The notes under the pieces are model-generated. The model was not told the DNA's origin. It ran no database searches and saw only the letters and a program-made list of their open reading frames with translations. From Xanthomonas albilineans (GTDB taxonomy: Bacteria > Pseudomonadota > Gammaproteobacteria > Xanthomonadales > Xanthomonadaceae): 64,000 bases of DNA. The position numbers were made by a program, and so were the translations under genes. Each line of letters opens with the position of its first letter. The first letter of the stretch is position 1. Shown here piece by piece: positions 1 to 64,000 of this stretch. The stretch spans positions 70,487 to 134,486 of the forward strand of contig NZ_MDCB01000006.1 in the NCBI RefSeq assembly GCF_002939705.1, read 5' to 3'.

Positions 1-741
1 GAAGCCGGTTTCGATGACATGCAGGTAGAGCGAGTCGCTGTAGCGACCGTCCTGGCTGCGGTTAGCCTGCAACCAGTTGAGGAATTGCTTGACGTCGACA
101 TTGAGGCTGCCGCTGGTCGGCAGATTGGCCTGACCGGCCGTGCCGTGCGGGATGAAGGTATACACGTAATAGCCGGCGCCACTGTTATCCCCCTCCCACA
201 AGTCGAAGGTATAGCCGCCAGCGGTGATCACGTTGGTGGCGGTGGGCTGGCCCACCGGATAGGAATTGTTTCCACCCCAGATCATTAATTCCAGTTGTGG
301 CACGTCCTTGTTGGTATCGCGGCGGAAGAATATGTCGTAGGCGAAGTCGCCGTGCATGTCAGTGCCGCCAGCAGTGTAGGAGAACTGGACCGGGATCGAC
401 GTCAGCGAAGATACCTGGGCCGGGAACAAGGTATCGCCGGTCGGATTCCAGCCGTAGTGGAAGCCGCGCAGGATCGCTGGATAACCATGCAGGTCGTTGT
501 TGGGGTAGTTGAAGGACACATTCAACTCCGGCGTGCTGCCGGTGCCGAACGTGCCATGCATGCCGTGGTTCGGATCGCCGAAGTCGTTGACCCAGGCGTA
601 ATGGCTCCCATAGACCTTGTTCGGGCCCGCCATTACCAGTGGCGCGGCGGCCAGACACGCCAGCGCGAGCAGTGTCTGCAGAGAACGGCGTGTCGTACGC
701 GGGGCAAGTGAGACACCCGCAACCATATTGATGTTGTGCAT
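1..741 (-). CDS. Secreted GH12 endoglucanase/xyloglucanase (3' part missing)
   Basis: The first 247 codons are present and the gene runs off the left edge of the window. The start at 741 follows an AGGA ribosome site; an in-frame ATG at 726 is the alternative. Residues 1-38 form a signal peptide ending V-M-A before G-P-N. The mature part reads as glycoside hydrolase family 12: the LELMIW motif places the nucleophile glutamate near residue 151, and the segment H-V-I-E-T-G-F just before the edge is where the family's second catalytic region begins. Family members cleave beta-1,4-glucan or xyloglucan outside the cell. In a plant-associated Xanthomonas lineage this is a likely plant cell-wall degrading enzyme. 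The acid/base glutamate lies outside the window, so activity cannot be judged. Confidence 0.82.
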   Translation of the reverse strand, partial: MHNINMVAGVSLAPRTTRRSLQTLLALACLAAAPLVMAGPNKVYGSHYAWVNDFGDPNHGMHGTFGTGSTPELNVSFNYPNNDLHGYPAILRGFHYGWNPTGDTLFPAQVSSLTSIPVQFSYTAGGTDMHGDFAYDIFFRRDTNKDVPQLELMIWGGNNSYPVGQPTATNVITAGGYTFDLWEGDNSGAGYYVYTFIPHGTAGQANLPTSGSLNVDVKQFLNWLQANRSQDGRYSDSLYLHVIETGF

Positions 742-1072
742 CGGAATTTTCCTGAGAGGAACAGCAATGTGCTGCCTTAACTCACGCTAACAAGATGTCC
801 CCAGCATGAGCTATGAAAAGAACATCTGCCCTCACGCACGAATGGCAATAGTGTTAGGTCGGAGCAGTATCAAGTGTGCGCAAACGCCCACATACAGCCC
901 ATTGGCGACATCCGATAACCCGCGTTGTCTACCTGGCTAACCACTGCCATATACACATGCACCGTCGATATAAGATTGTCGATGGGCTTTCGCGTGACGG
1001 CTGCGCTATGGCGCGCCGGATGCTGCTCTGACTCTGCTAGGCTGCATCGCCCCGCATCACGGAAAAAACTCA
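742..1072. other. Intergenic region between divergent genes
   Basis: This 331-base gap separates the GH12 gene (minus) from the small plus-strand gene at 1073. It must hold both promoters. I saw no convincing gene, tRNA or repeat. The segment around 780-960 is AT-richer than its surroundings, as expected for promoters. I looked for a Clp/CRP-like TGTGA-N6-TCACA site and did not find one with correct spacing. Confidence 0.5.
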
Positions 1073-1411
1073 ATGGCCGTCACCTATTCGATCAGCCTGC
1101 CCGATCCCTCCCGTGCCCGCGGCAGCCACCCGTCGCTGAGTTTCACTGCCCATGGTGCCGACGCCTTCGCCGAACAGTTGCAAACCGCGCTGCGCGACCC
1201 AGGCTGGTGCGAGCGTTGGCGCGCGTTGCAGCCTGATCCGGACGAGGCGGATCCGGCCTTGAGCATCACCGACCCCGATGCACGCGTCATCGGCAAGCAG
1301 AACGACCTGCGCATCGACCTGTCTGTCACCACCAGCATCCCCGGCGACATTCTGAGGCAGCGCATGCGTTTGCTCGCTGGCAGCTTCTGGGAACTGCACG
1401 ACGTGCGCTGA
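1073..1411 (+). CDS. Conserved-looking hypothetical protein, 112 aa
   Basis: A small cytoplasmic-looking protein without signal peptide or membrane segment. I do not recognise a domain. Composition is balanced and GC-rich at third codon positions like neighbouring genes, which supports a real gene. The start ATG at 1073 has only a weak purine stretch (GGAAAAAA) upstream. It is convergent with fghA and has its own promoter region. Function unknown. Confidence 0.6.
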   Translation: MAVTYSISLPDPSRARGSHPSLSFTAHGADAFAEQLQTALRDPGWCERWRALQPDPDEADPALSITDPDARVIGKQNDLRIDLSVTTSIPGDILRQRMRLLAGSFWELHDVR

Positions 1412-1552
1412 AACGACGCGACATTGTCGCCCTACCTGTCAAGCGACAGTCAGCACGATGTGCGTGGCACAGCCCGCAGTCGATGTCCGAGCGTGGCGAT
1501 CTCCCTGCACCCATCCAAGGCTGACCGCACACCGCAACCAGCCCCTACATCC

Positions 1553-1578
1553 CGCGCTGCGCTCAGTCGCGCAGCGCG
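1553..1578. terminator. GC hairpin at the end of fghA
   Basis: A perfect 9-bp stem (CGCGCTGCG and CGCAGCGCG, 8-base loop) overlaps the last codons of fghA, between two convergent genes. There is no T-tract on either side, so it may be only a folded coding end rather than a true intrinsic terminator. Confidence 0.3.
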
Positions 1579-2393
1579 CGTGCGTGGAAGGCGATGTGCT
1601 CGCCGATGAAGCTGCCGACGAAGTAATAACTATGGTCGTAACCAGGCTGCAGACGCAGGGTCAGCGGATAGCCAGCGGCATCGGCGGCATCCTGCAATAG
1701 CTGCGGTCGCAGTTGCGCCTCCAGGAACGCGTCGTCACCGCCCTGGTCGATCAGCATCGGCAGGCGCTCGTGGGCCGTGCAGATCAGTGCACTAGCGTCA
1801 TACGCCAGCCACTGCGCGCGATCCTCGCCCAAATACGCGGTGAAGGCTTTCTCGCCCCAGGGCACCTGCGCCGGCGCCACGATCGGCGCGAACGCCGACA
1901 CGCTGCGGAAGCGACCTGGGTTCTTCAGCGCGACCACCAGTGCGCCATGCCCTCCCATTGAATGACCGCTGATCGCACGGCGACCGTTGTGCGGGAACTG
2001 CGCTTCGACCAATGCCGGCAGTTCCTGCACCACGTAGTCGTACATGCGGTAATGCGCGGCCCACGGCGCGCGCGTGGCGTTGACGTAGAAACCGGCGCCG
2101 ATGCCCAGATCGTAGCCATCGGCATCGGCCACGTCATCGCCGCGCGGACTGGTGTCGGGCGCGACCAGGATCACCCCATGCTCGGCGGCATAGCGCTGCG
2201 CACCGCACTTGATGATGAAGTTTTGCTCGGTGCAGGTCAGTCCACTGAGCCAGTAAAGCACCGGCAATTCTGCGTGCTCTGCCTGCGGCGGCAGATACAC
2301 CGCGACATGCATCGTGCAGCCGAGGACCGTCGAGTGGTGACAATAGACGTCCTGCCAACCACCGTGACAGGCATGATGTTCGATGCGTTCCAT
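1563..2393 (-). CDS. fghA: S-formylglutathione hydrolase
   Basis: This 276-residue esterase D-family enzyme hydrolyses S-formylglutathione to formate and glutathione, the second step of glutathione-dependent formaldehyde detoxification. The nucleophile serine is in [10 protein letters not shown], and the C-terminal G-Y-D-H-S-Y-Y-F carries the catalytic histidine; both are intact. The start at 2393 is chosen because AGGAACTTTC precedes it and the protein then begins at the family's usual N-terminus; a longer frame to 2513 would overlap frmA. It lies 82 bases downstream of frmA on the same strand, so the two are almost certainly co-transcribed, originally under FrmR control (see the broken frmR upstream). 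Confidence 0.95.
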
Positions 2394-2475
2394 GAAAGTT
2401 CCTCGTGGTTTGGGAACGGCCCGCGTGCCCTGCGGTGCGTGCAGGACACCGCCGCGCAACACACCGACCCGACGA

Positions 2476-3905
<1,430 letters not shown>

Positions 3906-4229
3906 GCAGTTCGACTCTGAAACGATACTGGGGATAGTATCTGCGCGACCAGCAAAAAGGAACGGCGAACCGTGTCCACGCCATGTCGACCAGCTTCACC
4001 AGCGTAACGCGCCGATTCGGCATACACCGATGCTGATACATACAAGAAGATCTCAACAACAGGCAACAAGTTGCCATAAAGCCGTCGCCACTGTTGCCTA
4101 TGATCATGGAGCAACCATGTGCTGGCCGGATATCGGTGAACAGGCACTGGGGCCGCACCAGTTCCAGGCCGCCGTCACCCGGTCTAGACTGGCTAAATCC
4201 CTTTTGGTCACTCCCTCAAGATCGTGGAC
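3906..4229. other. Intergenic region between frmR and the response regulator
   Basis: This stretch contains the FrmR operator (3924-3941) near its left end and the promoter region of the plus-strand two-component operon at its right. I saw no gene; open frames here are short and read across the frmR remnant. Confidence 0.5.
3924..3941. promoter_or_regulatory. Candidate FrmR operator
   Basis: GATACT-GGGG-AT-AGTATC: perfect 6-bp inverted arms flanking a G-tract, 18 bases upstream of the frmR start codon. RcnR/FrmR-type repressors are known to bind TACT-G-tract-AGTA sites of this form. Position and shape both fit autoregulation of the frmR-frmA-fghA operon. Confidence 0.72.
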
Positions 4230-4940
4230 ATGAAATCCTTCATCCTGGTCGTCGACGACGATCCGGATCTACGCCGACTCATCAGCGAGTTCCTGAGCGA
4301 GCACGGCTATCAGGTGGAATCCGCCGAAACAGTGGCGCAAATGCGCCAATTGATGGCCGAACGGCAGCCTGACCTGATCGTCCTGGACGTGATGATGCCC
4401 GGCGAAGACGGGCTCAGCGCGGCGCGCCAACTCGCCAGCGAGCGCGGCGCCCCTGCCGTCATCATGCTCAGCGCACTGGGCAGCGACACCGACCGCATCA
4501 TCGGCCTGGAAGTGGGCGCCGACGATTACCTGGCCAAACCCTGCAATCCACGCGAACTGCTGGCGCGCGTGCGTGCGCTACTGCGCCGCAGTCAGGCCGC
4601 GACGCTGCCACCGGAAGCGCGCGGCAATGTCTACGAATTCGCTGGCTGGCGGCTGGACGTGATGCGTCGCGATCTACGCGACCCCACCGGCATCTTCATC
4701 AATCTCTCCGACGGCGAGTTCGCACTGCTACGCACCTTCGTCGAGCACCCTCAACGCGTCCTCAGCCGCGATCAATTGCTCGACTACGCGCGCGGGCGCG
4801 ACACCGAGGTCTACGATCGCGCCATCGACAGCCAGATCAGCCGCCTACGCCGCAAGATCAACGAACGCGTGCAGACCGAATTGATCCGTACCGTGCGCAA
4901 CGAAGGCTACATGCTGCTGCCGAGCGTCGCCCGCCTGTGA
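4230..4940 (+). CDS. OmpR/PhoB-family response regulator
   Basis: A 236-residue regulator: receiver domain (acidic pocket V-D-D-D near residues 8-11, phospho-acceptor Asp at about 53 in V-L-D-V-M-M-P-G, conserved Lys in L-A-K-P) followed by a winged-helix DNA-binding domain with the usual R-D-Q-L-L-D-Y and S-R-L-R-R-K-I signatures. I prefer the ATG at 4230; a GTG at 4224 in the same frame is also possible, and a weak AAG lies upstream of both. It overlaps the following histidine kinase by GTGA, so the two are translationally coupled and form one system. The stimulus and targets are not evident. Confidence 0.92.
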   Translation: MKSFILVVDDDPDLRRLISEFLSEHGYQVESAETVAQMRQLMAERQPDLIVLDVMMPGEDGLSAARQLASERGAPAVIMLSALGSDTDRIIGLEVGADDYLAKPCNPRELLARVRALLRRSQAATLPPEARGNVYEFAGWRLDVMRRDLRDPTGIFINLSDGEFALLRTFVEHPQRVLSRDQLLDYARGRDTEVYDRAIDSQISRLRRKINERVQTELIRTVRNEGYMLLPSVARL

Positions 4941-6418
4941 GCGCCCCCAAGCGCGGCTTGCCGATCTTCGCACGCACCTTCCTGTTGCTCGTCGTGGCGT
5001 TGCTCGCCGCGCAACTGATCGGCATCGCCCTGGTCCTGCGCACGCCGGCCTACGAGATGCCGGTGCATCCGCCGGAAGTGATCGCCCTGCTCAGCACCCG
5101 GATGCCGGCCGGCACGCAGACGCTGAAAGTTCAGGACTCTGCCAATGCGCCATTGCCGGCCCCGGACCAGGTCCGCGATCGCATGGCCGAACGCCTGATG
5201 GCGCATTGGCTGGAAGTGGAGCCGGAAGAGGTACGGTTCTACCGCAACAGCGACGGTCGACTCGACCGCCTGCGCTTCCGGCTGGGGGAGCCACCGCCGT
5301 CACAACCCGCCTCTGCGCCATCCAACCAAGCAGCCGACACGTCCTCCTCGCACATTGCTATCGCCCCACCACCACCGCACCCCGTGTCGGGGGATGCGAC
5401 CCGCACCAACGCCTTCGAAGCGACGATGCGCGCCATGGGCTGGCGCCAGCATGGCTTCGCCCCAGCGGTGCCGCTGCTGGATGGCTTCACCGCCGCGCTG
5501 CACCAACCCGATGGCAGTTGGCGCAGCGTGATGTCGCCGCCGCGGCGCTTTTCCGCCGAATTCAAGACCAAGGTGGTGGTACTGCTCTTGGCCGGCATGG
5601 TGGCGATGCTACCGCTGGCCTGGTGGTTCTCGCGGGCACTATCGGCGCCGATCAGGCGCTTTGCCGAAGCCGCCGACCGCCTCGGCCGCAATCCCAACGC
5701 ACAGCCGCTAAAGCGCAGCGGACCCAGCGAAATCGTGCAAGCCGCCGATTCGTTCAACGCGATGCAGGCGCGTCTGAACCGCCTCATCAACGAACGCACG
5801 CACATGGTCGCCGCGATCGCCCACGACCTGCGCACACCGCTGGCACGCCTAGCGTTCCGTCTGGAGAGCCTACAGCCACCGTTGCGCGACAAAACCATGG
5901 CCGACATCGAGGAGATGAAAGCGATGATTTCCGCCGCACTGAACTTCATCCATAACGACAGCCAACGCACCCCACGCTCTCCGTTGGACTTCCGCCTCCT
6001 CGTAGAGAGCGTGGTGGACGATGCCAGCGATACCGGCGCCGACGTGACCCTGCGCGCCGGCCAGGCCATCACCCTCGATGGCGATCCGCTATCGCTGCGA
6101 CGCATGGTGATGAACCTGGTGCAGAACGCGTTGAAATACGGCAAATGCGCGCGCCTGCACCTGCGGCGCGAAGCCACCGAGTGCGTGCTGTGGATCGACG
6201 ACGACGGCCCCGGCATCAACCCTAGTCAGCGCGAAAAGCTGTTTCTGCCGTTCTTCCGTGGTGAAAATTCGCGCAACCGCGACACCGGCGGCATCGGCCT
6301 GGGCCTATCGGTGGCGCACAGCACGGTGCTTGCGCACGGCGGGGAAATCGACCTGAGCAACCGTGCCGAGGGCGGCTTGCGGGTGTGCGTGAGACTGCCT
6401 TGCCAGGCGAGCGCATGA
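4937..6418 (+). CDS. EnvZ-like sensor histidine kinase
   Basis: A 493-residue inner-membrane kinase. TM1 is at about residues 13-34, followed by a periplasmic domain of about 175 residues with a Pro/Ser/Ala-rich stretch near 118-150, TM2 at about 212-231, a HAMP linker, then a HisKA domain with the phospho-accepting His near 296 in A-I-A-H-D-L-R-T-P. The ATP-binding domain shows N-box L-V-Q-N-A-L-K-Y-G, D-D-D-G-P-G-I and G-I-G-L-G-L. The start is GTG at 4937, overlapping the regulator stop (GTGA). The H-box places it with EnvZ/OmpR-type kinases; the periplasmic sensor is not one I recognise. Confidence 0.9.
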   Translation: MSAPKRGLPIFARTFLLLVVALLAAQLIGIALVLRTPAYEMPVHPPEVIALLSTRMPAGTQTLKVQDSANAPLPAPDQVRDRMAERLMAHWLEVEPEEVRFYRNSDGRLDRLRFRLGEPPPSQPASAPSNQAADTSSSHIAIAPPPPHPVSGDATRTNAFEATMRAMGWRQHGFAPAVPLLDGFTAALHQPDGSWRSVMSPPRRFSAEFKTKVVVLLLAGMVAMLPLAWWFSRALSAPIRRFAEAADRLGRNPNAQPLKRSGPSEIVQAADSFNAMQARLNRLINERTHMVAAIAHDLRTPLARLAFRLESLQPPLRDKTMADIEEMKAMISAALNFIHNDSQRTPRSPLDFRLLVESVVDDASDTGADVTLRAGQAITLDGDPLSLRRMVMNLVQNALKYGKCARLHLRREATECVLWIDDDGPGINPSQREKLFLPFFRGENSRNRDTGGIGLGLSVAHSTVLAHGGEIDLSNRAEGGLRVCVRLPCQASA

Positions 6419-6450
6419 ATCCGCACGCAAGACGAACGAGGCTGGCCCGT

Positions 6451-7371
6451 CTAGCGTCGTTGCTGACTGACGTGTTCTGCCGCGCTTTCCCGTTGCAGCA
6501 CCGCCTTCATCCTGGCCAGTCCATCGGGATTGGGCCAGCCAGCGAACGTATCGAGGATGGTGGTGCCACGCACCAGATAGAACGTCGGCGTACCGATGCT
6601 GTGCAGGAAAGCCCAGTCGCTGCGCCGATACATCAGGTGCATCGGCAGCCTGGGCTGGCGGCGATTCCATTGCACGATGCCGTCGATGGGTGGGTTGGTG
6701 CCCGGCGCAACCAGCAGCACCAGCCGCTCGCGCAGCCAGCGGTCGTCCTCACTGGTCACGATTTCGTTGAGCCCGTTTGCCGCGAAATGGCAATCCGGAT
6801 GGACCACCGCGAGTATGGCCAGACGGTCATCGTGCAAAGCGAACGCACGCACCTCCGCCCGAGTCGGCGAAACGATGTCTATCACGCGCCGGGATGAACC
6901 CAAGGGTCGCTCGAACGCAAGCGTGGGCAACGCTGCGAGAGGCCGCGTCTGCAACGCGGCCAGGATCCGATTTGCCGCGTCGAACTGGCTGATCGAAGCC
7001 AAAGCATCAGCATAGGAAATGTCATGCCAGCGGGTCGCGCGCCCCTGCCGCTGCAAGCGCGCATAGAGGCAGCCGAGTTTATGCACATGCCGGGGATCAA
7101 ACGAGTAGCCCTCGGCGAGCACCGTCGCCCTAAATAGATCGTCCTCGTCAAAAGGCAAATTGGCGGCAGCGCAGGGATCGGCCGTGCCGGCCATGCGTTC
7201 GTACAGAGAAACGACTGCCTCCGCGCGCTGGGCGCCAGGCAGGTCTTGAACGTTCAGGTCAGCCAGTGCATCGTAGAGCGAACGGTCACGCGCTTGCGCG
7301 CAGACAAAAGGCGCTGCCAAGGCGAGCAAGCCAGCGCCAATGAAAAACACTACTGGTTGCAGAGATGGCAT
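6451..7371 (-). CDS. Secreted thioredoxin-fold protein with a single cysteine in place of CxxC
   Basis: A 306-residue protein starting M-P-S-L-Q-P-V with a hydrophobic segment ending A-L-A-A-P-F-V-C-A-Q-A, read as a signal peptide. The C-terminal half resembles a thioredoxin fold: strand L-A-I-L-A-V-V-H-P-D-C-H-F-A (a lone cysteine where CxxC is usual), a cis-proline loop G-T-P-T-F-Y-L-V and a final helix. No close family is recognised. Its ATG overlaps the stop codon of the upstream gene (TGATG at 7371), so translation is coupled to that small cysteine-tailed protein. That suggests, but does not prove, that it handles the partner's cysteines in the periplasm. Confidence 0.7.
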   Translation of the reverse strand: MPSLQPVVFFIGAGLLALAAPFVCAQARDRSLYDALADLNVQDLPGAQRAEAVVSLYERMAGTADPCAAANLPFDEDDLFRATVLAEGYSFDPRHVHKLGCLYARLQRQGRATRWHDISYADALASISQFDAANRILAALQTRPLAALPTLAFERPLGSSRRVIDIVSPTRAEVRAFALHDDRLAILAVVHPDCHFAANGLNEIVTSEDDRWLRERLVLLVAPGTNPPIDGIVQWNRRQPRLPMHLMYRRSDWAFLHSIGTPTFYLVRGTTILDTFAGWPNPDGLARMKAVLQRESAAEHVSQQRR

Positions 7372-7826
7372 CAGCACTCGCTCGTGCACATCGAGCCTGC
7401 GCTCTCTACACAAGTATTATTGGGACGACAGGTTTTATCCATATCCTCATGATCTGGGTCTTGGCCCCTGCCAGGAATGAAGGCTGACGCTGGATAGGCC
7501 CGACTCACGGCCCTGTCTTCCTCGGAATCGACGCGAATCTTGCGCATGCTGGAGACCTTGCTTTCCAACCCGAACAGCGACAGTAGCCGATACGCCTGAC
7601 TGGCCGAAAGCTCCGCCTCTATATCGCTGTATCTAAACGATGTCACACCGGATACGTTGAAACGCAAGGATTCGACAAACCGTTTTCTTGCAGCGGGGGA
7701 AAGCAAATTGATCGGACTGGAAGCATCGGCCTTGGCCAGGTACTCCGTGAGACCTTCGGCAGAATGAATCGGAGCCGTTCTCAACCGCAATGTACTTGCG
7801 TTACTACTGGAACTTTTTCGACTCAA
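7371..7826 (-). CDS. Small protein of a local paralogous family with Cys-rich tail
   Basis: Residues about 16-105 are clearly homologous to the divergent gene at 8147: shared A-P-I-x-S-A-E, A-D-A-S-S-P, L-L-S-P-A-x-R-K-R-F, S-L-R-F-N, G-V-T-S-F and I-E-A-E-L-S-A-S-Q-A. The C-terminus differs and ends with four cysteines in D-K-T-C-R-P-N-N-T-C ... S-M-C-T-S-E-C. The frame opens with TTG at 7826; no clear ribosome site or signal peptide precedes it, whereas the paralog has one, so the 5' end may be eroded. It ends in a TGATG overlap with the thioredoxin-fold gene. Function unknown; a secreted precursor or small envelope protein is possible. Confidence 0.6.
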   Translation of the reverse strand: MSRKSSSSNASTLRLRTAPIHSAEGLTEYLAKADASSPINLLSPAARKRFVESLRFNVSGVTSFRYSDIEAELSASQAYRLLSLFGLESKVSSMRKIRVDSEEDRAVSRAYPASAFIPGRGQDPDHEDMDKTCRPNNTCVESAGSMCTSEC

Positions 7827-8146
7827 GCCAAAGCGGAAGCTTCAGCAAAGCTCGAATCAAAAAAATTTTGTGTACTGCCACACTCAGATCATCCTGGTCG
7901 ATGGATGATCGCCACCTCCTCGCTCCTGCTTACCGTTGCGATTTCTTTACATCGATACCGACTCAACGTCAACACCTGCTCGACGCGGCGCAAAGCAGAA
8001 AAAAGAGAAGGGCAACACAGACTCAGAACTCCCCCATCGCCCCCCCTGTCGACCACCATCCATCACTGAGAATTGAAATCCATCGTTGGCAAGCTTATGG
8101 AATACTCCCATCGCGCCGCTCGGAAAGAGCACCCAAGGAGATCTCA
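7827..8146. other. Region between the divergent paralogs
   Basis: These 320 bases hold the presumed promoters of the two divergent paralogs and possibly the eroded 5' end of the left one. A plus-strand frame is open through here into 8632, but the strong AAGGAG site places the real start at 8147. No RNA gene seen. Confidence 0.45.
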
Positions 8147-8632
8147 ATGAAACCGGAGTCGAAAAGGCTGGCAGCATTGCTGGCAGCGGTGACCTGGGTG
8201 TCGGCAGGAGTTCTTGATTGCGCAACGGCACGTCCGACCAATGCAGCACCAGCGGCAGCGGCAAAGCACGTCGATGCACAAGACGCTTCGCGGTTGCCAA
8301 CGGCACCCATTCGTTCCGCCGAGCAACTTGATCGTTACCTGGCGAGCGCGGATGCATCCAGCCCGCTTGCATTGCTTTCGCCTGCTTCGCGGAAGCGTTT
8401 CATTCAGTCGCTGCGTTTCAACGCAACCGGCGTAACATCGTTCACTTACGCCGATATCGAAGCGGAGCTTTCAGCCAGCCAGGCCTGCCGCCTGCTGACC
8501 CTGTTCGGCATCGAACACACCCTCGCCTCGATGCGCAAGATCCGCATCGAAAACCAGGAAGACGAAAAGGCAATGCAGTCCTGTGGGGCGACCAGCGTTC
8601 AACCGCACAGCGCGAACAGACCTCAACACTGA
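8147..8632 (+). CDS. Secreted small protein, paralog of the 7371-7826 gene
   Basis: 161 residues. The ATG at 8147 follows an excellent AAGGAG at optimal spacing. Residues 1-28 look like a signal peptide (basic start, then L-A-A-L-L-A-A-V-T-W-V-S-A-G-V-L), followed by an Ala-rich linker and the conserved block shared with the gene at 7371-7826 (A-P-I-R-S-A-E ... S-M-R-K-I-R). The tail is different from the paralog's and contains only one cysteine. I do not recognise the family. Divergent duplicated arrangement with a conserved core and a variable tail is worth noting; see findings. Confidence 0.68.
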   Translation: MKPESKRLAALLAAVTWVSAGVLDCATARPTNAAPAAAAKHVDAQDASRLPTAPIRSAEQLDRYLASADASSPLALLSPASRKRFIQSLRFNATGVTSFTYADIEAELSASQACRLLTLFGIEHTLASMRKIRIENQEDEKAMQSCGATSVQPHSANRPQH

Positions 8633-8695
8633 CACCACCGAACGCGGGCACTCTCGCATGCCCGCCACGGCGTCCGGCTCGGCGACGAGCACGCC

Positions 8696-10111
8696 TCAGT
8701 ACGCGAACTCGCCGAACACCCGGTCGATATCGCCGTGCCACGCGCCGTGATACAGCGCCAGCTTGCGCTCGGCGGCGGTCTGGCCTTGGTGCAGAATCTC
8801 CACCAAGGGTTCGAGAAAGCGCGATTCGTCCTGGCCGTCGCGGTTCAAGCGCGCGCGGCGGCGCAGGCCGGCCAGGGCGATCTTCACTGCTTCGGTCGCC
8901 AAGTCCCGCACGCTGCCGTTGCGGAACGGCAACTTCAGTGCGTGGCGCGGCACGCCATCGCGCAGGGCATGGCGTTCGCTCAGACTGAAATCCTTGACCA
9001 AATCCCAGGCCGCATCCAGCGCCGCGTCGTCGTACAGCAGGCCGACCCAGAACGCCGACAGCGCGCACAGCCGTCCCCACGGTCCAGCGTCGGCGCCACG
9101 CATTTCCAGATATTTTTTCAACCGCACTTCCGGAAAAGCCGTGGTCATGTGATCGGACCAATCGCGCAGGGTCGGCAACGCGCCAGGCAGCGCCGGCAAC
9201 GCGCCCCGCAGAAAATCGCGAAAGCTCTGCCCGCTGGCATCGATATAGGTGCCATCGCGATAGGAGAAATACATCGGCACATCCAGCAGATAATCGACAT
9301 AGCGCTCGTAACCGAAGCCATCCTCGAAGACGAAATCGAGCATGCCGGTGCGGTCGGCGTCGGTATCGGTCCAGATGTACGAACGGTAGCTGAGGTAGCC
9401 GTTGGGCTTGCCCTCGGTGAACGGGGAATCGGCGAACAACGCGGTGGCAATCGGCTGTAGCGCGAGCGAGACACGGAATTTCTTGACCATGTCCGCTTCG
9501 CTGGCATAGTCCAGATTGACCTGGACGGTGCAGGTGCGGGTCATCATGTCCAGGCCAAGCGTGCCGACCTTGGGCATGTACGCCTGCATGATCTTGTAGC
9601 GACCCTTGGGCATCCATGGCATTTCATCGCGGCGCCATTTCGGCTGGAAACCCATACCGAGGAAGCCCAGGCCCAATTGATCGGCCACTTGCTTGACCTC
9701 GTTGAGATGGCTACCCACTTCCACGCAAGTGTCGTGAATGGTGTGCAGCGGCGCGCCGGACAACTCCAACTGTCCGGCCGGCTCCAGCGTCACCGAGGCA
9801 CCATCGCGCAGCAGCGCGATGGTGTGCCCAGCTTCGCGCACCGGCTCCCAGCCGAACCGGGTGAGGCCGAGCAACAAGGCTTCGATCCCACGCTCGCCGT
9901 CGAACGTCGGCGGCCGCAGATCGTCCAGACGGAAACCGAATTTCTCGTGCTCGGTGCCGATGCGCCACTGCGCCTCGGGCTTTTCTCCGGAAACGAGCAC
10001 TTGGACCAGTTCGGCGCGGTCGGTGATCGGTGTCTCGGCAACGTGGCTGGGGCTCGACAAGGGCAGCACTCGCGCGAAAGAGGAAGCAATGTGGGGATCG
10101 TCCGCCGCCAT
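8696..10111 (-). CDS. gshA: Glutamate-cysteine ligase, plant/alphaproteobacterial type
   Basis: A 471-residue enzyme for the first step of glutathione synthesis, ATP-dependent ligation of Glu to Cys. It belongs to the GCS2 class found in Xanthomonadales, alphaproteobacteria and plants, not the enteric GshA type. Recognisable blocks are [36 protein letters not shown] and K-Y-L-E-M-R-G-A-D. The start at 10111 (M-A-A-D-D-P) fits the usual N-terminus, although no strong ribosome site is visible. It supplies the glutathione needed by FrmA/FghA. It is transcribed alone, divergent from the VIT-family gene. Confidence 0.94.
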
Positions 10112-10278
10112 CGCAAGGCTGGCACTATAGCCTGCCGGTGGCGCCCACATCGCGACCGGCGGCAGCGTAGCATTCCATAGGCACCACGCTCGGCGCCGTC
10201 GAGAGTGAGACGCAGCCACGCGCCACGCTGCCGACTCGGCTAGGCTGACGCTTTACTTGGTTCGCCACAGGCGTCGCG

Positions 10279-10974
10279 ATGCGCCCCACCCACTCCGAAC
10301 GACACCGCACCGACCGCGCCGGCTGGCTGCGCGCAGCCGTGCTCGGCGCCAACGACGGCATTCTCTCCGTGGCGGGTCTGCTGGTCGGCGTCGCCAGTAG
10401 CGGAGCCTCCGCCACCACCGTGCTGACCACAGGCGTCGCCGGTCTGGTCGCCGGCGCGATGTCGATGGCTGCTGGCGAGTACGTCTCGGTGCAGTCGCAG
10501 GCAGACACCGAACACGCCGATCTGGCCCAGGAACGCCGCGAACTGCACGAAGATCCGCAGAGCGAACTGGAAGAGCTCACCGCGATCTACCGCCAGCGCG
10601 GACTGGAACCGGCGCTGGCGCGCCAGGTCGCCGAGCAACTGACCTTGCATGATGCGCTGGGCGCGCATGCGCGCGACGAACTCGGCATCACCGAAATCCT
10701 GCGCGCACGCCCATTGCAGGCGTCGGCCGCCTCGGCGGCGGCGTTTTGCAGTGGCGCGGCGCTGCCGATCGTAGCGGCCTGGCTGGCCCCGGCCGGGCAA
10801 CAACTGTGGGGGACCGGCGCGGCGACCCTGGTCGGTCTCTCGCTGACCGGCGCGCTGGCCGCCCGTGCCGGCGGCGCGTCCGGGGTGCGCGGCGCGGCAC
10901 GCGTGGTGTTCTGGGGAACGCTGGCAATGCTGACCACCGGCACCATCGGGCACCTGTTCGGCGTACACGTCTGA
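10279..10974 (+). CDS. VIT1/CCC1-family iron/manganese transporter
   Basis: 231 residues. The N-terminal hydrophobic part with G-A-N-D-G-I-L-S-V-A-G-L-L-V-G-V and G-A-M-S-M-A-A-G-E-Y-V-S-V is diagnostic of the VIT family. A charged cytoplasmic region (about residues 75-150, rich in E and R) follows, then three more membrane helices. Family members carry Fe2+ or Mn2+ across membranes; the bacterial versions are thought to export or store surplus metal. It stands alone, divergent from gshA. Substrate cannot be read from sequence. Confidence 0.88.
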   Translation: MRPTHSERHRTDRAGWLRAAVLGANDGILSVAGLLVGVASSGASATTVLTTGVAGLVAGAMSMAAGEYVSVQSQADTEHADLAQERRELHEDPQSELEELTAIYRQRGLEPALARQVAEQLTLHDALGAHARDELGITEILRARPLQASAASAAAFCSGAALPIVAAWLAPAGQQLWGTGAATLVGLSLTGALAARAGGASGVRGAARVVFWGTLAMLTTGTIGHLFGVHV

Positions 10975-11096
10975 GCGGAGGTCAGCGCGCGTACCACGCT
11001 GCGTTGGCAACGTGATCGGTGGCCGCTTGACGCCTCCCCACCATCACTCACCTGAACGCGGCAATTGGCAGCGCGCGCCCAGGTCGAGCGCGCCAC

Positions 11097-11720
11097 TCAA
11101 GGCACGGCGGGCGAGGCAGCCTCAAGCCCCAGCCAGCCGCCGACGATGGCACGCGCCTCGTCCACGCCCTGGCGGCTGGCGCCGGAAAAGGTCTGCACAC
11201 CGACCGTATCGCCGAACGCCTTGAGCAGCTCCTTGCGCACCTGCTGCAGCGCTTGCGCCTGCTGACCACGGCCGAGCTTGTCGGCCTTGGTCAGCAGCGC
11301 ATGCGCCGGCAACCCGCGTTGCACGGCATAACTCAGCATCTGGCGGTCGTAATCCTTGAGCGGATGCCGGATGTCCATCACCACCACCAATCCACGCAAC
11401 GCCTGCCGGGTGCGGAAATACGTATCGATGAACGACTGCCAGTGCGCCTGCAATTCCTGCGGCACCTTGGCATAGCCGTAACCGGGGAGATCCACCAGAT
11501 AACGCTCCGGCTGGACCTGGAAAAACACCAATTGCTGGGTGCGGCCCGGCGTCTTGGAGACGCGGGCCAGGGCGTTCTGCCGGGTGAGCGCGTTCAACGC
11601 GCTGGATTTGCCGGCGTTGGAACGGCCGGCGAACGCCACCTCCCAGCCATCGTCGTCAGGCAACTGGCGGGCGTTGTGGGCGGATAGCAGATAGTGAGCA
11701 CGTTCGAGGATCAGCGACAT
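11097..11720 (-). CDS. engB: Ribosome-biogenesis GTPase YihA/EngB
   Basis: A 207-residue TrmE-Era-EngA-EngB GTPase needed for late 50S subunit assembly. G1 P-loop G-R-S-N-A-G-K-S-S is at about residues 32-40, G2/G3 region T-P-G-R-T-Q and D-L-P-G-Y-G-Y-A follow, and G4 is T-K-A-D. The ATG at 11720 is preferred over an in-frame upstream start because it begins M-S-L-I-L-E-R-A as in homologs. It is divergent from the cytochrome c4 gene, an arrangement common in gammaproteobacteria. Confidence 0.95.
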   Translation of the reverse strand: MSLILERAHYLLSAHNARQLPDDDGWEVAFAGRSNAGKSSALNALTRQNALARVSKTPGRTQQLVFFQVQPERYLVDLPGYGYAKVPQELQAHWQSFIDTYFRTRQALRGLVVVMDIRHPLKDYDRQMLSYAVQRGLPAHALLTKADKLGRGQQAQALQQVRKELLKAFGDTVGVQTFSGASRQGVDEARAIVGGWLGLEAASPAVP

Positions 11721-11849
11721 GCGTCTAGGATCGCACGTCCGCCCGCCGAGGCGGACTGCGTTGACCACTGGGCCGTGGCGCGAGGATAATCGCGCGAATG
11801 CGGTCGCCGCTTCGGCAGCCGCGGGGTCGGGTCATACGGAGCTTCAGCA

Positions 11850-12671
11850 ATGCGCCACGCTCGCGTTCTTGCCTTTGCCGGTCTAGTCATTTCCGTCGCC
11901 GCCGCTGTCGCGTTCGCGCAGATCGCGGTGGTGCCCATCCCCGACAACGCACCGGTGCGCACCACGCCGCTGGAAAGCGACGTCGGCAAGGTCGCCTGGG
12001 GCGATGCCAAGGCCGGTCAGGCCAAGGCCGCCGCGTGTGCCGCCTGCCACGGCCCCGACGGCAACCCGTCGCTAACCATGTATCCGCGCATCGCCGGGCA
12101 GATGGAACGCTACAGCGCACGGCAAATGGCGCTGATCGCGCACGGCGAACGCACCAGCGGCCCGGTCGCGGCGATGGTGCCGTTCGTGCAGGCGCTCGGC
12201 CCGCAGGATATGCGCGACATCGGCGCCTACTTCGCCACGCAGAAGGCCGGCGCCGGCATCGCAGACGACGCGGTGATCGCCGAAGGCCCTTACGCGGGCA
12301 TGAAGTTCTACGAGGTCGGCCAGCAGTTGTACCGTGGTGGCGACCCCGTGCGCGGCATTCCCGCGTGCATGGCCTGCCACGGCCCGACCGGCGCCGGCAA
12401 TCCGGGCCCGGCGTATCCGCATCTGGCCGGTCAACGCGCCGACTACGTGGCGCGACGTCTGCAGGAATACCAAGCCGGCACCACCCAGGAACGCGACCCA
12501 ACACTGTTCAAGATCATGGCGCAGGTCGCCAAGCCGCTGACCGACCAGGAAATCAAGGCGCTCGGCAGCTATCTGCAAGGCCTGCACGACCATGCCGACG
12601 ATGCCGCCGCCACGCCGGCCAAACCTGCGCAGGCCACTCCCCAACAGGGAGCGCCTGCACAACAATCCTGA
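11850..12671 (+). CDS. Diheme cytochrome c4
   Basis: A periplasmic electron carrier, 273 residues: signal peptide with A-F-A-Q at about 21-24, then two cytochrome c domains with heme-binding CAACH at 63-67 and CMACH at 173-177. Distal methionine ligands are plausibly in the L-T-M-Y-P and I-M-A-Q-V segments. Length exceeds the usual c4 by a short Ala/Pro/Gln-rich tail. It sits divergent to engB and upstream of two dsbA genes, a well-conserved gammaproteobacterial neighbourhood. It likely passes electrons to a terminal oxidase. Confidence 0.92.
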   Translation: MRHARVLAFAGLVISVAAAVAFAQIAVVPIPDNAPVRTTPLESDVGKVAWGDAKAGQAKAAACAACHGPDGNPSLTMYPRIAGQMERYSARQMALIAHGERTSGPVAAMVPFVQALGPQDMRDIGAYFATQKAGAGIADDAVIAEGPYAGMKFYEVGQQLYRGGDPVRGIPACMACHGPTGAGNPGPAYPHLAGQRADYVARRLQEYQAGTTQERDPTLFKIMAQVAKPLTDQEIKALGSYLQGLHDHADDAAATPAKPAQATPQQGAPAQQS

Positions 12672-12710
12672 CCTTGCGGCGCCATGGCGGCGCCCGCACC
12701 ATTGCCCTCG

Positions 12711-12740
12711 CGCCGGTCCCGATGACCGGCGTTCGTTTTT
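12711..12740 (+). terminator. Intrinsic terminator after cytochrome c4
   Basis: Perfect 8-bp stem CGCCGGTC / GACCGGCG with a 5-base loop, followed by TTCGTTTTT. It lies between the cytochrome c4 stop and the dsbA start, just ahead of the dsbA ribosome site, so it could also attenuate read-through into dsbA. Confidence 0.72.
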
Positions 12741-12756
12741 GCCCATTGGAGATCGC

Positions 12757-13398
12757 ATGAACCGACTGTCCCGCCTGCTGTTGTGCCTGCTCGCCCTGCT
12801 GCCGCTCAGCACCTTCGCACAACCCAAGCCAGCGGCAGTGGTGGAAGGAGAGGACTACACCGTAATCGCCGCCGCCAAGCCGTTCGCACCGCTGGCCGGC
12901 AAAATCGAAGTGGTGGAACTGTTCGGCTACCCCTGTCCGCATTGCGCGCATTTCGAACCACTGTTCGAAGAGTGGACCGCCAAGCAGGGCAAGGACGTGC
13001 GCGTGACCCTGGTCCCAGCCGCATTCGGCGGCCTCTGGGACAACTTCGCCAGCGCCTTCTATGCCGCACAGCAATTGGGCGTGCAAAACCGCAGCCACCA
13101 CGCCATGTTCGAGGCGATCCACGACAAGCGCAGCGTACCAACGCAGAACGTGGCACCGCAGGAACTGGCCGCATTCTATGCCGCCTACGGAGTGAAACCG
13201 CAAGACTTCATCGCCGCGTACGAAAGTCCGCAAGTGGCCGCGCAAGTGAAGGCCGCGCGCGACTTCGCCCTGCAGGCCGACATCCCCGGCACCCCCGCAC
13301 TGGTGGTCAACGGCACGTATCTGGTCAGGGGCAAGAACTTCCAAGACATGTTGCGCATCACCGACGCTCTGGTCGCGCGCGCGCGGGCGGGCAAGTAA
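12757..13398 (+). CDS. dsbA: Thiol:disulfide interchange protein DsbA
   Basis: A 213-residue periplasmic oxidase that introduces disulfides into exported proteins. Signal peptide is residues 1-21 (cleavage after T-F-A), active site C-P-H-C at 60-63 in F-G-Y-P-C-P-H-C, and the cis-proline loop P-G-T-P-A. The start at 12757 follows GGAG at good spacing. The second DsbA-like gene starts 105 bases downstream, so they are probably transcribed together. CPHC is the classic DsbA active site, pointing to a strong oxidase. Confidence 0.95.
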   Translation: MNRLSRLLLCLLALLPLSTFAQPKPAAVVEGEDYTVIAAAKPFAPLAGKIEVVELFGYPCPHCAHFEPLFEEWTAKQGKDVRVTLVPAAFGGLWDNFASAFYAAQQLGVQNRSHHAMFEAIHDKRSVPTQNVAPQELAAFYAAYGVKPQDFIAAYESPQVAAQVKAARDFALQADIPGTPALVVNGTYLVRGKNFQDMLRITDALVARARAGK

Positions 13399-13503
13399 CC
13401 AACGCACAGCGCTTGATCCACGTCATGGCATCATGGCGGCATTGCTGGACCTTGCTTGCCGCGGGTCCAGCGTATGCCCCCTATCCTGCTGGAGATGTCG
13501 CCG

Positions 13504-14328
13504 ATGAAGACCCGCTTCGCCCTGACCTTGATGGCCCTGCTGCCGATTCTGGTGGCATGCAAGGCCAAGGATGGCACTACCGACACCGTCGCCACCGCTA
13601 CTGGCACCACCGCAGCGCCTGCCACCGACAACAACGTGCCTGCCGAAACCGCGCCGACGCCAGCACCGGCCGACGCCAGCACGCCGCCGGCCACCGCAAG
13701 CGACGCCCACACCGCGGTCACGCCGGCCGCGGCGAAAAAGCCCAACGGCCCGGAGCCAGTCGCCGGCACCGACTACGTCGACATCCCCGGCGGCCAACCG
13801 TTCCAGCCGACCAACGGCAAGATCGAAGTCGCCGAAGTCTTCGGCTACGTGTGCCCCGCCTGCGCACGCTTTCAGCCGGTGATCGGCCCATGGAAGGCCG
13901 GCCTGCCATCGGACGTGCACTTCATCTACGTCCCGGCGATGTTCGGCGGCCCCTGGGACGACTACGCACGTGCGTTCTACGCCGCCGAAGCGTTGGGCGT
14001 GCAGGAAAAGACCCATGACGCCCTGTACAAGGCGATCCACATCGACGAGACGCTCAAGGGCGAGCGCGGCCGCGACTCGGTACAGGACATCGCCAATTTC
14101 TACGCCAAGTACGGCGTGGACCCCAAGCAATTCGCCGACACCATGAGCAGCTTCGCGGTGGCCACCAAGGCCAATCGCGCCAGGCAATTCGCCACCCGCA
14201 GCGGCATCACCGGCACGCCGTCGCTGATCATCGATGGCAAATACCTGATCAAGGGCAAAAGCTACGACGACATGCTGCACATCGCCGATCAATTGATCGC
14301 GCGCGAACGTACGGCGCTGACCAAGTAA
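13504..14328 (+). CDS. DsbA-family lipoprotein with CPAC active site
   Basis: 274 residues. The start at 13504 has GGAG nine bases upstream; an in-frame ATG at 13495 is too close to it. Lipobox L-V-A-C puts the acylated Cys at residue 19, followed by about 60 residues of Thr/Ala/Pro-rich linker and then a DsbA domain with C-P-A-C at 117-120 and the cis-proline G-T-P-S. It is therefore a membrane-tethered periplasmic disulfide oxidoreductase. It is a diverged duplicate of the soluble DsbA just upstream; the altered active-site dipeptide (P-A instead of P-H) should shift its redox potential and partners. Confidence 0.9.
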   Translation: MKTRFALTLMALLPILVACKAKDGTTDTVATATGTTAAPATDNNVPAETAPTPAPADASTPPATASDAHTAVTPAAAKKPNGPEPVAGTDYVDIPGGQPFQPTNGKIEVAEVFGYVCPACARFQPVIGPWKAGLPSDVHFIYVPAMFGGPWDDYARAFYAAEALGVQEKTHDALYKAIHIDETLKGERGRDSVQDIANFYAKYGVDPKQFADTMSSFAVATKANRARQFATRSGITGTPSLIIDGKYLIKGKSYDDMLHIADQLIARERTALTK

Positions 14329-14353
14329 ACGCCCCGCGTCGAGTAGCAGCGAC

Positions 14354-15121
14354 GTGACCGCTCCCGCCACCCGCACCCTGCGCGTGCTCACCGCCAATAT
14401 CCAGGCCGGTTCGAGCACGCGCCGCTACAGCGACTATGTGACCCGCAGTTGGTCGCATGCGCTGCCGGCCGGGCGCAAGCGCAACAGTCTGGACACGATC
14501 GCGCAATTGGCCAGCGCCCACGACATCGTCGGCTTGCAGGAAAGCGATCCTGGCAGTCTGCGCTCGGGCTTCACCAACCAGACCCACTACCTGGCCGAGC
14601 GCGCCGGCTTCCATTACTGGAGCCACCAGCCGAACCGACGCGTGGGCGGCGTGGCCTCCAGCGCCAACGGCCTGCTCAGCCGGCTGGAACCACTGGAGGT
14701 GCAGGACCATGCCCTGCCGGGCCGCCTCGGCGGACGCGGCGTGCTGCTGGCCAAGTTCGGCGACGGCAACGAGGGCCTGGCAATCGCGGTGGCGCACCTG
14801 TCGCTGGGCGCCACCTCGCGCACGATGCAATTGGCCTTTATTGCGGAGCTGCTCGCCGATCATCCCAACGCCATCCTGATGGGCGATTTCAACTGCGTCG
14901 CCGACCGACCGGAAATGCAGTTGTTGTACCAGCGCACACGGCTGCAACCACCGGCTTGCGTGGTGCCCACCTTCCCCAGCTGGCGCCCGCAGCGGGCCAT
15001 CGACCACATCCTGCTCAGCGACAGCCTGCGCTGCAACGCCCATCGCGCGGTACCGGCCGCCTTCTCCGACCACCTGGCACTGACCACCGAAATCCAAGTG
15101 CCACAAACACTGCTGCGTTGA
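14354..15121 (+). CDS. Endonuclease/exonuclease/phosphatase-family protein
   Basis: 255 residues, GTG start at 14354. The EEP fold is shown by V-L-T-A-N-I-Q near the start, D-I-V-G-L-Q-E (metal-binding Glu), L-M-G-D-F-N-C-V (catalytic Asp/Asn), and a C-terminal S-D-H-L-A-L-T. No signal peptide is seen, unlike the second EEP protein in this window (49595). Family members cleave phosphodiester or phosphate ester bonds in nucleic acids, lipids or sugars; the substrate here is unknown. It lies 25 bases after the DsbA-like lipoprotein gene and may be cotranscribed. Confidence 0.85.
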   Translation: MTAPATRTLRVLTANIQAGSSTRRYSDYVTRSWSHALPAGRKRNSLDTIAQLASAHDIVGLQESDPGSLRSGFTNQTHYLAERAGFHYWSHQPNRRVGGVASSANGLLSRLEPLEVQDHALPGRLGGRGVLLAKFGDGNEGLAIAVAHLSLGATSRTMQLAFIAELLADHPNAILMGDFNCVADRPEMQLLYQRTRLQPPACVVPTFPSWRPQRAIDHILLSDSLRCNAHRAVPAAFSDHLALTTEIQVPQTLLR

Positions 15122-15197
15122 CCGCTTGCGCAACAAGCAAGTCGTGCCGCGTTCGAGGCCATTGCATCATGTACTTGCCTGTGACCACGACCTCGCT

Positions 15198-18080
15198 CTA
15201 GAACTTCGCATCGACACGCGCATACAGATAACGACCGCCGGGAATCGCATAGGTCGAGGCGTCATAGCCATTGAGCGAACACGACAAACAGATCGGCGGA
15301 TTCTTATCGAACACGTTGTTGACGCCGCCGCTGACGGTCAGCCCCTTGAGCCAATCGAAACGGTAACCCACCTGCGCGTCGTGATAGGTCATCGCCGCCA
15401 GCGTATTGGTCCCGGCGACCTGATTGCTGCACACTGGAAATACAACTGCGTCTCCACATTGCTCGGTCAGTGCGGAGAGATGCCGCAGCGTCCATGACGC
15501 ATTCCAGCGTCCACGCGCCCAATCCAGCGTCATGTTGCTGGTCCACTCCGGGATGGCGCTGTCCACCACTTCCACGCCTGGGCGTTGCGGCTGCACTTGG
15601 CCGGCAGCGCCGGTGGCGACATAGCGGGTCACGAAGGTGTTCTGCCAGCGCAGCTTGAAACGTCCGAGCGCCGTTTCCGGCGAACTCCAGAACATGCCGA
15701 CGTCCCAGCCGTCGGTCTTGATCGCGCCAAGGTTGGTCAGGCGGTTATTGAAGCCGTTGATGACGCCCGTGGCCGCGCGGGTGATGCCCTGACAATAGAT
15801 CGGCGACAGCGTCTGCACGCACGCGTCGAGCTGAGTCTGCGCATTGATCGCCTGAATCGCACCATCGATGTCATGACGGTAAAAGGTAACATCGACATCG
15901 AAGTGGTCCGACCACGGCACGCTACTGGCGAACCAAGGGCTCCACACGAAGCCTGCGCTGAAGCTGCGCGCCTTCTCCGGCTTCAGCGCGCGGTTGCCAC
16001 CGGTGGTCACCGAGATCTGTGCATTGGCCTGCTGGTAGCCGACCGGCGCACCGAGCGCGGCGCAATGGGACGCACTGCCGCGCGGCGCGTTACCGCCAAG
16101 ACCGATCGAACACGGGTCGGATAAGATCAGATCGGCACGCGCGGCCGAACCGTACAACTCGCCGATGCTGGGGGCGCGGAAACCGTCGGCATAGCCGGTG
16201 CGCAGCACGAAATCCGGCGACACCTGCCAGCGCAGGCCGTACTTCGGCGTGAACTCGCCACCAAAGGTGGAATAGTCCGAATAACGCCCGGCCAGGCTGA
16301 GATCCAGTTTATCGCCCAGCGGCGAGTCGGCAAAAATCGGTACGCTCAGTTCGAGGTAAGCCTCTTTGACATCGTAACTCCCCTGAGTCGGCAACGATGG
16401 CACCCCATTGTAATGGCCGATCACAGTCAACGGATCGGGCTGGTACCAACCCTCGTACCTGCGGTATTCGATCCCGGTGGCGAAGGACACCGCGCCAGCA
16501 GGTAACCGGAACAGATCGCTGCTGAGATTGCTAGTGAACTGGGTGAGTACGTTCTGGCTTCGATCGTGCACCACCGGCTGAATCCAGCGCAGCATGTCCG
16601 GTGTGATACTGCCGGCACCGCCGAAGAGATTCAACGGCACACAACCGGCCACCGCCGCGCACGCAACCGGATCGCCCAACGCCAGATTGATGTTGTAGAT
16701 GTTGTAGCTACCATGATTGGTTTGCTCGGCGTGATTCTTGCTGTAGGTGGCGTCGACGTCCCAGAACCAGGTACGGTCGGCCCCTTGGAAACTGCCGATC
16801 AGACCAGTCCCGATGTAATGCGTGTCGACCCGCTGCTCGAACACGCGCATACCGCCTTCCACCGGCCGACGCGCGATCATGATCAGATTGCGCGCTGGAT
16901 CCAGAGCGAAGCCAAACGGGTTATATGGATTGGCGGCGGAAACGAACACATTATCGGCCAGCGGATTGCCGGTGCCCGCGCCTGGCCCCAGAAAAATCGG
17001 CTCCGGCGCGGCTTGATTGGTCGATGTCCGCCGGTTGCCCAGCAACTTCAGATACCACTGCATCTCATCATTGAAGAAGAAACGCAACTGGCCATACACG
17101 CCCTTGCGTTCGGACGGCGTCAGCAGGAGGTTGGAGAGGGCGAAGTTATAGCGGTCGGCAGTGCTGAAACAATGATAATCGTCGCGACGCCCGCAGCCGG
17201 GACTGCCAGCGTAACGGGGCGATGCGACGCCATGATTCGGCGTCAGATCCTGCTGGGCGCCGGTATTGGGATCGATGAAGATGAAACGCCCATCGGGTGT
17301 GGCCGAGCTGCCGAAGCTCACCCCAGTGCCGGGAACCGGATAAGAGGACTGCGTGCGATCGCGTGCATAAATCGGATCCTGTTTGGTGTCGCTGGCGCCG
17401 ACGAACACACTGGCGCGCTCACTGCTGTGGCCCCAGGCCAGATCCACCCCTTTGTTCGCACCATCGCCCTTGTCGTACAGACCATCGCTCAGCGTCACCT
17501 GGCCCCCCTCGAAACTGCGCCGGGTGATGATGTTGACCACACCGGCAATCGCGTCGGAGCCATACAGCGACGAGGCGCCATCCTCCAACACCTCGATGCG
17601 CTCGACAATCGCCAGCGGAATGGTATTGAGATCGGTCGCCGCACCCACCCCCGATGCAGAGGACTCGTTGACCCAACGCATGCCATCGACCAACACCAGC
17701 ACGCGCTTGGCACCGAGATGGCGCAGGTCAACCTGCGCCGAGCCAGCACCGACGCCACTGCCGTCGGGCGGGAAGCCGAAGTTGCCGGAGGAGTTGAACT
17801 TGGCATTCAAGGCCGAGCCGGAGGCGGTGAGTTGCTGCAGCACATCGCCGATGGAGGTCAGGCCGGTACGCTCGATATCGGCGCGACTCAGGCGCTGCAC
17901 TGGCACCTGCCCCTCCACTTCCGCGCGGCGGATGCGCGTTCCCGTGACCTGGACGCCATCCAGCGTGGTGGTCGCGGACGCGGCCGCTGTGCCCTGCTGC
18001 GCCCCGGCCAACCCTGGGGCACCCGCGAACAAGGTCGATGAAACTGCTAAAACCAAACGATGACGGTGCAGCACGTTCAT
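15198..18080 (-). CDS. TonB-dependent outer-membrane receptor
   Basis: A 960-residue receptor: signal peptide at residues 1-27 (L-A-G-A-Q-Q), TonB box-like [12 protein letters not shown], plug domain with [15 protein letters not shown] and [28 protein letters not shown], then a long beta-barrel ending in the aromatic K-F. The start at 18080 is preferred (GGAGAG upstream and a correct signal peptide). The plug type resembles receptors abundant in Xanthomonas that take up plant-derived oligosaccharides or peptides; ligand is unknown. It is divergent from the putative biosynthetic operon at 18664, and whether they are linked functionally is speculative. Confidence 0.92.
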
Positions 18081-18663
18081 CCGTCTCTCTCCGGAAAGGA
18101 TGTGGGCCAGTCGTTGCGTCCCCCTGCACCGCGCGGGCATAGAGGCGTTGTAATCAAATCATGAACGACACGCAAGCACCAAGCAGCGACACACGGCCCC
18201 CACCTAGCGGGAAGACTCCGCGGATACCGTGGCAAAGGTACCGCCGTCATTCTCACGCGGGCATTGGCCTGCAAACCGGAATGGGGAAAGCATCACGGCA
18301 TACTGATTTCTTTGCGTACATGATGATGATGAAATTTCCAACAACCGTCGGCAAAAGCGTACGTGCAAGCCAAGAGCAGCTGCTTCATTGGCAAAATACG
18401 ACGACCTGAAAGTACGATCGTGCTGTTCGCGTCGGATACGAGTAAATAAATCAACCAGAACATTATTGATATGAATCACTGAAAAAGTATTGCCGGACAA
18501 GAAAACCGAGTTATACAGCATCGATAACGCGAAAGCGCCAGCTTGTATTATTTTCACGAATTCAGAGGACGACCAGCGTCTAGATTTTTTATAAAATTCT
18601 ATCGCGCACATTTACCAATCGAAAAATTCCAACATTCAACTTGTACTTCGTCAGAGGTAGAGC
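18081..18663. other. AT-rich leader region upstream of the biosynthetic operon
   Basis: 583 bases between the TonB receptor (minus) and the TauD-like gene (plus). From about 18290 on it is much AT-richer than the chromosome around it, matching the operon to its right. A 135-codon minus-strand frame (18204-18611) is open, but it has no recognisable domain and no good ribosome site, so I do not call it. A possible promoter for the operon is listed separately. Confidence 0.5.
18490..18517 (+). promoter_or_regulatory. Possible sigma70 promoter for the five-gene operon
   Basis: TTGCCG, 16-base spacer, TATACA, about 150 bases upstream of the first gene. A reasonable match, but AT-rich DNA gives such matches by chance. 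Confidence 0.28.
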
Positions 18664-19494
18664 ATGCAAAGCCGCTTTCACGGTTGGTCCGCACAGGTGC
18701 TCGATGTGAACGATATAGAGGCAGTCATGCGAGATATCGACAAGTATGGGTTCGCTATCGTCCACGACAAATGGCGATTCGATGCGTCAGACTTCAAGCG
18801 TATGGCGGCGCTCTATCATCTCGGGCCGATGTATCAGTCCGATTTCAACCGCCGCATGCACATGGAGGGCATGTCAGCGTATGGCATCAACCAGGTCGGC
18901 GGTTTAACGAGTGGTCAACATGATGTATTCAACGGCACGTCAGGCGTGGCCTTGCATACCGATGGTTCCTACTTGCCCATTGGTACGATCAAGACGTCGA
19001 TCCTCCTTTGCAAGCAACATGCGCTTGGCGGCGGCGAATCGATGCTGTTCGATAGCCTATCGGCATTTCAGGCGCTTTCCCGACATCATCCAGAACTCGC
19101 CCAGTGTCTGCTAGCGCCTAAGGTATTCCGACGCAGATCGACCGATCCGCGCCTGAAGAGACAATATGAGTACATCGGCCCTGTGTTTCTCGCTACAAAA
19201 GATGGTGGAGTTGTTGGCTGCTTCACCTTAGACGTGACTGCGGACTGGGACTATTCGCGCCGTGTCGACCCTCGAGTGCTCGACGCTGTGTCTTACTTGA
19301 CCCGCCTTGCCGAGCCGGATAGCGGGTACACGCTGAGCTTCACCCTCCAAAAAGGACAAGCCTTGATCATGCGCAACGATCAGCTTTCACACGGGCGAAA
19401 CGCCTATGTCGACGATCCTGTCAATCCGCGTGTTCTACTGCGAGGTCTATTTTTTTCGGCTCCACGCACGCGCTACGTAGAAAAAACTCTCTAA
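18664..19494 (+). CDS. TauD/TfdA-family Fe(II)/2-oxoglutarate dioxygenase
   Basis: 276 residues; ATG at 18664 preceded by AGAGG. The metal-binding facial triad is visible as H98-x-D100 in A-L-H-T-D-G and a distal His near 243 in Q-L-S-H-G-R-N-A-Y, with the 2-oxoglutarate-binding Arg near 260 in V-L-L-R-G. The G-G-G-E-S-M-L-F-D motif is also typical of TauD/clavaminate-synthase-like enzymes. Such enzymes hydroxylate, desaturate or cleave small substrates, often amino acids in secondary metabolism. It is the first gene of a five-gene operon with an aminotransferase, a sulfotransferase, another dioxygenase and a kinase. The substrate cannot be named. Confidence 0.85.
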   Translation: MQSRFHGWSAQVLDVNDIEAVMRDIDKYGFAIVHDKWRFDASDFKRMAALYHLGPMYQSDFNRRMHMEGMSAYGINQVGGLTSGQHDVFNGTSGVALHTDGSYLPIGTIKTSILLCKQHALGGGESMLFDSLSAFQALSRHHPELAQCLLAPKVFRRRSTDPRLKRQYEYIGPVFLATKDGGVVGCFTLDVTADWDYSRRVDPRVLDAVSYLTRLAEPDSGYTLSFTLQKGQALIMRNDQLSHGRNAYVDDPVNPRVLLRGLFFSAPRTRYVEKTL

Positions 19495-19542
19495 CGCTTC
19501 GGCTTCCAGGTCATTATATAAAACCCGGAACAGATCACGAAT

Positions 19543-20577
19543 ATGACTGCACAGATGCTTACATCCCAATGGTCCGCATGGATGTCTTACAGCGAGCATG
19601 AGTTCGACACGCGCATTCGGAGCGACATTGAAAAATACGCGATTGACGACGATATCACTTCTGCCATCGTCGAATTCGTACATGAATATCGGGCTAGCGG
19701 AAGAAACTGGAGTAGCAGGGGACTGCGAGGTGACGAAGTGTTGGCACCCATGCTCGGCCTGGCGGATCGCGCTCCCAAGATGTTTGAATTGCTACGCGCA
19801 CAGGTCGCGCAGGCCGAGCAAAACAAATGGCTTGGCGGCAGCCTGCATGAAGAGGTCGCCTCCGCACAGAAGCAGTACACGAAGTTCGCCATCGTGTCGA
19901 CGCCGCGCTCCGGTACGCACCTCTTGCGCACACTGCTCGGCTCACATCCATGCATCGAGATGCACGGTGAAGCATTCAATCGGTTCGGCCAGCACTTGCT
20001 GCCATACTCCGTACAAGACACCAGCGCAGAGCATATTCTTGAGCGACATCTATTTCGCCCCTACTTCGAGTATGTGGAAGCGGTTGGATTTGTGCTCTTT
20101 CGCGATCTCGACACAGAGTGGGCAGGTGCAAACGTATGGAAGGCATTAGCCGAATTGCCGGATCTAAAGATCATTCTGCTAGATCGGCGCAACCGTCTCG
20201 AACGACTGGTATCGCTCAAGAAAAGCCTGCTCGATCAGGTCTGGTACGTCGGTCGTGACGATAAGAGATATCGGAAAAATATCAAACTGACCATTTCACA
20301 TGGGGAACTCGTAGACTTTATCGACCAGGATCTTGCCAATCGAGCAAAGTTCCATAAATACTTTGATCGCCACGAAATCCTGCCAATCGAATACGAGGAC
20401 ATGCTCGCCAAACCGGAATCTATGCACGCAAAATTACTCGATTTCCTTCGCGTTTCGGCCGCAAGACTCGAACAAGGAACAGGAAAAAAGGAAACATTGT
20501 CGGTCTGGTCGACGATCGAAAACAACGACCAATTGAAGTCGGAACTTCAGGGCACACAATATGAGTACTATCTCTAG
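19543..20577 (+). CDS. NodH-like PAPS sulfotransferase
   Basis: 344 residues. The PAPS 5'-phosphosulfate loop is T-P-R-S-G-T-H-L-L-R at about 120-129, preceded by the strand F-A-I-V-S, and followed by H-P-C-I-E-M-H-G-E; the 3'-phosphate site is D-R-R-N-R-L-E-R-L-V-S near 214-224. This is the pattern of bacterial sulfotransferases such as NodH. An N-terminal extension of about 110 residues (Met- and Glu-rich, helical) is not part of the core domain. It would transfer sulfate to a hydroxyl or amine of a small molecule. It overlaps the aminotransferase gene by 17 bases, indicating tight coupling in the operon. Confidence 0.85.
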   Translation: MTAQMLTSQWSAWMSYSEHEFDTRIRSDIEKYAIDDDITSAIVEFVHEYRASGRNWSSRGLRGDEVLAPMLGLADRAPKMFELLRAQVAQAEQNKWLGGSLHEEVASAQKQYTKFAIVSTPRSGTHLLRTLLGSHPCIEMHGEAFNRFGQHLLPYSVQDTSAEHILERHLFRPYFEYVEAVGFVLFRDLDTEWAGANVWKALAELPDLKIILLDRRNRLERLVSLKKSLLDQVWYVGRDDKRYRKNIKLTISHGELVDFIDQDLANRAKFHKYFDRHEILPIEYEDMLAKPESMHAKLLDFLRVSAARLEQGTGKKETLSVWSTIENNDQLKSELQGTQYEYYL

Positions 20578-21817
20578 ATCACGCCGCTATTGGCCGCCGT
20601 ATACACCCATGAACGCCGAGGATTGCCGGCCTAGAATCGTGCGCGGCCAGGGGAGTTATCTCTACGACGATACGGGCCGGCGCTATCTAGACGGCATATC
20701 GGGCAGTTATAATCATTGCCTTGGTCATTCTCACCCGGCCCTGATCGATGCGGTCAAGCAGCAGATAGATACGCTTGTCCATGCGTGCAACATTGGCTCA
20801 AGCACGTTACTGCCAGAGGCACTCGCAGAACGACTCGGCGATGCGCTGGCACCATCGGGACTCGCACATACGTTCCTTGTGAGCGGTGGTAGCGAGGGAG
20901 TCGAAACCGCACTGAAAATGGCGTGGCACTATCAAATCAGTCGCAACCAACCGCAGCGGACGCGAGTCGTGGCGATCGATGGCGCCTATCATGGCTGCAC
21001 GCTCGGGGCGATGGTCGCAACGCGACGTGCCTTCATCAACGAAGGCGCATTACCATTTGTCTCCACCTGTTCGATGACGATGCCTCTACCGCAGAGCCTC
21101 GACGACTTGCAGGCATGGGAAGCGCTTCTTACCGAACACGGATCGACCGTGGCAGCGCTCATCATCGAGCCGGTGATGGCGATGGCAGGGACACGTCAAT
21201 TTCCGGACGGCTTTTTGCGAGCACTGTCCTCGCTCGCCAGAGCGCACGACATTCCTTTGATTTGCGACGAAGTCTATTGCGGCATCGGAAGAACCGGAGT
21301 TCTATGCGAATCGGCCTCTCAGGGGGCCAGTCCGGATATCGTCATTTTCAGCAAGAATCTCGGAGGCGGCTTTCCGATCACCGCCGTCATGACAACACCA
21401 CATATTGCCGACAGTTTCGCTTCACAACCTTTTCCGCTTTTCCGGCATGGACATACGCAATCCGGCAACCTGCTAGGTTGTCGCGCCGCCTTGTTCATTC
21501 TCGACCACCTACACACACAGGACTATTATGAAAACGTCCGAATGAAGGGGGAACGTTTATTACAGAAGATTCGCGAAAATTTGCCGGTGACGAGCAATGT
21601 CGTGAGTGCACAAGGAAAAGGATTAATGCTGTCGATCACTTTGAATTCTCCAGAAGCATGTGGAGACGTGCAATACGAAGCGCGCCGGCATGGATTAATC
21701 ATCGGAGCTGCGGATCGGCATCTGAAGCTTGCGCCACCTTTCACCATCGATGACACTGAAATCGACGAGCTGACGCAGCATCTTATCTATGCGATAAGCA
21801 ACGCGCCGCGCCATTGA
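20561..21817 (+). CDS. Class III PLP-dependent aminotransferase
   Basis: 418 residues with full fold-type I signatures: S-G-G-S-E-G-V-E-T-A-L-K, G-A-Y-H-G for cofactor stacking, D236 in L-I-C-D-E-V-Y-C-G for the pyridine nitrogen, and the Schiff-base lysine K265 in F-S-K-N-L-G-G-G-F-P. Class III (omega) enzymes act on terminal amines or gamma-/beta-amino acids, or serve as aminomutases. The gene overlaps the sulfotransferase by 17 bases and is 26 bases from the next dioxygenase, so the proteins probably act on one compound. No phosphopantetheine or NRPS partner is near, so the substrate is likely a free small molecule. Confidence 0.9.
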   Translation: MSTISRSRRYWPPYTPMNAEDCRPRIVRGQGSYLYDDTGRRYLDGISGSYNHCLGHSHPALIDAVKQQIDTLVHACNIGSSTLLPEALAERLGDALAPSGLAHTFLVSGGSEGVETALKMAWHYQISRNQPQRTRVVAIDGAYHGCTLGAMVATRRAFINEGALPFVSTCSMTMPLPQSLDDLQAWEALLTEHGSTVAALIIEPVMAMAGTRQFPDGFLRALSSLARAHDIPLICDEVYCGIGRTGVLCESASQGASPDIVIFSKNLGGGFPITAVMTTPHIADSFASQPFPLFRHGHTQSGNLLGCRAALFILDHLHTQDYYENVRMKGERLLQKIRENLPVTSNVVSAQGKGLMLSITLNSPEACGDVQYEARRHGLIIGAADRHLKLAPPFTIDDTEIDELTQHLIYAISNAPRH

Positions 21818-21843
21818 CTCTTTATTTTCATGCGAGATAACAC

Positions 21844-22503
21844 ATGACGTCTGGATATTTTTCGCTCGAGCAGATTGCGGGAGGAACACTCCATGACACC
21901 CCATTCAACTGGGGTGAATTACAAACAATATGGCGTAACGATGCGCTAGCATACAGACTGGCAAGTGAGTTTCCGACAGAAGGGTTCAACTTCCGCGAAC
22001 GCAACGGCGGACATTTTTATCGACGCACCGTTGTTCCGTTAAGTTCGCTCGACGTGGACGAACCTGCAACCTTATCCGATGCATGGCGTGCAATGTGCGA
22101 GGAACTCGTATCCGACGCGTTCAGGTCGGCCATGACTGAGCTCTGCGGGACGGATTTGACGGAATTCCCGATGGAAGCCGTTGCGTTTCGCGGAGGACAA
22201 GACACACACTACCTGCCGCATGTCGATGCTTCGTTGCGCCGAGGTTTTCGTCTGATTGTCTATTTCAATTCCCGCTGGGAACTCGACTGGGGTGGATTGC
22301 TTCGCATTCTCAATCCTCGAGATCACAGCGAAGCTCACTACGTCGTGGCTCCAGTGATAGGAAACGCCACTTTGATAATTCGCGACGGGTGTTACGAAGA
22401 TACGTGGCATGAAGTGACGCGATTGTCCGCAACAGGCGGACTCACTCGCAACACCCTCAACGTAACCTACTATGAACCAGGAACGACAAAAACAGCGCAG
22501 TGA
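21844..22503 (+). CDS. Prolyl-4-hydroxylase-like 2OG-Fe(II) oxygenase
   Basis: 219 residues. Cupin core with H126-x-D128 in H-Y-L-P-H-V-D, distal His near 189 in D-T-W-H-E-V-T, and a 2-oxoglutarate-binding basic residue (R202) in L-T-R-N-T-L-N-V-T-Y-Y. The strand R-L-I-V-Y-F-N and W-G-G-L-L-R-I match the P4H-type family (2OG-FeII_Oxy_3), distinct from the TauD-like enzyme at the operon start. It therefore provides a second oxidation step. The ATG at 21844 lacks a strong ribosome site but follows the aminotransferase by only 26 bases. Confidence 0.85.
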   Translation: MTSGYFSLEQIAGGTLHDTPFNWGELQTIWRNDALAYRLASEFPTEGFNFRERNGGHFYRRTVVPLSSLDVDEPATLSDAWRAMCEELVSDAFRSAMTELCGTDLTEFPMEAVAFRGGQDTHYLPHVDASLRRGFRLIVYFNSRWELDWGGLLRILNPRDHSEAHYVVAPVIGNATLIIRDGCYEDTWHEVTRLSATGGLTRNTLNVTYYEPGTTKTAQ

Positions 22504-22507
22504 GACG

Positions 22508-23071
22508 ATGATGAGTCTATGCCGCAGGAAAAAGCTCGTGATGCTTTACGGCCCACCCGCCGTTGGGAAATTGACCGTCGGCAAGGAAGTGGCGAAGCGA
22601 CTCTCTGCAACTCTTTTTCATAACCATCTGACTTACGATCTCGCTACAGCTTTACTAGATGCCAATAGTAGTTTCGAGACTCGCCGGCGATTTGCCTGCC
22701 GATTGAGGCTCGATGCGATTTCTTTATTGCTCGAATCCGATAATCGCGACATCATCACAACGTTCTGCTATAGCGGGCCCGATGATGATTGGTATGTCGA
22801 CGCACTCAAATCGCTCTGTACGAACTATTGGACGACGCCTTACTTTGTTCAACTAAAGGCTCGTCACGACCAACTCATCGACAGAGTGGAGAATGCCGAT
22901 CGACGCGCATTCGAGAAGGTCAACAGTTGTGACCAACTTGCTGCGATTTTGAAAGATTGCGCATATACAGCCCCAATCCGGACGGTCAACCATCTCTGTA
23001 TCGACACATCGGATCTTTTGCCAGGCGAAGCTGCTGTTGCGATTGTGAAATGGAGCGACTGCGCATCCTAA
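22508..23071 (+). CDS. P-loop kinase-like protein
   Basis: 187 residues from the ATG at 22508, which has GTGAG upstream; a longer form from 22472 would overlap the dioxygenase by 32 bases. Walker A is G-P-P-A-V-G-K-L-T at residues 15-23 after strand L-V-M-L-Y, followed by F-H-N-H-L-T-Y-D. The pattern resembles AAA_33/shikimate-kinase-like small-molecule kinases. It ends the five-gene operon. It may phosphorylate the pathway product or intermediate (for activation or self-protection); an APS-kinase role to feed the sulfotransferase is conceivable but the sequence lacks clear APS-kinase signatures. Confidence 0.7.
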   Translation: MMSLCRRKKLVMLYGPPAVGKLTVGKEVAKRLSATLFHNHLTYDLATALLDANSSFETRRRFACRLRLDAISLLLESDNRDIITTFCYSGPDDDWYVDALKSLCTNYWTTPYFVQLKARHDQLIDRVENADRRAFEKVNSCDQLAAILKDCAYTAPIRTVNHLCIDTSDLLPGEAAVAIVKWSDCAS

Positions 23072-23303
23072 AACGCGTGACACCAAATCCGCTGCGAACA
23101 ACATCCGGGCGGCACCTTTCGACACCGATGTACTAGGGCAATTCGACTGAACTTAGAAATGCATCACACGCTATCGCCATCCTAGATGGATCGGGGCGAT
23201 GCTGACGCAATATTTGCGGCACCGGTTGCCGACTCGCCGGTCGTCGTATCGCCCACCATTGGATTGGCACGCCGATTCATCGGTGTTCGGTATAGTCTCG
23301 CTC

Positions 23304-25262
23304 ATGATCCTGCGCACCTCCCTTCTGCTATTGACTGCCGCCCTCTGCGGCAGCACTCCCGCTCTTGCCGAATCCCTCGATGCCCAGCGCCCGGCGCTAC
23401 GCGCAGCAATCGAGGATGCCGAGCAAGGGCACTTCGATCCCGCCCAGGCCGCCGCATTCAAACAGCATCCGCTGTACGGCTGGCTGGAGTACGCCTACCT
23501 GCGCCGCACGATCGACCAGGTATCCGACGTACAGGCGCAGGACTTCCTCAAGCGCTACGCAGGGCAGCCGGTGGCCGAGAGTTTCCGGGCGCTATGGCTG
23601 GCAGCGCTGGCACGGCGCCAAGATTGGCCGACACTGCTGGCAAACTGGAAACCCACCGATAATCTCGGCCTGCGCTGTGCGCAGCTCAACGCGCGCCAGG
23701 CCACCGGCCATGCCGATGCACAGTGGGTCCAGGAAGCGCAGGCATTGTGGCGCAGCAGCGTCAAATCGTCATCGACCGATGGCTGCGATACGGTCTTCGA
23801 CGCATTGCAAGCGCGCGGTGGCATCAGCGATGCACTGCGCTGGGAACGGGTGGAAGCAGCGGCGGACGCGCAACAGCCTGCGGTGATGCGTGCCGCCGCG
23901 CATGGCCTGCCCGCTACCGAACTGAGCCTGGCCAACGATTACGCCGCCTTCCTGGACGCGGTACACCCGCGCGCACTGAACTGGCCCAAGACCGAGCGCA
24001 GCCGCAAGGTGGCAGTGGACGGACTGGAGAAGCTGGCCAAGACCGATCCGGATGCGGCCGAGCAGCAATTGCCGCAGTTCGCCCAAACGCTCCAGTTCAG
24101 CGAGGCGCAGCGCGGTGCGGTGCTGTACCAGATCGCGCTGTGGACGGTGGCCTCCTACGGCCCGGACTCGGCGCGCCGGCTCAATGCAGTGCCGGAGTCC
24201 GCCTACGACGAGCGCCTGCACGAATGGCGCGCACGCGAAGCGATGGCGCGTGGCGACTGGCCAGCGGCACTGATCGCGATCGGCAAGATGCCGGCGGCGC
24301 AACGCAACGATTCGCGCTGGCAATATTTCGAAGCACGGCTAGCCGAAAAGACCGGCAACACCACCGAGGCGCAGCGGCTATACCGGGCGGCGGCTACGGC
24401 CTCCACCTTCCACGGCTTCATGGCCGCCGATCGGCTCAAGCAACCCTACGCGCTGTGCCCGTGGGAACCCAACGATAGCACGCAGATGCAGGCCGTCGTC
24501 GCCCGCGATCCGGCCCTGACCCGCGCGCTGGAACTGTTCAAGATCGACCGCATCGGCTGGGCAACGGCCGAATGGAACGATGCACTGAGCCGCTTCGACG
24601 ACACCCAGCGGCGTCTGGCGGTGGAGGTGGCAAGCCACAACGGCTGGTTCGACCGTGCGGTGTTCTCGCTGGGTAAGCGTCCTGAGGAACAACGCCTTTA
24701 TCTGCTGCGCTTCCCACTGGACCACACCGCCAGCATCCACCGCGAAGCCGGCAAGAATGCGATCGACCCGGCATGGGTCACCGCCGAGATCCGCGCCGAA
24801 AGCATTTTCAACCCGAACGCACGCTCGTCGGCCAATGCCATGGGGTTGATGCAGTTGCTGCCCGCCACCGGCGCCAACGTCGCCCGTGCCATTGGCCTGA
24901 CCAGTTATAGCGGCGCCGCCAGTCTGTACGACCCGGACATCAACATCACCATTGGCACCGCTTACCTGCGCCAGTTACTCGACATCTACGGCAAGCCTTA
25001 CCTGACCATCGCCGCATACAACGCTGGCACCGGACCCGCCACGCGTTGGCAAACCCAGCGCCCCGACTACGATGGCGACTTCTGGATCGAGACGATCAGC
25101 TACAAGGAAACCCGCGAATACGTGGCGCGTGTCCTGGCCTTCAGCGTGATCTACGACTGGCGCCTGAACGGCAACGCCCTGCCCATCAGCGAGCGCATGC
25201 TCGGCAAGTTCGACGCCCCGCGCAAGACGTTCGTCTGCGCGAGCGTCGGCAATCACCAATGA
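23304..25262 (+). CDS. slt: Soluble lytic murein transglycosylase
   Basis: 652 residues. Signal peptide 1-22 (A-L-A-E), a long alpha-helical superhelical U/L region, then a C-terminal SLT domain: catalytic Glu in E-I-R-A-E-S-I-F-N, then [12 protein letters not shown] and A-A-Y-N-A-G. It cleaves the MurNAc-GlcNAc bond of peptidoglycan with formation of 1,6-anhydroMurNAc in the periplasm. The ATG at 23304 is chosen because the signal peptide starts there; the frame is open further upstream without features. It is followed closely by cca. Confidence 0.94.
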
Positions 25263-25350
25263 ACACGCGCAACCTCACATTGCAAGGGCAGCGGCGCTGC
25301 GACACCGTTGCTGTCGTATGTTCCGGACGCCGCATCTCGCCTCGCGTGCC

Positions 25351-26604
25351 ATGAAGACCTACCTCGTCGGCGGCGCGGTTCGCGACGCCCTGCTCGGACT
25401 GCCGCCCGGCGACCGCGACTGGGTGGTGGTCGGCGCCACCCCAGACCAGCTCCTGGCACTGGGCTACAAGCAAGTTGGCCGCGATTTTCCGGTATTCCTG
25501 CACCCGCACAGCGGCGAGGAATACGCTTTGGCGCGTACCGAACGCAAATCCGGGCGCGGCTACCACGGCTTCGTGATCCAGGCCGATCCGTCGGTGACCC
25601 TGGAGGAGGATCTACAGCGGCGCGACTTCACCATCAACGCAATCGCCCGCGACGAAGACGATGGACGTCTGCTCGATCCATATGGTGGCGTGCGCGATCT
25701 CCAACGCCGCGTGCTGCGCCACGTCGGCCCGGCCTTCGGCGAAGACCCGCTACGCGTGCTGCGCGCGGCACGGTTCATGGCGCGGTTGGCGCCGCTCGGC
25801 TTCCAGATCGCCCCGGACACCATGGCGTTGATGCGCGCGATGACGGCCAGTGGCGAATTGGAAGCACTGGTGCCCGAACGGGTATGGCAGGAATTGCGAC
25901 GCAGCCTCGCCTCGGCACAGCCTTCCGCCTTCCTGCGAACCCTGCACGATGCCACTGCGTTGCGCTGCGTGCTACCGGAACTGGACGCGCTATACGGCGT
26001 GCCGCAGCGCGCCGAATACCATCCGGAAATCGATACTGGCCGCCACCAGGAACTCGTCAGCGACATGGCCGCGCGGCTCGCGCCGGGCGATGCGCTGATC
26101 GGATTCGCCGCACTGACTCACGACCTGGGCAAGGCGCTGACACCACCGGCCGAATGGCCACGCCACCTCATGCACGAACAACGCGGCGTGCCAGCGCTGC
26201 ATGGGCTATGCGAGCGACTGAAGGTCCCGCAGGAACATCGGCAACTGGCCGAGATCGCCTGTCGCGAGCATTTGAACGTACACCGCCTGGCCGAACTGCG
26301 CGACCGCACCGTGCATGAACTGCTGCAACGCTGCGACGGTTTCCGCAAGCCCGAGCGCATCGCACAACTGGCACTGGTGTGCGAGGCCGACAAGCGTGGC
26401 CGCCTCGGCAGCGAAGATGCCGACTACCCACAGGGACGCGACCTACAGCATCTGCATGCCGCCGCATTGGCCATCAATGCCCGCGACCTGGTCGCACAAG
26501 GCCTGAGCGGCCCGCAGATCGGCGAGGCGCTGGCCAACGCGCGGATCGCGGCAATCGCCGCCGCACGTGCAGGCGTTCGCGCTTCCGAAGCCAACCGTCG
26601 CTGA
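25351..26604 (+). CDS. cca: Multifunctional CCA tRNA nucleotidyltransferase
   Basis: 417 residues. Class II nucleotidyltransferase head with [10 protein letters not shown] and metal-binding D-x-D in [17 protein letters not shown] and [12 protein letters not shown] are the family's neck motifs. An HD phosphohydrolase domain follows (T-H-D-L-G-K), so it is the gammaproteobacterial type with 2',3'-cyclic phosphodiesterase/phosphatase activity. It adds or repairs the 3' CCA of tRNAs. The ATG at 25351 matches the usual start M-K-T-Y-L-V-G-G. Confidence 0.96.
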
Positions 26605-26777
26605 TGTCCTGCGACTGCGCACAAGCGAAAAGCATTGCAACGACGATCTTCCAGCGCAGCATCCTGACCTAAGACAGGGCGTTCGTCGCACCCACATCGA
26701 CGGCAAACCGACGACCGCACCACAGCGGCGTGCCACTGGCGATGCACGCATCGTCTCGACAATGTCGCTTGACCGAA

Positions 26778-27923
26778 CTATTCCATCTCCCCACCGATCC
26801 AGGTGTGCCGCACCCGCAGCGCGTCATCGAGCAAGACCAGATCGGCCTGGTAACCCGGTGCGATGTGGCCGTAACGATGATCCAGGCCCAAGCATTGGGC
26901 CGGATACAGCGATGCCATGCGCGCAACTTCCTCCAGCGGCAGACCCAGCCAGCGCACGCTGTTGCGCACCGCGCTCGCCATGTCCAAGGCCGAACCGGCT
27001 AGGGCACCGGCGGCATTGCGTACCACCCCATCGATCGCGGTGATGGTTTCGCCATACAAGTCGAACGCCGGGCTGTCCGCACCCACCATCGGCATCGCGT
27101 CGGTCACTAGGAACAGCGAGCCGCGCGGCTTGGCCGCCAGCGCCACACGCAGGCTGGCCGGATGCACATGGACGCCGTCGACGATCACCCCGCACCAGGC
27201 GTCACGGTCTTCCAGCGCGGCACCCACCGCACCAGGATCACGCCCTTGCAGCGGCGACATCGCGTTGTACAGATGGGTGAAGCCACACACGCCCGCGTCC
27301 AAGCCTGCACGGATTTCTTCGTAACTACCGGCCGTGTGCCCGGCGAACACGCGCGCACCGGTCGCGACCAAGGCACGGATACTCTCGGCTGGCAAGCGCT
27401 CCGGCGCCAGCGTGATGAGCGTGACACCGTTATCCAGGGAACTCACCAGGGCCAGCTCCTCGGCATCGGGCACGCGGAACTTGTCGGCATTGTGGGTTCC
27501 CTTGCGCGCCGGGGCCAGATACGGGCCTTCCAGATGGATACCGAGCACGCCCGGCACGCCATCGGCGATGGCTTGGCGAGTGGCGGCAATGGCCGCGCGC
27601 ATCACCTCCACGTCGTCGCTGATCAAGGTCGGCAGATAACCGGTGGTACCGTAGCGGCGGTGCGCCTGACCGATGCGGCGCAGCGCGTCCACGTCGGTAC
27701 GGTTGTTGAACAGCACTCCACCACCGCCATTGACCTGCAGATCGATGAAGCCGGGCAGCAGGCTGCTACCACCCAAATCGTGCTGCACCGGCGCCGCGGC
27801 AACGCGCGGATCGGCGTCGTCGAGCAGCGCGAGGATGCGTTCGCCGTCGAGCAGCACACTGATGCCATCGAGGAAACCGTCTTCGCCAAGCACGCGAGCA
27901 TTGCGCAGCGCCGTTTTAGTCAT
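26778..27923 (-). CDS. nagA: N-acetylglucosamine-6-phosphate deacetylase
   Basis: 381 residues, amidohydrolase superfamily. Motifs: L-P-G-F-I-D-L-Q-V-N-G-G-G-G, H-L-E-G-P-Y-L (metal Glu), F-A-G-H-T-A (His), T-H-L-Y-N-A-M-S-P, D-G-V-H-V-H-P and the catalytic Asp in V-T-D-A-M-P. It converts GlcNAc-6-P to GlcN-6-P and acetate. Its ATG at 27923 overlaps the stop of the NagB-II gene by one base, so it is the last gene of the nagQ-P-R-BII-A cluster on the minus strand. Confidence 0.95.
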   Translation of the reverse strand: MTKTALRNARVLGEDGFLDGISVLLDGERILALLDDADPRVAAAPVQHDLGGSSLLPGFIDLQVNGGGGVLFNNRTDVDALRRIGQAHRRYGTTGYLPTLISDDVEVMRAAIAATRQAIADGVPGVLGIHLEGPYLAPARKGTHNADKFRVPDAEELALVSSLDNGVTLITLAPERLPAESIRALVATGARVFAGHTAGSYEEIRAGLDAGVCGFTHLYNAMSPLQGRDPGAVGAALEDRDAWCGVIVDGVHVHPASLRVALAAKPRGSLFLVTDAMPMVGADSPAFDLYGETITAIDGVVRNAAGALAGSALDMASAVRNSVRWLGLPLEEVARMASLYPAQCLGLDHRYGHIAPGYQADLVLLDDALRVRHTWIGGEME

Positions 27924-28963
27924 CACACCGTCTCCGTCACTTTGTTCAGATGCGGCGGCAAATCCGGGTTGTAGCCACGACGCAGCGCCAGTGCGTTGAT
28001 CGCGCGATAGAAGCTCTGGATCGCCAGCAACGGCGCGCAGACCGGATGCGGCGCCGCGACCAAGGGCAGATCGCCGTTGGCGCTGGCCAGCCAAACCTGC
28101 GCGCCACGGCCACGGAATTCCTCGGCCAGACGCCGGGTTCCCTCACCCACTTCATCGGGTTGATCGAACGCCAACACTGGAAACCCCGGGCCGACCAGGG
28201 CCATCGGGCCGTGCTTCACTTCCGCCGAACTGTACGCCTCGGCGTGCAAACCGCAAGTTTCCTTGAATTTCAGCGCGGCCTCCTGCGCAGCCGCCAGGCC
28301 CAGGCCGCGATCGATCACGAACAGATTGCGGGCATCGACCAAGCCATCGGTGAGCGGACGCCAATCGGCCTGCCAGGCCGAACGCAGCGCCTGCGGTAGC
28401 GTCTGCAGCGCCGCCAACAACGCCGGATCGTTTTTCCAGTGCGCGCCAAGTTGCAGGATCGCCGCCAACGAGGCCAGATAGCTTTTGGTCGCCGCCACGC
28501 TCTTCTCCGGACCGGCACACAGCGGGAGGACGGTGTCGGCCAGTTGCGCCAGCGGCGAGTCCTCGACGTTGACCAGCGCCACCACTCGCGCACCGGCCGC
28601 TTTCGCCGCTTCGGCGTTGCGCAACAGATCCGGGCTCTTGCCCGATTGCGAGATCACCAAATACAGCGCGCCACGCAAGCGCAGCGGCGCTTCGTAGACC
28701 GAGCCGACCGACGGCGACGCCGAGGCGGTCACCACGCCGAGCTTGGTCTCGAACAGGTATTTGGCATAGGTCGCGGCGTGATCGGAGCTGCCACGCGCAC
28801 AGGTCACCACGAACGGCGGCGGATCGGCACGCAACGCAGCGGCAAGCGCACTCACCGTAGCCTGGTTACGCTCGAACTGGGCGGCGATCACCGCAGCGGC
28901 TTGCGCGGCTTCGTTGAACATCAAGGTTTCGGTTTCGGAGGGCAGCACCATGGGCAAGGTCAC
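27923..28963 (-). CDS. nagB-II: SIS-domain glucosamine-6-phosphate deaminase NagB-II
   Basis: 346 residues with two SIS domains: C-A-R-G-S-S-D-H-A-A-T-Y, S-Q-S-G-K-S-P-D-L and E-K-S-V-A-A-T-K-S-Y, plus L-K-F-K-E-T-C-G-L-H-A-E-A-Y-S-S-A-E in the C-terminal half. It resembles the isomerase half of GlmS and is the non-orthologous deaminase used by many proteobacteria to turn GlcN-6-P into fructose-6-P and ammonia. The GTG at 28963 overlaps the nagR stop as GTGA, which favours this start over the in-frame ATG at 28951. Confidence 0.92.
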   Translation of the reverse strand: MTLPMVLPSETETLMFNEAAQAAAVIAAQFERNQATVSALAAALRADPPPFVVTCARGSSDHAATYAKYLFETKLGVVTASASPSVGSVYEAPLRLRGALYLVISQSGKSPDLLRNAEAAKAAGARVVALVNVEDSPLAQLADTVLPLCAGPEKSVAATKSYLASLAAILQLGAHWKNDPALLAALQTLPQALRSAWQADWRPLTDGLVDARNLFVIDRGLGLAAAQEAALKFKETCGLHAEAYSSAEVKHGPMALVGPGFPVLAFDQPDEVGEGTRRLAEEFRGRGAQVWLASANGDLPLVAAPHPVCAPLLAIQSFYRAINALALRRGYNPDLPPHLNKVTETV

Positions 28964-30027
28964 ATCGGGTCGGGAGAGAAAGAAGAGCGGGCATGAGGTT
29001 GCATCGGCGCGGTCGAGCCACGCACCACCAGTTGCGGCACGAACCCCTGGTTATGCAACACCGCTGGATGGTCTTCGTAGGCATCGCTGCGCAACTGGCC
29101 GATCAGCAGCCGCGCCGCATGGCGTGCGATATCTTCGGTGGCTTGTTTGGCGGTCGTCAGCGCCGGCCACGACTGGCGCGAGAACGGGCTGTCCTCGAAG
29201 CCGGCAATAGAAAGATCGTAGGGCACGTTCATGGAAGCCGACTTAGCCGCGGCAAGCACACCGGCGGCGATCTCGTCGTTGGAGCCGAAGATCGCGGTCG
29301 GCGGCTCGCGCAACGCCAGCAAGCGCCGCGCGCCGCGAAAACCATCGTCGAAGGTGTAGTCGCCCGGCACCACCAGGTGCTTGTCCAGCGCAATACCGTA
29401 GTCCTTCAGCGCGGCCTCGTAGCCGGCGTAGCGCTCGCCGCTGGAGCGATGCGCGACCCCGCCCCAGAGGAAGCCGATGCGCTGATGACCGAGCTGGATC
29501 AGGTGTTCGGTGATCTCGTAGGCAGCCGCACGGTCGTCGACATAAACGCACCCCCCGTCTTTCGGGTCCTCGGTCGCGGCGATGATGCGCACGTTCTTGA
29601 TGCCGCGCGTGGCCAACGCGGCGACCAGATCCGTGCGCTCGGAGATCGGCGCAGTGAGTACCAACCCGGCCAGGCGCGAACGTTGGGCCCATTCGGCCAG
29701 TTCCTCGGCCAACATCGGCGCGGTCGAATCGCAGGGATGAATCTGCACGCCGAAACCAGTCTCGCGACAGGCGGCAAGCACTCCATTTTGCAAGCCGATG
29801 ATGTGGTATGGATTGGGATTGTCGTATACCAGCCCGATCACGAACGGGGTGATGCTGCGCAGGTTGCGTGCCGAGGGGTCCGGCTCGTAGTCGAGTTCGG
29901 CGATGGCATGCAGGACGCGCGAGCGCGTGGCCTGCATCACCGAGGGTTCGTTGTTGATGACACGCGACACGGTTTTCAACGACACCAGTGCCCGCTCGGC
30001 GACGTCTTTGATGGTGGGTCTACGCAT
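28960..30027 (-). CDS. nagR: LacI-family repressor of the nag cluster
   Basis: 355 residues: LacI helix-turn-helix T-I-K-D-V-A-E-R-A ... V-S-L-K-T-V-S-R-V-I-N-N at the N-terminus, then a periplasmic-binding-protein-type sensor domain. The ATG at 30027 has AGGAACG upstream and gives the standard M-R-R-P-T-I-K-D-V; an in-frame ATG at 30060 overlapping nagP is the alternative. In Xanthomonas and related bacteria this LacI regulator is linked to GlcNAc catabolism, with a GlcNAc-derived phosphosugar as probable inducer. It is sandwiched between transporter and enzyme genes in one operon. Confidence 0.9.
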   Translation of the reverse strand: MRRPTIKDVAERALVSLKTVSRVINNEPSVMQATRSRVLHAIAELDYEPDPSARNLRSITPFVIGLVYDNPNPYHIIGLQNGVLAACRETGFGVQIHPCDSTAPMLAEELAEWAQRSRLAGLVLTAPISERTDLVAALATRGIKNVRIIAATEDPKDGGCVYVDDRAAAYEITEHLIQLGHQRIGFLWGGVAHRSSGERYAGYEAALKDYGIALDKHLVVPGDYTFDDGFRGARRLLALREPPTAIFGSNDEIAAGVLAAAKSASMNVPYDLSIAGFEDSPFSRQSWPALTTAKQATEDIARHAARLLIGQLRSDAYEDHPAVLHNQGFVPQLVVRGSTAPMQPHARSSFSPDPM

Positions 30028-30056
30028 ACTGCGTTCCTGTATGCCGGGAAGTGCGC

Positions 30057-31349
30057 TCATGATGCGCGATCACGCGCCTGCATGGCCTGACCGACGCGGT
30101 GGCCAAGCAGCGAATAAAACAGGATGTACAAATAACAGGGCAGCATCAGCAGCAAGAACACCAACTGAAAATCGACATGCTGTTTCAGCACCGCGAACAA
30201 CTGCGGAATGACCGCGCCACCGGCGATCCCCATCACCAACAATGCCGAGCCGATTTCGGTAAAACGGCCCAGGCCCTTGATCGCCAGCGGAAAGATCGCC
30301 GGCCACATCATCGCGTTGGCGAAGCCGAGCGCGGCGACGAACCCCACCGACACGTAGCCGTGGGTGAAATACGCGCCGACCGAGAACAACATGCCCAGTA
30401 CCGCCGACACGCTGAGGTAGCGCGCCTGCGAAATCAACGTCGGGATCACCACCAGGCCGACCACATACCCCGCGAGCATCACCGCCAAGGTATAAGACGT
30501 GAACAACTTGGTCTGATCCAGTGGCAGGTGGAAGCCATTGCCGTAGGTACCGATCGCGTCGCCGGCCATCACTTCCACGCCCACGTACACGAACAGGCAC
30601 AGTACGCCCAACCACAGATGCGGGAACTGGAAGATGCTGCGCTTCTGCACGGCGCCACCCACCGCCACCGGCGTGGCATTGGCTTGCTCGGCCTGCAACT
30701 CCGGCAACGGCGAGAACAACACGCCGATCGCCACCACTACCAGCACGCCGGCCATCACCAGATACGGCGTATGGATCTTGGCGGCGAAGGCGGTGAGCAG
30801 CGTTTCCTTGGTCGCCGGATCGGCTGCCTGCATCTGCGCGGCCAGATCGCCGATGCCGTGCAACACCAGCGTGCCGATCAGGAACGGCGCCAGGATGCCG
30901 GCAATCTTGTTGCAGATGCCCATCACCGCGATCCGCCGCGCCGCGCTCTCGATCGGGCCGAGGATGCTGATGTAGGGATTGACCGCGGTCTGCAACAACG
31001 CCAGACCACTACCGATCACGAACAGCCCGGCCAACGCACCGGGATAGAACCGCTGCGTGGCGAACTGTCCGAACAGCGCAGCGCCAAGAGCCATCACCAA
31101 CAGACTCAGTGCCAGACCCTTCTTCATACCAGTGCGCTTGAGAATCCACGACGACGGCAACGCCAGAAAAAAGTACGACAGGTAGAACACCATCAGCACC
31201 AGGAAAGCGTTGACTTCGTTGAGATCGAACGCCAAGCGTACGAAGGTGATCAACGGCCCATTGATCCAGGTGAAAAAGCCGATGATGAAGAACAACAGGC
31301 CGACGATGGCGATCGAAACGAGAGGATTGGCAGGCCGTGCGTTGGTCAT
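30057..31349 (-). CDS. nagP: GlcNAc transporter of the major facilitator superfamily
   Basis: 430 residues, about 12 membrane helices, FucP/glucose-galactose type MFS: G-F-F-T-W-I-N-G-P-L-I, L-A-L-P-S-S-W-I-L-K-R-T-G, and the conserved A-V-N-P-Y-I and N-K-I-A-G-I-L-A-P segments. It imports N-acetylglucosamine through the inner membrane. The start at 31349 (M-T-N-A-R-P) follows GGAG. It is first in the nagP-R-BII-A operon and 35 bases downstream of nagQ. Confidence 0.92.
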   Translation of the reverse strand: MTNARPANPLVSIAIVGLLFFIIGFFTWINGPLITFVRLAFDLNEVNAFLVLMVFYLSYFFLALPSSWILKRTGMKKGLALSLLVMALGAALFGQFATQRFYPGALAGLFVIGSGLALLQTAVNPYISILGPIESAARRIAVMGICNKIAGILAPFLIGTLVLHGIGDLAAQMQAADPATKETLLTAFAAKIHTPYLVMAGVLVVVAIGVLFSPLPELQAEQANATPVAVGGAVQKRSIFQFPHLWLGVLCLFVYVGVEVMAGDAIGTYGNGFHLPLDQTKLFTSYTLAVMLAGYVVGLVVIPTLISQARYLSVSAVLGMLFSVGAYFTHGYVSVGFVAALGFANAMMWPAIFPLAIKGLGRFTEIGSALLVMGIAGGAVIPQLFAVLKQHVDFQLVFLLLMLPCYLYILFYSLLGHRVGQAMQARDRAS

Positions 31350-31384
31350 GGGCGGGGGCTCCGGGGTGGCGCGTGGATCGGCGA

Positions 31385-32140
31385 TCAGCGTCGCAGTTCG
31401 GCGACGAAATCGTAGTAGTCGTTGTGGCAATACGTGTCGGTCAGTTCGATCGCGCTGCCGTCGCGGGAGTAGCCGACCCGCACCACATGCAGGATCGCCT
31501 CGCCTTCCTTCATGCCCAGGTGTCCGGCCAGCCGCACCGGCAGGTTGATGGCACGGAAATACTGCAGTGCGCGCACCACCGGGGTGCCACGCTCGTCCAG
31601 GTAGGCATAGAGCGAATCGACGATGGCCTTGGGATCGGGCACGACGTAGTGCGGCAGCACCGCTTCCTCGTAGGCCATGACCCGGCCATCGGCACTGCGC
31701 AAACGGGTCAGCTCCGTCACGGCAGTGTCCGGCGACAACCCCAGGCGCAGGATCTCCTCGCCATGGGCTGGGCGGGTACGCCGCTCCAGCCAGCGCGTAC
31801 CCGGTTCCAGACCTTTCATGCGCACGGTCTCGCTGAAACTGGCCAGGCCGCTAAGCTGGTGCTGAATGTACGAGGTGACGAATGTGCCGGCGCCCTGCCG
31901 GCGCGACACCAGGCCCTGCTCGACCAGCGCGTCCACGGCCTGGCGCAAGGTCACCCGGGATACCCGTAGGTGTTCGCACAGTTGGCGCTCGGCCGGCAAG
32001 GCTTCGCCCGATTTCCATTGCCCGGCCTTGATCGCCCCCACCAGCTTGCTCGCCAATTGCAGATACAAGGGCGTCGGCGCATCCGAATCCACAGCCAGCG
32101 CCTGCAACCTGGGGTCGGCAGGCGGCTTGGGCTTGGTCAT
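31385..32140 (-). CDS. nagQ: GntR-family regulator NagQ
   Basis: 251 residues: GntR winged helix (L-P-A-E-R-Q-L-C-E-H-L-R-V-S-R-V-T-L-R-Q-A-V) and a UTRA effector domain (S-F-S-E-T-V-R-M-K-G, T-D-T-Y-C at the end). The ATG at 32140 follows GGAGAG. HutC/NagQ-type regulators of this cluster sense phosphorylated amino sugars. It heads the nag gene run and probably controls it together with nagR. Confidence 0.9.
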   Translation of the reverse strand: MTKPKPPADPRLQALAVDSDAPTPLYLQLASKLVGAIKAGQWKSGEALPAERQLCEHLRVSRVTLRQAVDALVEQGLVSRRQGAGTFVTSYIQHQLSGLASFSETVRMKGLEPGTRWLERRTRPAHGEEILRLGLSPDTAVTELTRLRSADGRVMAYEEAVLPHYVVPDPKAIVDSLYAYLDERGTPVVRALQYFRAINLPVRLAGHLGMKEGEAILHVVRVGYSRDGSAIELTDTYCHNDYYDFVAELRR

Positions 32141-32499
32141 CGTGCTCTCCAGACCGAATAGATAGATCATATCCAATATAGTACCAATCCACGCGATGTG
32201 CACGCCGCGTGATGGATCGGCGTCGGCGCGAGGGCGATGCCCCGCCGGCAGCCAGCATCGCGGGGCATGTGGTGGCATGGTCGGCCTGCCCACCCATCAT
32301 CGATTTCGGGCGTGCAGCGCCTCGGACCGGCTGCTGCCGCTAAGAGATGCCACGGCGCTCATCGCCCAGGCAGACGTCATCGGCGAAGCGCAGAGCAGAC
32401 GCGACGGCCATCATCAACCCAATGGCGATTTTATCTACAACGGATAAGACCAATCCACGCGGCATCGCCCCTCACCGCGAACGACCGTTGACACGAAAA
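32141..32499. other. Intergenic region upstream of nagQ
   Basis: About 360 bases between nagQ (minus) and the terminator of the expansin gene (minus). It must include the nagQ promoter at its left. The rest shows only short unrecognised frames; I see no RNA gene. Confidence 0.45.
32166..32195 (-). promoter_or_regulatory. Possible nagQ promoter/operator
   Basis: Read on the minus strand, two ATTGG repeats (ATTGGTAC-TAT-ATTGGATA) occur about 30-50 bases ahead of the nagQ start, and a TTGGTA/TATCTA pair with 17-base spacing overlaps them. This could be an autoregulated promoter; no functional evidence is visible. Confidence 0.3.
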
Positions 32500-32525
32500 G
32501 GCCCCGGTGTCACGACACCGGGGCC
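32500..32525 (-). terminator. Strong intrinsic terminator of the expansin gene
   Basis: Perfect 11-bp stem (GGCCCCGGTGT / ACACCGGGGCC) with a 4-base loop; on the minus strand it is followed by TTTTCG. It lies 21 bases past the expansin stop codon. Confidence 0.85.
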
Positions 32526-32545
32526 CTGGCGCGGATCGCGCACTC

Positions 32546-33286
32546 TCAATGCCGGGACTGGATGTCCTCGTCGCGCGGGAACTGGACATGCCCGTCGACG
32601 TAATACGTCTTCTGATCGCCTCCGCTCGGCAAGGGCGGGATCGTATCGGTCACCACCATGCCGCGAATATCGGTAATGCGCACCTCCAGCATCTGTGCTC
32701 CAACGTTCTCGCCGACGAAATGGTTGTAGTCCGTCTTCGGCAGACTGATCCAGTCGCCGTCCTTCTTGTACTCGAACTTGACCACAGGGTAGAGATGGTT
32801 GCGTACCTGGATCGCCGCCCAGTAGGGCGAACTGCCATCCTTGATCCAATACTGAAGGTTGCCGGTGATCGGCGCTTGAACCACTTTCCAAGTGATCGGG
32901 ATGTGACCGGCACTGGTATCGCCAATGGCCGAGAACGCATTAGGCGACATATCCATCGAACAATTGTCGCCTCCGTTATTGACGTCGTTGACGTACACAG
33001 TGACCGTGCCCTTGGGACCTTGCACCTGCAGATACGCACCGCCCAGCGCAGCCCTGACCCCGCCATAGTTGAGCTGAATCGGGTTGAGCGCGGTGATCAT
33101 CGCATCCGACGGAGTTGGGTCAAGCAACATCGCGCCTCCCGAATATCCAGAGTAAGTATAGGTCCCAGTCCCATTACAGACGCTGCTCCAGTCATCCGCA
33201 GCAGCGGGCGGGACACTGGCAATTAAACTCAGCACAGCGAACAGACCGGCACTGCGCACAGCGGCGCGAATATGTCGTGCTTGCAT
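32546..33286 (-). CDS. Bacterial expansin (EXLX1-like)
   Basis: 246 residues: signal peptide 1-30 (P-P-A-A-A-D-D), then a double-psi beta-barrel domain (G-T-G-T-Y-T-Y-S-G-Y-S-G-G-A, L-N-Y-G-G-V, V-Y-V-N-D, and the key Asp in M-D-M-S-P-N-A-F) and a CBM63 cellulose-binding domain (S-S-P-Y-W-A-A-I-Q-V-R-N-H, D-Y-N-H-F-V, H-V-Q-F-P). The sequence pattern closely follows Bacillus EXLX1. Expansins loosen plant cell walls without hydrolysis; in xylem-invading plant pathogens they aid colonisation. It is transcribed alone and ends in a strong terminator. Confidence 0.94.
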   Translation of the reverse strand: MQARHIRAAVRSAGLFAVLSLIASVPPAAADDWSSVCNGTGTYTYSGYSGGAMLLDPTPSDAMITALNPIQLNYGGVRAALGGAYLQVQGPKGTVTVYVNDVNNGGDNCSMDMSPNAFSAIGDTSAGHIPITWKVVQAPITGNLQYWIKDGSSPYWAAIQVRNHLYPVVKFEYKKDGDWISLPKTDYNHFVGENVGAQMLEVRITDIRGMVVTDTIPPLPSGGDQKTYYVDGHVQFPRDEDIQSRH

Positions 33287-33528
33287 AATGGTTTCCTAGT
33301 TAATGGGCACGGTGCGCCGCGCGGCGACCGGACGGCTGCCCGGCAAGCCGAATGTGGAAGATGCCCGTATGCAGCAACTTTGCGCGCGGCTGGAGAACGA
33401 ACTTTTGGTCGGCGCCGTAGACGTCGAATGTGCCTGCGCGCAAACATTACGGCACGCCGAGGCTTCCATGCAGCAAACCATTTAATGCGGGTTATGTGAG
33501 TTCACCTACACATTGCAAAACGATTGAT

Positions 33529-33930
33529 TCAGCGCCGCCACACACCACGCTCCAGATGCCAAAGCACATCGCGCAGCGGAGTGGCCACCGTCGCCATGCC
33601 GGCAACCACCCCAAGCGCGTCGGCCAACGCATCGAACGGATCGGCCGAACGCGTGCTGGTCCATGCTCCCTGCGCGAACTCGATCCCCACGCCCAACGCC
33701 AACAGTCCAAGCGCGGCCCAAGTCCAGGCGCGCGGACCGGCATAAAGCTGCACGGCGCCGGCGGCCAGCAACAGATAAGCGAGGAAATGCTCGACCTTGT
33801 CGCCCTCGGGCATGTCCAACAACTGCGGTGGCTGGGGAATCATGCAGAGGTAGATCAGCACGACAATGGCCAGCCACCACAGCCCCAGCCATAACCAAGG
33901 CCAACGGAAAGGACGCAACGCTCCCTTCAC
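33529..33930 (-). CDS. VanZ-like membrane protein
   Basis: 133 residues with four predicted membrane helices and the VanZ-family features: K-V-E-H-F-L-A-Y, G-V-G-I-E-F-A-Q and a D-P-F-D-A-L-A-D-A-L-G segment before the last helix. The GTG at 33930 overlaps the upstream methyltransferase stop (GTGA), so the two are coupled. The family is named after a teicoplanin-resistance protein, but roles in most bacteria are unknown. Confidence 0.82.
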   Translation of the reverse strand: MKGALRPFRWPWLWLGLWWLAIVVLIYLCMIPQPPQLLDMPEGDKVEHFLAYLLLAAGAVQLYAGPRAWTWAALGLLALGVGIEFAQGAWTSTRSADPFDALADALGVVAGMATVATPLRDVLWHLERGVWRR

Positions 33931-35111
33931 AAGCGCCAACTCACGTCGCCAGCCAGGAAAGCCGGGGCCAGCGCGACATCCCGCTCGAACCCCATCATCT
34001 GGAAACGCTCGCCCATCTCGCTGGGCAGTGTCAGACGCTTCACTTGCTGGCGCAGCCGCAGCCGCCCGGCGTCGTCGGTGCGCGCTTCGGCCTCGGCCAG
34101 GAGCGTGTCCAGGCCATTACCCAGCAGGAAACTGGCCTGGTTGCAGTAGCCCGCCAGATCGAAACCGGCCCCCGTGCCGGCCTCGGCCAACGCGGTGAAG
34201 TCCACCGACGCGGTCAGGTCCTGCAACCCCGGCCAGCGATACACATCAGCATGGCTGCGATGCCGGTAGAACGCGCGCAATGTGCCATCGTTGCGCTCGG
34301 GCAGATAGAACTCGCGACGCGGATAGCCGTAATCCACGAACAGCATCGCACCGCTGCGCAAGCCACCGGCCACGGCCTGAATCCAGTACGGCAACTGCGG
34401 CAGCAGTTCGGAGCGATAGCCATCGGGCAATGACGTCTCCAGATCGCGCTCCACATGCCGCACGGCCGCCGCCAGCAGCGCATCGGCGGGCTGCTCGCCT
34501 CGCTGGAAGCGACCGTCGCCGTCCAGGGTCACTGTCTCCTCGAAGACCTCGCCATCGCGCAGCACGAAGCGCGGCGTCGGCAACGCGTCGATCACTTCGT
34601 TGGCGAACAGCACGCCGTTCCAATCGTCATCGAACGGACGGTCCAGCCATTCAAGCAGCTCGAACACCGGCGGGATCAACACCCGCGCCAGACGCTCGCG
34701 CTGACGCGCGCGCAGGTCCGCACTGGGCTCCAGGATGGCATAGCGTTGGGGCAACGCATCCAACGCCGACAAGCGTTTGAGCATCACTTCGGCGAAAGCG
34801 CCGCTGCCGCCGCCTACTTCCAACATGCGCGCCTGCGGGCCCAATTGCCGCAACACCGGCGCCAGCGCGTTGGACACCGTGGCGGCGAACAACGCCCCCA
34901 GTTCCGGCGCGGTCACGAAATCGCCGGCATCGCCAAATTTGCTGCTGCCGGCGCTGTAGTAACCGAGTCCCGGCGCGTACAAGGCCAGTTCCATGAAACG
35001 CGAAAACGCAATGGCACCGTCACTGGCAGCGATTTCGGCGCGCAGATGCGCGACCAGGCGATTGCTGTGCGCCAGCGCATCGGCATCGGGCAATGGAAGA
35101 TCGGTGGACAT
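33927..35111 (-). CDS. MidA/NDUFAF7-family SAM-dependent methyltransferase
   Basis: 394 residues, DUF185 family: S-R-F-M-E-L-A-L-Y-A-P-G-L-G-Y-Y, the SAM-binding loop L-E-V-G-G-G-S-G-A-F-A, F-A-N-E-V-I-D-A-L-P and F-V-D-Y-G-Y-P. The eukaryotic relative (NDUFAF7/MidA) methylates an arginine of a complex I subunit; the bacterial role is not settled. The start at 35111 (M-S-T-D-L-P) is preferred because the upstream part of the frame lies under the divergent pteridine reductase. It is coupled to the VanZ-like gene. Confidence 0.88.
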   Translation of the reverse strand: MSTDLPLPDADALAHSNRLVAHLRAEIAASDGAIAFSRFMELALYAPGLGYYSAGSSKFGDAGDFVTAPELGALFAATVSNALAPVLRQLGPQARMLEVGGGSGAFAEVMLKRLSALDALPQRYAILEPSADLRARQRERLARVLIPPVFELLEWLDRPFDDDWNGVLFANEVIDALPTPRFVLRDGEVFEETVTLDGDGRFQRGEQPADALLAAAVRHVERDLETSLPDGYRSELLPQLPYWIQAVAGGLRSGAMLFVDYGYPRREFYLPERNDGTLRAFYRHRSHADVYRWPGLQDLTASVDFTALAEAGTGAGFDLAGYCNQASFLLGNGLDTLLAEAEARTDDAGRLRLRQQVKRLTLPSEMGERFQMMGFERDVALAPAFLAGDVSWRL

Positions 35112-35165
35112 GCAGCACTGGATTGCGTGGACAATGCACAGCATAGCCGAGTACGGAATCCGCAC

Positions 35166-35900
35166 ATGCCTCATATCAAAGTCGCCCTGATCACCGGCAG
35201 CGCACGACGCATCGGCGCTGGCATCGCCCGGCACCTGCACGCGGCCGGCTATCGCGTGGCGCTGCATGCGCACACCTCGCAAACCGAACTACGGGCACTG
35301 GCGCTGGAACTGGAGAACGCACGCGCCGACAGTACCCTGACCCTGCAAGCCGACCTGCGCGATACCGCGCAATTACCTGGATTGGTGACGCAGTGCGTAC
35401 AGCGCTTCGGCCGACTCGATGCGCTGGTCAACAACGCCTCCAACTTCTACCCCACTCCCTTGCACGAAGCCACACCGGCGCAATGGGACGACCTGTTCGC
35501 AGTCAACGCGCGTGCGCCGCTGTTCCTCGCCCAGGCCGCTACCGAGCAGCTACGCCAACACGGTGGCGCCATCGTCAACCTCACCGACCTGCATGCCGAA
35601 CAGCCGTTGCGCGCGCATCCGTTGTACGGCGCCGCCAAAGCTGCCCTGGCGATGCTGACCCGCTCGCTGGCGTTGGAACTGGCGCCGCAGGTGCGGGTCA
35701 ACGCCATCGCACCCGGCGCGATCCTGTGGCCGGACGCAGGCAAGGATCCCGCCGCGCAACAGGCGCTGCTGGCGCGCACCCCGCTGGCACGCACCGGCGA
35801 CATCGCCGACATCGCCGAAGCGGTACGCTGGCTGCTCGACGACGCCCACTTCGTCACCGGTCAGACCTTACGGGTGGATGGAGGTCGAGGCCTATCCTGA
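35166..35900 (+). CDS. Pteridine reductase (short-chain dehydrogenase)
   Basis: 244 residues. NADPH-binding T-G-S-A-R-R-I-G-A-G-I-A with the Arg-Arg typical of pteridine reductases, N-N-A-S-N-F-Y-P-T-P, and the catalytic Y-G-A-A-K. It reduces dihydropteridines to tetrahydro forms (dihydrobiopterin/dihydrofolate). The neighbouring folK on the other strand fits a pterin/folate context. Start ATG at 35166. The direct neighbours are a divergent methyltransferase and a convergent folK. Confidence 0.88.
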   Translation: MPHIKVALITGSARRIGAGIARHLHAAGYRVALHAHTSQTELRALALELENARADSTLTLQADLRDTAQLPGLVTQCVQRFGRLDALVNNASNFYPTPLHEATPAQWDDLFAVNARAPLFLAQAATEQLRQHGGAIVNLTDLHAEQPLRAHPLYGAAKAALAMLTRSLALELAPQVRVNAIAPGAILWPDAGKDPAAQQALLARTPLARTGDIADIAEAVRWLLDDAHFVTGQTLRVDGGRGLS

Positions 35901-36126
35901 GACCGGGACGATGCGTTCGAAACAGCCGGTGATGGCGGGGCATCGCCACCACGACACCGCGTATCTGGCACCGACATGGATCAAACCCTGCAACCGCGTC
36001 AGTCCCGCACACGCAGCAACGCGTGTGCGCCCTTGCCTGGTTCGATTTGCCCACAGCCGCTTCTCGGCAAGGGCATCGGGCGCTCCTGCTTCTACGCCAT
36101 GCTCGACTTTACCCAGTCGCGCGCTC

Positions 36127-36630
36127 CTACCCTGGAGTCCCGGCCCCCTCCAGCGCCACCACCTCGAACACCGCTCCATGCTCGGCATGCGCCCGCCAAA
36201 GTGCCCCCAACGTCAGGCCACTGATCGGGTCGACGAAATCGGCGGCGATGTCAGCCAGCGGCTTCAGCACGAAGGCATGGCGCAGCTCGGGGCGCGGGAT
36301 CCGCAAATTGCCTGGACCTTCGGCAATGCAGTCGCCATAGAACACGATATCGATGTCCAAGGTGCGGTCGCCAAAGCGCGGACCATTGCGATCGCGTCCG
36401 TGCGCGTCTTCCAGCGCATGCAACCAGGCGTCCAGCGGCATCAGGTCCCAATCCGTCTGCAACGCCACCGCGTTATTCAGGAATGCCGCTCCGTCGAAGC
36501 CCACCGCAGCGGTCCGGTACGTAGGCGACACCACGATCGGACCGAAGCGCTCATGCAATGCTTCGAGCGCGACGGCCAGGTGATGCTGCGGGCGCAGGTT
36601 GCTGCCTAGACTCAGTAGCACGGTGGTCAT
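36127..36630 (-). CDS. folK: 6-hydroxymethyl-7,8-dihydropterin pyrophosphokinase
   Basis: 167 residues. HPPK signatures: L-S-L-G-S-N-L-R-P near the start, R-F-G-D-R-T-L-D-I-D-I-V-F-Y-G (catalytic and metal-binding Asp pair) and I-P-R-P-E-L-R-H-A-F-V-L-K-P-L. It transfers pyrophosphate from ATP to 6-hydroxymethyl-dihydropterin in folate synthesis. The ATG at 36630 gives the standard M-T-T-V-L-L-S-L-G; the frame upstream is open but featureless. Confidence 0.95.
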   Translation of the reverse strand: MTTVLLSLGSNLRPQHHLAVALEALHERFGPIVVSPTYRTAAVGFDGAAFLNNAVALQTDWDLMPLDAWLHALEDAHGRDRNGPRFGDRTLDIDIVFYGDCIAEGPGNLRIPRPELRHAFVLKPLADIAADFVDPISGLTLGALWRAHAEHGAVFEVVALEGAGTPG

Positions 36631-37151
36631 GCGATATTCGCGCATGCTGCGGCCATCAGCGTCAACAGCTAGCCAAGTCACTACAGCACCGCATAGAATC
36701 CGAGCGTGCCGGGCTTCGTCAGCCTCATACCCTCTGCGTCTGTCGGCGCGGAAAGCACGGTCCGCACGTTTTCGCCTCTCCCCTCTGGGGGCCAGCAATC
36801 GCGAGCGCGACCGAACTACTATGCCACCCTCCCCCGCGCGACACCCGGCCCAGCGCCCCCGGGAAACCAATCGCCTTGGAGTAGCTAACAAAACGACTGC
36901 GTCGCTGTCGGACGGCGTGGACAGTGCTCGGAATCCTCTTGTAGCACATGCACACTGCGGCTCCTTCGCACTACCCGCTCCGCCCGACAGCGACTGGCAA
37001 CGTTGTGTTCGCCACCCTTAGCAGCGAAAAGCACAGACGCCGAATCCGCAAGAGCAACAGCGAATGGTTCAACTGCTCAAACGGAAGCGTGATCGCACCT
37101 CGGTGCGTTCTCTTTCAGATCGCTTGACTCGCTTCCCCGGGAACCGGCTTC
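36631..37151. other. Long non-coding stretch between folK and the kinase operon
   Basis: About 520 bases with no supported gene: all frames are short or lie opposite one another without family features. It contains the folK promoter. I looked for a tRNA or hairpin-rich RNA and found none that I can support. Confidence 0.45.
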
Positions 37152-38666
37152 TCAGCCACTTTCCAACGCATGTGCCACAGCGCGGAACACGCGTTGCATT
37201 TCCAACGGTTTGCGCAGCACGTGCACGGCGATATCGCTGGGAAAGTGATCGCGCTCCAGCACCGTGCCAGCTTCCTCTAGCACGATCGCCGGGCCCTGGT
37301 AACGCATTTCCTGGAGCGCCATCAGCAGGCTCACCGCCGACAGCAGGATGATGTCGCTGTCCACGATCACCAAGTCCGGCAGACCGTGTTCCTGCACGTC
37401 GCGCAGCGCCGCCGCGCCATCGGGTGCCAATTGCGGGCGGTAACCCTGACTGGACAGCGCGTTACCGAGCAGCGACAACCGCGTCGCCTCGCCATCCACC
37501 AGCATCACGCTTTGGCCCTTGCCCATCGGCAAGGACAACTCCGGCTCGACCGAAGGCATCGGGCTGCGCAATGGCAGCATCAATTCGAAACAGGTGCCTT
37601 CGCCCGGCGTACTGTCCACGCCGATGCTGCCGCCGTAGCCTTCGACGATACGCTTGCACGAGATCAGGCCGAGACCGGTGCCATCCGGTTTTGTTGTAAA
37701 GAAGGGACTGAACAGACGCGCCTGCGTCTCCGCATCCATGCCCATACCGCTGTCGCGGACCAGGATACGGACCTGATCGCGACCGTTTGTGCCGATCGCC
37801 TGGATGGCCGAGAAGGTCAGCCTCCCTCCGTTGGGCATCGCCTGAATCGCGTTCAATCCCAGGTTGAGCAGACACTGCTGCAATTCGGTGTAGTTGGCCT
37901 CAATCGACAGGGACGCATCGGCCACCTCCACCTGCAAGGCCACCCCCTCTGGCAGGCTGCTCTTGAGCAGCATCTGCACGGCCTGGAACAGTTCGGCGAT
38001 GCAGACACGCTGACTGGGCGTGCGCGAACCGCGCACGAACGACAGCATCGACTCGGCCATCTCGTGACCACGTCGACCACACTCGGCAATGACATCGGCC
38101 AGATGTCGCAGTTGCGGATCGTCGCTGCGTCCGACCATCAGTTCCGGCACGATCAGCAAGGGCTGCAGAATATTGCGCAGATCGTGGCTGAGGCCGGCAG
38201 CGAGCAGGGCCAGACTCTCCAGCCTCTGCGCGCGCATCAACTCTCGCTCCACCCGCTGCCGCTCGCGTTCGGAGCGTGCTTCACGGATCGCACGTGTCAC
38301 CGCCGACGGCAACCGGGTGGGATTGTGCTTGATGATGTAGTCGTTGGCGCCATCGCGCAGCGCCTCGACCGCAGTCTCTTCGCCAATCGTGCCGGAGACG
38401 AAAATAAAGGGCACCACGCTGTCATGTTCGCGCAACACCCGCAGCGCCCGATGTCCGGAAAATCCCGGCATGCTCAGGTCGGATAATACGATGTCGGGAG
38501 CAAACTCGCGCAGCGCCTCACGTAGCGCTGGTTCGCTTTGCACGCGATGGAACGTCGCCTCCAGACCGGCGTCCAGCAATTGGTCGGACAGCAACTCGGC
38601 ATCCTCTGGCGAGTCCTCCACCATCAGGATCCGGATTGGGCCGAACTTGGGGCCGGTCATAGGCAT
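37152..38666 (-). CDS. Hybrid receiver-histidine kinase-receiver protein
   Basis: 504 residues, no membrane segment. N-terminal receiver (V-E-D-S-P-E-D-A-E, phospho-acceptor in V-L-S-D-L-S-M-P-G, Lys in I-I-K-H-N), then a HisKA with L-S-H-D-L-R-N-I-L-Q-P and an HATPase domain (N-L-G-L-N-A-I-Q-A-M, D-S-G-M-G-M, G-T-G-L-G-L), and a C-terminal receiver (V-I-V-D-S-D) whose acidic pocket is degenerate (M-L-V-D-G-E). It is the last gene of a three-gene minus-strand phosphorelay, seven bases after a CheY-like regulator. The first receiver probably takes phosphate from the membrane-bound kinase, and the protein may act as a branch point or phosphatase. Confidence 0.88.
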   Translation of the reverse strand: MPMTGPKFGPIRILMVEDSPEDAELLSDQLLDAGLEATFHRVQSEPALREALREFAPDIVLSDLSMPGFSGHRALRVLREHDSVVPFIFVSGTIGEETAVEALRDGANDYIIKHNPTRLPSAVTRAIREARSERERQRVERELMRAQRLESLALLAAGLSHDLRNILQPLLIVPELMVGRSDDPQLRHLADVIAECGRRGHEMAESMLSFVRGSRTPSQRVCIAELFQAVQMLLKSSLPEGVALQVEVADASLSIEANYTELQQCLLNLGLNAIQAMPNGGRLTFSAIQAIGTNGRDQVRILVRDSGMGMDAETQARLFSPFFTTKPDGTGLGLISCKRIVEGYGGSIGVDSTPGEGTCFELMLPLRSPMPSVEPELSLPMGKGQSVMLVDGEATRLSLLGNALSSQGYRPQLAPDGAAALRDVQEHGLPDLVIVDSDIILLSAVSLLMALQEMRYQGPAIVLEEAGTVLERDHFPSDIAVHVLRKPLEMQRVFRAVAHALESG

Positions 38667-38672
38667 GGGTGC

Positions 38673-39113
38673 TTACTCTTCGTCCGGAGCCTGATTGATC
38701 AGTGCCCAGAACGTTCCCAGCGTCTTTACCGCAGTGAAGAACTGGTCCACGTCCACCGGTTTGACCACATAGGCATTGACACCCAGATCCCAGCTACGGG
38801 CCAGGTCGCTTTCCTCGCGCGAGGACGACAAAATCACCACTGGCAGACGCTTGAGCGACTCATCGCTGCGCACCATCCTGAGCACTTCCAGGCCATCCAG
38901 GCGCGGCATCTTGATGTCCAGCAGCAACACCGCGGGCATCCCTTCCTCGCGCTTGGCGTAGGCACCGCGACGCAGCAGGTAATCCATCGCTTCCACACCG
39001 TCCTCGACGTGCACGATCGGATTGGCCAGGCGAGCATCGCGTAACGCATCCATCGCCATTTCAGCATCGGCGGGACTATCTTCGGCCAGCAGGATGGTGC
39101 GAATGGCAGTCAT
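38673..39113 (-). CDS. CheY/Rcp1-type single-domain response regulator
   Basis: 146 residues: a receiver domain only, with A-E-D-S-P-A-D-A, phospho-acceptor Asp in L-L-L-D-I-K-M-P-R and Lys in V-V-K-P-V-D. The R-M-V-R-S-D and L-S-S-S-R-E-E-S-D motifs match Rcp1-type regulators that partner bacteriophytochrome-like kinases. It overlaps the upstream kinase by ATGA and is the middle element of the three-gene relay. With no output domain it probably passes phosphate to another protein. Confidence 0.92.
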   Translation of the reverse strand: MTAIRTILLAEDSPADAEMAMDALRDARLANPIVHVEDGVEAMDYLLRRGAYAKREEGMPAVLLLDIKMPRLDGLEVLRMVRSDESLKRLPVVILSSSREESDLARSWDLGVNAYVVKPVDVDQFFTAVKTLGTFWALINQAPDEE

Positions 39114-40924
39114 GCGATCAACTCGGTGGTGGGCGCTTCGAGCGCCGGTGGCAAAACGAAGTGGAAGGTGGCGCCCTCGTCCGGCGCGGCCTCGGCCCAG
39201 ACATGTCCGCCATGGCGGGCGAGCACGCGGCGTACACTGGCCAGACCAATGCCGGTACCCGAGTACTCGCTCGCCTTGTGCAGACGCTGAAATACGCCGA
39301 ATAATTTGGCCGCATAGGTCATGTCGAAACCGGCACCGTTATCGCGCACAGTGAAGTGATGGCTACCGTCCGGCTCTATTTGATAGTCAACCTCAATCTG
39401 CGCGATCTCGCGTTTGGCGCTGTACTTGACCGCGTTATCGAGCAGATTCAACCACAACTGGCGCATCATGTTCTCGTCGACGACCAGAACCGGCAGCGGC
39501 GCGACGCGCCATTCGATGCGATGGCCGCTACCGGCATGGTCGGACTGGTAATTGGCGTCGAGTACCGAGCGCGTCTCCGCCACCAGCGACTGCATGTCCA
39601 CCGACTGCAAGCGCATGGCGCTACGGCCCAGACGCGAATACACCAGTAAATCGTCGATTAACGAAGCCATGCGCCGCGCCGAAGTGCCGATCACCTCTAG
39701 GTAATGCCGGCTCTTTTCGTCGGCGACCGTGTCAAGGTGCCGCACCAGCTTGTCGGCGAACCCAGCGACATGGCGCAGTGGCGCACGCAGGTCGTGCGAA
39801 ACCGAGTAACTGAAGGCTTCCAGTTCGCGGTTGACCTCCGACACCTGCTCCACTTTGCCCTCCAACTGCCGATTCAAATCCTGAATCCGCTGTTGCGCGG
39901 ACTTCTGCAGGGTGATGTCGCTGACCGTCATCAGCACCACCTCATCCTCGCTATCCGGCAACGGCATGCGCCGCGCGTTCAACAGCATGATCCGGGCCAC
40001 ACCGTCCGCACCGACTTGTTCGTGCTCGAAATCCCAAAGTTCGCGCCCGCGCAACAAAACATCGGCCAGACGCTGACCGATGACAGGATCCCGCCAGACG
40101 CCATCGCCCACCTCGACCAACATCTTCGGCGCACCGTCGTCCGGTTCCAGGCCGTACAGTTCGGCGAACGCGGTGTTGTGCATCAACATCCGCTGCGAGC
40201 CGTCGAGCAACACGATCGGCTCGCGCACGGTCTGCAGCACCGCTGCAGCACGCCCATTGGCGCGCAGCATGTCGCGCTCGGCATGCAGGCGCCGGCCGAT
40301 CTGCCGCTGCAAAAGCCAGATCACCAGACCCAGCAACAACAACTGCACCGCGAGGGACACCCAGCTCACTCGCGAAGCCAGCGCACGCCGTCGCTCGGCA
40401 TCGGCGACACGGCGCATCAGCAGTTCGTCTTCGCGCTGCCGAAACTCATTGGTCAAACCGCCGACCGGATTGTCTGCCGTCATCTCTTGGATCAGCGCAC
40501 CAATCTGCTTCGGATCGCGGTTCTGGGCGATACGTTCGGCCAGCAGACTGCGCCGCTCCAGCATGCTTTGCAGTCGCCCGATACGCATCTGCTGCTCCGG
40601 GTTGTCACGGGTCAATTGGGCCAGACGTGCGACGTTGGACACCAGTAATGCGCGTGTCTGCCTAAGGCGTGCCTTGAGCGACGGCGAGTCGGTATCGTGC
40701 GACATCGCCATCGCCGAGGACTCCATCTCGCGCACATCTGCCTGCAACTCGCCCAAGGCCGCAGTGACTTCCTGGCTATGGCTAAGCCAGTCGGCAGCGC
40801 GCAGGGTTGCAGCGTTCATCTGCCGCAGCAGCAACGACGGCAGAATCACGATCAAAACGACAGCCAGCGCCAGCACCGGCAGGCGCCAGCGATCCCAGAC
40901 GTCGTGTTTGGCGATGATCTGCAT
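39110..40924 (-). CDS. Membrane sensor histidine kinase with CHASE3 and PAS domains
   Basis: 604 residues. TM1 at about 14-34, a CHASE3-like helical periplasmic domain (E-L-Q-A-D-V-R-E-M-E-S through residue 190), TM2 about 194-212, a PAS domain (L-D-G-S-Q-R-M-L-M-H-N-T-A-F-A-E-L), a coiled coil, HisKA with S-H-D-L-R-A-P-L and HATPase (N-L-L-D-N-A-V-K-Y, D-N-G-A-G-F, G-T-G-I-G-L-A). The kinase core is of the phytochrome-related class, which suits the Rcp1-like regulator that follows. ATG at 40924. The stimulus is unknown. Confidence 0.9.
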   Translation of the reverse strand: MQIIAKHDVWDRWRLPVLALAVVLIVILPSLLLRQMNAATLRAADWLSHSQEVTAALGELQADVREMESSAMAMSHDTDSPSLKARLRQTRALLVSNVARLAQLTRDNPEQQMRIGRLQSMLERRSLLAERIAQNRDPKQIGALIQEMTADNPVGGLTNEFRQREDELLMRRVADAERRRALASRVSWVSLAVQLLLLGLVIWLLQRQIGRRLHAERDMLRANGRAAAVLQTVREPIVLLDGSQRMLMHNTAFAELYGLEPDDGAPKMLVEVGDGVWRDPVIGQRLADVLLRGRELWDFEHEQVGADGVARIMLLNARRMPLPDSEDEVVLMTVSDITLQKSAQQRIQDLNRQLEGKVEQVSEVNRELEAFSYSVSHDLRAPLRHVAGFADKLVRHLDTVADEKSRHYLEVIGTSARRMASLIDDLLVYSRLGRSAMRLQSVDMQSLVAETRSVLDANYQSDHAGSGHRIEWRVAPLPVLVVDENMMRQLWLNLLDNAVKYSAKREIAQIEVDYQIEPDGSHHFTVRDNGAGFDMTYAAKLFGVFQRLHKASEYSGTGIGLASVRRVLARHGGHVWAEAAPDEGATFHFVLPPALEAPTTELIA

Positions 40925-41140
40925 ACCTAAAAACTATGAAAAGAGAACGGTGACGGCATCGCAGGCGCGCATTGTCGCCCATCTCCCCCGGCCAATGATG
41001 AACCATTCAGGCATACCGCAACACCCCGGCCGCAGTACTTTGAAGCACTTTATCCCAAGCACTGGACACAAAGAAACGGGCGGCTTGCACGCCGCCCGAG
41101 TAACGCATCCAACATTGCACATTCAGTGGACTGGATCGCC

Positions 41141-41542
41141 CTATAGAACGGCGGCGGCATCGACCACGTTCAGGGCCTGAGACGACCTCCCGGCACGCAC
41201 CAGCAAGAAATCGGCATGGGCACGCAAACGCCGACATTCGGAGTGGCTCAAGTCTGCGTCCAACTCCAGCATCAACGCGGAAAAGGACGGCCAGAAGATG
41301 GCGTCTTCATGGGCACTGGCCAACAGTATGCACAGTTGCGCTTCGAGCTTGCGTACCGCCACAAGCAGAGCAGACGGTCGCGCTCCCTGACCTGAAAGTG
41401 CGGCATCTAACGCCGCCGCCGCCGCCGCCGCATGGCTTGCTCCAGGATGAGTATTCGTGTCCAACATTTTGACTATCAGTTGATCAACATAACTCCATGA
41501 TGTCCGAGCGGGTGTCAATGCGGCGCGAAATGGGACAGGCAT
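41141..41542 (-). CDS. Hypothetical protein with Ala-rich start and helical core
   Basis: 133 residues from the ATG at 41542, which has AAGGA upstream; an ATG at 41467 (M-L-D-T-N) is an alternative. The middle contains an alanine run, then a helical hemerythrin-like-length segment (K-L-E-A-Q-L ... H-E-D-A-I-F-W-P-S-F). No family recognised and no signal peptide. It is transcribed in the same direction as the phosphorelay genes but separated from them by over 200 bases. Confidence 0.5.
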   Translation of the reverse strand: MPVPFRAALTPARTSWSYVDQLIVKMLDTNTHPGASHAAAAAAALDAALSGQGARPSALLVAVRKLEAQLCILLASAHEDAIFWPSFSALMLELDADLSHSECRRLRAHADFLLVRAGRSSQALNVVDAAAVL

Positions 41543-41655
41543 CGCAACGCGATCCTTGCAAAAAGCAGAGAGAACATATATAGAACGATGCGTTACATAA
41601 ATCGCCATCATCCACGGGGCGCACCGCTCCGCATGCGGCGGCAGAGCTTACTGGA

Positions 41656-42027
41656 TCAGGTCATGACGGCACCGATCTTGAGGCCCGAGGCGACCACTGT
41701 CCTGCCTACGCCGCTCATCTTGGCCTCCGACACCGCCTGATCGTGTTGCATTTTGGTCTTGACCAAGCCAGAGCACTTGACAGCAGCGTTGACGCTATCG
41801 ACCTTGACGCTGGTCGCGGACGCCTCCTTGGTTGCGCGCCAATCCGCCTTCGCCTCGGTATCGCGCTCGGCCGCACCGACATGCCGCACGCTGTCGCACT
41901 CGCCCATGCTGCCATGGTTCTTGCCAGCACTGATCGGGGGATCGGCGGCGAACACATAGGCAACGCATGCGACCGGCGCAGCATTGCGCAGCGTGCGTGC
42001 AGTGAACGTTGTCATGGGACATGGCAT
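41656..42027 (-). CDS. Small hypothetical protein, possibly degenerate
   Basis: 123 codons; M-P-C-P-M-T-T-F at the start. The Lys/Ala/Asp-rich middle (A-E-R-D-T-E-A-K-A-D-W) suggests a soluble helical protein. No clean signal peptide and no known domain. It may be a decaying gene: the adjacent plus-strand region contains an oxidoreductase remnant. Confidence 0.35.
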   Translation of the reverse strand: MPCPMTTFTARTLRNAAPVACVAYVFAADPPISAGKNHGSMGECDSVRHVGAAERDTEAKADWRATKEASATSVKVDSVNAAVKCSGLVKTKMQHDQAVSEAKMSGVGRTVVASGLKIGAVMT

Positions 42028-42158
42028 CCGTTGACGGGATGCGTAGTGTCCATCCCCCCTCGTCCATACAGCGTGACCAGCGCATCCAGATCACGTGAGT
42101 GCGCATGCGAAATGGCGTCGGCGATACTGTCGGTTCGAGTGCCGCGACGCCGACCCCA

Positions 42159-42445
42159 TGCCCAAAACCTTCAATCTCGCCCTGCTCGGCTATGGCGATG
42201 CAGGTCGCGTCTTGCACACACCATTGATCGCACACACGCCTGGGCTTTGTCTGCATACGGTCGTTTCCCGCCGCGCCGACCCGCAAGATCGATGCGGTGG
42301 TGATCGACCACACCGAACCAGACGCATGCACCGCTGGCACTGGCAGCATTGACGCAAGGCAAGCACGTTCTGGTGGACACGCCATTCACCTTGAATGCAC
42401 ACGAGGCGCAGCAGGTGATCGGGCAGGCACAGCGCGCCGACCGCG

Positions 42446-42447
<2 letters not shown>
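42159..42447 (+). pseudogene. Remnant of a Gfo/Idh/MocA-family oxidoreductase
   Basis: The ATG at 42159 opens a typical N-terminus (N-L-A-L-L-G-Y-G-D-A-G-R-V-L-H-T-P-L-I), which breaks after about 42 codons. A second in-phase-with-family segment (N-Q-T-H-A-P-L-A-L-A-A-L-T-Q-G-K-H-V-L-V-D-T-P-F-T-L) appears in another frame after an apparent internal deletion. The rest of the roughly 1-kb gene is missing and the fragment abuts the end of gnd. It is non-functional. Confidence 0.8.
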
Positions 42448-43354
<907 letters not shown>

Positions 43355-43479
43355 GCGTCGCTCACAGTTGGAGAAAAGGGATGAGTAGGATCGCACGAAG
43401 TAGCAGTGCTTAGAGGAGCGTCGCAAAAGCAGGTGATATGCGCTGAGACGTACCGGCGAAGCCGCGGCGAAGAAGGCAC

Positions 43480-44778
43480 CTATTCGGCGACGCGCGCAGA
43501 TGACGCCTGCGCGCAATCCTGCAACTGCTGCTCGCGCCAACGGCGATACAGCGTGGTGTGCAGGTTGTGCAGAGTCAACTCGATCGCAAACGGAGTGCGT
43601 GGATTGCGGTCCAGCAACCGCGCCACGTGGTAGCCGATCGGCTTGACACCCCTGGGATGCACATAGACGTCGAAACCACGGTAGAAGGGATCGTCCAGTA
43701 GCGCGTCGAGCTGCGCCAGCACCTGGCGTTGCGGAGGTGACAGTGCTCTGCGTAACCGCGCATCGCGCGTCCACAACAACCGTTCAAAACGCGCGCGGCC
43801 AGCCCCACGCAACGCCTGCGCCAACTCCCAGATACGCCGGTTGCTGCGGTCGTAATAGGCGAAGCCGCCATGCTGACGCAACGCCTGCGCCGCATCGGCA
43901 CTGACCGCGACGACGACGAAGTTTTCCGCCTGATTGTTGATGTCGTCCAGGTAACGGGGCTCGAACACATGCACCAGGTAGCCCGGCGCCCCAAGGAAAG
44001 CCGCACGACCACGCTGCGCGGTTTTTTCCGCTTTGCCATCGGCGAAAAAGGAACCGGCGTGCGCACCGAGCAGGATGCTGTCGGTGCGATGCAAGGTGAG
44101 GAACGTGCCGATAGAAAGTTCGTCGGCACTGAACGCGCGATCGAATCCAGCATCGCCATACAGCTCGCGCTGCGCCGCCAATTGCGCGATCTGCCGGCCG
44201 ACGCCGCATTCCGAACGCACCTGGCCGCTGTAGAACGCGTCGACCGCGCGCGCATTGCCCTGCAACGGGCGATAGCCGCGACCGAAACTACGGAAACCCT
44301 GCCACCCCTGCGCACGCGCGCCACGCAGGCCAAAGCCGATCCATCCCAGTTGCAGGGCCGAGAACCGATAACCGGGATTACCCTGCAAGCGCGCGACGGC
44401 ACGCTCGGTCGCCGCACCGAGCCGCAGAAAATAACCGCACTGCGTCGCCGACGTTTCCAGCAAATTGCGCAGTGCCTGCCGCCGCTGCGCCTCGCCCCAT
44501 GTGGCCGGCAACGCCACCTGCAGATCGCCATGCGCCTGTGCCTCGGCGAGCGATCCGCGCTCACACGGCATGCCGGGCGAAACCTGTGGCTGTGCGGCAA
44601 CGGTACTGGCGACGCGCCAGCCGAATTGATCGAGTATGCTGATCAGACACGCGGCACTGGCGCTGTCCGCCGGATCGGGCAACGCCGCTGACGCGCCGCT
44701 CGCCAGCAGCGACACAAACAGCAGGCTGGCACGGCCACGGCGCAACCAGGGGCGTACAGGTGCAAGGGATCGCATCAT
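43480..44778 (-). CDS. Secreted protein of unknown function
   Basis: 432 residues from the ATG at 44778 (a second Met follows at 44775). N-terminal basic region and hydrophobic stretch L-L-F-V-S-L-L-A-S-G-A-S-A make a signal peptide. Notable blocks: S-A-C-L-I-S-I-L-D-Q-F-G-W-R-V, S-E-C-G-V-G-R-Q-I-A-Q-L, R-A-F-S-A-D-E-L-S-I-G-T-F-L-T-L and D-V-Y-V-H-P-R-G-V-K-P-I-G-Y. Several cysteines suggest disulfides, compatible with the Dsb proteins in this window. I do not recognise the family. It is divergent from the epimerase gene. Confidence 0.75.
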   Translation of the reverse strand: MMRSLAPVRPWLRRGRASLLFVSLLASGASAALPDPADSASAACLISILDQFGWRVASTVAAQPQVSPGMPCERGSLAEAQAHGDLQVALPATWGEAQRRQALRNLLETSATQCGYFLRLGAATERAVARLQGNPGYRFSALQLGWIGFGLRGARAQGWQGFRSFGRGYRPLQGNARAVDAFYSGQVRSECGVGRQIAQLAAQRELYGDAGFDRAFSADELSIGTFLTLHRTDSILLGAHAGSFFADGKAEKTAQRGRAAFLGAPGYLVHVFEPRYLDDINNQAENFVVVAVSADAAQALRQHGGFAYYDRSNRRIWELAQALRGAGRARFERLLWTRDARLRRALSPPQRQVLAQLDALLDDPFYRGFDVYVHPRGVKPIGYHVARLLDRNPRTPFAIELTLHNLHTTLYRRWREQQLQDCAQASSARVAE

Positions 44779-44963
44779 GGCGCAGACATGGCAGGCAGCG
44801 AACGTCCGGACACCGCCAAGACGCGGCACGCGTGCAAGCCTGCCGCCCAGACCGTGCATGCTGCGCGAAGCCACTGCGATCGGCACACGTTCGCTGGATT
44901 CACTGCTGCGCAATGCATCGCCCGCCTACACTGCTTGTCCCTTTGACCGAACTGAGCACTCCC

Positions 44964-45851
44964 ATGCACATACTCGTTACCGGAGGCACCGGATTCATTG
45001 GCCGTGCGCTCTGCCCTGTGCTGGTGCAGGCGGGACACCGGGTCAGCGTACTGAGCCGCGACCTCCTGCGTGCTGCGCGCGTGTTGCCAGAGGTTCACGC
45101 ACTGGACGATCTACATCGCGTCGCGTCGGCGGACGCAGTGATCAACCTGGCTGGCGAACCGCTGAGTGATGGCCGCTGGAACGCCATACGCAAACGCCGC
45201 TTCCGCACCTCGCGCATCGGTACCACGCGCGCGCTGGTCGACTGGATGGAGCGGCTCGACCCGACGCAACGCCCGAGCTGCCTGATCTCCGGCTCGGCAA
45301 TCGGCTACTACGGGGATCGCCGCGACGATGTGCTCGACGAACACGCAGGACCGGGCGAAGATTTTTCCGCACAGCTATGCCGCGATTGGGAAGCCGAAGC
45401 ACTACGTGCGCAGACGCTAGGCGTACGGACCAGCCTGGTGCGCACCGGTGTGGTCCTCGGTCACGATGGCGGCGCACTGGCAAGAATGTTGCCGCCGTTC
45501 AAGCTCGGGCTGGGCGGACGCATGGGCGAGGGACGGCAATGGATGAGCTGGATCCATCGCGACGACCATGTCGCACTGCTGCTATGGCTGTTGCAACACG
45601 GTGGCGAAGGTGCCTACAACGGCAGCGCGCCGGCACCCGCCACCAATGCCGATTTCGCCCGCCAGCTCGCTGCGGCGCTGCACCGACCGGCGCTGTTGCC
45701 AATGCCTGCCAGCGCCCTGCGCTTGGCCTTCGGCGAGATGGCCGAGCTACTGCTGAGCAGCCAACGCGTACTGCCGACACGCGCGCAGCAGGAAGGCTAT
45801 GTGTTCCGTTATCCGCAATTGGATGCCGCCTTGCGCGCCCTGCTCGCCTGA
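44964..45851 (+). CDS. TIGR01777-family NAD-dependent epimerase-like protein (YfcH type)
   Basis: 295 residues: Rossmann G-G-T-G-F-I-G-R-A-L at the start, V-I-N-L-A-G-E-P-L, S-G-S-A-I-G-Y-Y-G (family signature with the active-site Tyr), and M-S-W-I-H-R-D-D. The C-terminal DUF1731 region ends Y-V-F-R-Y-P-Q-L. Family members are atypical SDR proteins, linked in some organisms to cell division (SulA/YfcH) though the reaction is unknown. ATG at 44964. Confidence 0.88.
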   Translation: MHILVTGGTGFIGRALCPVLVQAGHRVSVLSRDLLRAARVLPEVHALDDLHRVASADAVINLAGEPLSDGRWNAIRKRRFRTSRIGTTRALVDWMERLDPTQRPSCLISGSAIGYYGDRRDDVLDEHAGPGEDFSAQLCRDWEAEALRAQTLGVRTSLVRTGVVLGHDGGALARMLPPFKLGLGGRMGEGRQWMSWIHRDDHVALLLWLLQHGGEGAYNGSAPAPATNADFARQLAAALHRPALLPMPASALRLAFGEMAELLLSSQRVLPTRAQQEGYVFRYPQLDAALRALLA

Positions 45852-45913
45852 GTGCCACGAGCCCCCCCCCTCCCCGCTACCAAGCAACGCATCGCGACAG
45901 GCAGCAAACAAAA

Positions 45914-45944
45914 CGCCCCGGCCGAAGCAGTGTCCGCCGGGGCG
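45914..45944 (-). terminator. Intrinsic terminator for the glycine-zipper gene
   Basis: Perfect 9-bp stem CGCCCCGGC / GCCGGGGCG with a 13-base loop; on the minus strand it is followed by TTTTGTTTG. It may also stop transcripts of the convergent epimerase gene. Confidence 0.75.
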
Positions 45945-45968
45945 CAGGGCGCATCCTGAGCGCGGGGG

Positions 45969-46337
45969 TCAGTAGCGCTTGCAGACGGTCTCGACTTCGC
46001 GATTGCCGTTGGCTTCCTGGCGCTTGCCCTGGATGTAACGACCGGCTGCACCGCCGGCCACCGCACCGCCGACCGTCGCCAGCGTGTTGCCCTTACCCTT
46101 GCCGATTTCGTGGCCGAGCAAACCGCCGATCGCGGCACCGGCCAGGGTGCCACCAATGCGGTCGGGATCGGTGCTGTTCTCGCGCACGGCGACCTTGTTG
46201 CAATGTACTCTGGTGCCATCGTTAAAACGGCGCCCATCATCCTCGGGGCCGTAGTGGCGATACGCCTGCGCCAACGGCATCACAGCCGTGGCAAGGCCAA
46301 GAACGGTGAGACAGAGGGCGGATTTGACACTGTTCAT
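45969..46337 (-). CDS. Glycine-zipper 2TM domain envelope protein
   Basis: 122 residues: signal peptide 1-25 (L-A-Q-A), then D-P-D-R-I-G-G-T-L-A-G-A-A-I-G-G-L-L-G-H-E-I-G-K-G and a second glycine-zipper hairpin (V-G-G-A-V-A-G-G-A-A-G-R). The domain is typical of SlyB/Rick_17kDa-type proteins that insert in or associate with the outer membrane. No lipobox Cys is seen. AGGAG precedes the ATG at 46337; a terminator follows the gene. Confidence 0.88.
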   Translation of the reverse strand: MNSVKSALCLTVLGLATAVMPLAQAYRHYGPEDDGRRFNDGTRVHCNKVAVRENSTDPDRIGGTLAGAAIGGLLGHEIGKGKGNTLATVGGAVAGGAAGRYIQGKRQEANGNREVETVCKRY

Positions 46338-46485
46338 GCTGATTGCTCCTGGGTGGTCGAGCCGATGCACACAAGGCCGCACATCGCGCTCTCGATGGCG
46401 GCCAGCTTCGCATCGGATTTGCGAATGCTTGGTGAAGCCCACTCAGCTTGCCTCGCAGCGAATGAATACGTTGTCGAACGTGCCG

Positions 46486-47199
46486 TCAATTGCCACCGGG
46501 CTTGCCGGATTCGCTGGCCGGATGCGGCGCGGCCACAGGTGCCGGCGCCTGAGCCGGCGCAGCGACGGCGGGAGCCGCCGAAGGAGGCGCCGCAGATGGC
46601 ATCGGCGCAGGCACGGCGGCAGGCGCGGGAACCGCTGCTGGCGGATGCGCGGGTGGTGCCGAGGCAGCAGGCTTGCCCTTCGGCAGGTACTCGTTTATCA
46701 GCTGGAAGAAGTGTTTGTAGAAATCGCTGTCCTGCACCGTATTACTGGCGACACGCACCATCGAATCGTCGCTGCTCCCGATCGGCAACGACACCGAGCC
46801 GAGCAAGCCGACACCGACACTGGCCGAGGTCGGACTCTTTTTCAGTGCATAACGGTCCTGCAGCGCACTGACGAACACCCAGGATTCGTCCTGCCCGTGC
46901 GGCACACACGACACGCGCAATTCCAGTTGCTCGTGCAGGTCCTGGCTGGGCTGGAAATTCTTGGTGCCTTCGACCGCATCGGCGCTGGCCTTGGCGACCA
47001 CGTAGCCCTGGCTCAACAGCGCGCGACGCGCCGATTCGCATGCCTGTGCCGGCTGCACCGGGTAGTTGCGCGAATAAGTATTGTCGGAATTGAAGTTCTC
47101 TTTCACCAGCCCGTCCTGCTTGGAGCCGAAACAGCCACTCAGGCCGATCGCGGCCAGCACGAGCACAGGAAAGACGAGGACGTTGGAGGAAGCGGACAT
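46486..47199 (-). CDS. DUF2242-like lipoprotein
   Basis: 237 residues. Lipobox I-G-L-S-G-C near residue 23, a globular domain (N-Y-P-V-Q-P-A-Q-A-C-E-S-A-R-R-A-L-L-S-Q-G-Y) and a Pro/Ala-rich tail of about 60 residues. The pattern fits DUF2242-type lipoproteins. Starts at 47199 or 47205 (M-A-M-S) are both possible. The role is unknown; the low-complexity tail could span the periplasm or contact peptidoglycan. Confidence 0.78.
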   Translation of the reverse strand: MSASSNVLVFPVLVLAAIGLSGCFGSKQDGLVKENFNSDNTYSRNYPVQPAQACESARRALLSQGYVVAKASADAVEGTKNFQPSQDLHEQLELRVSCVPHGQDESWVFVSALQDRYALKKSPTSASVGVGLLGSVSLPIGSSDDSMVRVASNTVQDSDFYKHFFQLINEYLPKGKPAASAPPAHPPAAVPAPAAVPAPMPSAAPPSAAPAVAAPAQAPAPVAAPHPASESGKPGGN

Positions 47200-47455
47200 G
47201 GCCATTGACCGAGAGTGGAACACCACGGCACAGGATAGCGACAAGCATGCCGGTGCGGCCGTGATGCCGCCGTCGCCGCTCATCCCACGGTTAGCGAGCC
47301 CGGCAGCAAGCGCCACAGGCGACCACCACCGTATTGCGGCGGCAACCGCGGCGGGCGGGTCCGCCCCCCTTCCCCTGCCAGAGGGGCGAGAGACAAGGTC
47401 CACACGCCATGCGCCATGACCGTCACTGCGCTGGCGACACGGCGCCCGAGCCTAC

Positions 47456-48880
47456 TTAAAGACGCGCCGCGTTGGCGCGTTCGCGCACCTCGGCCAAGCT
47501 CCAGTCCTGCAGCAAGCGCCCGTTCTCCCACACGGTCACCATCGCGTCGTCGTCGCCTGCCGGGCCAGCGACAGCCTGCGCCGATGCCGCCGTGGCCGGA
47601 ATCGATTCGGTGCGATAACTGCCGTATTCGCGCTGACGCAGCAACCGCACGCGGCCGCGCTTGCTGAGCTTGCCCTTATCGGTCACCGGGTCCTTGTAGA
47701 CGTCGATCCAGGTGCCGTTCACACGCGCGGCCGAGCACTTGAGCGCGAACTTCTGGGTATCGCGATCCAGTCGTTGCAGCAATGCGCCGCCCATGCCGAA
47801 GGCGAGATTATCGGTGGCGTAGCCGGCACTGGTGATGCGTTCGAGAATCGCACGGATGCTGATCGGGTTGACGCCATCCCCCTGAATCACCCGCACATGA
47901 TTGAGCACTTTATAACCCTTGTCGTTGAGGCGATGACCGAAGGCTTCGTCGAGCAACTCCAGGCATCGATGCACCACCGCGACCGGATCGCCGGAGTCGG
48001 GACGGATGACCACTGTCGCGCCGGAGGCGATCACCTGCTCGCGCAAGGCGCCGCCCCAATACGCGCCGATCGCGTGAAAAATATCGTAGCTGTCCGACAC
48101 CACCGCGACCACCGCGCCCGGCTTGCCGAACTGGGCGAGCATATTGCGGTAGGCATCGACCTCGTGCGCGCGCCCCCAACTGGTGATGGTGCTGTGCTCG
48201 GCGGCGGGAATCGAATAGCCGGCCATCGGCTCGCGATAATGCGCGCGGGCCAGCAACAGCCCGGACACGGTATCGGTGCCGAGGAAATTGACCAGATGCG
48301 CGGCACCGCCGATCGCCGCCGACTCCAGGCTGGACACGCCGCGCGCGCCGAAATCGTGCAGCTTGAACGGCAATTGCCCGTCCGGGTCGTCGCTGGTGCG
48401 CTCCAGGAACTGACGGATGGTCTGCTTGGCGTGCCAACTCACCGTGGCCACGGTAACCGGATACCAGACACGCAGCAGCAGGGTTTCCAGATACGAAGGC
48501 ACCCAGTAGGCGCTCGCATCGGTGGATTCGATGGTCATCAACGCGTTGTGCGTGGGTACCACACTGCCCTCGGGCACGGCACGAATCCGGATCGGCAAAT
48601 GGCCGCCGAGACGGTCGACGATATCGCGCCAGCCGGCATCGTTGAACGGTTCGCCGTGCACGGCGAACAGATCGCGCGCCTCGTCGATGTCGGCATGGGT
48701 GATGGCGCGGCCCAGCGCCTCCTTGAGAATCGACTGCAAACCAAAAAACACGGTGCGATCGTAGACGCCGCCACGCGATTCCACGTAGAAGAACGTGGCA
48801 TCGGTTCCTGGGGGATACTGCAGCCAGTGGCTGGCCTTGTAACTATCGGTGTTGAGCAGCAGGTTGTTCAGGCATTGCAT
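47456..48880 (-). CDS. nadV: Nicotinamide phosphoribosyltransferase
   Basis: 474 residues, NAMPT/NadV family: N-T-D-S-Y-K-A-S-H at the N-terminus, H-D-F-G-A-R-G-V, A-A-H-L-V-N-F-L-G-T-D-T-V-S-G, I-P-A-A-E-H-S-T and V-I-R-P-D-S-G-D-P. It makes NMN from nicotinamide and PRPP in one step. The ATG at 48880 follows GGAG. In related bacteria nadV is paired with a bifunctional NMN adenylyltransferase/Nudix gene (nadM); here that partner is truncated immediately upstream, so NMN would need another adenylyltransferase or a deamidase. Confidence 0.94.
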   Translation of the reverse strand: MQCLNNLLLNTDSYKASHWLQYPPGTDATFFYVESRGGVYDRTVFFGLQSILKEALGRAITHADIDEARDLFAVHGEPFNDAGWRDIVDRLGGHLPIRIRAVPEGSVVPTHNALMTIESTDASAYWVPSYLETLLLRVWYPVTVATVSWHAKQTIRQFLERTSDDPDGQLPFKLHDFGARGVSSLESAAIGGAAHLVNFLGTDTVSGLLLARAHYREPMAGYSIPAAEHSTITSWGRAHEVDAYRNMLAQFGKPGAVVAVVSDSYDIFHAIGAYWGGALREQVIASGATVVIRPDSGDPVAVVHRCLELLDEAFGHRLNDKGYKVLNHVRVIQGDGVNPISIRAILERITSAGYATDNLAFGMGGALLQRLDRDTQKFALKCSAARVNGTWIDVYKDPVTDKGKLSKRGRVRLLRQREYGSYRTESIPATAASAQAVAGPAGDDDAMVTVWENGRLLQDWSLAEVRERANAARL

Positions 48881-48941
48881 GACGGAAGCTCCTTCGCGTC
48901 CAGGAAGGCCGGCAGTCTGTCCACCGACCAGTAAAACCGCG

Positions 48942-49442
48942 TCAACCGCGGCCCAGAAAGAATTCGAGCAGGTGCAGGTGGTCTTCGAACAGTTTCGGCC
49001 CCATGCCGAGCACTTCGCTGATCGGCACCCAACGCGCCTTGTCGGCATCGTCGCCACCACGCACCTCGGGCAGTTCGCCGAACACGAACTCGAAGTGGAA
49101 GGCATGGGTGATGGTGCGTCCGCGCAGGCTGCGCTCGGGATGGTCGAAGACGTGACGGTTCCTCAGCGATCCCTTCAAGACCGGGACGGGAATCTTGAGC
49201 CGGGTTTCCTCGCACAGTTCGCGCAAACAGGCATCGAGAATACTCTCGTGCTGCCCAACGAAACCGCCAGGCAAGGCCCACAACCCCTTGCCCGGCGCGG
49301 CGACGCACAGCAGCACATGCCCGGAATGCACCACCACTGCATCGGCGGTGACGAAGGTGGGTGGATACGGCGCCTGCTTCGTAGTGCCGCAGCTCTGTCC
49401 TTTGGCTGGTGCACATGCTACGCCAATGCACTGGAGGGTCAA
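48942..49442 (-). pseudogene. Truncated NadM-Nudix: Nudix domain without its NMN adenylyltransferase domain
   Basis: The frame starts only with TTG at 49442 and about 24 residues unlike the family. It then matches the C-terminal Nudix half of NadM-type enzymes from A-P-Y-P-P-T-F-V-T onward. The Nudix box is intact at about residues 60-82 (G-G-F-V-G-Q-H-E ... R-E-L-C-E-E-T). Near residue 45 a short in-frame loss turns the usual V-R-R-G-A-A-P-G-K into C-V-A-A-P-G-K. The roughly 180-residue N-terminal NMNAT domain is absent, and no remnant is visible in the 150 bases upstream. It may still encode a free-standing Nudix hydrolase, but no good start codon or ribosome site is seen, so I call it a remnant. 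Confidence 0.65.
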
Positions 49443-49594
49443 ACGTCACCTCGCCAGGTGAGCGGTCGACAGCAACGGACACCTGACCCAGGATGTTGCC
49501 GACTTTCGAATGATCGACGTACCGCGCCACGCGGTGACGACCGTCATCATCGCCATGCCACCCTTACGCGCGCCCTTACCTGCCGAGATCCTTC

Positions 49595-50470
49595 ATGCCA
49601 ATGCCCCGACGATTCGCGCATTCGTGCGCGCTGTTGTTGTTGCTGGGCGCGACCATCGCTCCGGCGCAAACGCATCAACCAACCCCGACGTCTAGGCCGA
49701 TGCCGCTCAAGGTCATGAGCTTCAATGTCCGCGTGCCGATCGATACCGAGGGCGACAAGCGCTGGGAAGTGCGCCGCAGCGCGATGGCCGTCCTGATCCG
49801 CGCGCAGCATCCGGACCTGTTCGGCACCCAGGAGCTGGTCAAGCGCCAAGCCGACTATCTGGCCACGAAATTACCGGACTACCGCTGGTTCGGGCGCAGC
49901 CGCGACGGTAACGAAGACGGCGAACGCATGGGCGTTTTCTACGACCTCCATCGGTTGAAACTCCTCGCATCCGGCGACTTCTGGCTGTCCGACACGCCGG
50001 AAATCCCAGGCAGCATCAGTTGGGGGCATCCACTGCCGCGCATGGTGAACTGGGGACTGTTCGAGCGCATCGCCGATGGCCGCCGTTTTTATCTGTTCGA
50101 TACCCACCTGCCCTACCGCGAGCAAGACGAGTCGGCACGCGCCAAGGGAGCGGCCCTGATCCTGTCGCGTCTGCGGGCCTTACCGGCGAACGTGCCGGTC
50201 GTACTGATCGGCGATTTCAACACGGTGCAGGATTCGCCGACCTACCGCACCCTGACCCGAACCCTGACCGACGCGCGGACGCAGGTGCCGCAGCCGCAGG
50301 GACCGGAAGCGACCTTCCACGATTTCACCGGCCATCCGGACCGGCGCATCGACTGGATTCTCACCCGCGGACTGCATGCGACCCGCTACGCCACACTGGA
50401 TGCGCGACCGCAGGGACATTGGCCGTCGGACCATTTCCCGGTGATTGCCGAGTTCGCCTGGACGCCCTGA
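49595..50470 (+). CDS. Secreted endonuclease/exonuclease/phosphatase-family protein
   Basis: 291 residues with a signal peptide (residues 1-24, ending A-P-A-Q). EEP motifs: V-M-S-F-N-V-R, F-G-T-Q-E-L (metal-binding Glu), D-T-H-L-P-Y, V-L-I-G-D-F-N-T-V and the terminal S-D-H-F-P-V. Exported EEP proteins of this length act on phosphodiesters or phospholipids/sugar phosphates; the substrate is unknown. ATG at 49595. It is divergent from the nadV operon. Confidence 0.87.
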   Translation: MPMPRRFAHSCALLLLLGATIAPAQTHQPTPTSRPMPLKVMSFNVRVPIDTEGDKRWEVRRSAMAVLIRAQHPDLFGTQELVKRQADYLATKLPDYRWFGRSRDGNEDGERMGVFYDLHRLKLLASGDFWLSDTPEIPGSISWGHPLPRMVNWGLFERIADGRRFYLFDTHLPYREQDESARAKGAALILSRLRALPANVPVVLIGDFNTVQDSPTYRTLTRTLTDARTQVPQPQGPEATFHDFTGHPDRRIDWILTRGLHATRYATLDARPQGHWPSDHFPVIAEFAWTP

Positions 50471-50537
50471 TCCAGGTCGCTGGCGCGCCAGTTCTCATCG
50501 CAACCGCCCCCACCCCGCACCAGCGCAACCACAAAAA

Positions 50538-50564
50538 ACGCGCCACCGCTAAGCGATGGCGCGT
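50538..50564 (-). terminator. Intrinsic terminator of prc
   Basis: 8-bp stem ACGCGCCA / TGGCGCGT with an 11-base loop; the minus-strand transcript continues into TTTTTT. It lies about 35 bases past the prc stop and faces the end of the EEP gene. Confidence 0.8.
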
Positions 50565-50598
50565 GTTGTGCTGGCACGGCGGTGAAGTGCCGAATCGG

Positions 50599-52776
50599 TC
50601 AGTCGGCCCAGCGCCCCGGGCCGGTGGATTGCGGCAGCACCTGCGCCGACAACGGATGATCCTTTTCCAGCAGGTTCACCGCATCGGCCAGGATCGATGC
50701 CGATTCGCGTAGCAGTGGGTCCGGGCGCTTGTCGACCAGCTTCTCGCGCGCGGCATCCTTGACGATATCGCGCTCGTTGCCGGTCAAGCCGTCGTCGCTG
50801 CTATCCTCGGCCAGCGGATCCAGCGGCAGGCCAAGCTGCTTGCGGATCTCCTGGCGTTGTTTGCGCTGGGCATCCTGCTTCTCGCGTTCCGCACGGCGCT
50901 CGGCCTCGTTGAGCACCACGTATTTTTTGGCGGCCTCGGTCCGGAACTGGCGCACATCCTCTTCCCACCACTGAAATTCCTTGTCGTTGGCGATACGGCT
51001 GGCATGCTGCGCCTCCAACTTCGGCAACAACGCAGCAAAATTGCCGTACTGGGTGTGCGGCACCGCAGCGATGCGACTCCACGGCAACGCGTTGGCGTAG
51101 GTGCTCTCGCCGAACTCGGTGGCGTCAACGCTGGCCGGGAAGGCGATATCCGGCACCACACCCTTGTGCTGGGTACTGCTGCCGCTGATGCGGAAGAACT
51201 GCGCGATGGTCAGTTTGACCTGACCGAAGCGGTCGGTCTGGTTGGCCGGCCAGCGATCCAGATCGACGATATTCTGCACCGTGCCCTTGCCGAAGCTGGT
51301 CTCGCCGATCACCAGGCCACGGCCATAGTCCTGAATGGCGCCGGCGAAGATCTCCGAGGCCGAGGCCGAGCCGCGGTTGATGAGTACCGCCAGCGGACCA
51401 TCCCAGGCCACGGAGGGATTCTGATCGCTGTTGACGGTGACGCGGCCACCGGATTCGCGTACCTGCACCACCGGGCCTTGCTCGATGAACAAACCGGTCA
51501 GTTCGATCGCCTCATCCAGTGAACCGCCGCCGTTATTGCGCAAGTCCAGCACCACCCCATCGACCTTGTCAGCCTTGAAGCCGGCCAATAGCTTGGCTAC
51601 ATCGCGGGTCGCCGAGGCGTAGTCCTTGGCGTTGCGGCGGCGGCCTTCGAAGTCCTGGTAGAACGCCGGCAGCTTGATGACAGCAACGCGACGCGCCGGC
51701 TGGCCATCTTTCGCTGGCAGGGTGATGGTCTCGCCCTTGGCGGCCTGCTCGGCCAAACGCACCTTCCGCCGGGTCAGCAGAACCTGACGATGCTTGCCGT
51801 CCACACCGGCCTCGGCCGGAATGTATTCCAGGCGTACCTGCGTGTCTTTGTCGCCACGGATCTTGGCCACGACATCGTCGATGCGCCAGCCGATCACGTC
51901 CTCGATCGGGCCAGTCTTGCCCTGACCGACGCCGACGATGCGATCACCCGGCTTGAGCGTGCCATCCAGCGCCACCGGGCCACCCGGGATGACCTCGCGG
52001 ATCACCACCAGGTCGTCCTGCTTCTGCAACTGCGCGCCGATGCCCTCTAGCGACAGCGACATCTGCTGATTGAAATTCTCGGCGGTGCGGGGAGTGAAGT
52101 AGTCGGTGTGCGGATCGACGGTGTTGGTATAAGCGTTCATGAAGAACTGGAACACGTCCTCGCTCTTCAGTTCCTTGACCGAATCGGCGAGGTTCGCGTA
52201 GCGCTTGTCCAGGGTCTTGCGGATGTCCTCGGACTTCTTGCCAGCGAGCTTGAGCCGCAACCAATCGTTCATCACCGATTTGCGCCACAACGCATCCAGT
52301 TCTTGATCGTCCTTGGCCCACGGCGCCTTCTTGCGGTCGTACTCGAATTTCTCGTTGCCGTCGAAATTGAAGTCCTGTTTGAGCAACTTGCGCGCGTAGG
52401 CGATGCGCTGGTCCACGCGCTGCCGGTAGACGGCGAAGATATCGAACGCCGGTTCGAGCTCACCGGAAGCGATGCTGGCACCGAGGTTGTTCTGGAACCC
52501 GGCGAACTTGTCGACGTCGGCCTGGGTGAAGAACTGCTTGCTACCGTCCAGGGTCTCCAGATACTTGTTGAAGACCTCCTTCGACGTCGCCTCGTCGAGT
52601 GCGCGCGGTCGGTAGGCATAGCGGCTATCGGACAGCAATCCATAGACCAACTTGGAAGTGGTGGACTGGTCGGCAGTGGCGGCGGCCGGCAAGGGCGGCG
52701 CCTCGGTACGGGCGAACAACGCCAGCGGTGCGATCAGCGCAAACGCCAGCAGGAAGACGGGAGCTTTGAATTTCAT
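50599..52776 (-). CDS. prc: Tail-specific (carboxy-terminal processing) protease
   Basis: 725 residues: signal peptide 1-22, N-terminal helical domain with D-P-H-T-D-Y-F-T-P, a PDZ domain (G-G-P-V-A-L-D-G-T-L-K-P-G-D-R-I) and an S41 peptidase domain with nucleophile Ser in G-S-A-S-A-S-E-I-F-A-G and the general-base Lys in S-F-G-K-G-T-V-Q. A DUF3340-type C-terminal region (E-R-R-A-E-R-E-K ...) follows. In E. coli Prc trims periplasmic proteins and regulates peptidoglycan hydrolases. In this window it is the native downstream neighbour of lipA; the Tn7-like element now separates them. Confidence 0.95.
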   Translation of the reverse strand: MKFKAPVFLLAFALIAPLALFARTEAPPLPAAATADQSTTSKLVYGLLSDSRYAYRPRALDEATSKEVFNKYLETLDGSKQFFTQADVDKFAGFQNNLGASIASGELEPAFDIFAVYRQRVDQRIAYARKLLKQDFNFDGNEKFEYDRKKAPWAKDDQELDALWRKSVMNDWLRLKLAGKKSEDIRKTLDKRYANLADSVKELKSEDVFQFFMNAYTNTVDPHTDYFTPRTAENFNQQMSLSLEGIGAQLQKQDDLVVIREVIPGGPVALDGTLKPGDRIVGVGQGKTGPIEDVIGWRIDDVVAKIRGDKDTQVRLEYIPAEAGVDGKHRQVLLTRRKVRLAEQAAKGETITLPAKDGQPARRVAVIKLPAFYQDFEGRRRNAKDYASATRDVAKLLAGFKADKVDGVVLDLRNNGGGSLDEAIELTGLFIEQGPVVQVRESGGRVTVNSDQNPSVAWDGPLAVLINRGSASASEIFAGAIQDYGRGLVIGETSFGKGTVQNIVDLDRWPANQTDRFGQVKLTIAQFFRISGSSTQHKGVVPDIAFPASVDATEFGESTYANALPWSRIAAVPHTQYGNFAALLPKLEAQHASRIANDKEFQWWEEDVRQFRTEAAKKYVVLNEAERRAEREKQDAQRKQRQEIRKQLGLPLDPLAEDSSDDGLTGNERDIVKDAAREKLVDKRPDPLLRESASILADAVNLLEKDHPLSAQVLPQSTGPGRWAD

Positions 52777-53028
52777 CTAGGGACTCTCGGCACCAGGCCG
52801 TCAGGAGGGGCAGCACATCGCGTCAGACAACAACACAGTGGAGCAAGTTTCAGGCCGTGTCACCTGTTCCTGAACCAGACTAGCCGCCTACCTGCGCAGA
52901 AATGTGAACGGCACCGGTGCGGGACGTGCGGATGCTGGTGCCGGGGGGATGAACGCGAAGGACACGGCGACAACGCGCGCCGCTTCACCGGCACGCAGAG
53001 AGGGAAAGCAGGTCGCCGCGCTCAGCCC

Positions 53029-53033
53029 GCGAC
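53029..53033. repeat. Target-site duplication, left copy
   Basis: GCGAC immediately outside the left terminal repeat; identical to 61811-61815 outside the right terminal repeat. Five bases is the standard duplication size for Tn7/Tn5053-type transposition. Confidence 0.93.
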
Positions 53034-53045
53034 TGTGAATTCCAA
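53034..53045 (+). repeat. Left terminal inverted repeat
   Basis: TGTGAATTCCAA, the exact reverse complement of 61799-61810. Starts with TGT as Tn7-family ends do. Confidence 0.92.
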
Positions 53046-53053
53046 AGCTCGCA

Positions 53054-53102
53054 TGTACTACGCCGCCCAATGAAGCCTATTATTACATCGATCCTTTGTA
53101 CT
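53054..53102 (+). repeat. Candidate TnsB-binding repeats, left end
   Basis: Two copies of TGTACT (53054-53059 and 53097-53102), in direct orientation inside the left end; the second is in TTTGTACTGG. A third copy lies inverted at 61745-61750 near the right end in TTTGTACTAG. Tn7-like ends carry several transposase-binding repeats of roughly 20 bp; these are the only recurring motifs I found. Confidence 0.45.
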
Positions 53103-53163
53103 GGTTGCCAACAGACCCGGCGACTGGGTCCGAAATTCCACCGCTTGAGAGGACTGGTTCGCC

Positions 53164-53817
53164 ATGCCCGTCCGTAAGATCGCTAAGAGCTACCGCAACG
53201 TGACCGGCATCGTGGCTGCGGCGAAGGCCGCTGGGCCGGCGCAGTTTGAGTCGACCCTGGAGCGGGACTTCCTCACTCGGCTGGAGTTCTCGCCCTACGT
53301 GCGCAGCTTCGAGGTACAGCCGGTCACCCTGTCCTGGCACGACGACGGACGCGAGCGACGCTACACGCCCGACGTGCTGGTGCACTTCAAGGCGCGGCAC
53401 GGTGCCGAACCGACCCCGCTGCTATGCGAGGTGAAGTCCCGCTCCGACCTGCGCGAGCAATGGCTGGACTTGAAACCCAAGTTCCGGGCCGCCATCCGCT
53501 TCGCCAAGGCACAGGGATGGCGATTCAAGCTGGTGACCGAAGCGGAGATCCGGACACCGTACCTCGACAACGCCCGATTCCTGCTGCCCTTCGTGCGGCG
53601 CGGTCCGCCACCTGCGGACGACATGGACGTGCTCGACAATTCGCTGTGCGAACTGGGCGAAGCCGACGTGCAGACCCTGTTGGAAACCGCCTGCCGCGAC
53701 GAATGGAACCGCGCCCGGTTGCTACCGGCGCTGTGGTACCTCGTCGGCACCTTCCACTTCGGTGCGGATTTGAACGCATCACTGACCATGTCCAGCCGTA
53801 TCTGGAGCAAGGGATGA
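53164..53817 (+). CDS. tnsA: TnsA-like transposon endonuclease
   Basis: 217 residues. Restriction-endonuclease-like catalytic core: Glu in F-E-S-T-L-E-R-D-F (residues 28-36), Asp70 in Y-T-P-D-V-L-V and E89-x-K91 in C-E-V-K-S-R, matching the Tn7 TnsA triad. A winged-helix C-terminal part follows (D-N-S-L-C-E-L-G onwards). TnsA cuts the 5' ends of the element so that, with TnsB, it moves by cut-and-paste. ATG at 53164; the stop overlaps the tnsB start by ATGA. Confidence 0.92.
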   Translation: MPVRKIAKSYRNVTGIVAAAKAAGPAQFESTLERDFLTRLEFSPYVRSFEVQPVTLSWHDDGRERRYTPDVLVHFKARHGAEPTPLLCEVKSRSDLREQWLDLKPKFRAAIRFAKAQGWRFKLVTEAEIRTPYLDNARFLLPFVRRGPPPADDMDVLDNSLCELGEADVQTLLETACRDEWNRARLLPALWYLVGTFHFGADLNASLTMSSRIWSKG

Positions 53818-55682
53818 ATTCCACACCCGCCACCTTCGCCGTACAACCCGGCACCGAAGTACTGGTAGGCCAACGACGTGGCACCGTTACCCGCATCCTC
53901 GACTTGGACGCCGTGCTGATCCGCGACTCCGAAACCGGCCAGATCCGCCAGGCGAAATTGACGGAACTGCAGCCAGCCATGCCAAGCATGGCCCTCGCCG
54001 CGCCCGGGCTGGAAGATCTCGCCGATGAAGACTGGCAGACGGCGCAACGCAGGCTGGATGTCATCCACCCGCTAGTACGAAAACGCGGGCGCACTCGCTC
54101 CGAAGTCAGCCAACGCGCGCGCGAGTTCGACCTGCATCCGAACACCTTATACAAGTGGCTGACCGCCTACGAAGCGACGGGACGGCTTACGGCACTCATG
54201 CCGAAGACGCGCCGCGACAAAGGGGCTCCGAAGCTTGCGGCTGAGATCGAAGCGATCATGCAGGCATCGATCGAAGACATCTACCTGACCTCGCAGCGCA
54301 AGCCGGTCTCCCGCGTCTGCGAAGACGTGCGCCGGCGCTGCTTGAACGCTGGGCTGGAGCCGCCACACGCGAACACGATCCGCAACCGGATCGCGCAGTT
54401 GGCGGAGCCACTGCGCACCAAGCGCCGCGAGGGCAGAAAGGCAGCGAGTGAGGCTTTTTCGCCGATCGAAGGCGAGTTCCCCGGCGCAGACTGGCCGCTC
54501 GCAGTCGTACAGATCGACCACACAAAACTCGACATCATCCTGGTAGACGACCATCACCGGCGCCCGATCGGCCGCCCATGGATCACGCTCGCCATCGATG
54601 TTTTCAGCCGCATGGTCGCGGGCTTCTACGTTTCCTTCGACCCGCCGGGCGCTCTGGCGACCGGCCTGTGCGTCGCGCATGCGGTCCTGCCAAAGGAGCA
54701 ATGGCTGGCGAAGCGCGACATCGATGCGGAGTGGCCCGTGTGGGGCTTCCCCAAGACGCTGCACATGGACAACGCCAAGGAATTCCGCGGCCTGATGCTG
54801 CAGCGAGCATGCGCCGAGTACGGCATCGACATCAACTGGCGGCCGGTGGCGCGACCGCACTTCGGCGGCCACATCGAGCGGCTCCTCGGCACAGCCGGCA
54901 AGGAAATCCACACGCTCCCTGGTACGACCTTTTCCAATCCGCAGCAACGCGGCGACTACGACTCGGAAGGCAAGGCAGCGCTGACACTGAGCGAATTCGA
55001 AGCGTGGCTGACCGTTTACATCTCGCAGGTCTACCACCAGCGCAAACATTCCTCGCTTGGGATGTCGCCGCTCGCCAAGTACCGGGAAGGCGTCTTCGGC
55101 ACGGAACAGCGACCTGGCGTGGGCCTGCCAGCGCGCATCGCCGACGAAGACCGGCTACGACTCGACTTCACTCCGTTTGTGGAACGCACGGTCCAGGACT
55201 ACGGCGTCGTGATCGACGAGGTGCACTACTATCACGACGTGCTGCGGCGCTGGATCGGCGCGAAGGATCCGACTTCGCCGAAGACGAAGCGGAAGTTCGT
55301 CTTCCGGCGCGACCCACGCGACATCAGCACGATCTGGTTCTTCGACCCAGAGTTGCGCACCTACTATCCGATTCCATACCGCGACACGTCGCATCCGGCT
55401 ATCAGCCTCTGGGAACTGCGCGAAGTCGAGCGCATGGTCAAGCAGGTTGGTAACGAGCCGGACGAACGCACCTTGTTCAAGGCTTACGACCGTATGCGCT
55501 CCATCGAGGATGATGCGCAGGCAAAGACCAAGGCCGTGCGGCGGGTCCAGCAGCGGCGGCGCGACGGTCTTGGCGCAGAGAAGCCGTCGATGGCGACCGG
55601 CCCCGTCGTTGAGACCGCTATTACCCCAGAGACGATCAAGCCGTTCGACGAGCTGGATCCGCTGAGCGAAGGACATGTCTGA
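53814..55682 (+). CDS. tnsB: TnsB/TniA-family DDE transposase
   Basis: 622 residues. N-terminal DNA-binding helix-turn-helix domains (H-P-N-T-L-Y-K-W-L near 108-116), then a retroviral-integrase-type catalytic core with D235 (Q-I-D-H-T), D319 (H-M-D-N-A-K-E-F) and E355 (G-G-H-I-E-R-L-L-G), and a C-terminal beta-barrel and tail. It binds the ends and makes the 3' cuts and joins. Coupled to tnsA (ATGA overlap) and to tnsC (8-base overlap). Confidence 0.95.
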   Translation: MNSTPATFAVQPGTEVLVGQRRGTVTRILDLDAVLIRDSETGQIRQAKLTELQPAMPSMALAAPGLEDLADEDWQTAQRRLDVIHPLVRKRGRTRSEVSQRAREFDLHPNTLYKWLTAYEATGRLTALMPKTRRDKGAPKLAAEIEAIMQASIEDIYLTSQRKPVSRVCEDVRRRCLNAGLEPPHANTIRNRIAQLAEPLRTKRREGRKAASEAFSPIEGEFPGADWPLAVVQIDHTKLDIILVDDHHRRPIGRPWITLAIDVFSRMVAGFYVSFDPPGALATGLCVAHAVLPKEQWLAKRDIDAEWPVWGFPKTLHMDNAKEFRGLMLQRACAEYGIDINWRPVARPHFGGHIERLLGTAGKEIHTLPGTTFSNPQQRGDYDSEGKAALTLSEFEAWLTVYISQVYHQRKHSSLGMSPLAKYREGVFGTEQRPGVGLPARIADEDRLRLDFTPFVERTVQDYGVVIDEVHYYHDVLRRWIGAKDPTSPKTKRKFVFRRDPRDISTIWFFDPELRTYYPIPYRDTSHPAISLWELREVERMVKQVGNEPDERTLFKAYDRMRSIEDDAQAKTKAVRRVQQRRRDGLGAEKPSMATGPVVETAITPETIKPFDELDPLSEGHV

Positions 55683-56574
55683 CACGCACGCCCACCTGAG
55701 CGCCGCTGCGGCAGCATGGCTGACGCTGTCGGCGGTGGAGCGGATCGAACGGATTCGCTCGCCGCGCTGGATCGGTTATCCGCGTACCAAATCCATCATC
55801 GCGAAGCTTGAGAACCTGCTTACCTGGCCAAAGTCGCACCGCATGCCGAACCTGCTACTAGTCGGCGACACCAACAACGGCAAGACCATGCTGGTGCAGC
55901 GCTTCCGCTCACTGCATCCCGCGCGCGATAACCCACAGGGCCAAGGCGTTCGCGTGCCGGTGCTGGCCATCCAGGCGCCGCCCACACCCGATGAGGGCCG
56001 GTTCTACAACGCCATCCTGGAACTGCTTTTCGCCCCCTACAAGCCGAACGACCGTGTGGACAAGAAGCAGGCACAGGTGGTCAAGCTGCTGCGTTACGTC
56101 GGCCTGCAGATGCTGGTCATCGACGAGATCCACCACATCTTGGCCGGAAACCTCAACCGGCAGCGCACCTTCCTCAACGTCATCAAGTACCTGGGCAACG
56201 AGCTGCAGGTTCCTATCGTGGGCGTGGGCACGAAGGACGCCTTCCGCGCGATCCAGACCGACCCGCAGCTCGCCAACCGCTTCGAGCCGGCCCTGCTGCC
56301 GCGCTGGACCTTCGATGCCGACTTCCTGCGCTTGCTGGCCAGCTTTGAGCGGATGCTGCCGCTGGCCGAGCCGTCGAACCTGCATGATACGTCGCTGGCA
56401 GCGAAGTTGTTTTCGCTGAGCGAAGGCTACCTCGGCGAACTATCGACGCTGCTAACGCTCGCTGGTGCCTCGGCGGTCGAATCTGGCCGCGAGCGCATCG
56501 ATGCCAAGTTGATCGAAGCCCTTGGCTGGGTCTCGCCTTCGGAGCGCAGGCGCCAAGCTGAACGGGTGCTGTGA
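55675..56574 (+). CDS. tnsC: TnsC/TniB-type AAA+ transposition regulator
   Basis: 299 residues. Walker A G-D-T-N-N-G-K-T at 64-71, Walker B M-L-V-I-D-E-I-H-H at 146-154, sensor region V-G-V-G-T-K-D-A-F. At under 300 residues it is the short TniB-like form seen in Tn5053 and some Tn7-like or CRISPR-associated elements, far shorter than the 555-residue TnsC of Tn7. It forms ATP-dependent filaments that link target selection to the transposase. It overlaps tniQ by ATGA. Confidence 0.93.
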   Translation: MSDTHAHLSAAAAAWLTLSAVERIERIRSPRWIGYPRTKSIIAKLENLLTWPKSHRMPNLLLVGDTNNGKTMLVQRFRSLHPARDNPQGQGVRVPVLAIQAPPTPDEGRFYNAILELLFAPYKPNDRVDKKQAQVVKLLRYVGLQMLVIDEIHHILAGNLNRQRTFLNVIKYLGNELQVPIVGVGTKDAFRAIQTDPQLANRFEPALLPRWTFDADFLRLLASFERMLPLAEPSNLHDTSLAAKLFSLSEGYLGELSTLLTLAGASAVESGRERIDAKLIEALGWVSPSERRRQAERVL

Positions 56575-57590
56575 TGCCGCTGTCCGGCGATCTCTGGCCG
56601 GCGCATCCCAAACCCTTGCCGGACGAACTGCTCTCGTCCTGGATTGCGCGCATCGCGTGCGCGAACGGCCTCAAGCTACAGACCTTCTGCGATCGTGTGT
56701 TCGGAAAAGAGCACCAATTGTGGAACCGCGACATTGACCGCCTGGCTCCGCCCTGGCTACTAGCATTGCTCGCACGCCACACCGGAACTCCGATCAGAAC
56801 CGTTCGGCGCACAACACTCAACATCTACCGGGGGTGGCTGTTCCGCGAACGACATTCCGCTGGACAACTGCGCTGGATACTTCCCGCTGGAATCTACCAC
56901 CGTACGCGCCGCCGCTTCGGTGTTCAGTACTGTCCGCAGTGCCTGGCTGATGACGAGGAGCCCTACTTCCGCACGCGTTGGCGCGTGGCCGCGCTGACAT
57001 TCTGCGCGGGGCACCGCCTACGCCTGCATGACCGATGCCCGGCTTGCGCCGCACCCATCGTTTATCACCGCCGCGAACTGGGGCGACCGAATGTCACGGA
57101 ACCGGGCCTGCTGTGCCTTTGCCACGCCTGCAACTTCGACCTCCGCAAGGCAGAGCGTGTTGGATTTCTTCCGTATGAAGCGAGCATAGGCACCGAACTC
57201 ACCGAGATTGCCGCGCACGTTGCCGGCAGGACTACCGATTTGAGCATCGGCCACATGGACGTCCTGCACCAGCTATGCAAAGTGATGGTCAGCCTGCGCA
57301 AGTCCGCTCAACTCGGCGCGTTCACAGCTCACGCCATTGGCGCGCCAGACCTAGCCGTCCCTCGCGGCCGCCAAGCCTTTGAATCGCGACCCATCCAGGA
57401 GCGCGATCACATCATCCAGTTGGCTACCTGGTTACTGGCGGCACCGCAAGTCCGTCTTGACGAGGCATGGCGAGCGAAAGCCGTGCGCTACAGTGATCTG
57501 GTGCGTGATTTCCCTGAGGCTTCGCAGTGGTACCTTGCGACTGTTGATACGTTTAATCGAGGCCGTACTCGGCGCGTCAAATCGACGTGA
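56571..57590 (+). CDS. tniQ: TniQ/TnsD-family target-selection protein
   Basis: 339 residues. TniQ signature near the N-terminus (P-L-P-D-E-L-L-S-S-W-I-A-R-I-A) and two zinc-finger sets: Y-C-P-Q-C ... C-A-G-H ... C-P-A-C (about residues 119-158) and C-L-C-H-A-C (about 181-186). TniQ/TnsD proteins recognise the attachment site and recruit TnsC. Tn7 TnsD is about 500 residues, so this is a shorter form with less DNA-binding C-terminus. As the only TniQ present it is the likely determinant of insertion at lipA. Confidence 0.92.
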   Translation: MMPLSGDLWPAHPKPLPDELLSSWIARIACANGLKLQTFCDRVFGKEHQLWNRDIDRLAPPWLLALLARHTGTPIRTVRRTTLNIYRGWLFRERHSAGQLRWILPAGIYHRTRRRFGVQYCPQCLADDEEPYFRTRWRVAALTFCAGHRLRLHDRCPACAAPIVYHRRELGRPNVTEPGLLCLCHACNFDLRKAERVGFLPYEASIGTELTEIAAHVAGRTTDLSIGHMDVLHQLCKVMVSLRKSAQLGAFTAHAIGAPDLAVPRGRQAFESRPIQERDHIIQLATWLLAAPQVRLDEAWRAKAVRYSDLVRDFPEASQWYLATVDTFNRGRTRRVKST

Positions 57591-57620
57591 GACCAGCATA
57601 GAGGCTAGCGCATACTGAAC

Positions 57621-58478
57621 TTAGGCTACTTCGGCACGCGATGGGGCGATGCTGCGTGGCACCACCAGCCCGTCTTTAAGGATCATCACTTCGCTGCCGC
57701 GAAACCTGCCATTTGCACTGTAGTGCAGCCCGAATCGCTTCTGTCGGTAACTAGCGTACAACTTCTTGATCGGTGCCACTGCGTCGTACGAAACGATCCA
57801 TGGCTGTCCGATGGTAGCCACCCGCGTGGCAATGTCGACATGACTTTCGTGACTGTAATGGTGCTCATATAACCCACGCCCCTTCACGTAGTACGGTGGA
57901 TCGAGATAGACCAACGTACTCGCCGGCAACGTCGGCAGCACCGCGTCGATCAAAACTGCGGCATCCAAGTTATACAGCGAGATAGCTTCCGCTCGTACAG
58001 CAATGCGCTCAATGCGTGCAATCATGTCTTCTTTGTTGAAGCGTGCGTCTAAGGTCCACGCCCCGTCCTGCGCCTTGCCACCGATCACACCACCGCGAAT
58101 GATGCCGGAGCGGTTGGTGCGATTGAGAAAAAATGTGGAGAACGCTAGGTCAAGCCCATTGGCATTGGGATCATCCTGGATCCGCCTTTGCGCATGCCAC
58201 ACTTCCATATTCACATCTGTCGACGCAATTCTGGCGCACAACTCGTCGGCCTGATGCAGCACTGCATGCCAGAACGCGTGAATTGATCGGTTAAGGTCAT
58301 TGATATGAATATGAGAGACCACATTCGCCAGCAGCAGGCTGACTGCAATGCCGGCCCCGCCAGCATACGGCTCCATGTAGTGACCGCCTTGTAGTCCGTT
58401 ACGATCGATGACTTTGCGCATGAAACGGGTCAGTCGGCCCTTACCACCGGGGTAGCGCAATGGAGTGTCGTAAGGCAC
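57621..58478 (-). CDS. D12-class (Dam-like) adenine-N6 DNA methyltransferase
   Basis: 285 residues with the alpha-class motif order: L-R-Y-P-G-G-K-G-R-L (motif X) at 7-16, the SAM-binding E-P-Y-A-G-G-A-G (motif I) at 36-43, and catalytic D-P-P-Y at 193-196. It would methylate adenine N6 in a short DNA site. It is the last gene of a minus-strand operon within the transposon, 66 bases after the ParB-like gene. Alone it could be a regulator or anti-restriction enzyme; with the ParB-like protein it could form a restriction-modification-like pair. This stretch is AT-richer than the tns operon. Confidence 0.9.
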   Translation of the reverse strand: MPYDTPLRYPGGKGRLTRFMRKVIDRNGLQGGHYMEPYAGGAGIAVSLLLANVVSHIHINDLNRSIHAFWHAVLHQADELCARIASTDVNMEVWHAQRRIQDDPNANGLDLAFSTFFLNRTNRSGIIRGGVIGGKAQDGAWTLDARFNKEDMIARIERIAVRAEAISLYNLDAAVLIDAVLPTLPASTLVYLDPPYYVKGRGLYEHHYSHESHVDIATRVATIGQPWIVSYDAVAPIKKLYASYRQKRFGLHYSANGRFRGSEVMILKDGLVVPRSIAPSRAEVA

Positions 58479-58544
58479 GGCGTGGGGAGCTCCTAATCCT
58501 TTGCCGTTTTATAACAACCTTTGGCCAAGATGGCCAGCTTGGCC

Positions 58545-59987
58545 TCATGGAGTGCGCAAAGCGTCGAAAAGGCGCCGGAAATATGGTTGCCAGCGCTCCC
58601 ATACACGCTTGACTTCCTGCCCTTCGGCATCAGCATTGCGATTGTGAATATAGCCGTGCAAGTTGCTTACCGAATGCCCATGCTCGCTACTGGAGATCCC
58701 CTGACGCGCACTGAGCAACTCGTGGTCGCGGCCCGCCGGATCCAGATTCTCCAACACGGTGCGGATCTTCAACTCCAATGACAGCCCGATATCGCCCCAG
58801 TGTGACTTGCTGTGCCTTGCGGGAATCGCGATCTGCTTCGCCGTCAGATAGAACTCCGAACTTAGCTCCAAGAACACGCGCATCAACAATGCAGCGGTAT
58901 TGGGGAAGCCATCTGGGTCCAGGTTGCGAGCCTCTTCATAGAGTCGATTCAAGCGCGGGTCTTCAATGCGCAGATCATACCCCTTCCCGCGGAGCGCCAA
59001 CGTTGTGCGCAAAAGCGTGGACGGTGCCGGCCGCATCGGCTTACCCTGCGGACGTGGCGCCTCAGGCCGCCCTTTGTCAGGCGTTGTTCCGTTCGCGCCG
59101 TTCCTACCTAGTGACGGATTGACGACCGAATAGGGATCATCAATCAGGTCGGGTGCTGCAGGGGATGCGGCCGGCGCCAGCACCGCTGCCTCGGCAAATC
59201 GGTCTATGAACGAGATACGCTGGTCCTGCTCAAGGATGTGACGCACCGGAAAACTCTTAGACCCCAACGCTTCGGCCATGGACAGCAGCAGCGCATTTCC
59301 TGCTGTCACATCGCCGCTCGCGAACGCTATCGCGTTGGCTTTGCGGTCGATGACAATGCCCAGCCGTGTGCGTACGTATGGCATCTGGAAGACGCGATCC
59401 AGATTGGTGGTTCGCCGCCTTAGGTTCTTTTCCAGCAGCGGAGTGAGCAGGCCGCGTCCACGCAGGTGATCGAGAATCGCACGTGAAGGACGGACCTTGC
59501 CGCTCTTGTATTCGTCGCGTCGATCCGTCGCCGGCGAACCCCACTGCACCAAACCCCGCCCATTCAAGGGATTATGCTTACGGTCAATCCACAACAAAGC
59601 ATCATCGCGCCCCTCGAAAACAGCGCACTGTACGTGAGTGATCGGATCCATGCGAAACCGTTCGGCTAGGGCCTGGTAATCCCCCTCAAAGGCGGTGCCG
59701 CGGGCCAGCTCCGGGTTGCCCATTAGCCGCAATGCGGTGAGACGTCGATTGCCCTCGTACACAACATACCTATCCGCCGCATCGGGATTAGGCGCCACAA
59801 TCAGAAATTCGGCAGGACTCAATCCATTCTCGAGGATGTCGCGGGATAGGTTCACCAGCTTCTGTTGCTGCTCCTCGAGCATGTTCTCCACGGACTCTTC
59901 CTGCGTATCCGCAGCCTCCAGTCGAAAATTTGATACGTCCAGATCGAGCTGATCGATTCGAATCGGTCGCTTATTCACGCCACTCAT
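58545..59987 (-). CDS. ParB/sulfiredoxin-fold protein, transposon cargo
   Basis: 480 residues. The N-terminal ParB-N domain includes L-D-V-S-N-F-R-L near the start, I-L-E-N-G-L, and the signature V-V-Y-E-G-N-R-R-L-T-A-L-R at about 75-87. A middle helical region and a long C-terminal domain (A-L-L-M-R-V-F-L-E-L-S-S-E-F) not recognised follow. This domain occurs in DNA-binding and CTPase partition proteins and in nuclease or ATPase modules of defence systems. It is clearly not a chromosomal ParB (no central HTH partition domain visible). It lies between the 575-residue gene and the methyltransferase in one operon. Confidence 0.75.
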   Translation of the reverse strand: MSGVNKRPIRIDQLDLDVSNFRLEAADTQEESVENMLEEQQQKLVNLSRDILENGLSPAEFLIVAPNPDAADRYVVYEGNRRLTALRLMGNPELARGTAFEGDYQALAERFRMDPITHVQCAVFEGRDDALLWIDRKHNPLNGRGLVQWGSPATDRRDEYKSGKVRPSRAILDHLRGRGLLTPLLEKNLRRRTTNLDRVFQMPYVRTRLGIVIDRKANAIAFASGDVTAGNALLLSMAEALGSKSFPVRHILEQDQRISFIDRFAEAAVLAPAASPAAPDLIDDPYSVVNPSLGRNGANGTTPDKGRPEAPRPQGKPMRPAPSTLLRTTLALRGKGYDLRIEDPRLNRLYEEARNLDPDGFPNTAALLMRVFLELSSEFYLTAKQIAIPARHSKSHWGDIGLSLELKIRTVLENLDPAGRDHELLSARQGISSSEHGHSVSNLHGYIHNRNADAEGQEVKRVWERWQPYFRRLFDALRTP

Positions 59988-60008
59988 TAGCAGGCCCCAT
60001 TATTCTAA

Positions 60009-61736
60009 TCATATTGAGTTTGACGCTCGCTGCAGCGCGGTGCAAATATCGTCGGCGAAGGCTTCCGCCGACGTACGGCTGTGATTGAACAGCGCCAGCT
60101 TCATGTCGGCCGGATGCGGCTTGAGATTCGCCCAGACACCTTCGGCGTTCACCAGCGCGTGCAGGAGGCGCTTCAACCGTTCGTCGGAGAGTGGAACAGC
60201 CTCGAACAGAATCAGCAGCGCCGCTTTGCTGCGTTCGCTTCTACGGCGCTCGAACTCCACCAGGCTGCCGCAGCAGCCGGCGCATTCTATGTCAATCACC
60301 ATGACGCGGCGCTCGATCTTGCCTGCGGAGTCGAGATAGCCCCATTGCCAGCGGCCACGCGGTTTGGTCAGCGGCAGATTCACTGTCGCGGGCGTGGGCG
60401 GACGCACACTAGCGGAAACGCTCTCAAGAGTGTTTAGGGCGTCGACAACTTTCAGTAGAGCGTCGAAGGACGCGGGCAGGCTCTTGAGGCGTTCTGCTTC
60501 GCGGCGCAAGGTCACACGCAGCGGCCCCACGCCCGTCGCCTGACCACCGGCTGCGCCTGCACCGAGCAACACAACGACCTGGGTGCGTCGGAAGGATGAG
60601 CGCTTGTAGCGGCACTCCGTCTTCGGTGTCTTTATCACGCTCTTTCCGTTCAAAGCTTCGAAGCGTTCGCTGGCGAGCGAAATGTCGATCGAGTCAATCT
60701 GCGCTTCCGGCTGATCGTCACTTTGGATTTCGGCGTCCGCGCCTAGCTTCGCCGTGCGGCGCGGCGGCGACCAAGCTGGCCTTTTCTCGTCCTCTGGGAG
60801 ATCGGTGCCCGGATCCGCCTGAGTGCCGTCGTTGTCGCGCACCACTTCCAGCTCGTCGAACGGGAATGGCGCGGAGCAGCGCAGAAGCTCGTGAATGAGC
60901 CAGCGCTTGCCGCCGCCATCGACCGGCAGATCGACACCGCGCGTCGACCAGTCCGTCACGCCGCGAAATGGCAAACCGCATCCGGGGAAGACAGCCGCCC
61001 GGTTCGCCGTGCTCTTCAACAGCGAATCGTAGATCCGCGTCACGCCCGCGCGCGCATGGCCATCGCCCAGGATGCGGCCGATCACCCAGCCATCGTCGTC
61101 GGCCAACCATTGCCGTAGGCGCACGACCATACGATTCGAATCGCGAAGGGGGCCGCTGACGTCCGTGTCGATGAGCGTGTGCAGGTGCAATTGAAATGCA
61201 CCGCTAAACACGGCGTGGGCAAGGTCGGTCGAGACCGCGTAGTAGAAGCGTATCGCCTCGATCATGGGCAACACGATGCCGTAGGGATCGCCACCATACT
61301 CGATCGCGAAGCACGGAGTGTGGCCCGTAAGGGCAAGCCTAGGCAATTGGTGCGCGAAGTGTGGGATCAGCCAGCGCTTGGGATCCTCCGACAGAACCAG
61401 GCCGGCTTCCACCAGCTTAACCGTCTTAGGTCCTATCTGAACTCCATGAAGCCGCTTTCCGTATCCCGCTGCATGACGAAGCCGCCGGCCGTTGCGCCAA
61501 AGCGAGCCAATCGCAAGATATGGCAGCAGGCCGATACCGATGCGGGCATGCTCAGGGGTCGTGCTGTCAAAATCGCGCTGGACACGCGGATTCGGCGGGG
61601 CAGCTGTGGTCGCCGGACTGAGGTAGACGTCGATCCGCGTATCCGCCCCGGCCCGTTCCACAGGGCCGAACCAGTCAATCCGCCAAATCCTGCCGTCCTT
61701 GGGGAATTCCCGGATCGGCGGGACTATGGTCGGCAT
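60009..61736 (-). CDS. 575-aa transposon protein, candidate divergent TnsE
   Basis: Begins near the right end of the element. From memory of the Tn7 TnsE sequence I see shared layout: an N-terminal W-R-I-D-W-F-G-P, the segment L-P-M-I-E-A-I-R-F-Y-Y-A-V-S-T-D, R-L-R-Q-W-L-A-D-D-D, P-F-R-G-V-T-D-W followed by W-L-I-H-E-L-L, a charged low-complexity middle, and a C-terminal domain with F-D-A-L-L-K-V and R-V-M-V-I-D-I-E. TnsE directs Tn7 to replication forks and mobile plasmids. Here it is not in the tnsABCD operon but leads a separate operon, 21 bases upstream of the ParB-like gene. If not TnsE, it is an unassigned component of the ParB/methyltransferase module. Similarity is by eye only. Confidence 0.5.
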   Translation of the reverse strand: MPTIVPPIREFPKDGRIWRIDWFGPVERAGADTRIDVYLSPATTAAPPNPRVQRDFDSTTPEHARIGIGLLPYLAIGSLWRNGRRLRHAAGYGKRLHGVQIGPKTVKLVEAGLVLSEDPKRWLIPHFAHQLPRLALTGHTPCFAIEYGGDPYGIVLPMIEAIRFYYAVSTDLAHAVFSGAFQLHLHTLIDTDVSGPLRDSNRMVVRLRQWLADDDGWVIGRILGDGHARAGVTRIYDSLLKSTANRAAVFPGCGLPFRGVTDWSTRGVDLPVDGGGKRWLIHELLRCSAPFPFDELEVVRDNDGTQADPGTDLPEDEKRPAWSPPRRTAKLGADAEIQSDDQPEAQIDSIDISLASERFEALNGKSVIKTPKTECRYKRSSFRRTQVVVLLGAGAAGGQATGVGPLRVTLRREAERLKSLPASFDALLKVVDALNTLESVSASVRPPTPATVNLPLTKPRGRWQWGYLDSAGKIERRVMVIDIECAGCCGSLVEFERRRSERSKAALLILFEAVPLSDERLKRLLHALVNAEGVWANLKPHPADMKLALFNHSRTSAEAFADDICTALQRASNSI

Positions 61737-61744
61737 CGCAGTCT

Positions 61745-61750
61745 AGTACA
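61745..61750 (-). repeat. Candidate TnsB-binding motif, right end
   Basis: AGTACA, the inverted copy of the two TGTACT motifs at the left end, lying 14 bases beyond the new lipA stop codon. Confidence 0.4.
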
Positions 61751-61758
61751 AAAAAGCG

Positions 61759-62814
61759 CTAGAGAGTCGCCGAAAGCGATGTGGAGTCCACATTACCGTT
61801 GGAATTCACAGCGACGCCGGCGCCAGCCGCCTGACGGTCGGCATGATAGGAAGAGCGCACCATCGGACCGGACGCCACGTGACTGAAACCCAGCACGTTG
61901 CCATAGTCCTCCAACGCCTTGTATTCCTCCGGCGTCCAGTAGCGCATCACCGGATGGTGATGGGCGGTCGGCTGCAGATACTGGCCGATGGTCACCATGT
62001 CCACGTCGTGCGCACGCAAGTCGCGCAGCGTGGCCTGGACCTGCTCCGGGGTTTCACCCAGGCCGAGCATGATGCCCGATTTGGTGGCGATGGACGGGTG
62101 TTGCGCCTTGAACTTCTGTAGCAGGGTCAGCGACCACTGGTAATCGGCACCGGGGCGCACGTTCGGGTACAGCTCCGGCACCGTCTCGATGTTGTGGTTG
62201 AACACATCCGGCGGATGCGTCGCCAGGATCTCCAGCGCACGCTCCATCCGACCTTTGCCACGGAAATCCGGGGTGAGGATCTCGATGCGGGTGGCGGGCG
62301 CCGCAACGCGGATCGCAGCGATGCAGTCGGCGAAGTGCTGGGCACCGCCATCGCGCAGGTCGTCGCGGTCCACGCTGGTCACCACCACGTACTTCAACCC
62401 CATATCGGCCACGGTCTGCGCCAGACTCGCCGGCTCGCCGGCATCCGGCGGCTTGGGCCGGCCGTGTGCGACGTCGCAGAACGAGCACCGGCGTGTACAC
62501 ACCTCGCCCAGGATCATGAACGTGGCCGTGCCATGACTGAAGCATTCGTGGATGTTCGGACAACTGGCTTCTTCGCAGACGGTGACCAGACGGTTTTCGC
62601 GCAGCTTGGCCTTGAGCGTCTGCACCGCGTTGCCGGAAGGCAGACGCACGCGAATCCACGACGGCTTGCGCAACACCGGCGCATCGACGAATTGCACTGG
62701 CGAACGGGCGATCTTGTCTTCGCCCAATTGCTTGACCCCGGCCTGCAACGGCGCCGATGCGCTATCGGCGGAGAGAACCTGCAAAGGAATGCTGCGTGCG
62801 CTGGGCTGGGTCAT
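61759..62814 (-). CDS. lipA: Lipoyl synthase with transposon-encoded C-terminus
   Basis: 351 residues, radical-SAM enzyme inserting two sulfurs into octanoyl chains to make lipoyl cofactors. Auxiliary cluster cysteines are in [12 protein letters not shown]; the radical-SAM triad is C-T-R-R-C-S-F-C. All family motifs are intact up to [14 protein letters not shown]. The last 16 residues (V-N-S-N-G ... S-A-T-L) and the TAG stop come from the right end of the Tn7-like element; the uninterrupted gene would end one residue later (G-stop). The alteration lies after the conserved core, so the enzyme is probably functional. It is downstream of lipB. Confidence 0.96.
61799..61810 (-). repeat. Right terminal inverted repeat
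   Basis: TTGGAATTCACA, reverse complement of the left end. Its sequence is translated as part of the altered lipA C-terminus. Confidence 0.92.
61811..61815. repeat. Target-site duplication, right copy
   Basis: GCGAC, matching 53029-53033; it lies inside the lipA coding sequence. Confidence 0.93.
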
Positions 62815-62836
62815 GGCGTGGTCGGCGGGCAGGCGA

Positions 62837-63538
62837 TCAGGGCGCGTGCGTGAACGTGAGGTCGGGCAAGGCGTCGAGCGGTTGCAGGATCAGCCCGAAC
62901 TGGCGAGCCAGTTGGGCCAGCAGCACCGGGGTGACCGCCTGCATGCCGGAAGGACCTCCCAAGTCTAACACCGCTGTCACCTGCAAGCCCTGATAGCCAC
63001 AGGGATTGATCCGGCGGAACGGTTCCAAGTCCATCGCCACGTTGAACGACAGACCATGGAAGCTACATCCGCGCCGCACGCGGATGCCGAGCGCAGCGAC
63101 CTTGGCGCTACCGACGTAGACGCCCGGGGCACCGTCGCGGCGTTCGCCCTGGATGTTCCATGTGTCCAGCGTGTCGATGATGGCCTGCTCGATCCGGCAC
63201 ACATACTCGCGCACGCCAATCCCCAGGCGGCGCAGGTCGAGCAACGGGTACACCACCAGTTGGCCGGGGCCGTGATAGGTGACCTGGCCGCCGCGATCCA
63301 CGTGCAGCACTGGGATATCGCCCGGCGCCAGCACATGTTCGGGCTTGCCGGCCTGGCCGAGCGTGAACACCGGCTCGTGCTCGACCACCCACACCTCATC
63401 GGCACTGGACGCGTCGCGGGCATCGGTGAAGCGCTGCATCGCCCGCCACACCGGCTCGTAAGGCTGACGACCGAGATCGCGCACGGCGCATGGCAGCAGC
63501 GCGGGCACGGAAGGCGAGTGGGCGGTTACAGCGTCCAC
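62837..63538 (-). CDS. lipB: Octanoyl-(acyl carrier protein) transferase
   Basis: 233 residues from the GTG at 63538. Motifs: [28 protein letters not shown] (catalytic Lys) and C-S-F-H-G-L with the following N-P-C-G-Y (catalytic Cys). It moves octanoate from ACP to lipoyl domains, the substrate for LipA. The start overlaps the end of the DUF493 gene by 13 bases, and lipA follows 22 bases after its stop; the three form one operon. Confidence 0.94.
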
Positions 63539-63804
63539 TTCACTTCCGGATGCGCGCGCAGCACGGCGTGCGCCGCGTCGTACTGGGCACGATCGACGGC
63601 GTGGAACGCGATCCGCACCGAGACGTACTTGCCGTTGGAGGAATGCTGCCAACGGATACGTTCGTCCAGCACCTCCACACCGGCAGCGGCGAGCAGGCGC
63701 GGTAGCTCCGATTCCAAGCCAGCGCTGGCGGCCCCCATCGCACTGAGTTCGAAAACGCCGGGAAACTGGAAGCCGTGATTGGGGTTATCGGAAACGATGT
63801 CCAT
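63526..63804 (-). CDS. DUF493 family protein (YbeD-like)
   Basis: 92 residues: [13 protein letters not shown] start and an ACT-like alpha/beta fold with [12 protein letters not shown]. This small family regularly sits next to lipB in gammaproteobacteria and may be a regulatory or chaperone-like ligand-binding protein. ATG at 63804; the longer frame upstream has no features. It overlaps lipB by 13 bases. Confidence 0.88.
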
Positions 63805-63936
63805 GTCTGCATTATCGGGCTGTGCGCTGGCAAACCCAAGGCCGCGCCACGCACGGCAACCATTTTTCTTGCAAAAGCGGCTTGCGCTACGCAAGTACTC
63901 AAATCAGACCTGCACTTGGGAAACATCCCATAACGA

Positions 63937-63962
63937 AAAAGCCGGCGTCACCGCCGGCTTTT
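63937..63962 (-). terminator. Intrinsic terminator upstream of the lip operon
   Basis: Stem GCCGGCG / CGCCGGC with a 4-base loop, flanked by A-runs on the left and T-runs on the right, so it can work on either strand. It lies just after the stop codon of the gene that enters from the right edge. Confidence 0.8.
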
Positions 63963-63967
63963 CCCAC

Positions 63968-64000
63968 TCAGGCCGATTCCCACCACATCCAGAGGCTGTC
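63968..64000 (-). CDS. 3' end of a gene, possibly a PBP5-type carboxypeptidase
   Basis: Eleven codons including the stop: D-S-L-W-M-W-W-E-S-A. A tryptophan-rich amphipathic C-terminus directly upstream of DUF493-lipB-lipA is what DacC/PBP5-type D-alanyl-D-alanine carboxypeptidases have as membrane anchors, and dacC commonly sits here. Only the tail is visible, so this is an inference from position and composition. Confidence 0.42.
   Translation of the reverse strand, partial: DSLWMWWESA

Follow-up and report, generated by a model that had tools for sequence, protein, structure and literature searches.

A Tn7-like transposon in the 3′ end of lipA, and its probable homing to this gene

A locus of Xanthomonas albilineans, lying in a 64-kb window (the whole stretch of 64,000 nucleotides that was analysed), raises the question of how a transposon comes to occupy the 3′ end of the lipoyl synthase gene lipA, which of its proteins chose that site, and whether the gene survived. 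An earlier note on this DNA had described a complete Tn7-like element in the lipA 3′ end, and its ends, gene set and empty site agree that this is what it is. That the element is a complete cut-and-paste transposon that homes to the lipA 3′ end is the reading we favour, with a probability of about 0.8. The element and its target are as follows; duplications and tips were read from the letters themselves.

53029-53033, no strand: target-site duplication GCGAC, left copy
53034-61810, 8,777 bp: whole Tn7-like element, inside the lipA 3′ end
53034-53045, + strand: left tip, 12-bp terminal inverted repeat TGTGAATTCCAA
61799-61810, − strand: right tip, 12-bp terminal inverted repeat TTGGAATTCACA, exact reverse complement of the left tip
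61811-61815, no strand: target-site duplication GCGAC, right copy
61811-62814, − strand: host lipA (lipoyl synthase), the attachment gene, broken near its last codons (TIGR00510, 6.2e-131)

The exact ends claimed before, 12-bp inverted repeats with GCGAC duplications, were reproduced to the base, and no other pair of perfect 12-bp inverted repeats in the 64-kb window has matching 5-bp flanks and lies 3-30 kb apart. The terminal repeats alone are not overwhelming, because two of ten first-order Markov resamplings of the window also held one such pair each; the boundaries are settled by the empty site and the related elements, beyond the repeats themselves. In-silico excision of the element together with one GCGAC gives a LipA C-terminus ...GAGVAG-stop, the rebuilt native stop that had been proposed, and LipA ends at the same position (...AGAGVAA or ...AGAGIAA) in 18 of 19 other genomes of the genus, the nineteenth holding a decayed copy of the element at lipA. 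The uninterrupted lipA junction sought in related genomes is present in G016, of the same genus, which aligns through the join at 92.2% for 4,684 bp, without a gap at that point and with a single GCGAC. Neither outcome that would speak against the boundaries, a missing empty site or both junctions in relatives without the genes, was encountered, given the empty site in G016 and the ordinary lipA ends of 18 of the 19 other genomes.

The transposition genes are open in the sequence and occupy the left part of the element.

53164-53817, + strand: tnsA, endonuclease (PF08722, 7.8e-19; PF08721, 1.3e-4)
53814-55682, + strand: tnsB, DDE transposase (PF09299, 4.1e-09; rve, 2e-4; PADLOC TnsB, 3.6e-39)
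55675-56574, + strand: tnsC, short TniB-type AAA+ ATPase, 299 aa (PF05621, 3.1e-79)
56571-57590, + strand: tniQ, 339 aa, likely lipA selector (PF06527, 3.5e-30)

The start of tnsB was set by eye at MNSTPATF, overlapping the tnsA stop. Family matches bear out the set of TnsA, TnsB, short TnsC and short TniQ read earlier from the translations, and its catalytic residues were checked by eye: a D/D/E triad in TnsB, and GDTNNGKT and MLVIDEIHH in TnsC, which we take to be the Walker A and Walker B motifs. The AF2 model of TniQ has a pLDDT of 87, and all 21 entries in its structure-match list are TniQ or TnsD. TnsA and TnsB would excise and join the element, which has TGT...ACA ends, a 5-bp target duplication and several TnsB-type sites per end.

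53042-53060, + strand: TnsB-site-like repeat, left end position 9 (score 11.2)
53085-53103, + strand: TnsB-site-like repeat, left end position 52 (score 15.8)
53138-53156, + strand: TnsB-site-like repeat, left end position 105 (score 11.5)
61744-61762, − strand: TnsB-site-like repeat, right end position 49 (score 12.5)
61764-61782, − strand: TnsB-site-like repeat, right end position 29 (score 10.5, under the shuffled maximum of 11.1)
61784-61802, − strand: TnsB-site-like repeat, right end position 9 (score 14.0)

These repeats are putative TnsB sites, recognised as sequence motifs with a matrix built from the same 10 ends (five elements) that it scores; shuffled ends gave 6.3 at 95% and a maximum of 11.1. 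The left-end register of about 9, 52 and 105 is kept in all five elements, and the right-end register of about 9, 29 and 49 in four, the first repeat being missing in L006.

The right end also rewrites the gene that it entered, providing lipA with a new in-frame tail.

61759-61810, − strand: element-derived in-frame 3′ end now carried by lipA, some 16 codons plus a stop (sequence)

Like the TnsE-like gene and the PD-Lambda-5 pair described below, this tail is absent from the earlier note. The activity of E. coli LipA requires the RSSY residues Arg306 and Ser308 (PMC13232139). Since the cut falls downstream of the catalytic RSSY and the right end donates a short tail and a stop, lipA would stay functional. 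Four of five elements have a stop in every reading frame inside 52 nt at the right end; these ends are related, so kinship may explain the pattern.

The insertion is specific in site and orientation at a conserved gene. Eight elements with matching duplications lie at lipA, all with the same end toward the gene and six of them on single contigs. One is that of the window, four come from further gammaproteobacterial records and three from MAGs of Betaproteobacteria. The duplications outside the window are TCGAC in L002, AGCGA in L003, GCTGT in L026, ACTTC in L006/L100, GCCAC in L008 (tip bases identical at 14/14), GCAAT in L016 (tips 10/14) and CTAAG in L027 (tips 9/14), the last two elements each spanning two contigs. 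The lipA-side junction alone is visible in six more genomes (G182, L018, L019, L021, L024 and L035). In G182 the lipA side fits a prediction recorded before its lipA end was read, and the left end is on a separate contig with a flank that mismatches the lipA-side flank; the other five have no matching duplication, the tips of L024 and L035 being irregular. One genome, G001, holds an element remnant at lipA. Counted from the first base of the codons for the catalytic RSSY motif, the element tip lies 44-51 nt further on at 13 loci: 47, 47, 48, 44 and 45 in the five complete elements, 47 in the G001 remnant, 48 in G182, 47 in L008, L016, L018 and L019, 45 in L021 and 51 in L027. The lipA 3′ ends were inspected in 20 further genomes, a subset of those with a TnsB match; G090, with a TGT 41 nt past RSSY but upstream of the native stop and with no match to the TnsE-like family, was scored as native.

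Other elements with the same ends beside lipA, the proposed check, were thus found with matching duplications and in one orientation, and their occurrence in both Beta- and Gammaproteobacteria strengthens the suggestion of an unfamiliar attachment site. No earlier description of a lipA attachment site was found in the open-licence literature, and the chromosomal sites listed in Table 1 of PMC11406308 for Tn7-like elements are glmS, yhiN, comM, parE and tRNA genes. lipA would be a further such site, used across two proteobacterial classes, and because relatives in other bacteria occupy the same spot it may be regarded as a safe landing site for the element family.

The choice of target follows the phylogeny of TniQ. 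In the TniQ tree one clade of 11 rows (support 100/100) comprises nine lipA rows, a labelling completed after the tree was built, and two from Ralstonia genomes in which the end of lipA is native, L013 (with an identical L014) and L025; the supported clade thus matches the lipA target, the Ralstonia pair excepted. A single clade of the five lipA elements then known was not rejected (p-AU 0.345 for TniQ, 0.174 for TnsB). The TniQ tree omits L075, L076, L024, L010, L012, L014 and L092 as partial or duplicate, TniQ was not recovered from L016, L019 and L021, and further re-fetched copies were removed beforehand; the second TniQ test omits eight additional long-branch rows, and the TnsB tree omits 21 named rows (duplicates, distant Pseudomonas-type) and matches under about 450 residues. 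TniQ most likely selects lipA in the way that TnsD selects glmS, by reading conserved codons of the gene: together with TnsC, it would recognise those that lie some 25-65 bp away from the insertion point and direct the element to a position 44-51 nt past the first RSSY base. Against TniQ acting alone stands its size of 339 aa, without a long TnsD-like extension, and a small TniQ is taken by Faure et al. 2023 (PMC10293859) to signal an additional selector.

Several other accounts of the locus were weighed. Wide insertion, with the lipA cases a surviving sample, would fit the Ralstonia members of the TniQ clade, whose flanks differ on both sides and whose genomes keep a native lipA; such an origin is nonetheless largely contradicted, and we give it almost no weight, as eight elements from several genera occupy the same few base pairs in the same orientation with different duplications, and the element's own genome has a single TnsB match. 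RNA-guided homing of the kind seen in CRISPR-associated Tn7-like elements, by a short guide within the element matching lipA, seems to us extremely improbable. The L002 element does share 14 nt with lipA against a resampled maximum of 12, but the window element shares at most 12 nt in one stretch with 150 bp of lipA, where the maximum of 40 resamplings was 14, and three other elements likewise do not exceed theirs. The window element has neither direct repeats of at least 18 nt within 400 bp nor a repeat array, zero Rfam matches reach the gathering threshold, and none of the seven element proteins matches a Cas effector family, so that the element contains no convincing guide signal and, unlike a CRISPR-associated transposon, neither a Cas effector nor a site-matching guide. 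It is also very unlikely that this is a Tn5053/Tn402-type element merely carrying a TnsA-like gene, as a TniB-type TnsC and a short TniQ might suggest. Those elements lack TnsA and use a resolvase for co-integrates, whereas this element has a tnsA that overlaps tnsB and is found in relatives too, none of its genes matches a resolvase, and the location is lipA, unlike a plasmid res site.

The remaining candidate for target selection is encoded at the far end of the element.

60009-61736, − strand: tnsE-like gene, 575 aa, adjoining lipA (TnsE C-terminal DNA-binding fold)

This protein, by itself or together with TniQ, could choose lipA in the way that TnsF serves TniQ in Tn6022, and in favour of such a role the gene adjoins lipA in the window, L002, L003, L006, L008, L026, G182 (at a contig end) and five more genomes, and TniQ is small. 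The idea was nevertheless downgraded and is now considered unlikely, because members of the same family are present in L086 (A1 profile, 3.6e-63), an element flanked by comM on its tnsA side (YifB/ComM, 2.1e-73), and in the Ralstonia elements, where the host lipA keeps a native end; in addition, L018 has no profile match within 3.6 kb of lipA. The gene is divergent, and fold recognition covers the TnsE C-terminal part only, in a model that is weak overall (pLDDT 66). PF18623 (TnsE_C) does not match the window protein, matches 3 of 10 aligned members weakly (best E 0.053) and matches none of five further family members, and PDB sequence searches with the protein, its profile and the L087 protein gave nothing convincing. 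Selection by TniQ stays the preferred account, and the natural duplications, the empty site and the one Ralstonia exception together make the selector testable.

The TnsE-like protein may instead provide a second route, toward conjugative plasmids. A plasmid search with it returned six records with 22-26% identity over 41-49% of the protein, and three of these regions, on inspection, showed no tns genes in the PLSDB tables, which are incomplete. Close plasmid relatives were not found by TnsB (3,468 plasmid records at E 1e-60) or by TniQ (75 at E 1e-20), all of these records being below 60% identity, and relatives of the TnsE-like protein were absent from the viral-contig scan.

The element resembles Tn7 in its TnsA, TnsB and TnsC, a TniQ-family protein, a TnsE-like protein and a 5-bp duplication, as well as in the TGT...ACA ends, several TnsB-like sites and a single orientation. 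Unlike in Tn7, the lipA-facing end is the end away from tnsA, and the TnsE-like gene, read from the opposite strand, occupies the far end of the element. It differs further in that a TniQ of 339 aa stands in place of the long TnsD that directs Tn7 proper downstream of glmS, and the target is lipA. As with Tn7 at glmS, the part of the core gene that is targeted is its 3′ end, which encodes catalytic residues, and the targeting rule looks the same, the codons being suited as a target because they encode catalysis and cannot change. According to PMC2918618, the TnsD site is the last 36 bp of glmS and insertion takes place about 25 bp away. Tn7 inserts downstream of glmS, whereas the lipA element enters the coding sequence before the stop and rewrites the C-terminus. 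The Tn6022 family at comM, as outlined in PMC10293859, has TniQ and TnsF, with TnsE on the opposite strand. The short TniQ and the opposite-strand TnsE gene are shared with it, and the comM-flanking L086 carries a homologue of the window's TnsE-like family; unlike in Tn6022, tniQ is followed by an opposite-strand methyltransferase gene, and the target is lipA, with the catalytic part retained. A search of the window element with one query, the L086 protein, which is TnsF-like by position only, found no TnsF relative at E 1. Tn6230 (yhiN) and Tn7017 (parE) are also Tn7-like elements at conserved attachment genes, each a different gene and likened here by description only.

A broader reading is that lipA is a widespread safe-haven site of the whole TniQ clade in Beta- and Gammaproteobacteria, where a small TniQ that has no long TnsD extension, and is unaided by TnsF or Cas proteins, reads the RSSY codons while ignoring wobble, and where the lipA-facing end is shaped for two jobs, carrying TnsB sites and a replacement 3′ end. 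We give this an even chance of being correct. Compact protein-only homing at catalytic codons could help to place DNA in bacterial genomes.

Between tniQ and the TnsE-like gene lies a cargo that is exchangeable and defence-like.

57621-58478, − strand: PD-Lambda-5 B, adenine methyltransferase (PADLOC PDLC04018, 1.8e-116; PF02086, 1.2e-15)
58545-59987, − strand: PD-Lambda-5 A (PADLOC PDLC04009, 3.6e-197)

PMC9519451 describes the original PD-Lambda-5 as a prophage version of an RM+Abi system in compacted form. Both genes are present and adjacent here as well, but transposon-borne, and PD-Lambda-5 is also the transposon cargo in L003; lipA ends become a place to search for defence cargo. Among elements outside the lipA group, comM flanks were seen for L086 and L088, and a candidate pair of element ends was found by script in L090.

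Perfect 12-bp inverted repeats, 53034-53045 on the left and 61799-61810 on the right, bound the element in the 3′ end of lipA in the window, and GCGAC flanks both. One such end pair was contained in 2/10 first-order resamplings of the window, so a chance origin is uncommon but not impossible, and evidence from outside the window therefore matters. The predicted uninterrupted site is found in another genome of the genus, G016, which is 92.2% identical over 4,684 bp across a gapless join and has a single GCGAC. Besides the window's own genome, 19 genomes of the genus were examined. In 18 of them LipA terminates ten residues past RSSYHAD, and the nineteenth, G001, carries a right end (the end facing lipA) and a truncated TnsE-like gene behind lipA. 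A TnsB match was looked for in G001 and none was found; the locus is a decayed copy of the lipA element. The remnant (L072, 1136-1870) comprises the right end together with the 5′ portion of the TnsE-like gene; other genes follow, some of which resemble insertion-sequence genes by eye.

Insertion at lipA is recurrent. When 84,980 species genomes were scanned with TnsB patterns, 35 loci emerged; in three of them (L002, L003 and L026) lipA lay inside the fetched stretch. lipA was then traced in all 35 records, with a match obtained in 31, and this contributed two more elements, L006 and L008. The lipA 3′ ends were also inspected in 20 further TnsB-bearing genomes; in seven of them (L016, L018, L019, L021, L024, L027 and L035) lipA is immediately followed by a tip resembling a right end, by a TnsE-like gene or by both (in L018 and L027 by the tip alone), and in the other 13 by neither.

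Elements at lipA: host where named; target duplication; distance from the first base of the RSSY codons, the catalytic motif near the LipA C-terminus, to the element tip.
Window; X. albilineans; GCGAC; 47 nt
L002; Lysobacteraceae MAG; TCGAC, ends by script; 47 nt
L003; Xanthomonas dyei; AGCGA, ends by script; 48 nt
L026; Thiomicrospira sp. WB1; GCTGT, ends by script; 45 nt
L006; Pseudoalteromonas ostreae, 17.5 kb; ACTTC; 44 nt
L008; Ideonella sp. MAG2, 20.7 kb; GCCAC, tips identical at 14/14 bases; 47 nt
L016; GCAAT, matched across two contigs, tips 10/14; 47 nt
L027; CTAAG, matched across two contigs, tips 9/14; 51 nt
L018; no matching duplication found; 47 nt
L019; no matching duplication found; 47 nt
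L021; no matching duplication found; 45 nt
L024 and L035; no matching duplication found, tips irregular
G182; left-end flank fails to match the lipA side; 48 nt
G001; remnant; 47 nt

Altogether, eight elements have matching duplications (six of them on one contig), six are known from the lipA side only and one is a remnant. In L019 a contig end splits tnsB, the remainder of which lies on the contig carrying lipA. The tns genes and the lipA-side end of L035 may belong to two distinct elements, since lipA is deep within one contig and the tns genes deep within another. An element at lipA in G182 was predicted from its position in the TnsB tree, and noted before its lipA end was inspected; that end has the tip and a TnsE-like match (26.6%), with the left end, on the tnsA side, on a separate contig.

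The arrangement of the ends is likewise shared. A TnsB-site-like motif was built from ten ends of five elements, the same ends that it scores, and the evidence therefore lies in the shared spacing and not in the scores: every one of the five left ends has the motif near positions 9, 52 and 105, and four of the five right ends have it near 9, 29 and 49, L006 lacking the first. The dense right end is oriented toward lipA in all five. Across 69 nt around RSSY in six lipA genes, the first codon position is invariant in 18/23 codons, the second in 16/23 and the third in none, and any reader of the site must therefore tolerate wobble, as passages of one report describe for Tn7 TnsD at glmS (PMC2918618). 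The RSSY residues Arg306 and Ser308 are required for LipA activity (PMC13232139).

The window lipA continues in frame into the right end, and its product lacks the final residue of the predicted native protein and ends instead in a 16-residue tail followed by a stop. Short tails were likewise acquired in L002, L003, L006, L008 and L026, and in G182 the stop immediately precedes the tip. The tailed enzyme is presumably functional.

With a cut-off of E 1e-40, 44/398 genomes of the order and 9/369 of the class gave a TnsB match, the genome of the window being included in both counts. At least 70% TnsB identity is reached by only three genomes of the order sample, that of the window among them, and lipA is the site in all three. 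The earlier note knew of no Tn7-like attachment site at lipA, and among the open-licence papers listed none describes one by its title; PMC10293859, PMC8649781 and PMC11406308 use neither "lipA" nor "lipoyl" in their main text. An earlier report elsewhere is possible, because coverage was of open-licence papers without supplements.

Besides the TnsE-like gene, the only cargo of the window element is the PD-Lambda-5 A and B genes (57621-59987), and L003 has a diverged pair in the same position. L002 carries one protein similar to the Zorya helicase family ZorD (2.5e-18), L026 encodes a type II methyltransferase (9.7e-54) as well as a protein that matches LmuB more weakly (1.4e-14), and the L006/L100 element a JetD-like protein (1.9e-12); four of the ten proteins scanned gave no match. 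These differing matches show a variable, partly defence-like cargo, which Benler et al. describe as general for Tn7-like elements (PMC8649781).

Several related loci were also seen. Ralstonia L013 and L025 (about 9207-15951), which fall in the TniQ clade of the lipA elements, have 6.7 kb in common at 82%, with flanks that differ on both sides and a native lipA. One annotated protein weakly similar to the TnsE-like family is encoded by a conjugative P. aeruginosa plasmid (L039, 11563-13365), with no tns genes listed nearby; it could be a remnant or represent a different role for the fold. A second TnsB (51%; G781:C4:153933-162806) is present in Pseudoalteromonas ostreae on a contig other than that of lipA, and some 6 kb from it lies a TnsE-like match of its own. 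In the comM-flanked element L088 (4771-6792), TniQ is unusually long (674 aa) and at its end matches residues 1-95 of the gene in the TnsF position of L086, another comM element, suggesting a possible TniQ-TnsF fusion. Finally, a second TniQ-like gene lies on the opposite strand at 18097-19209 of L027, apparently within the Rhodocyclaceae lipA element.
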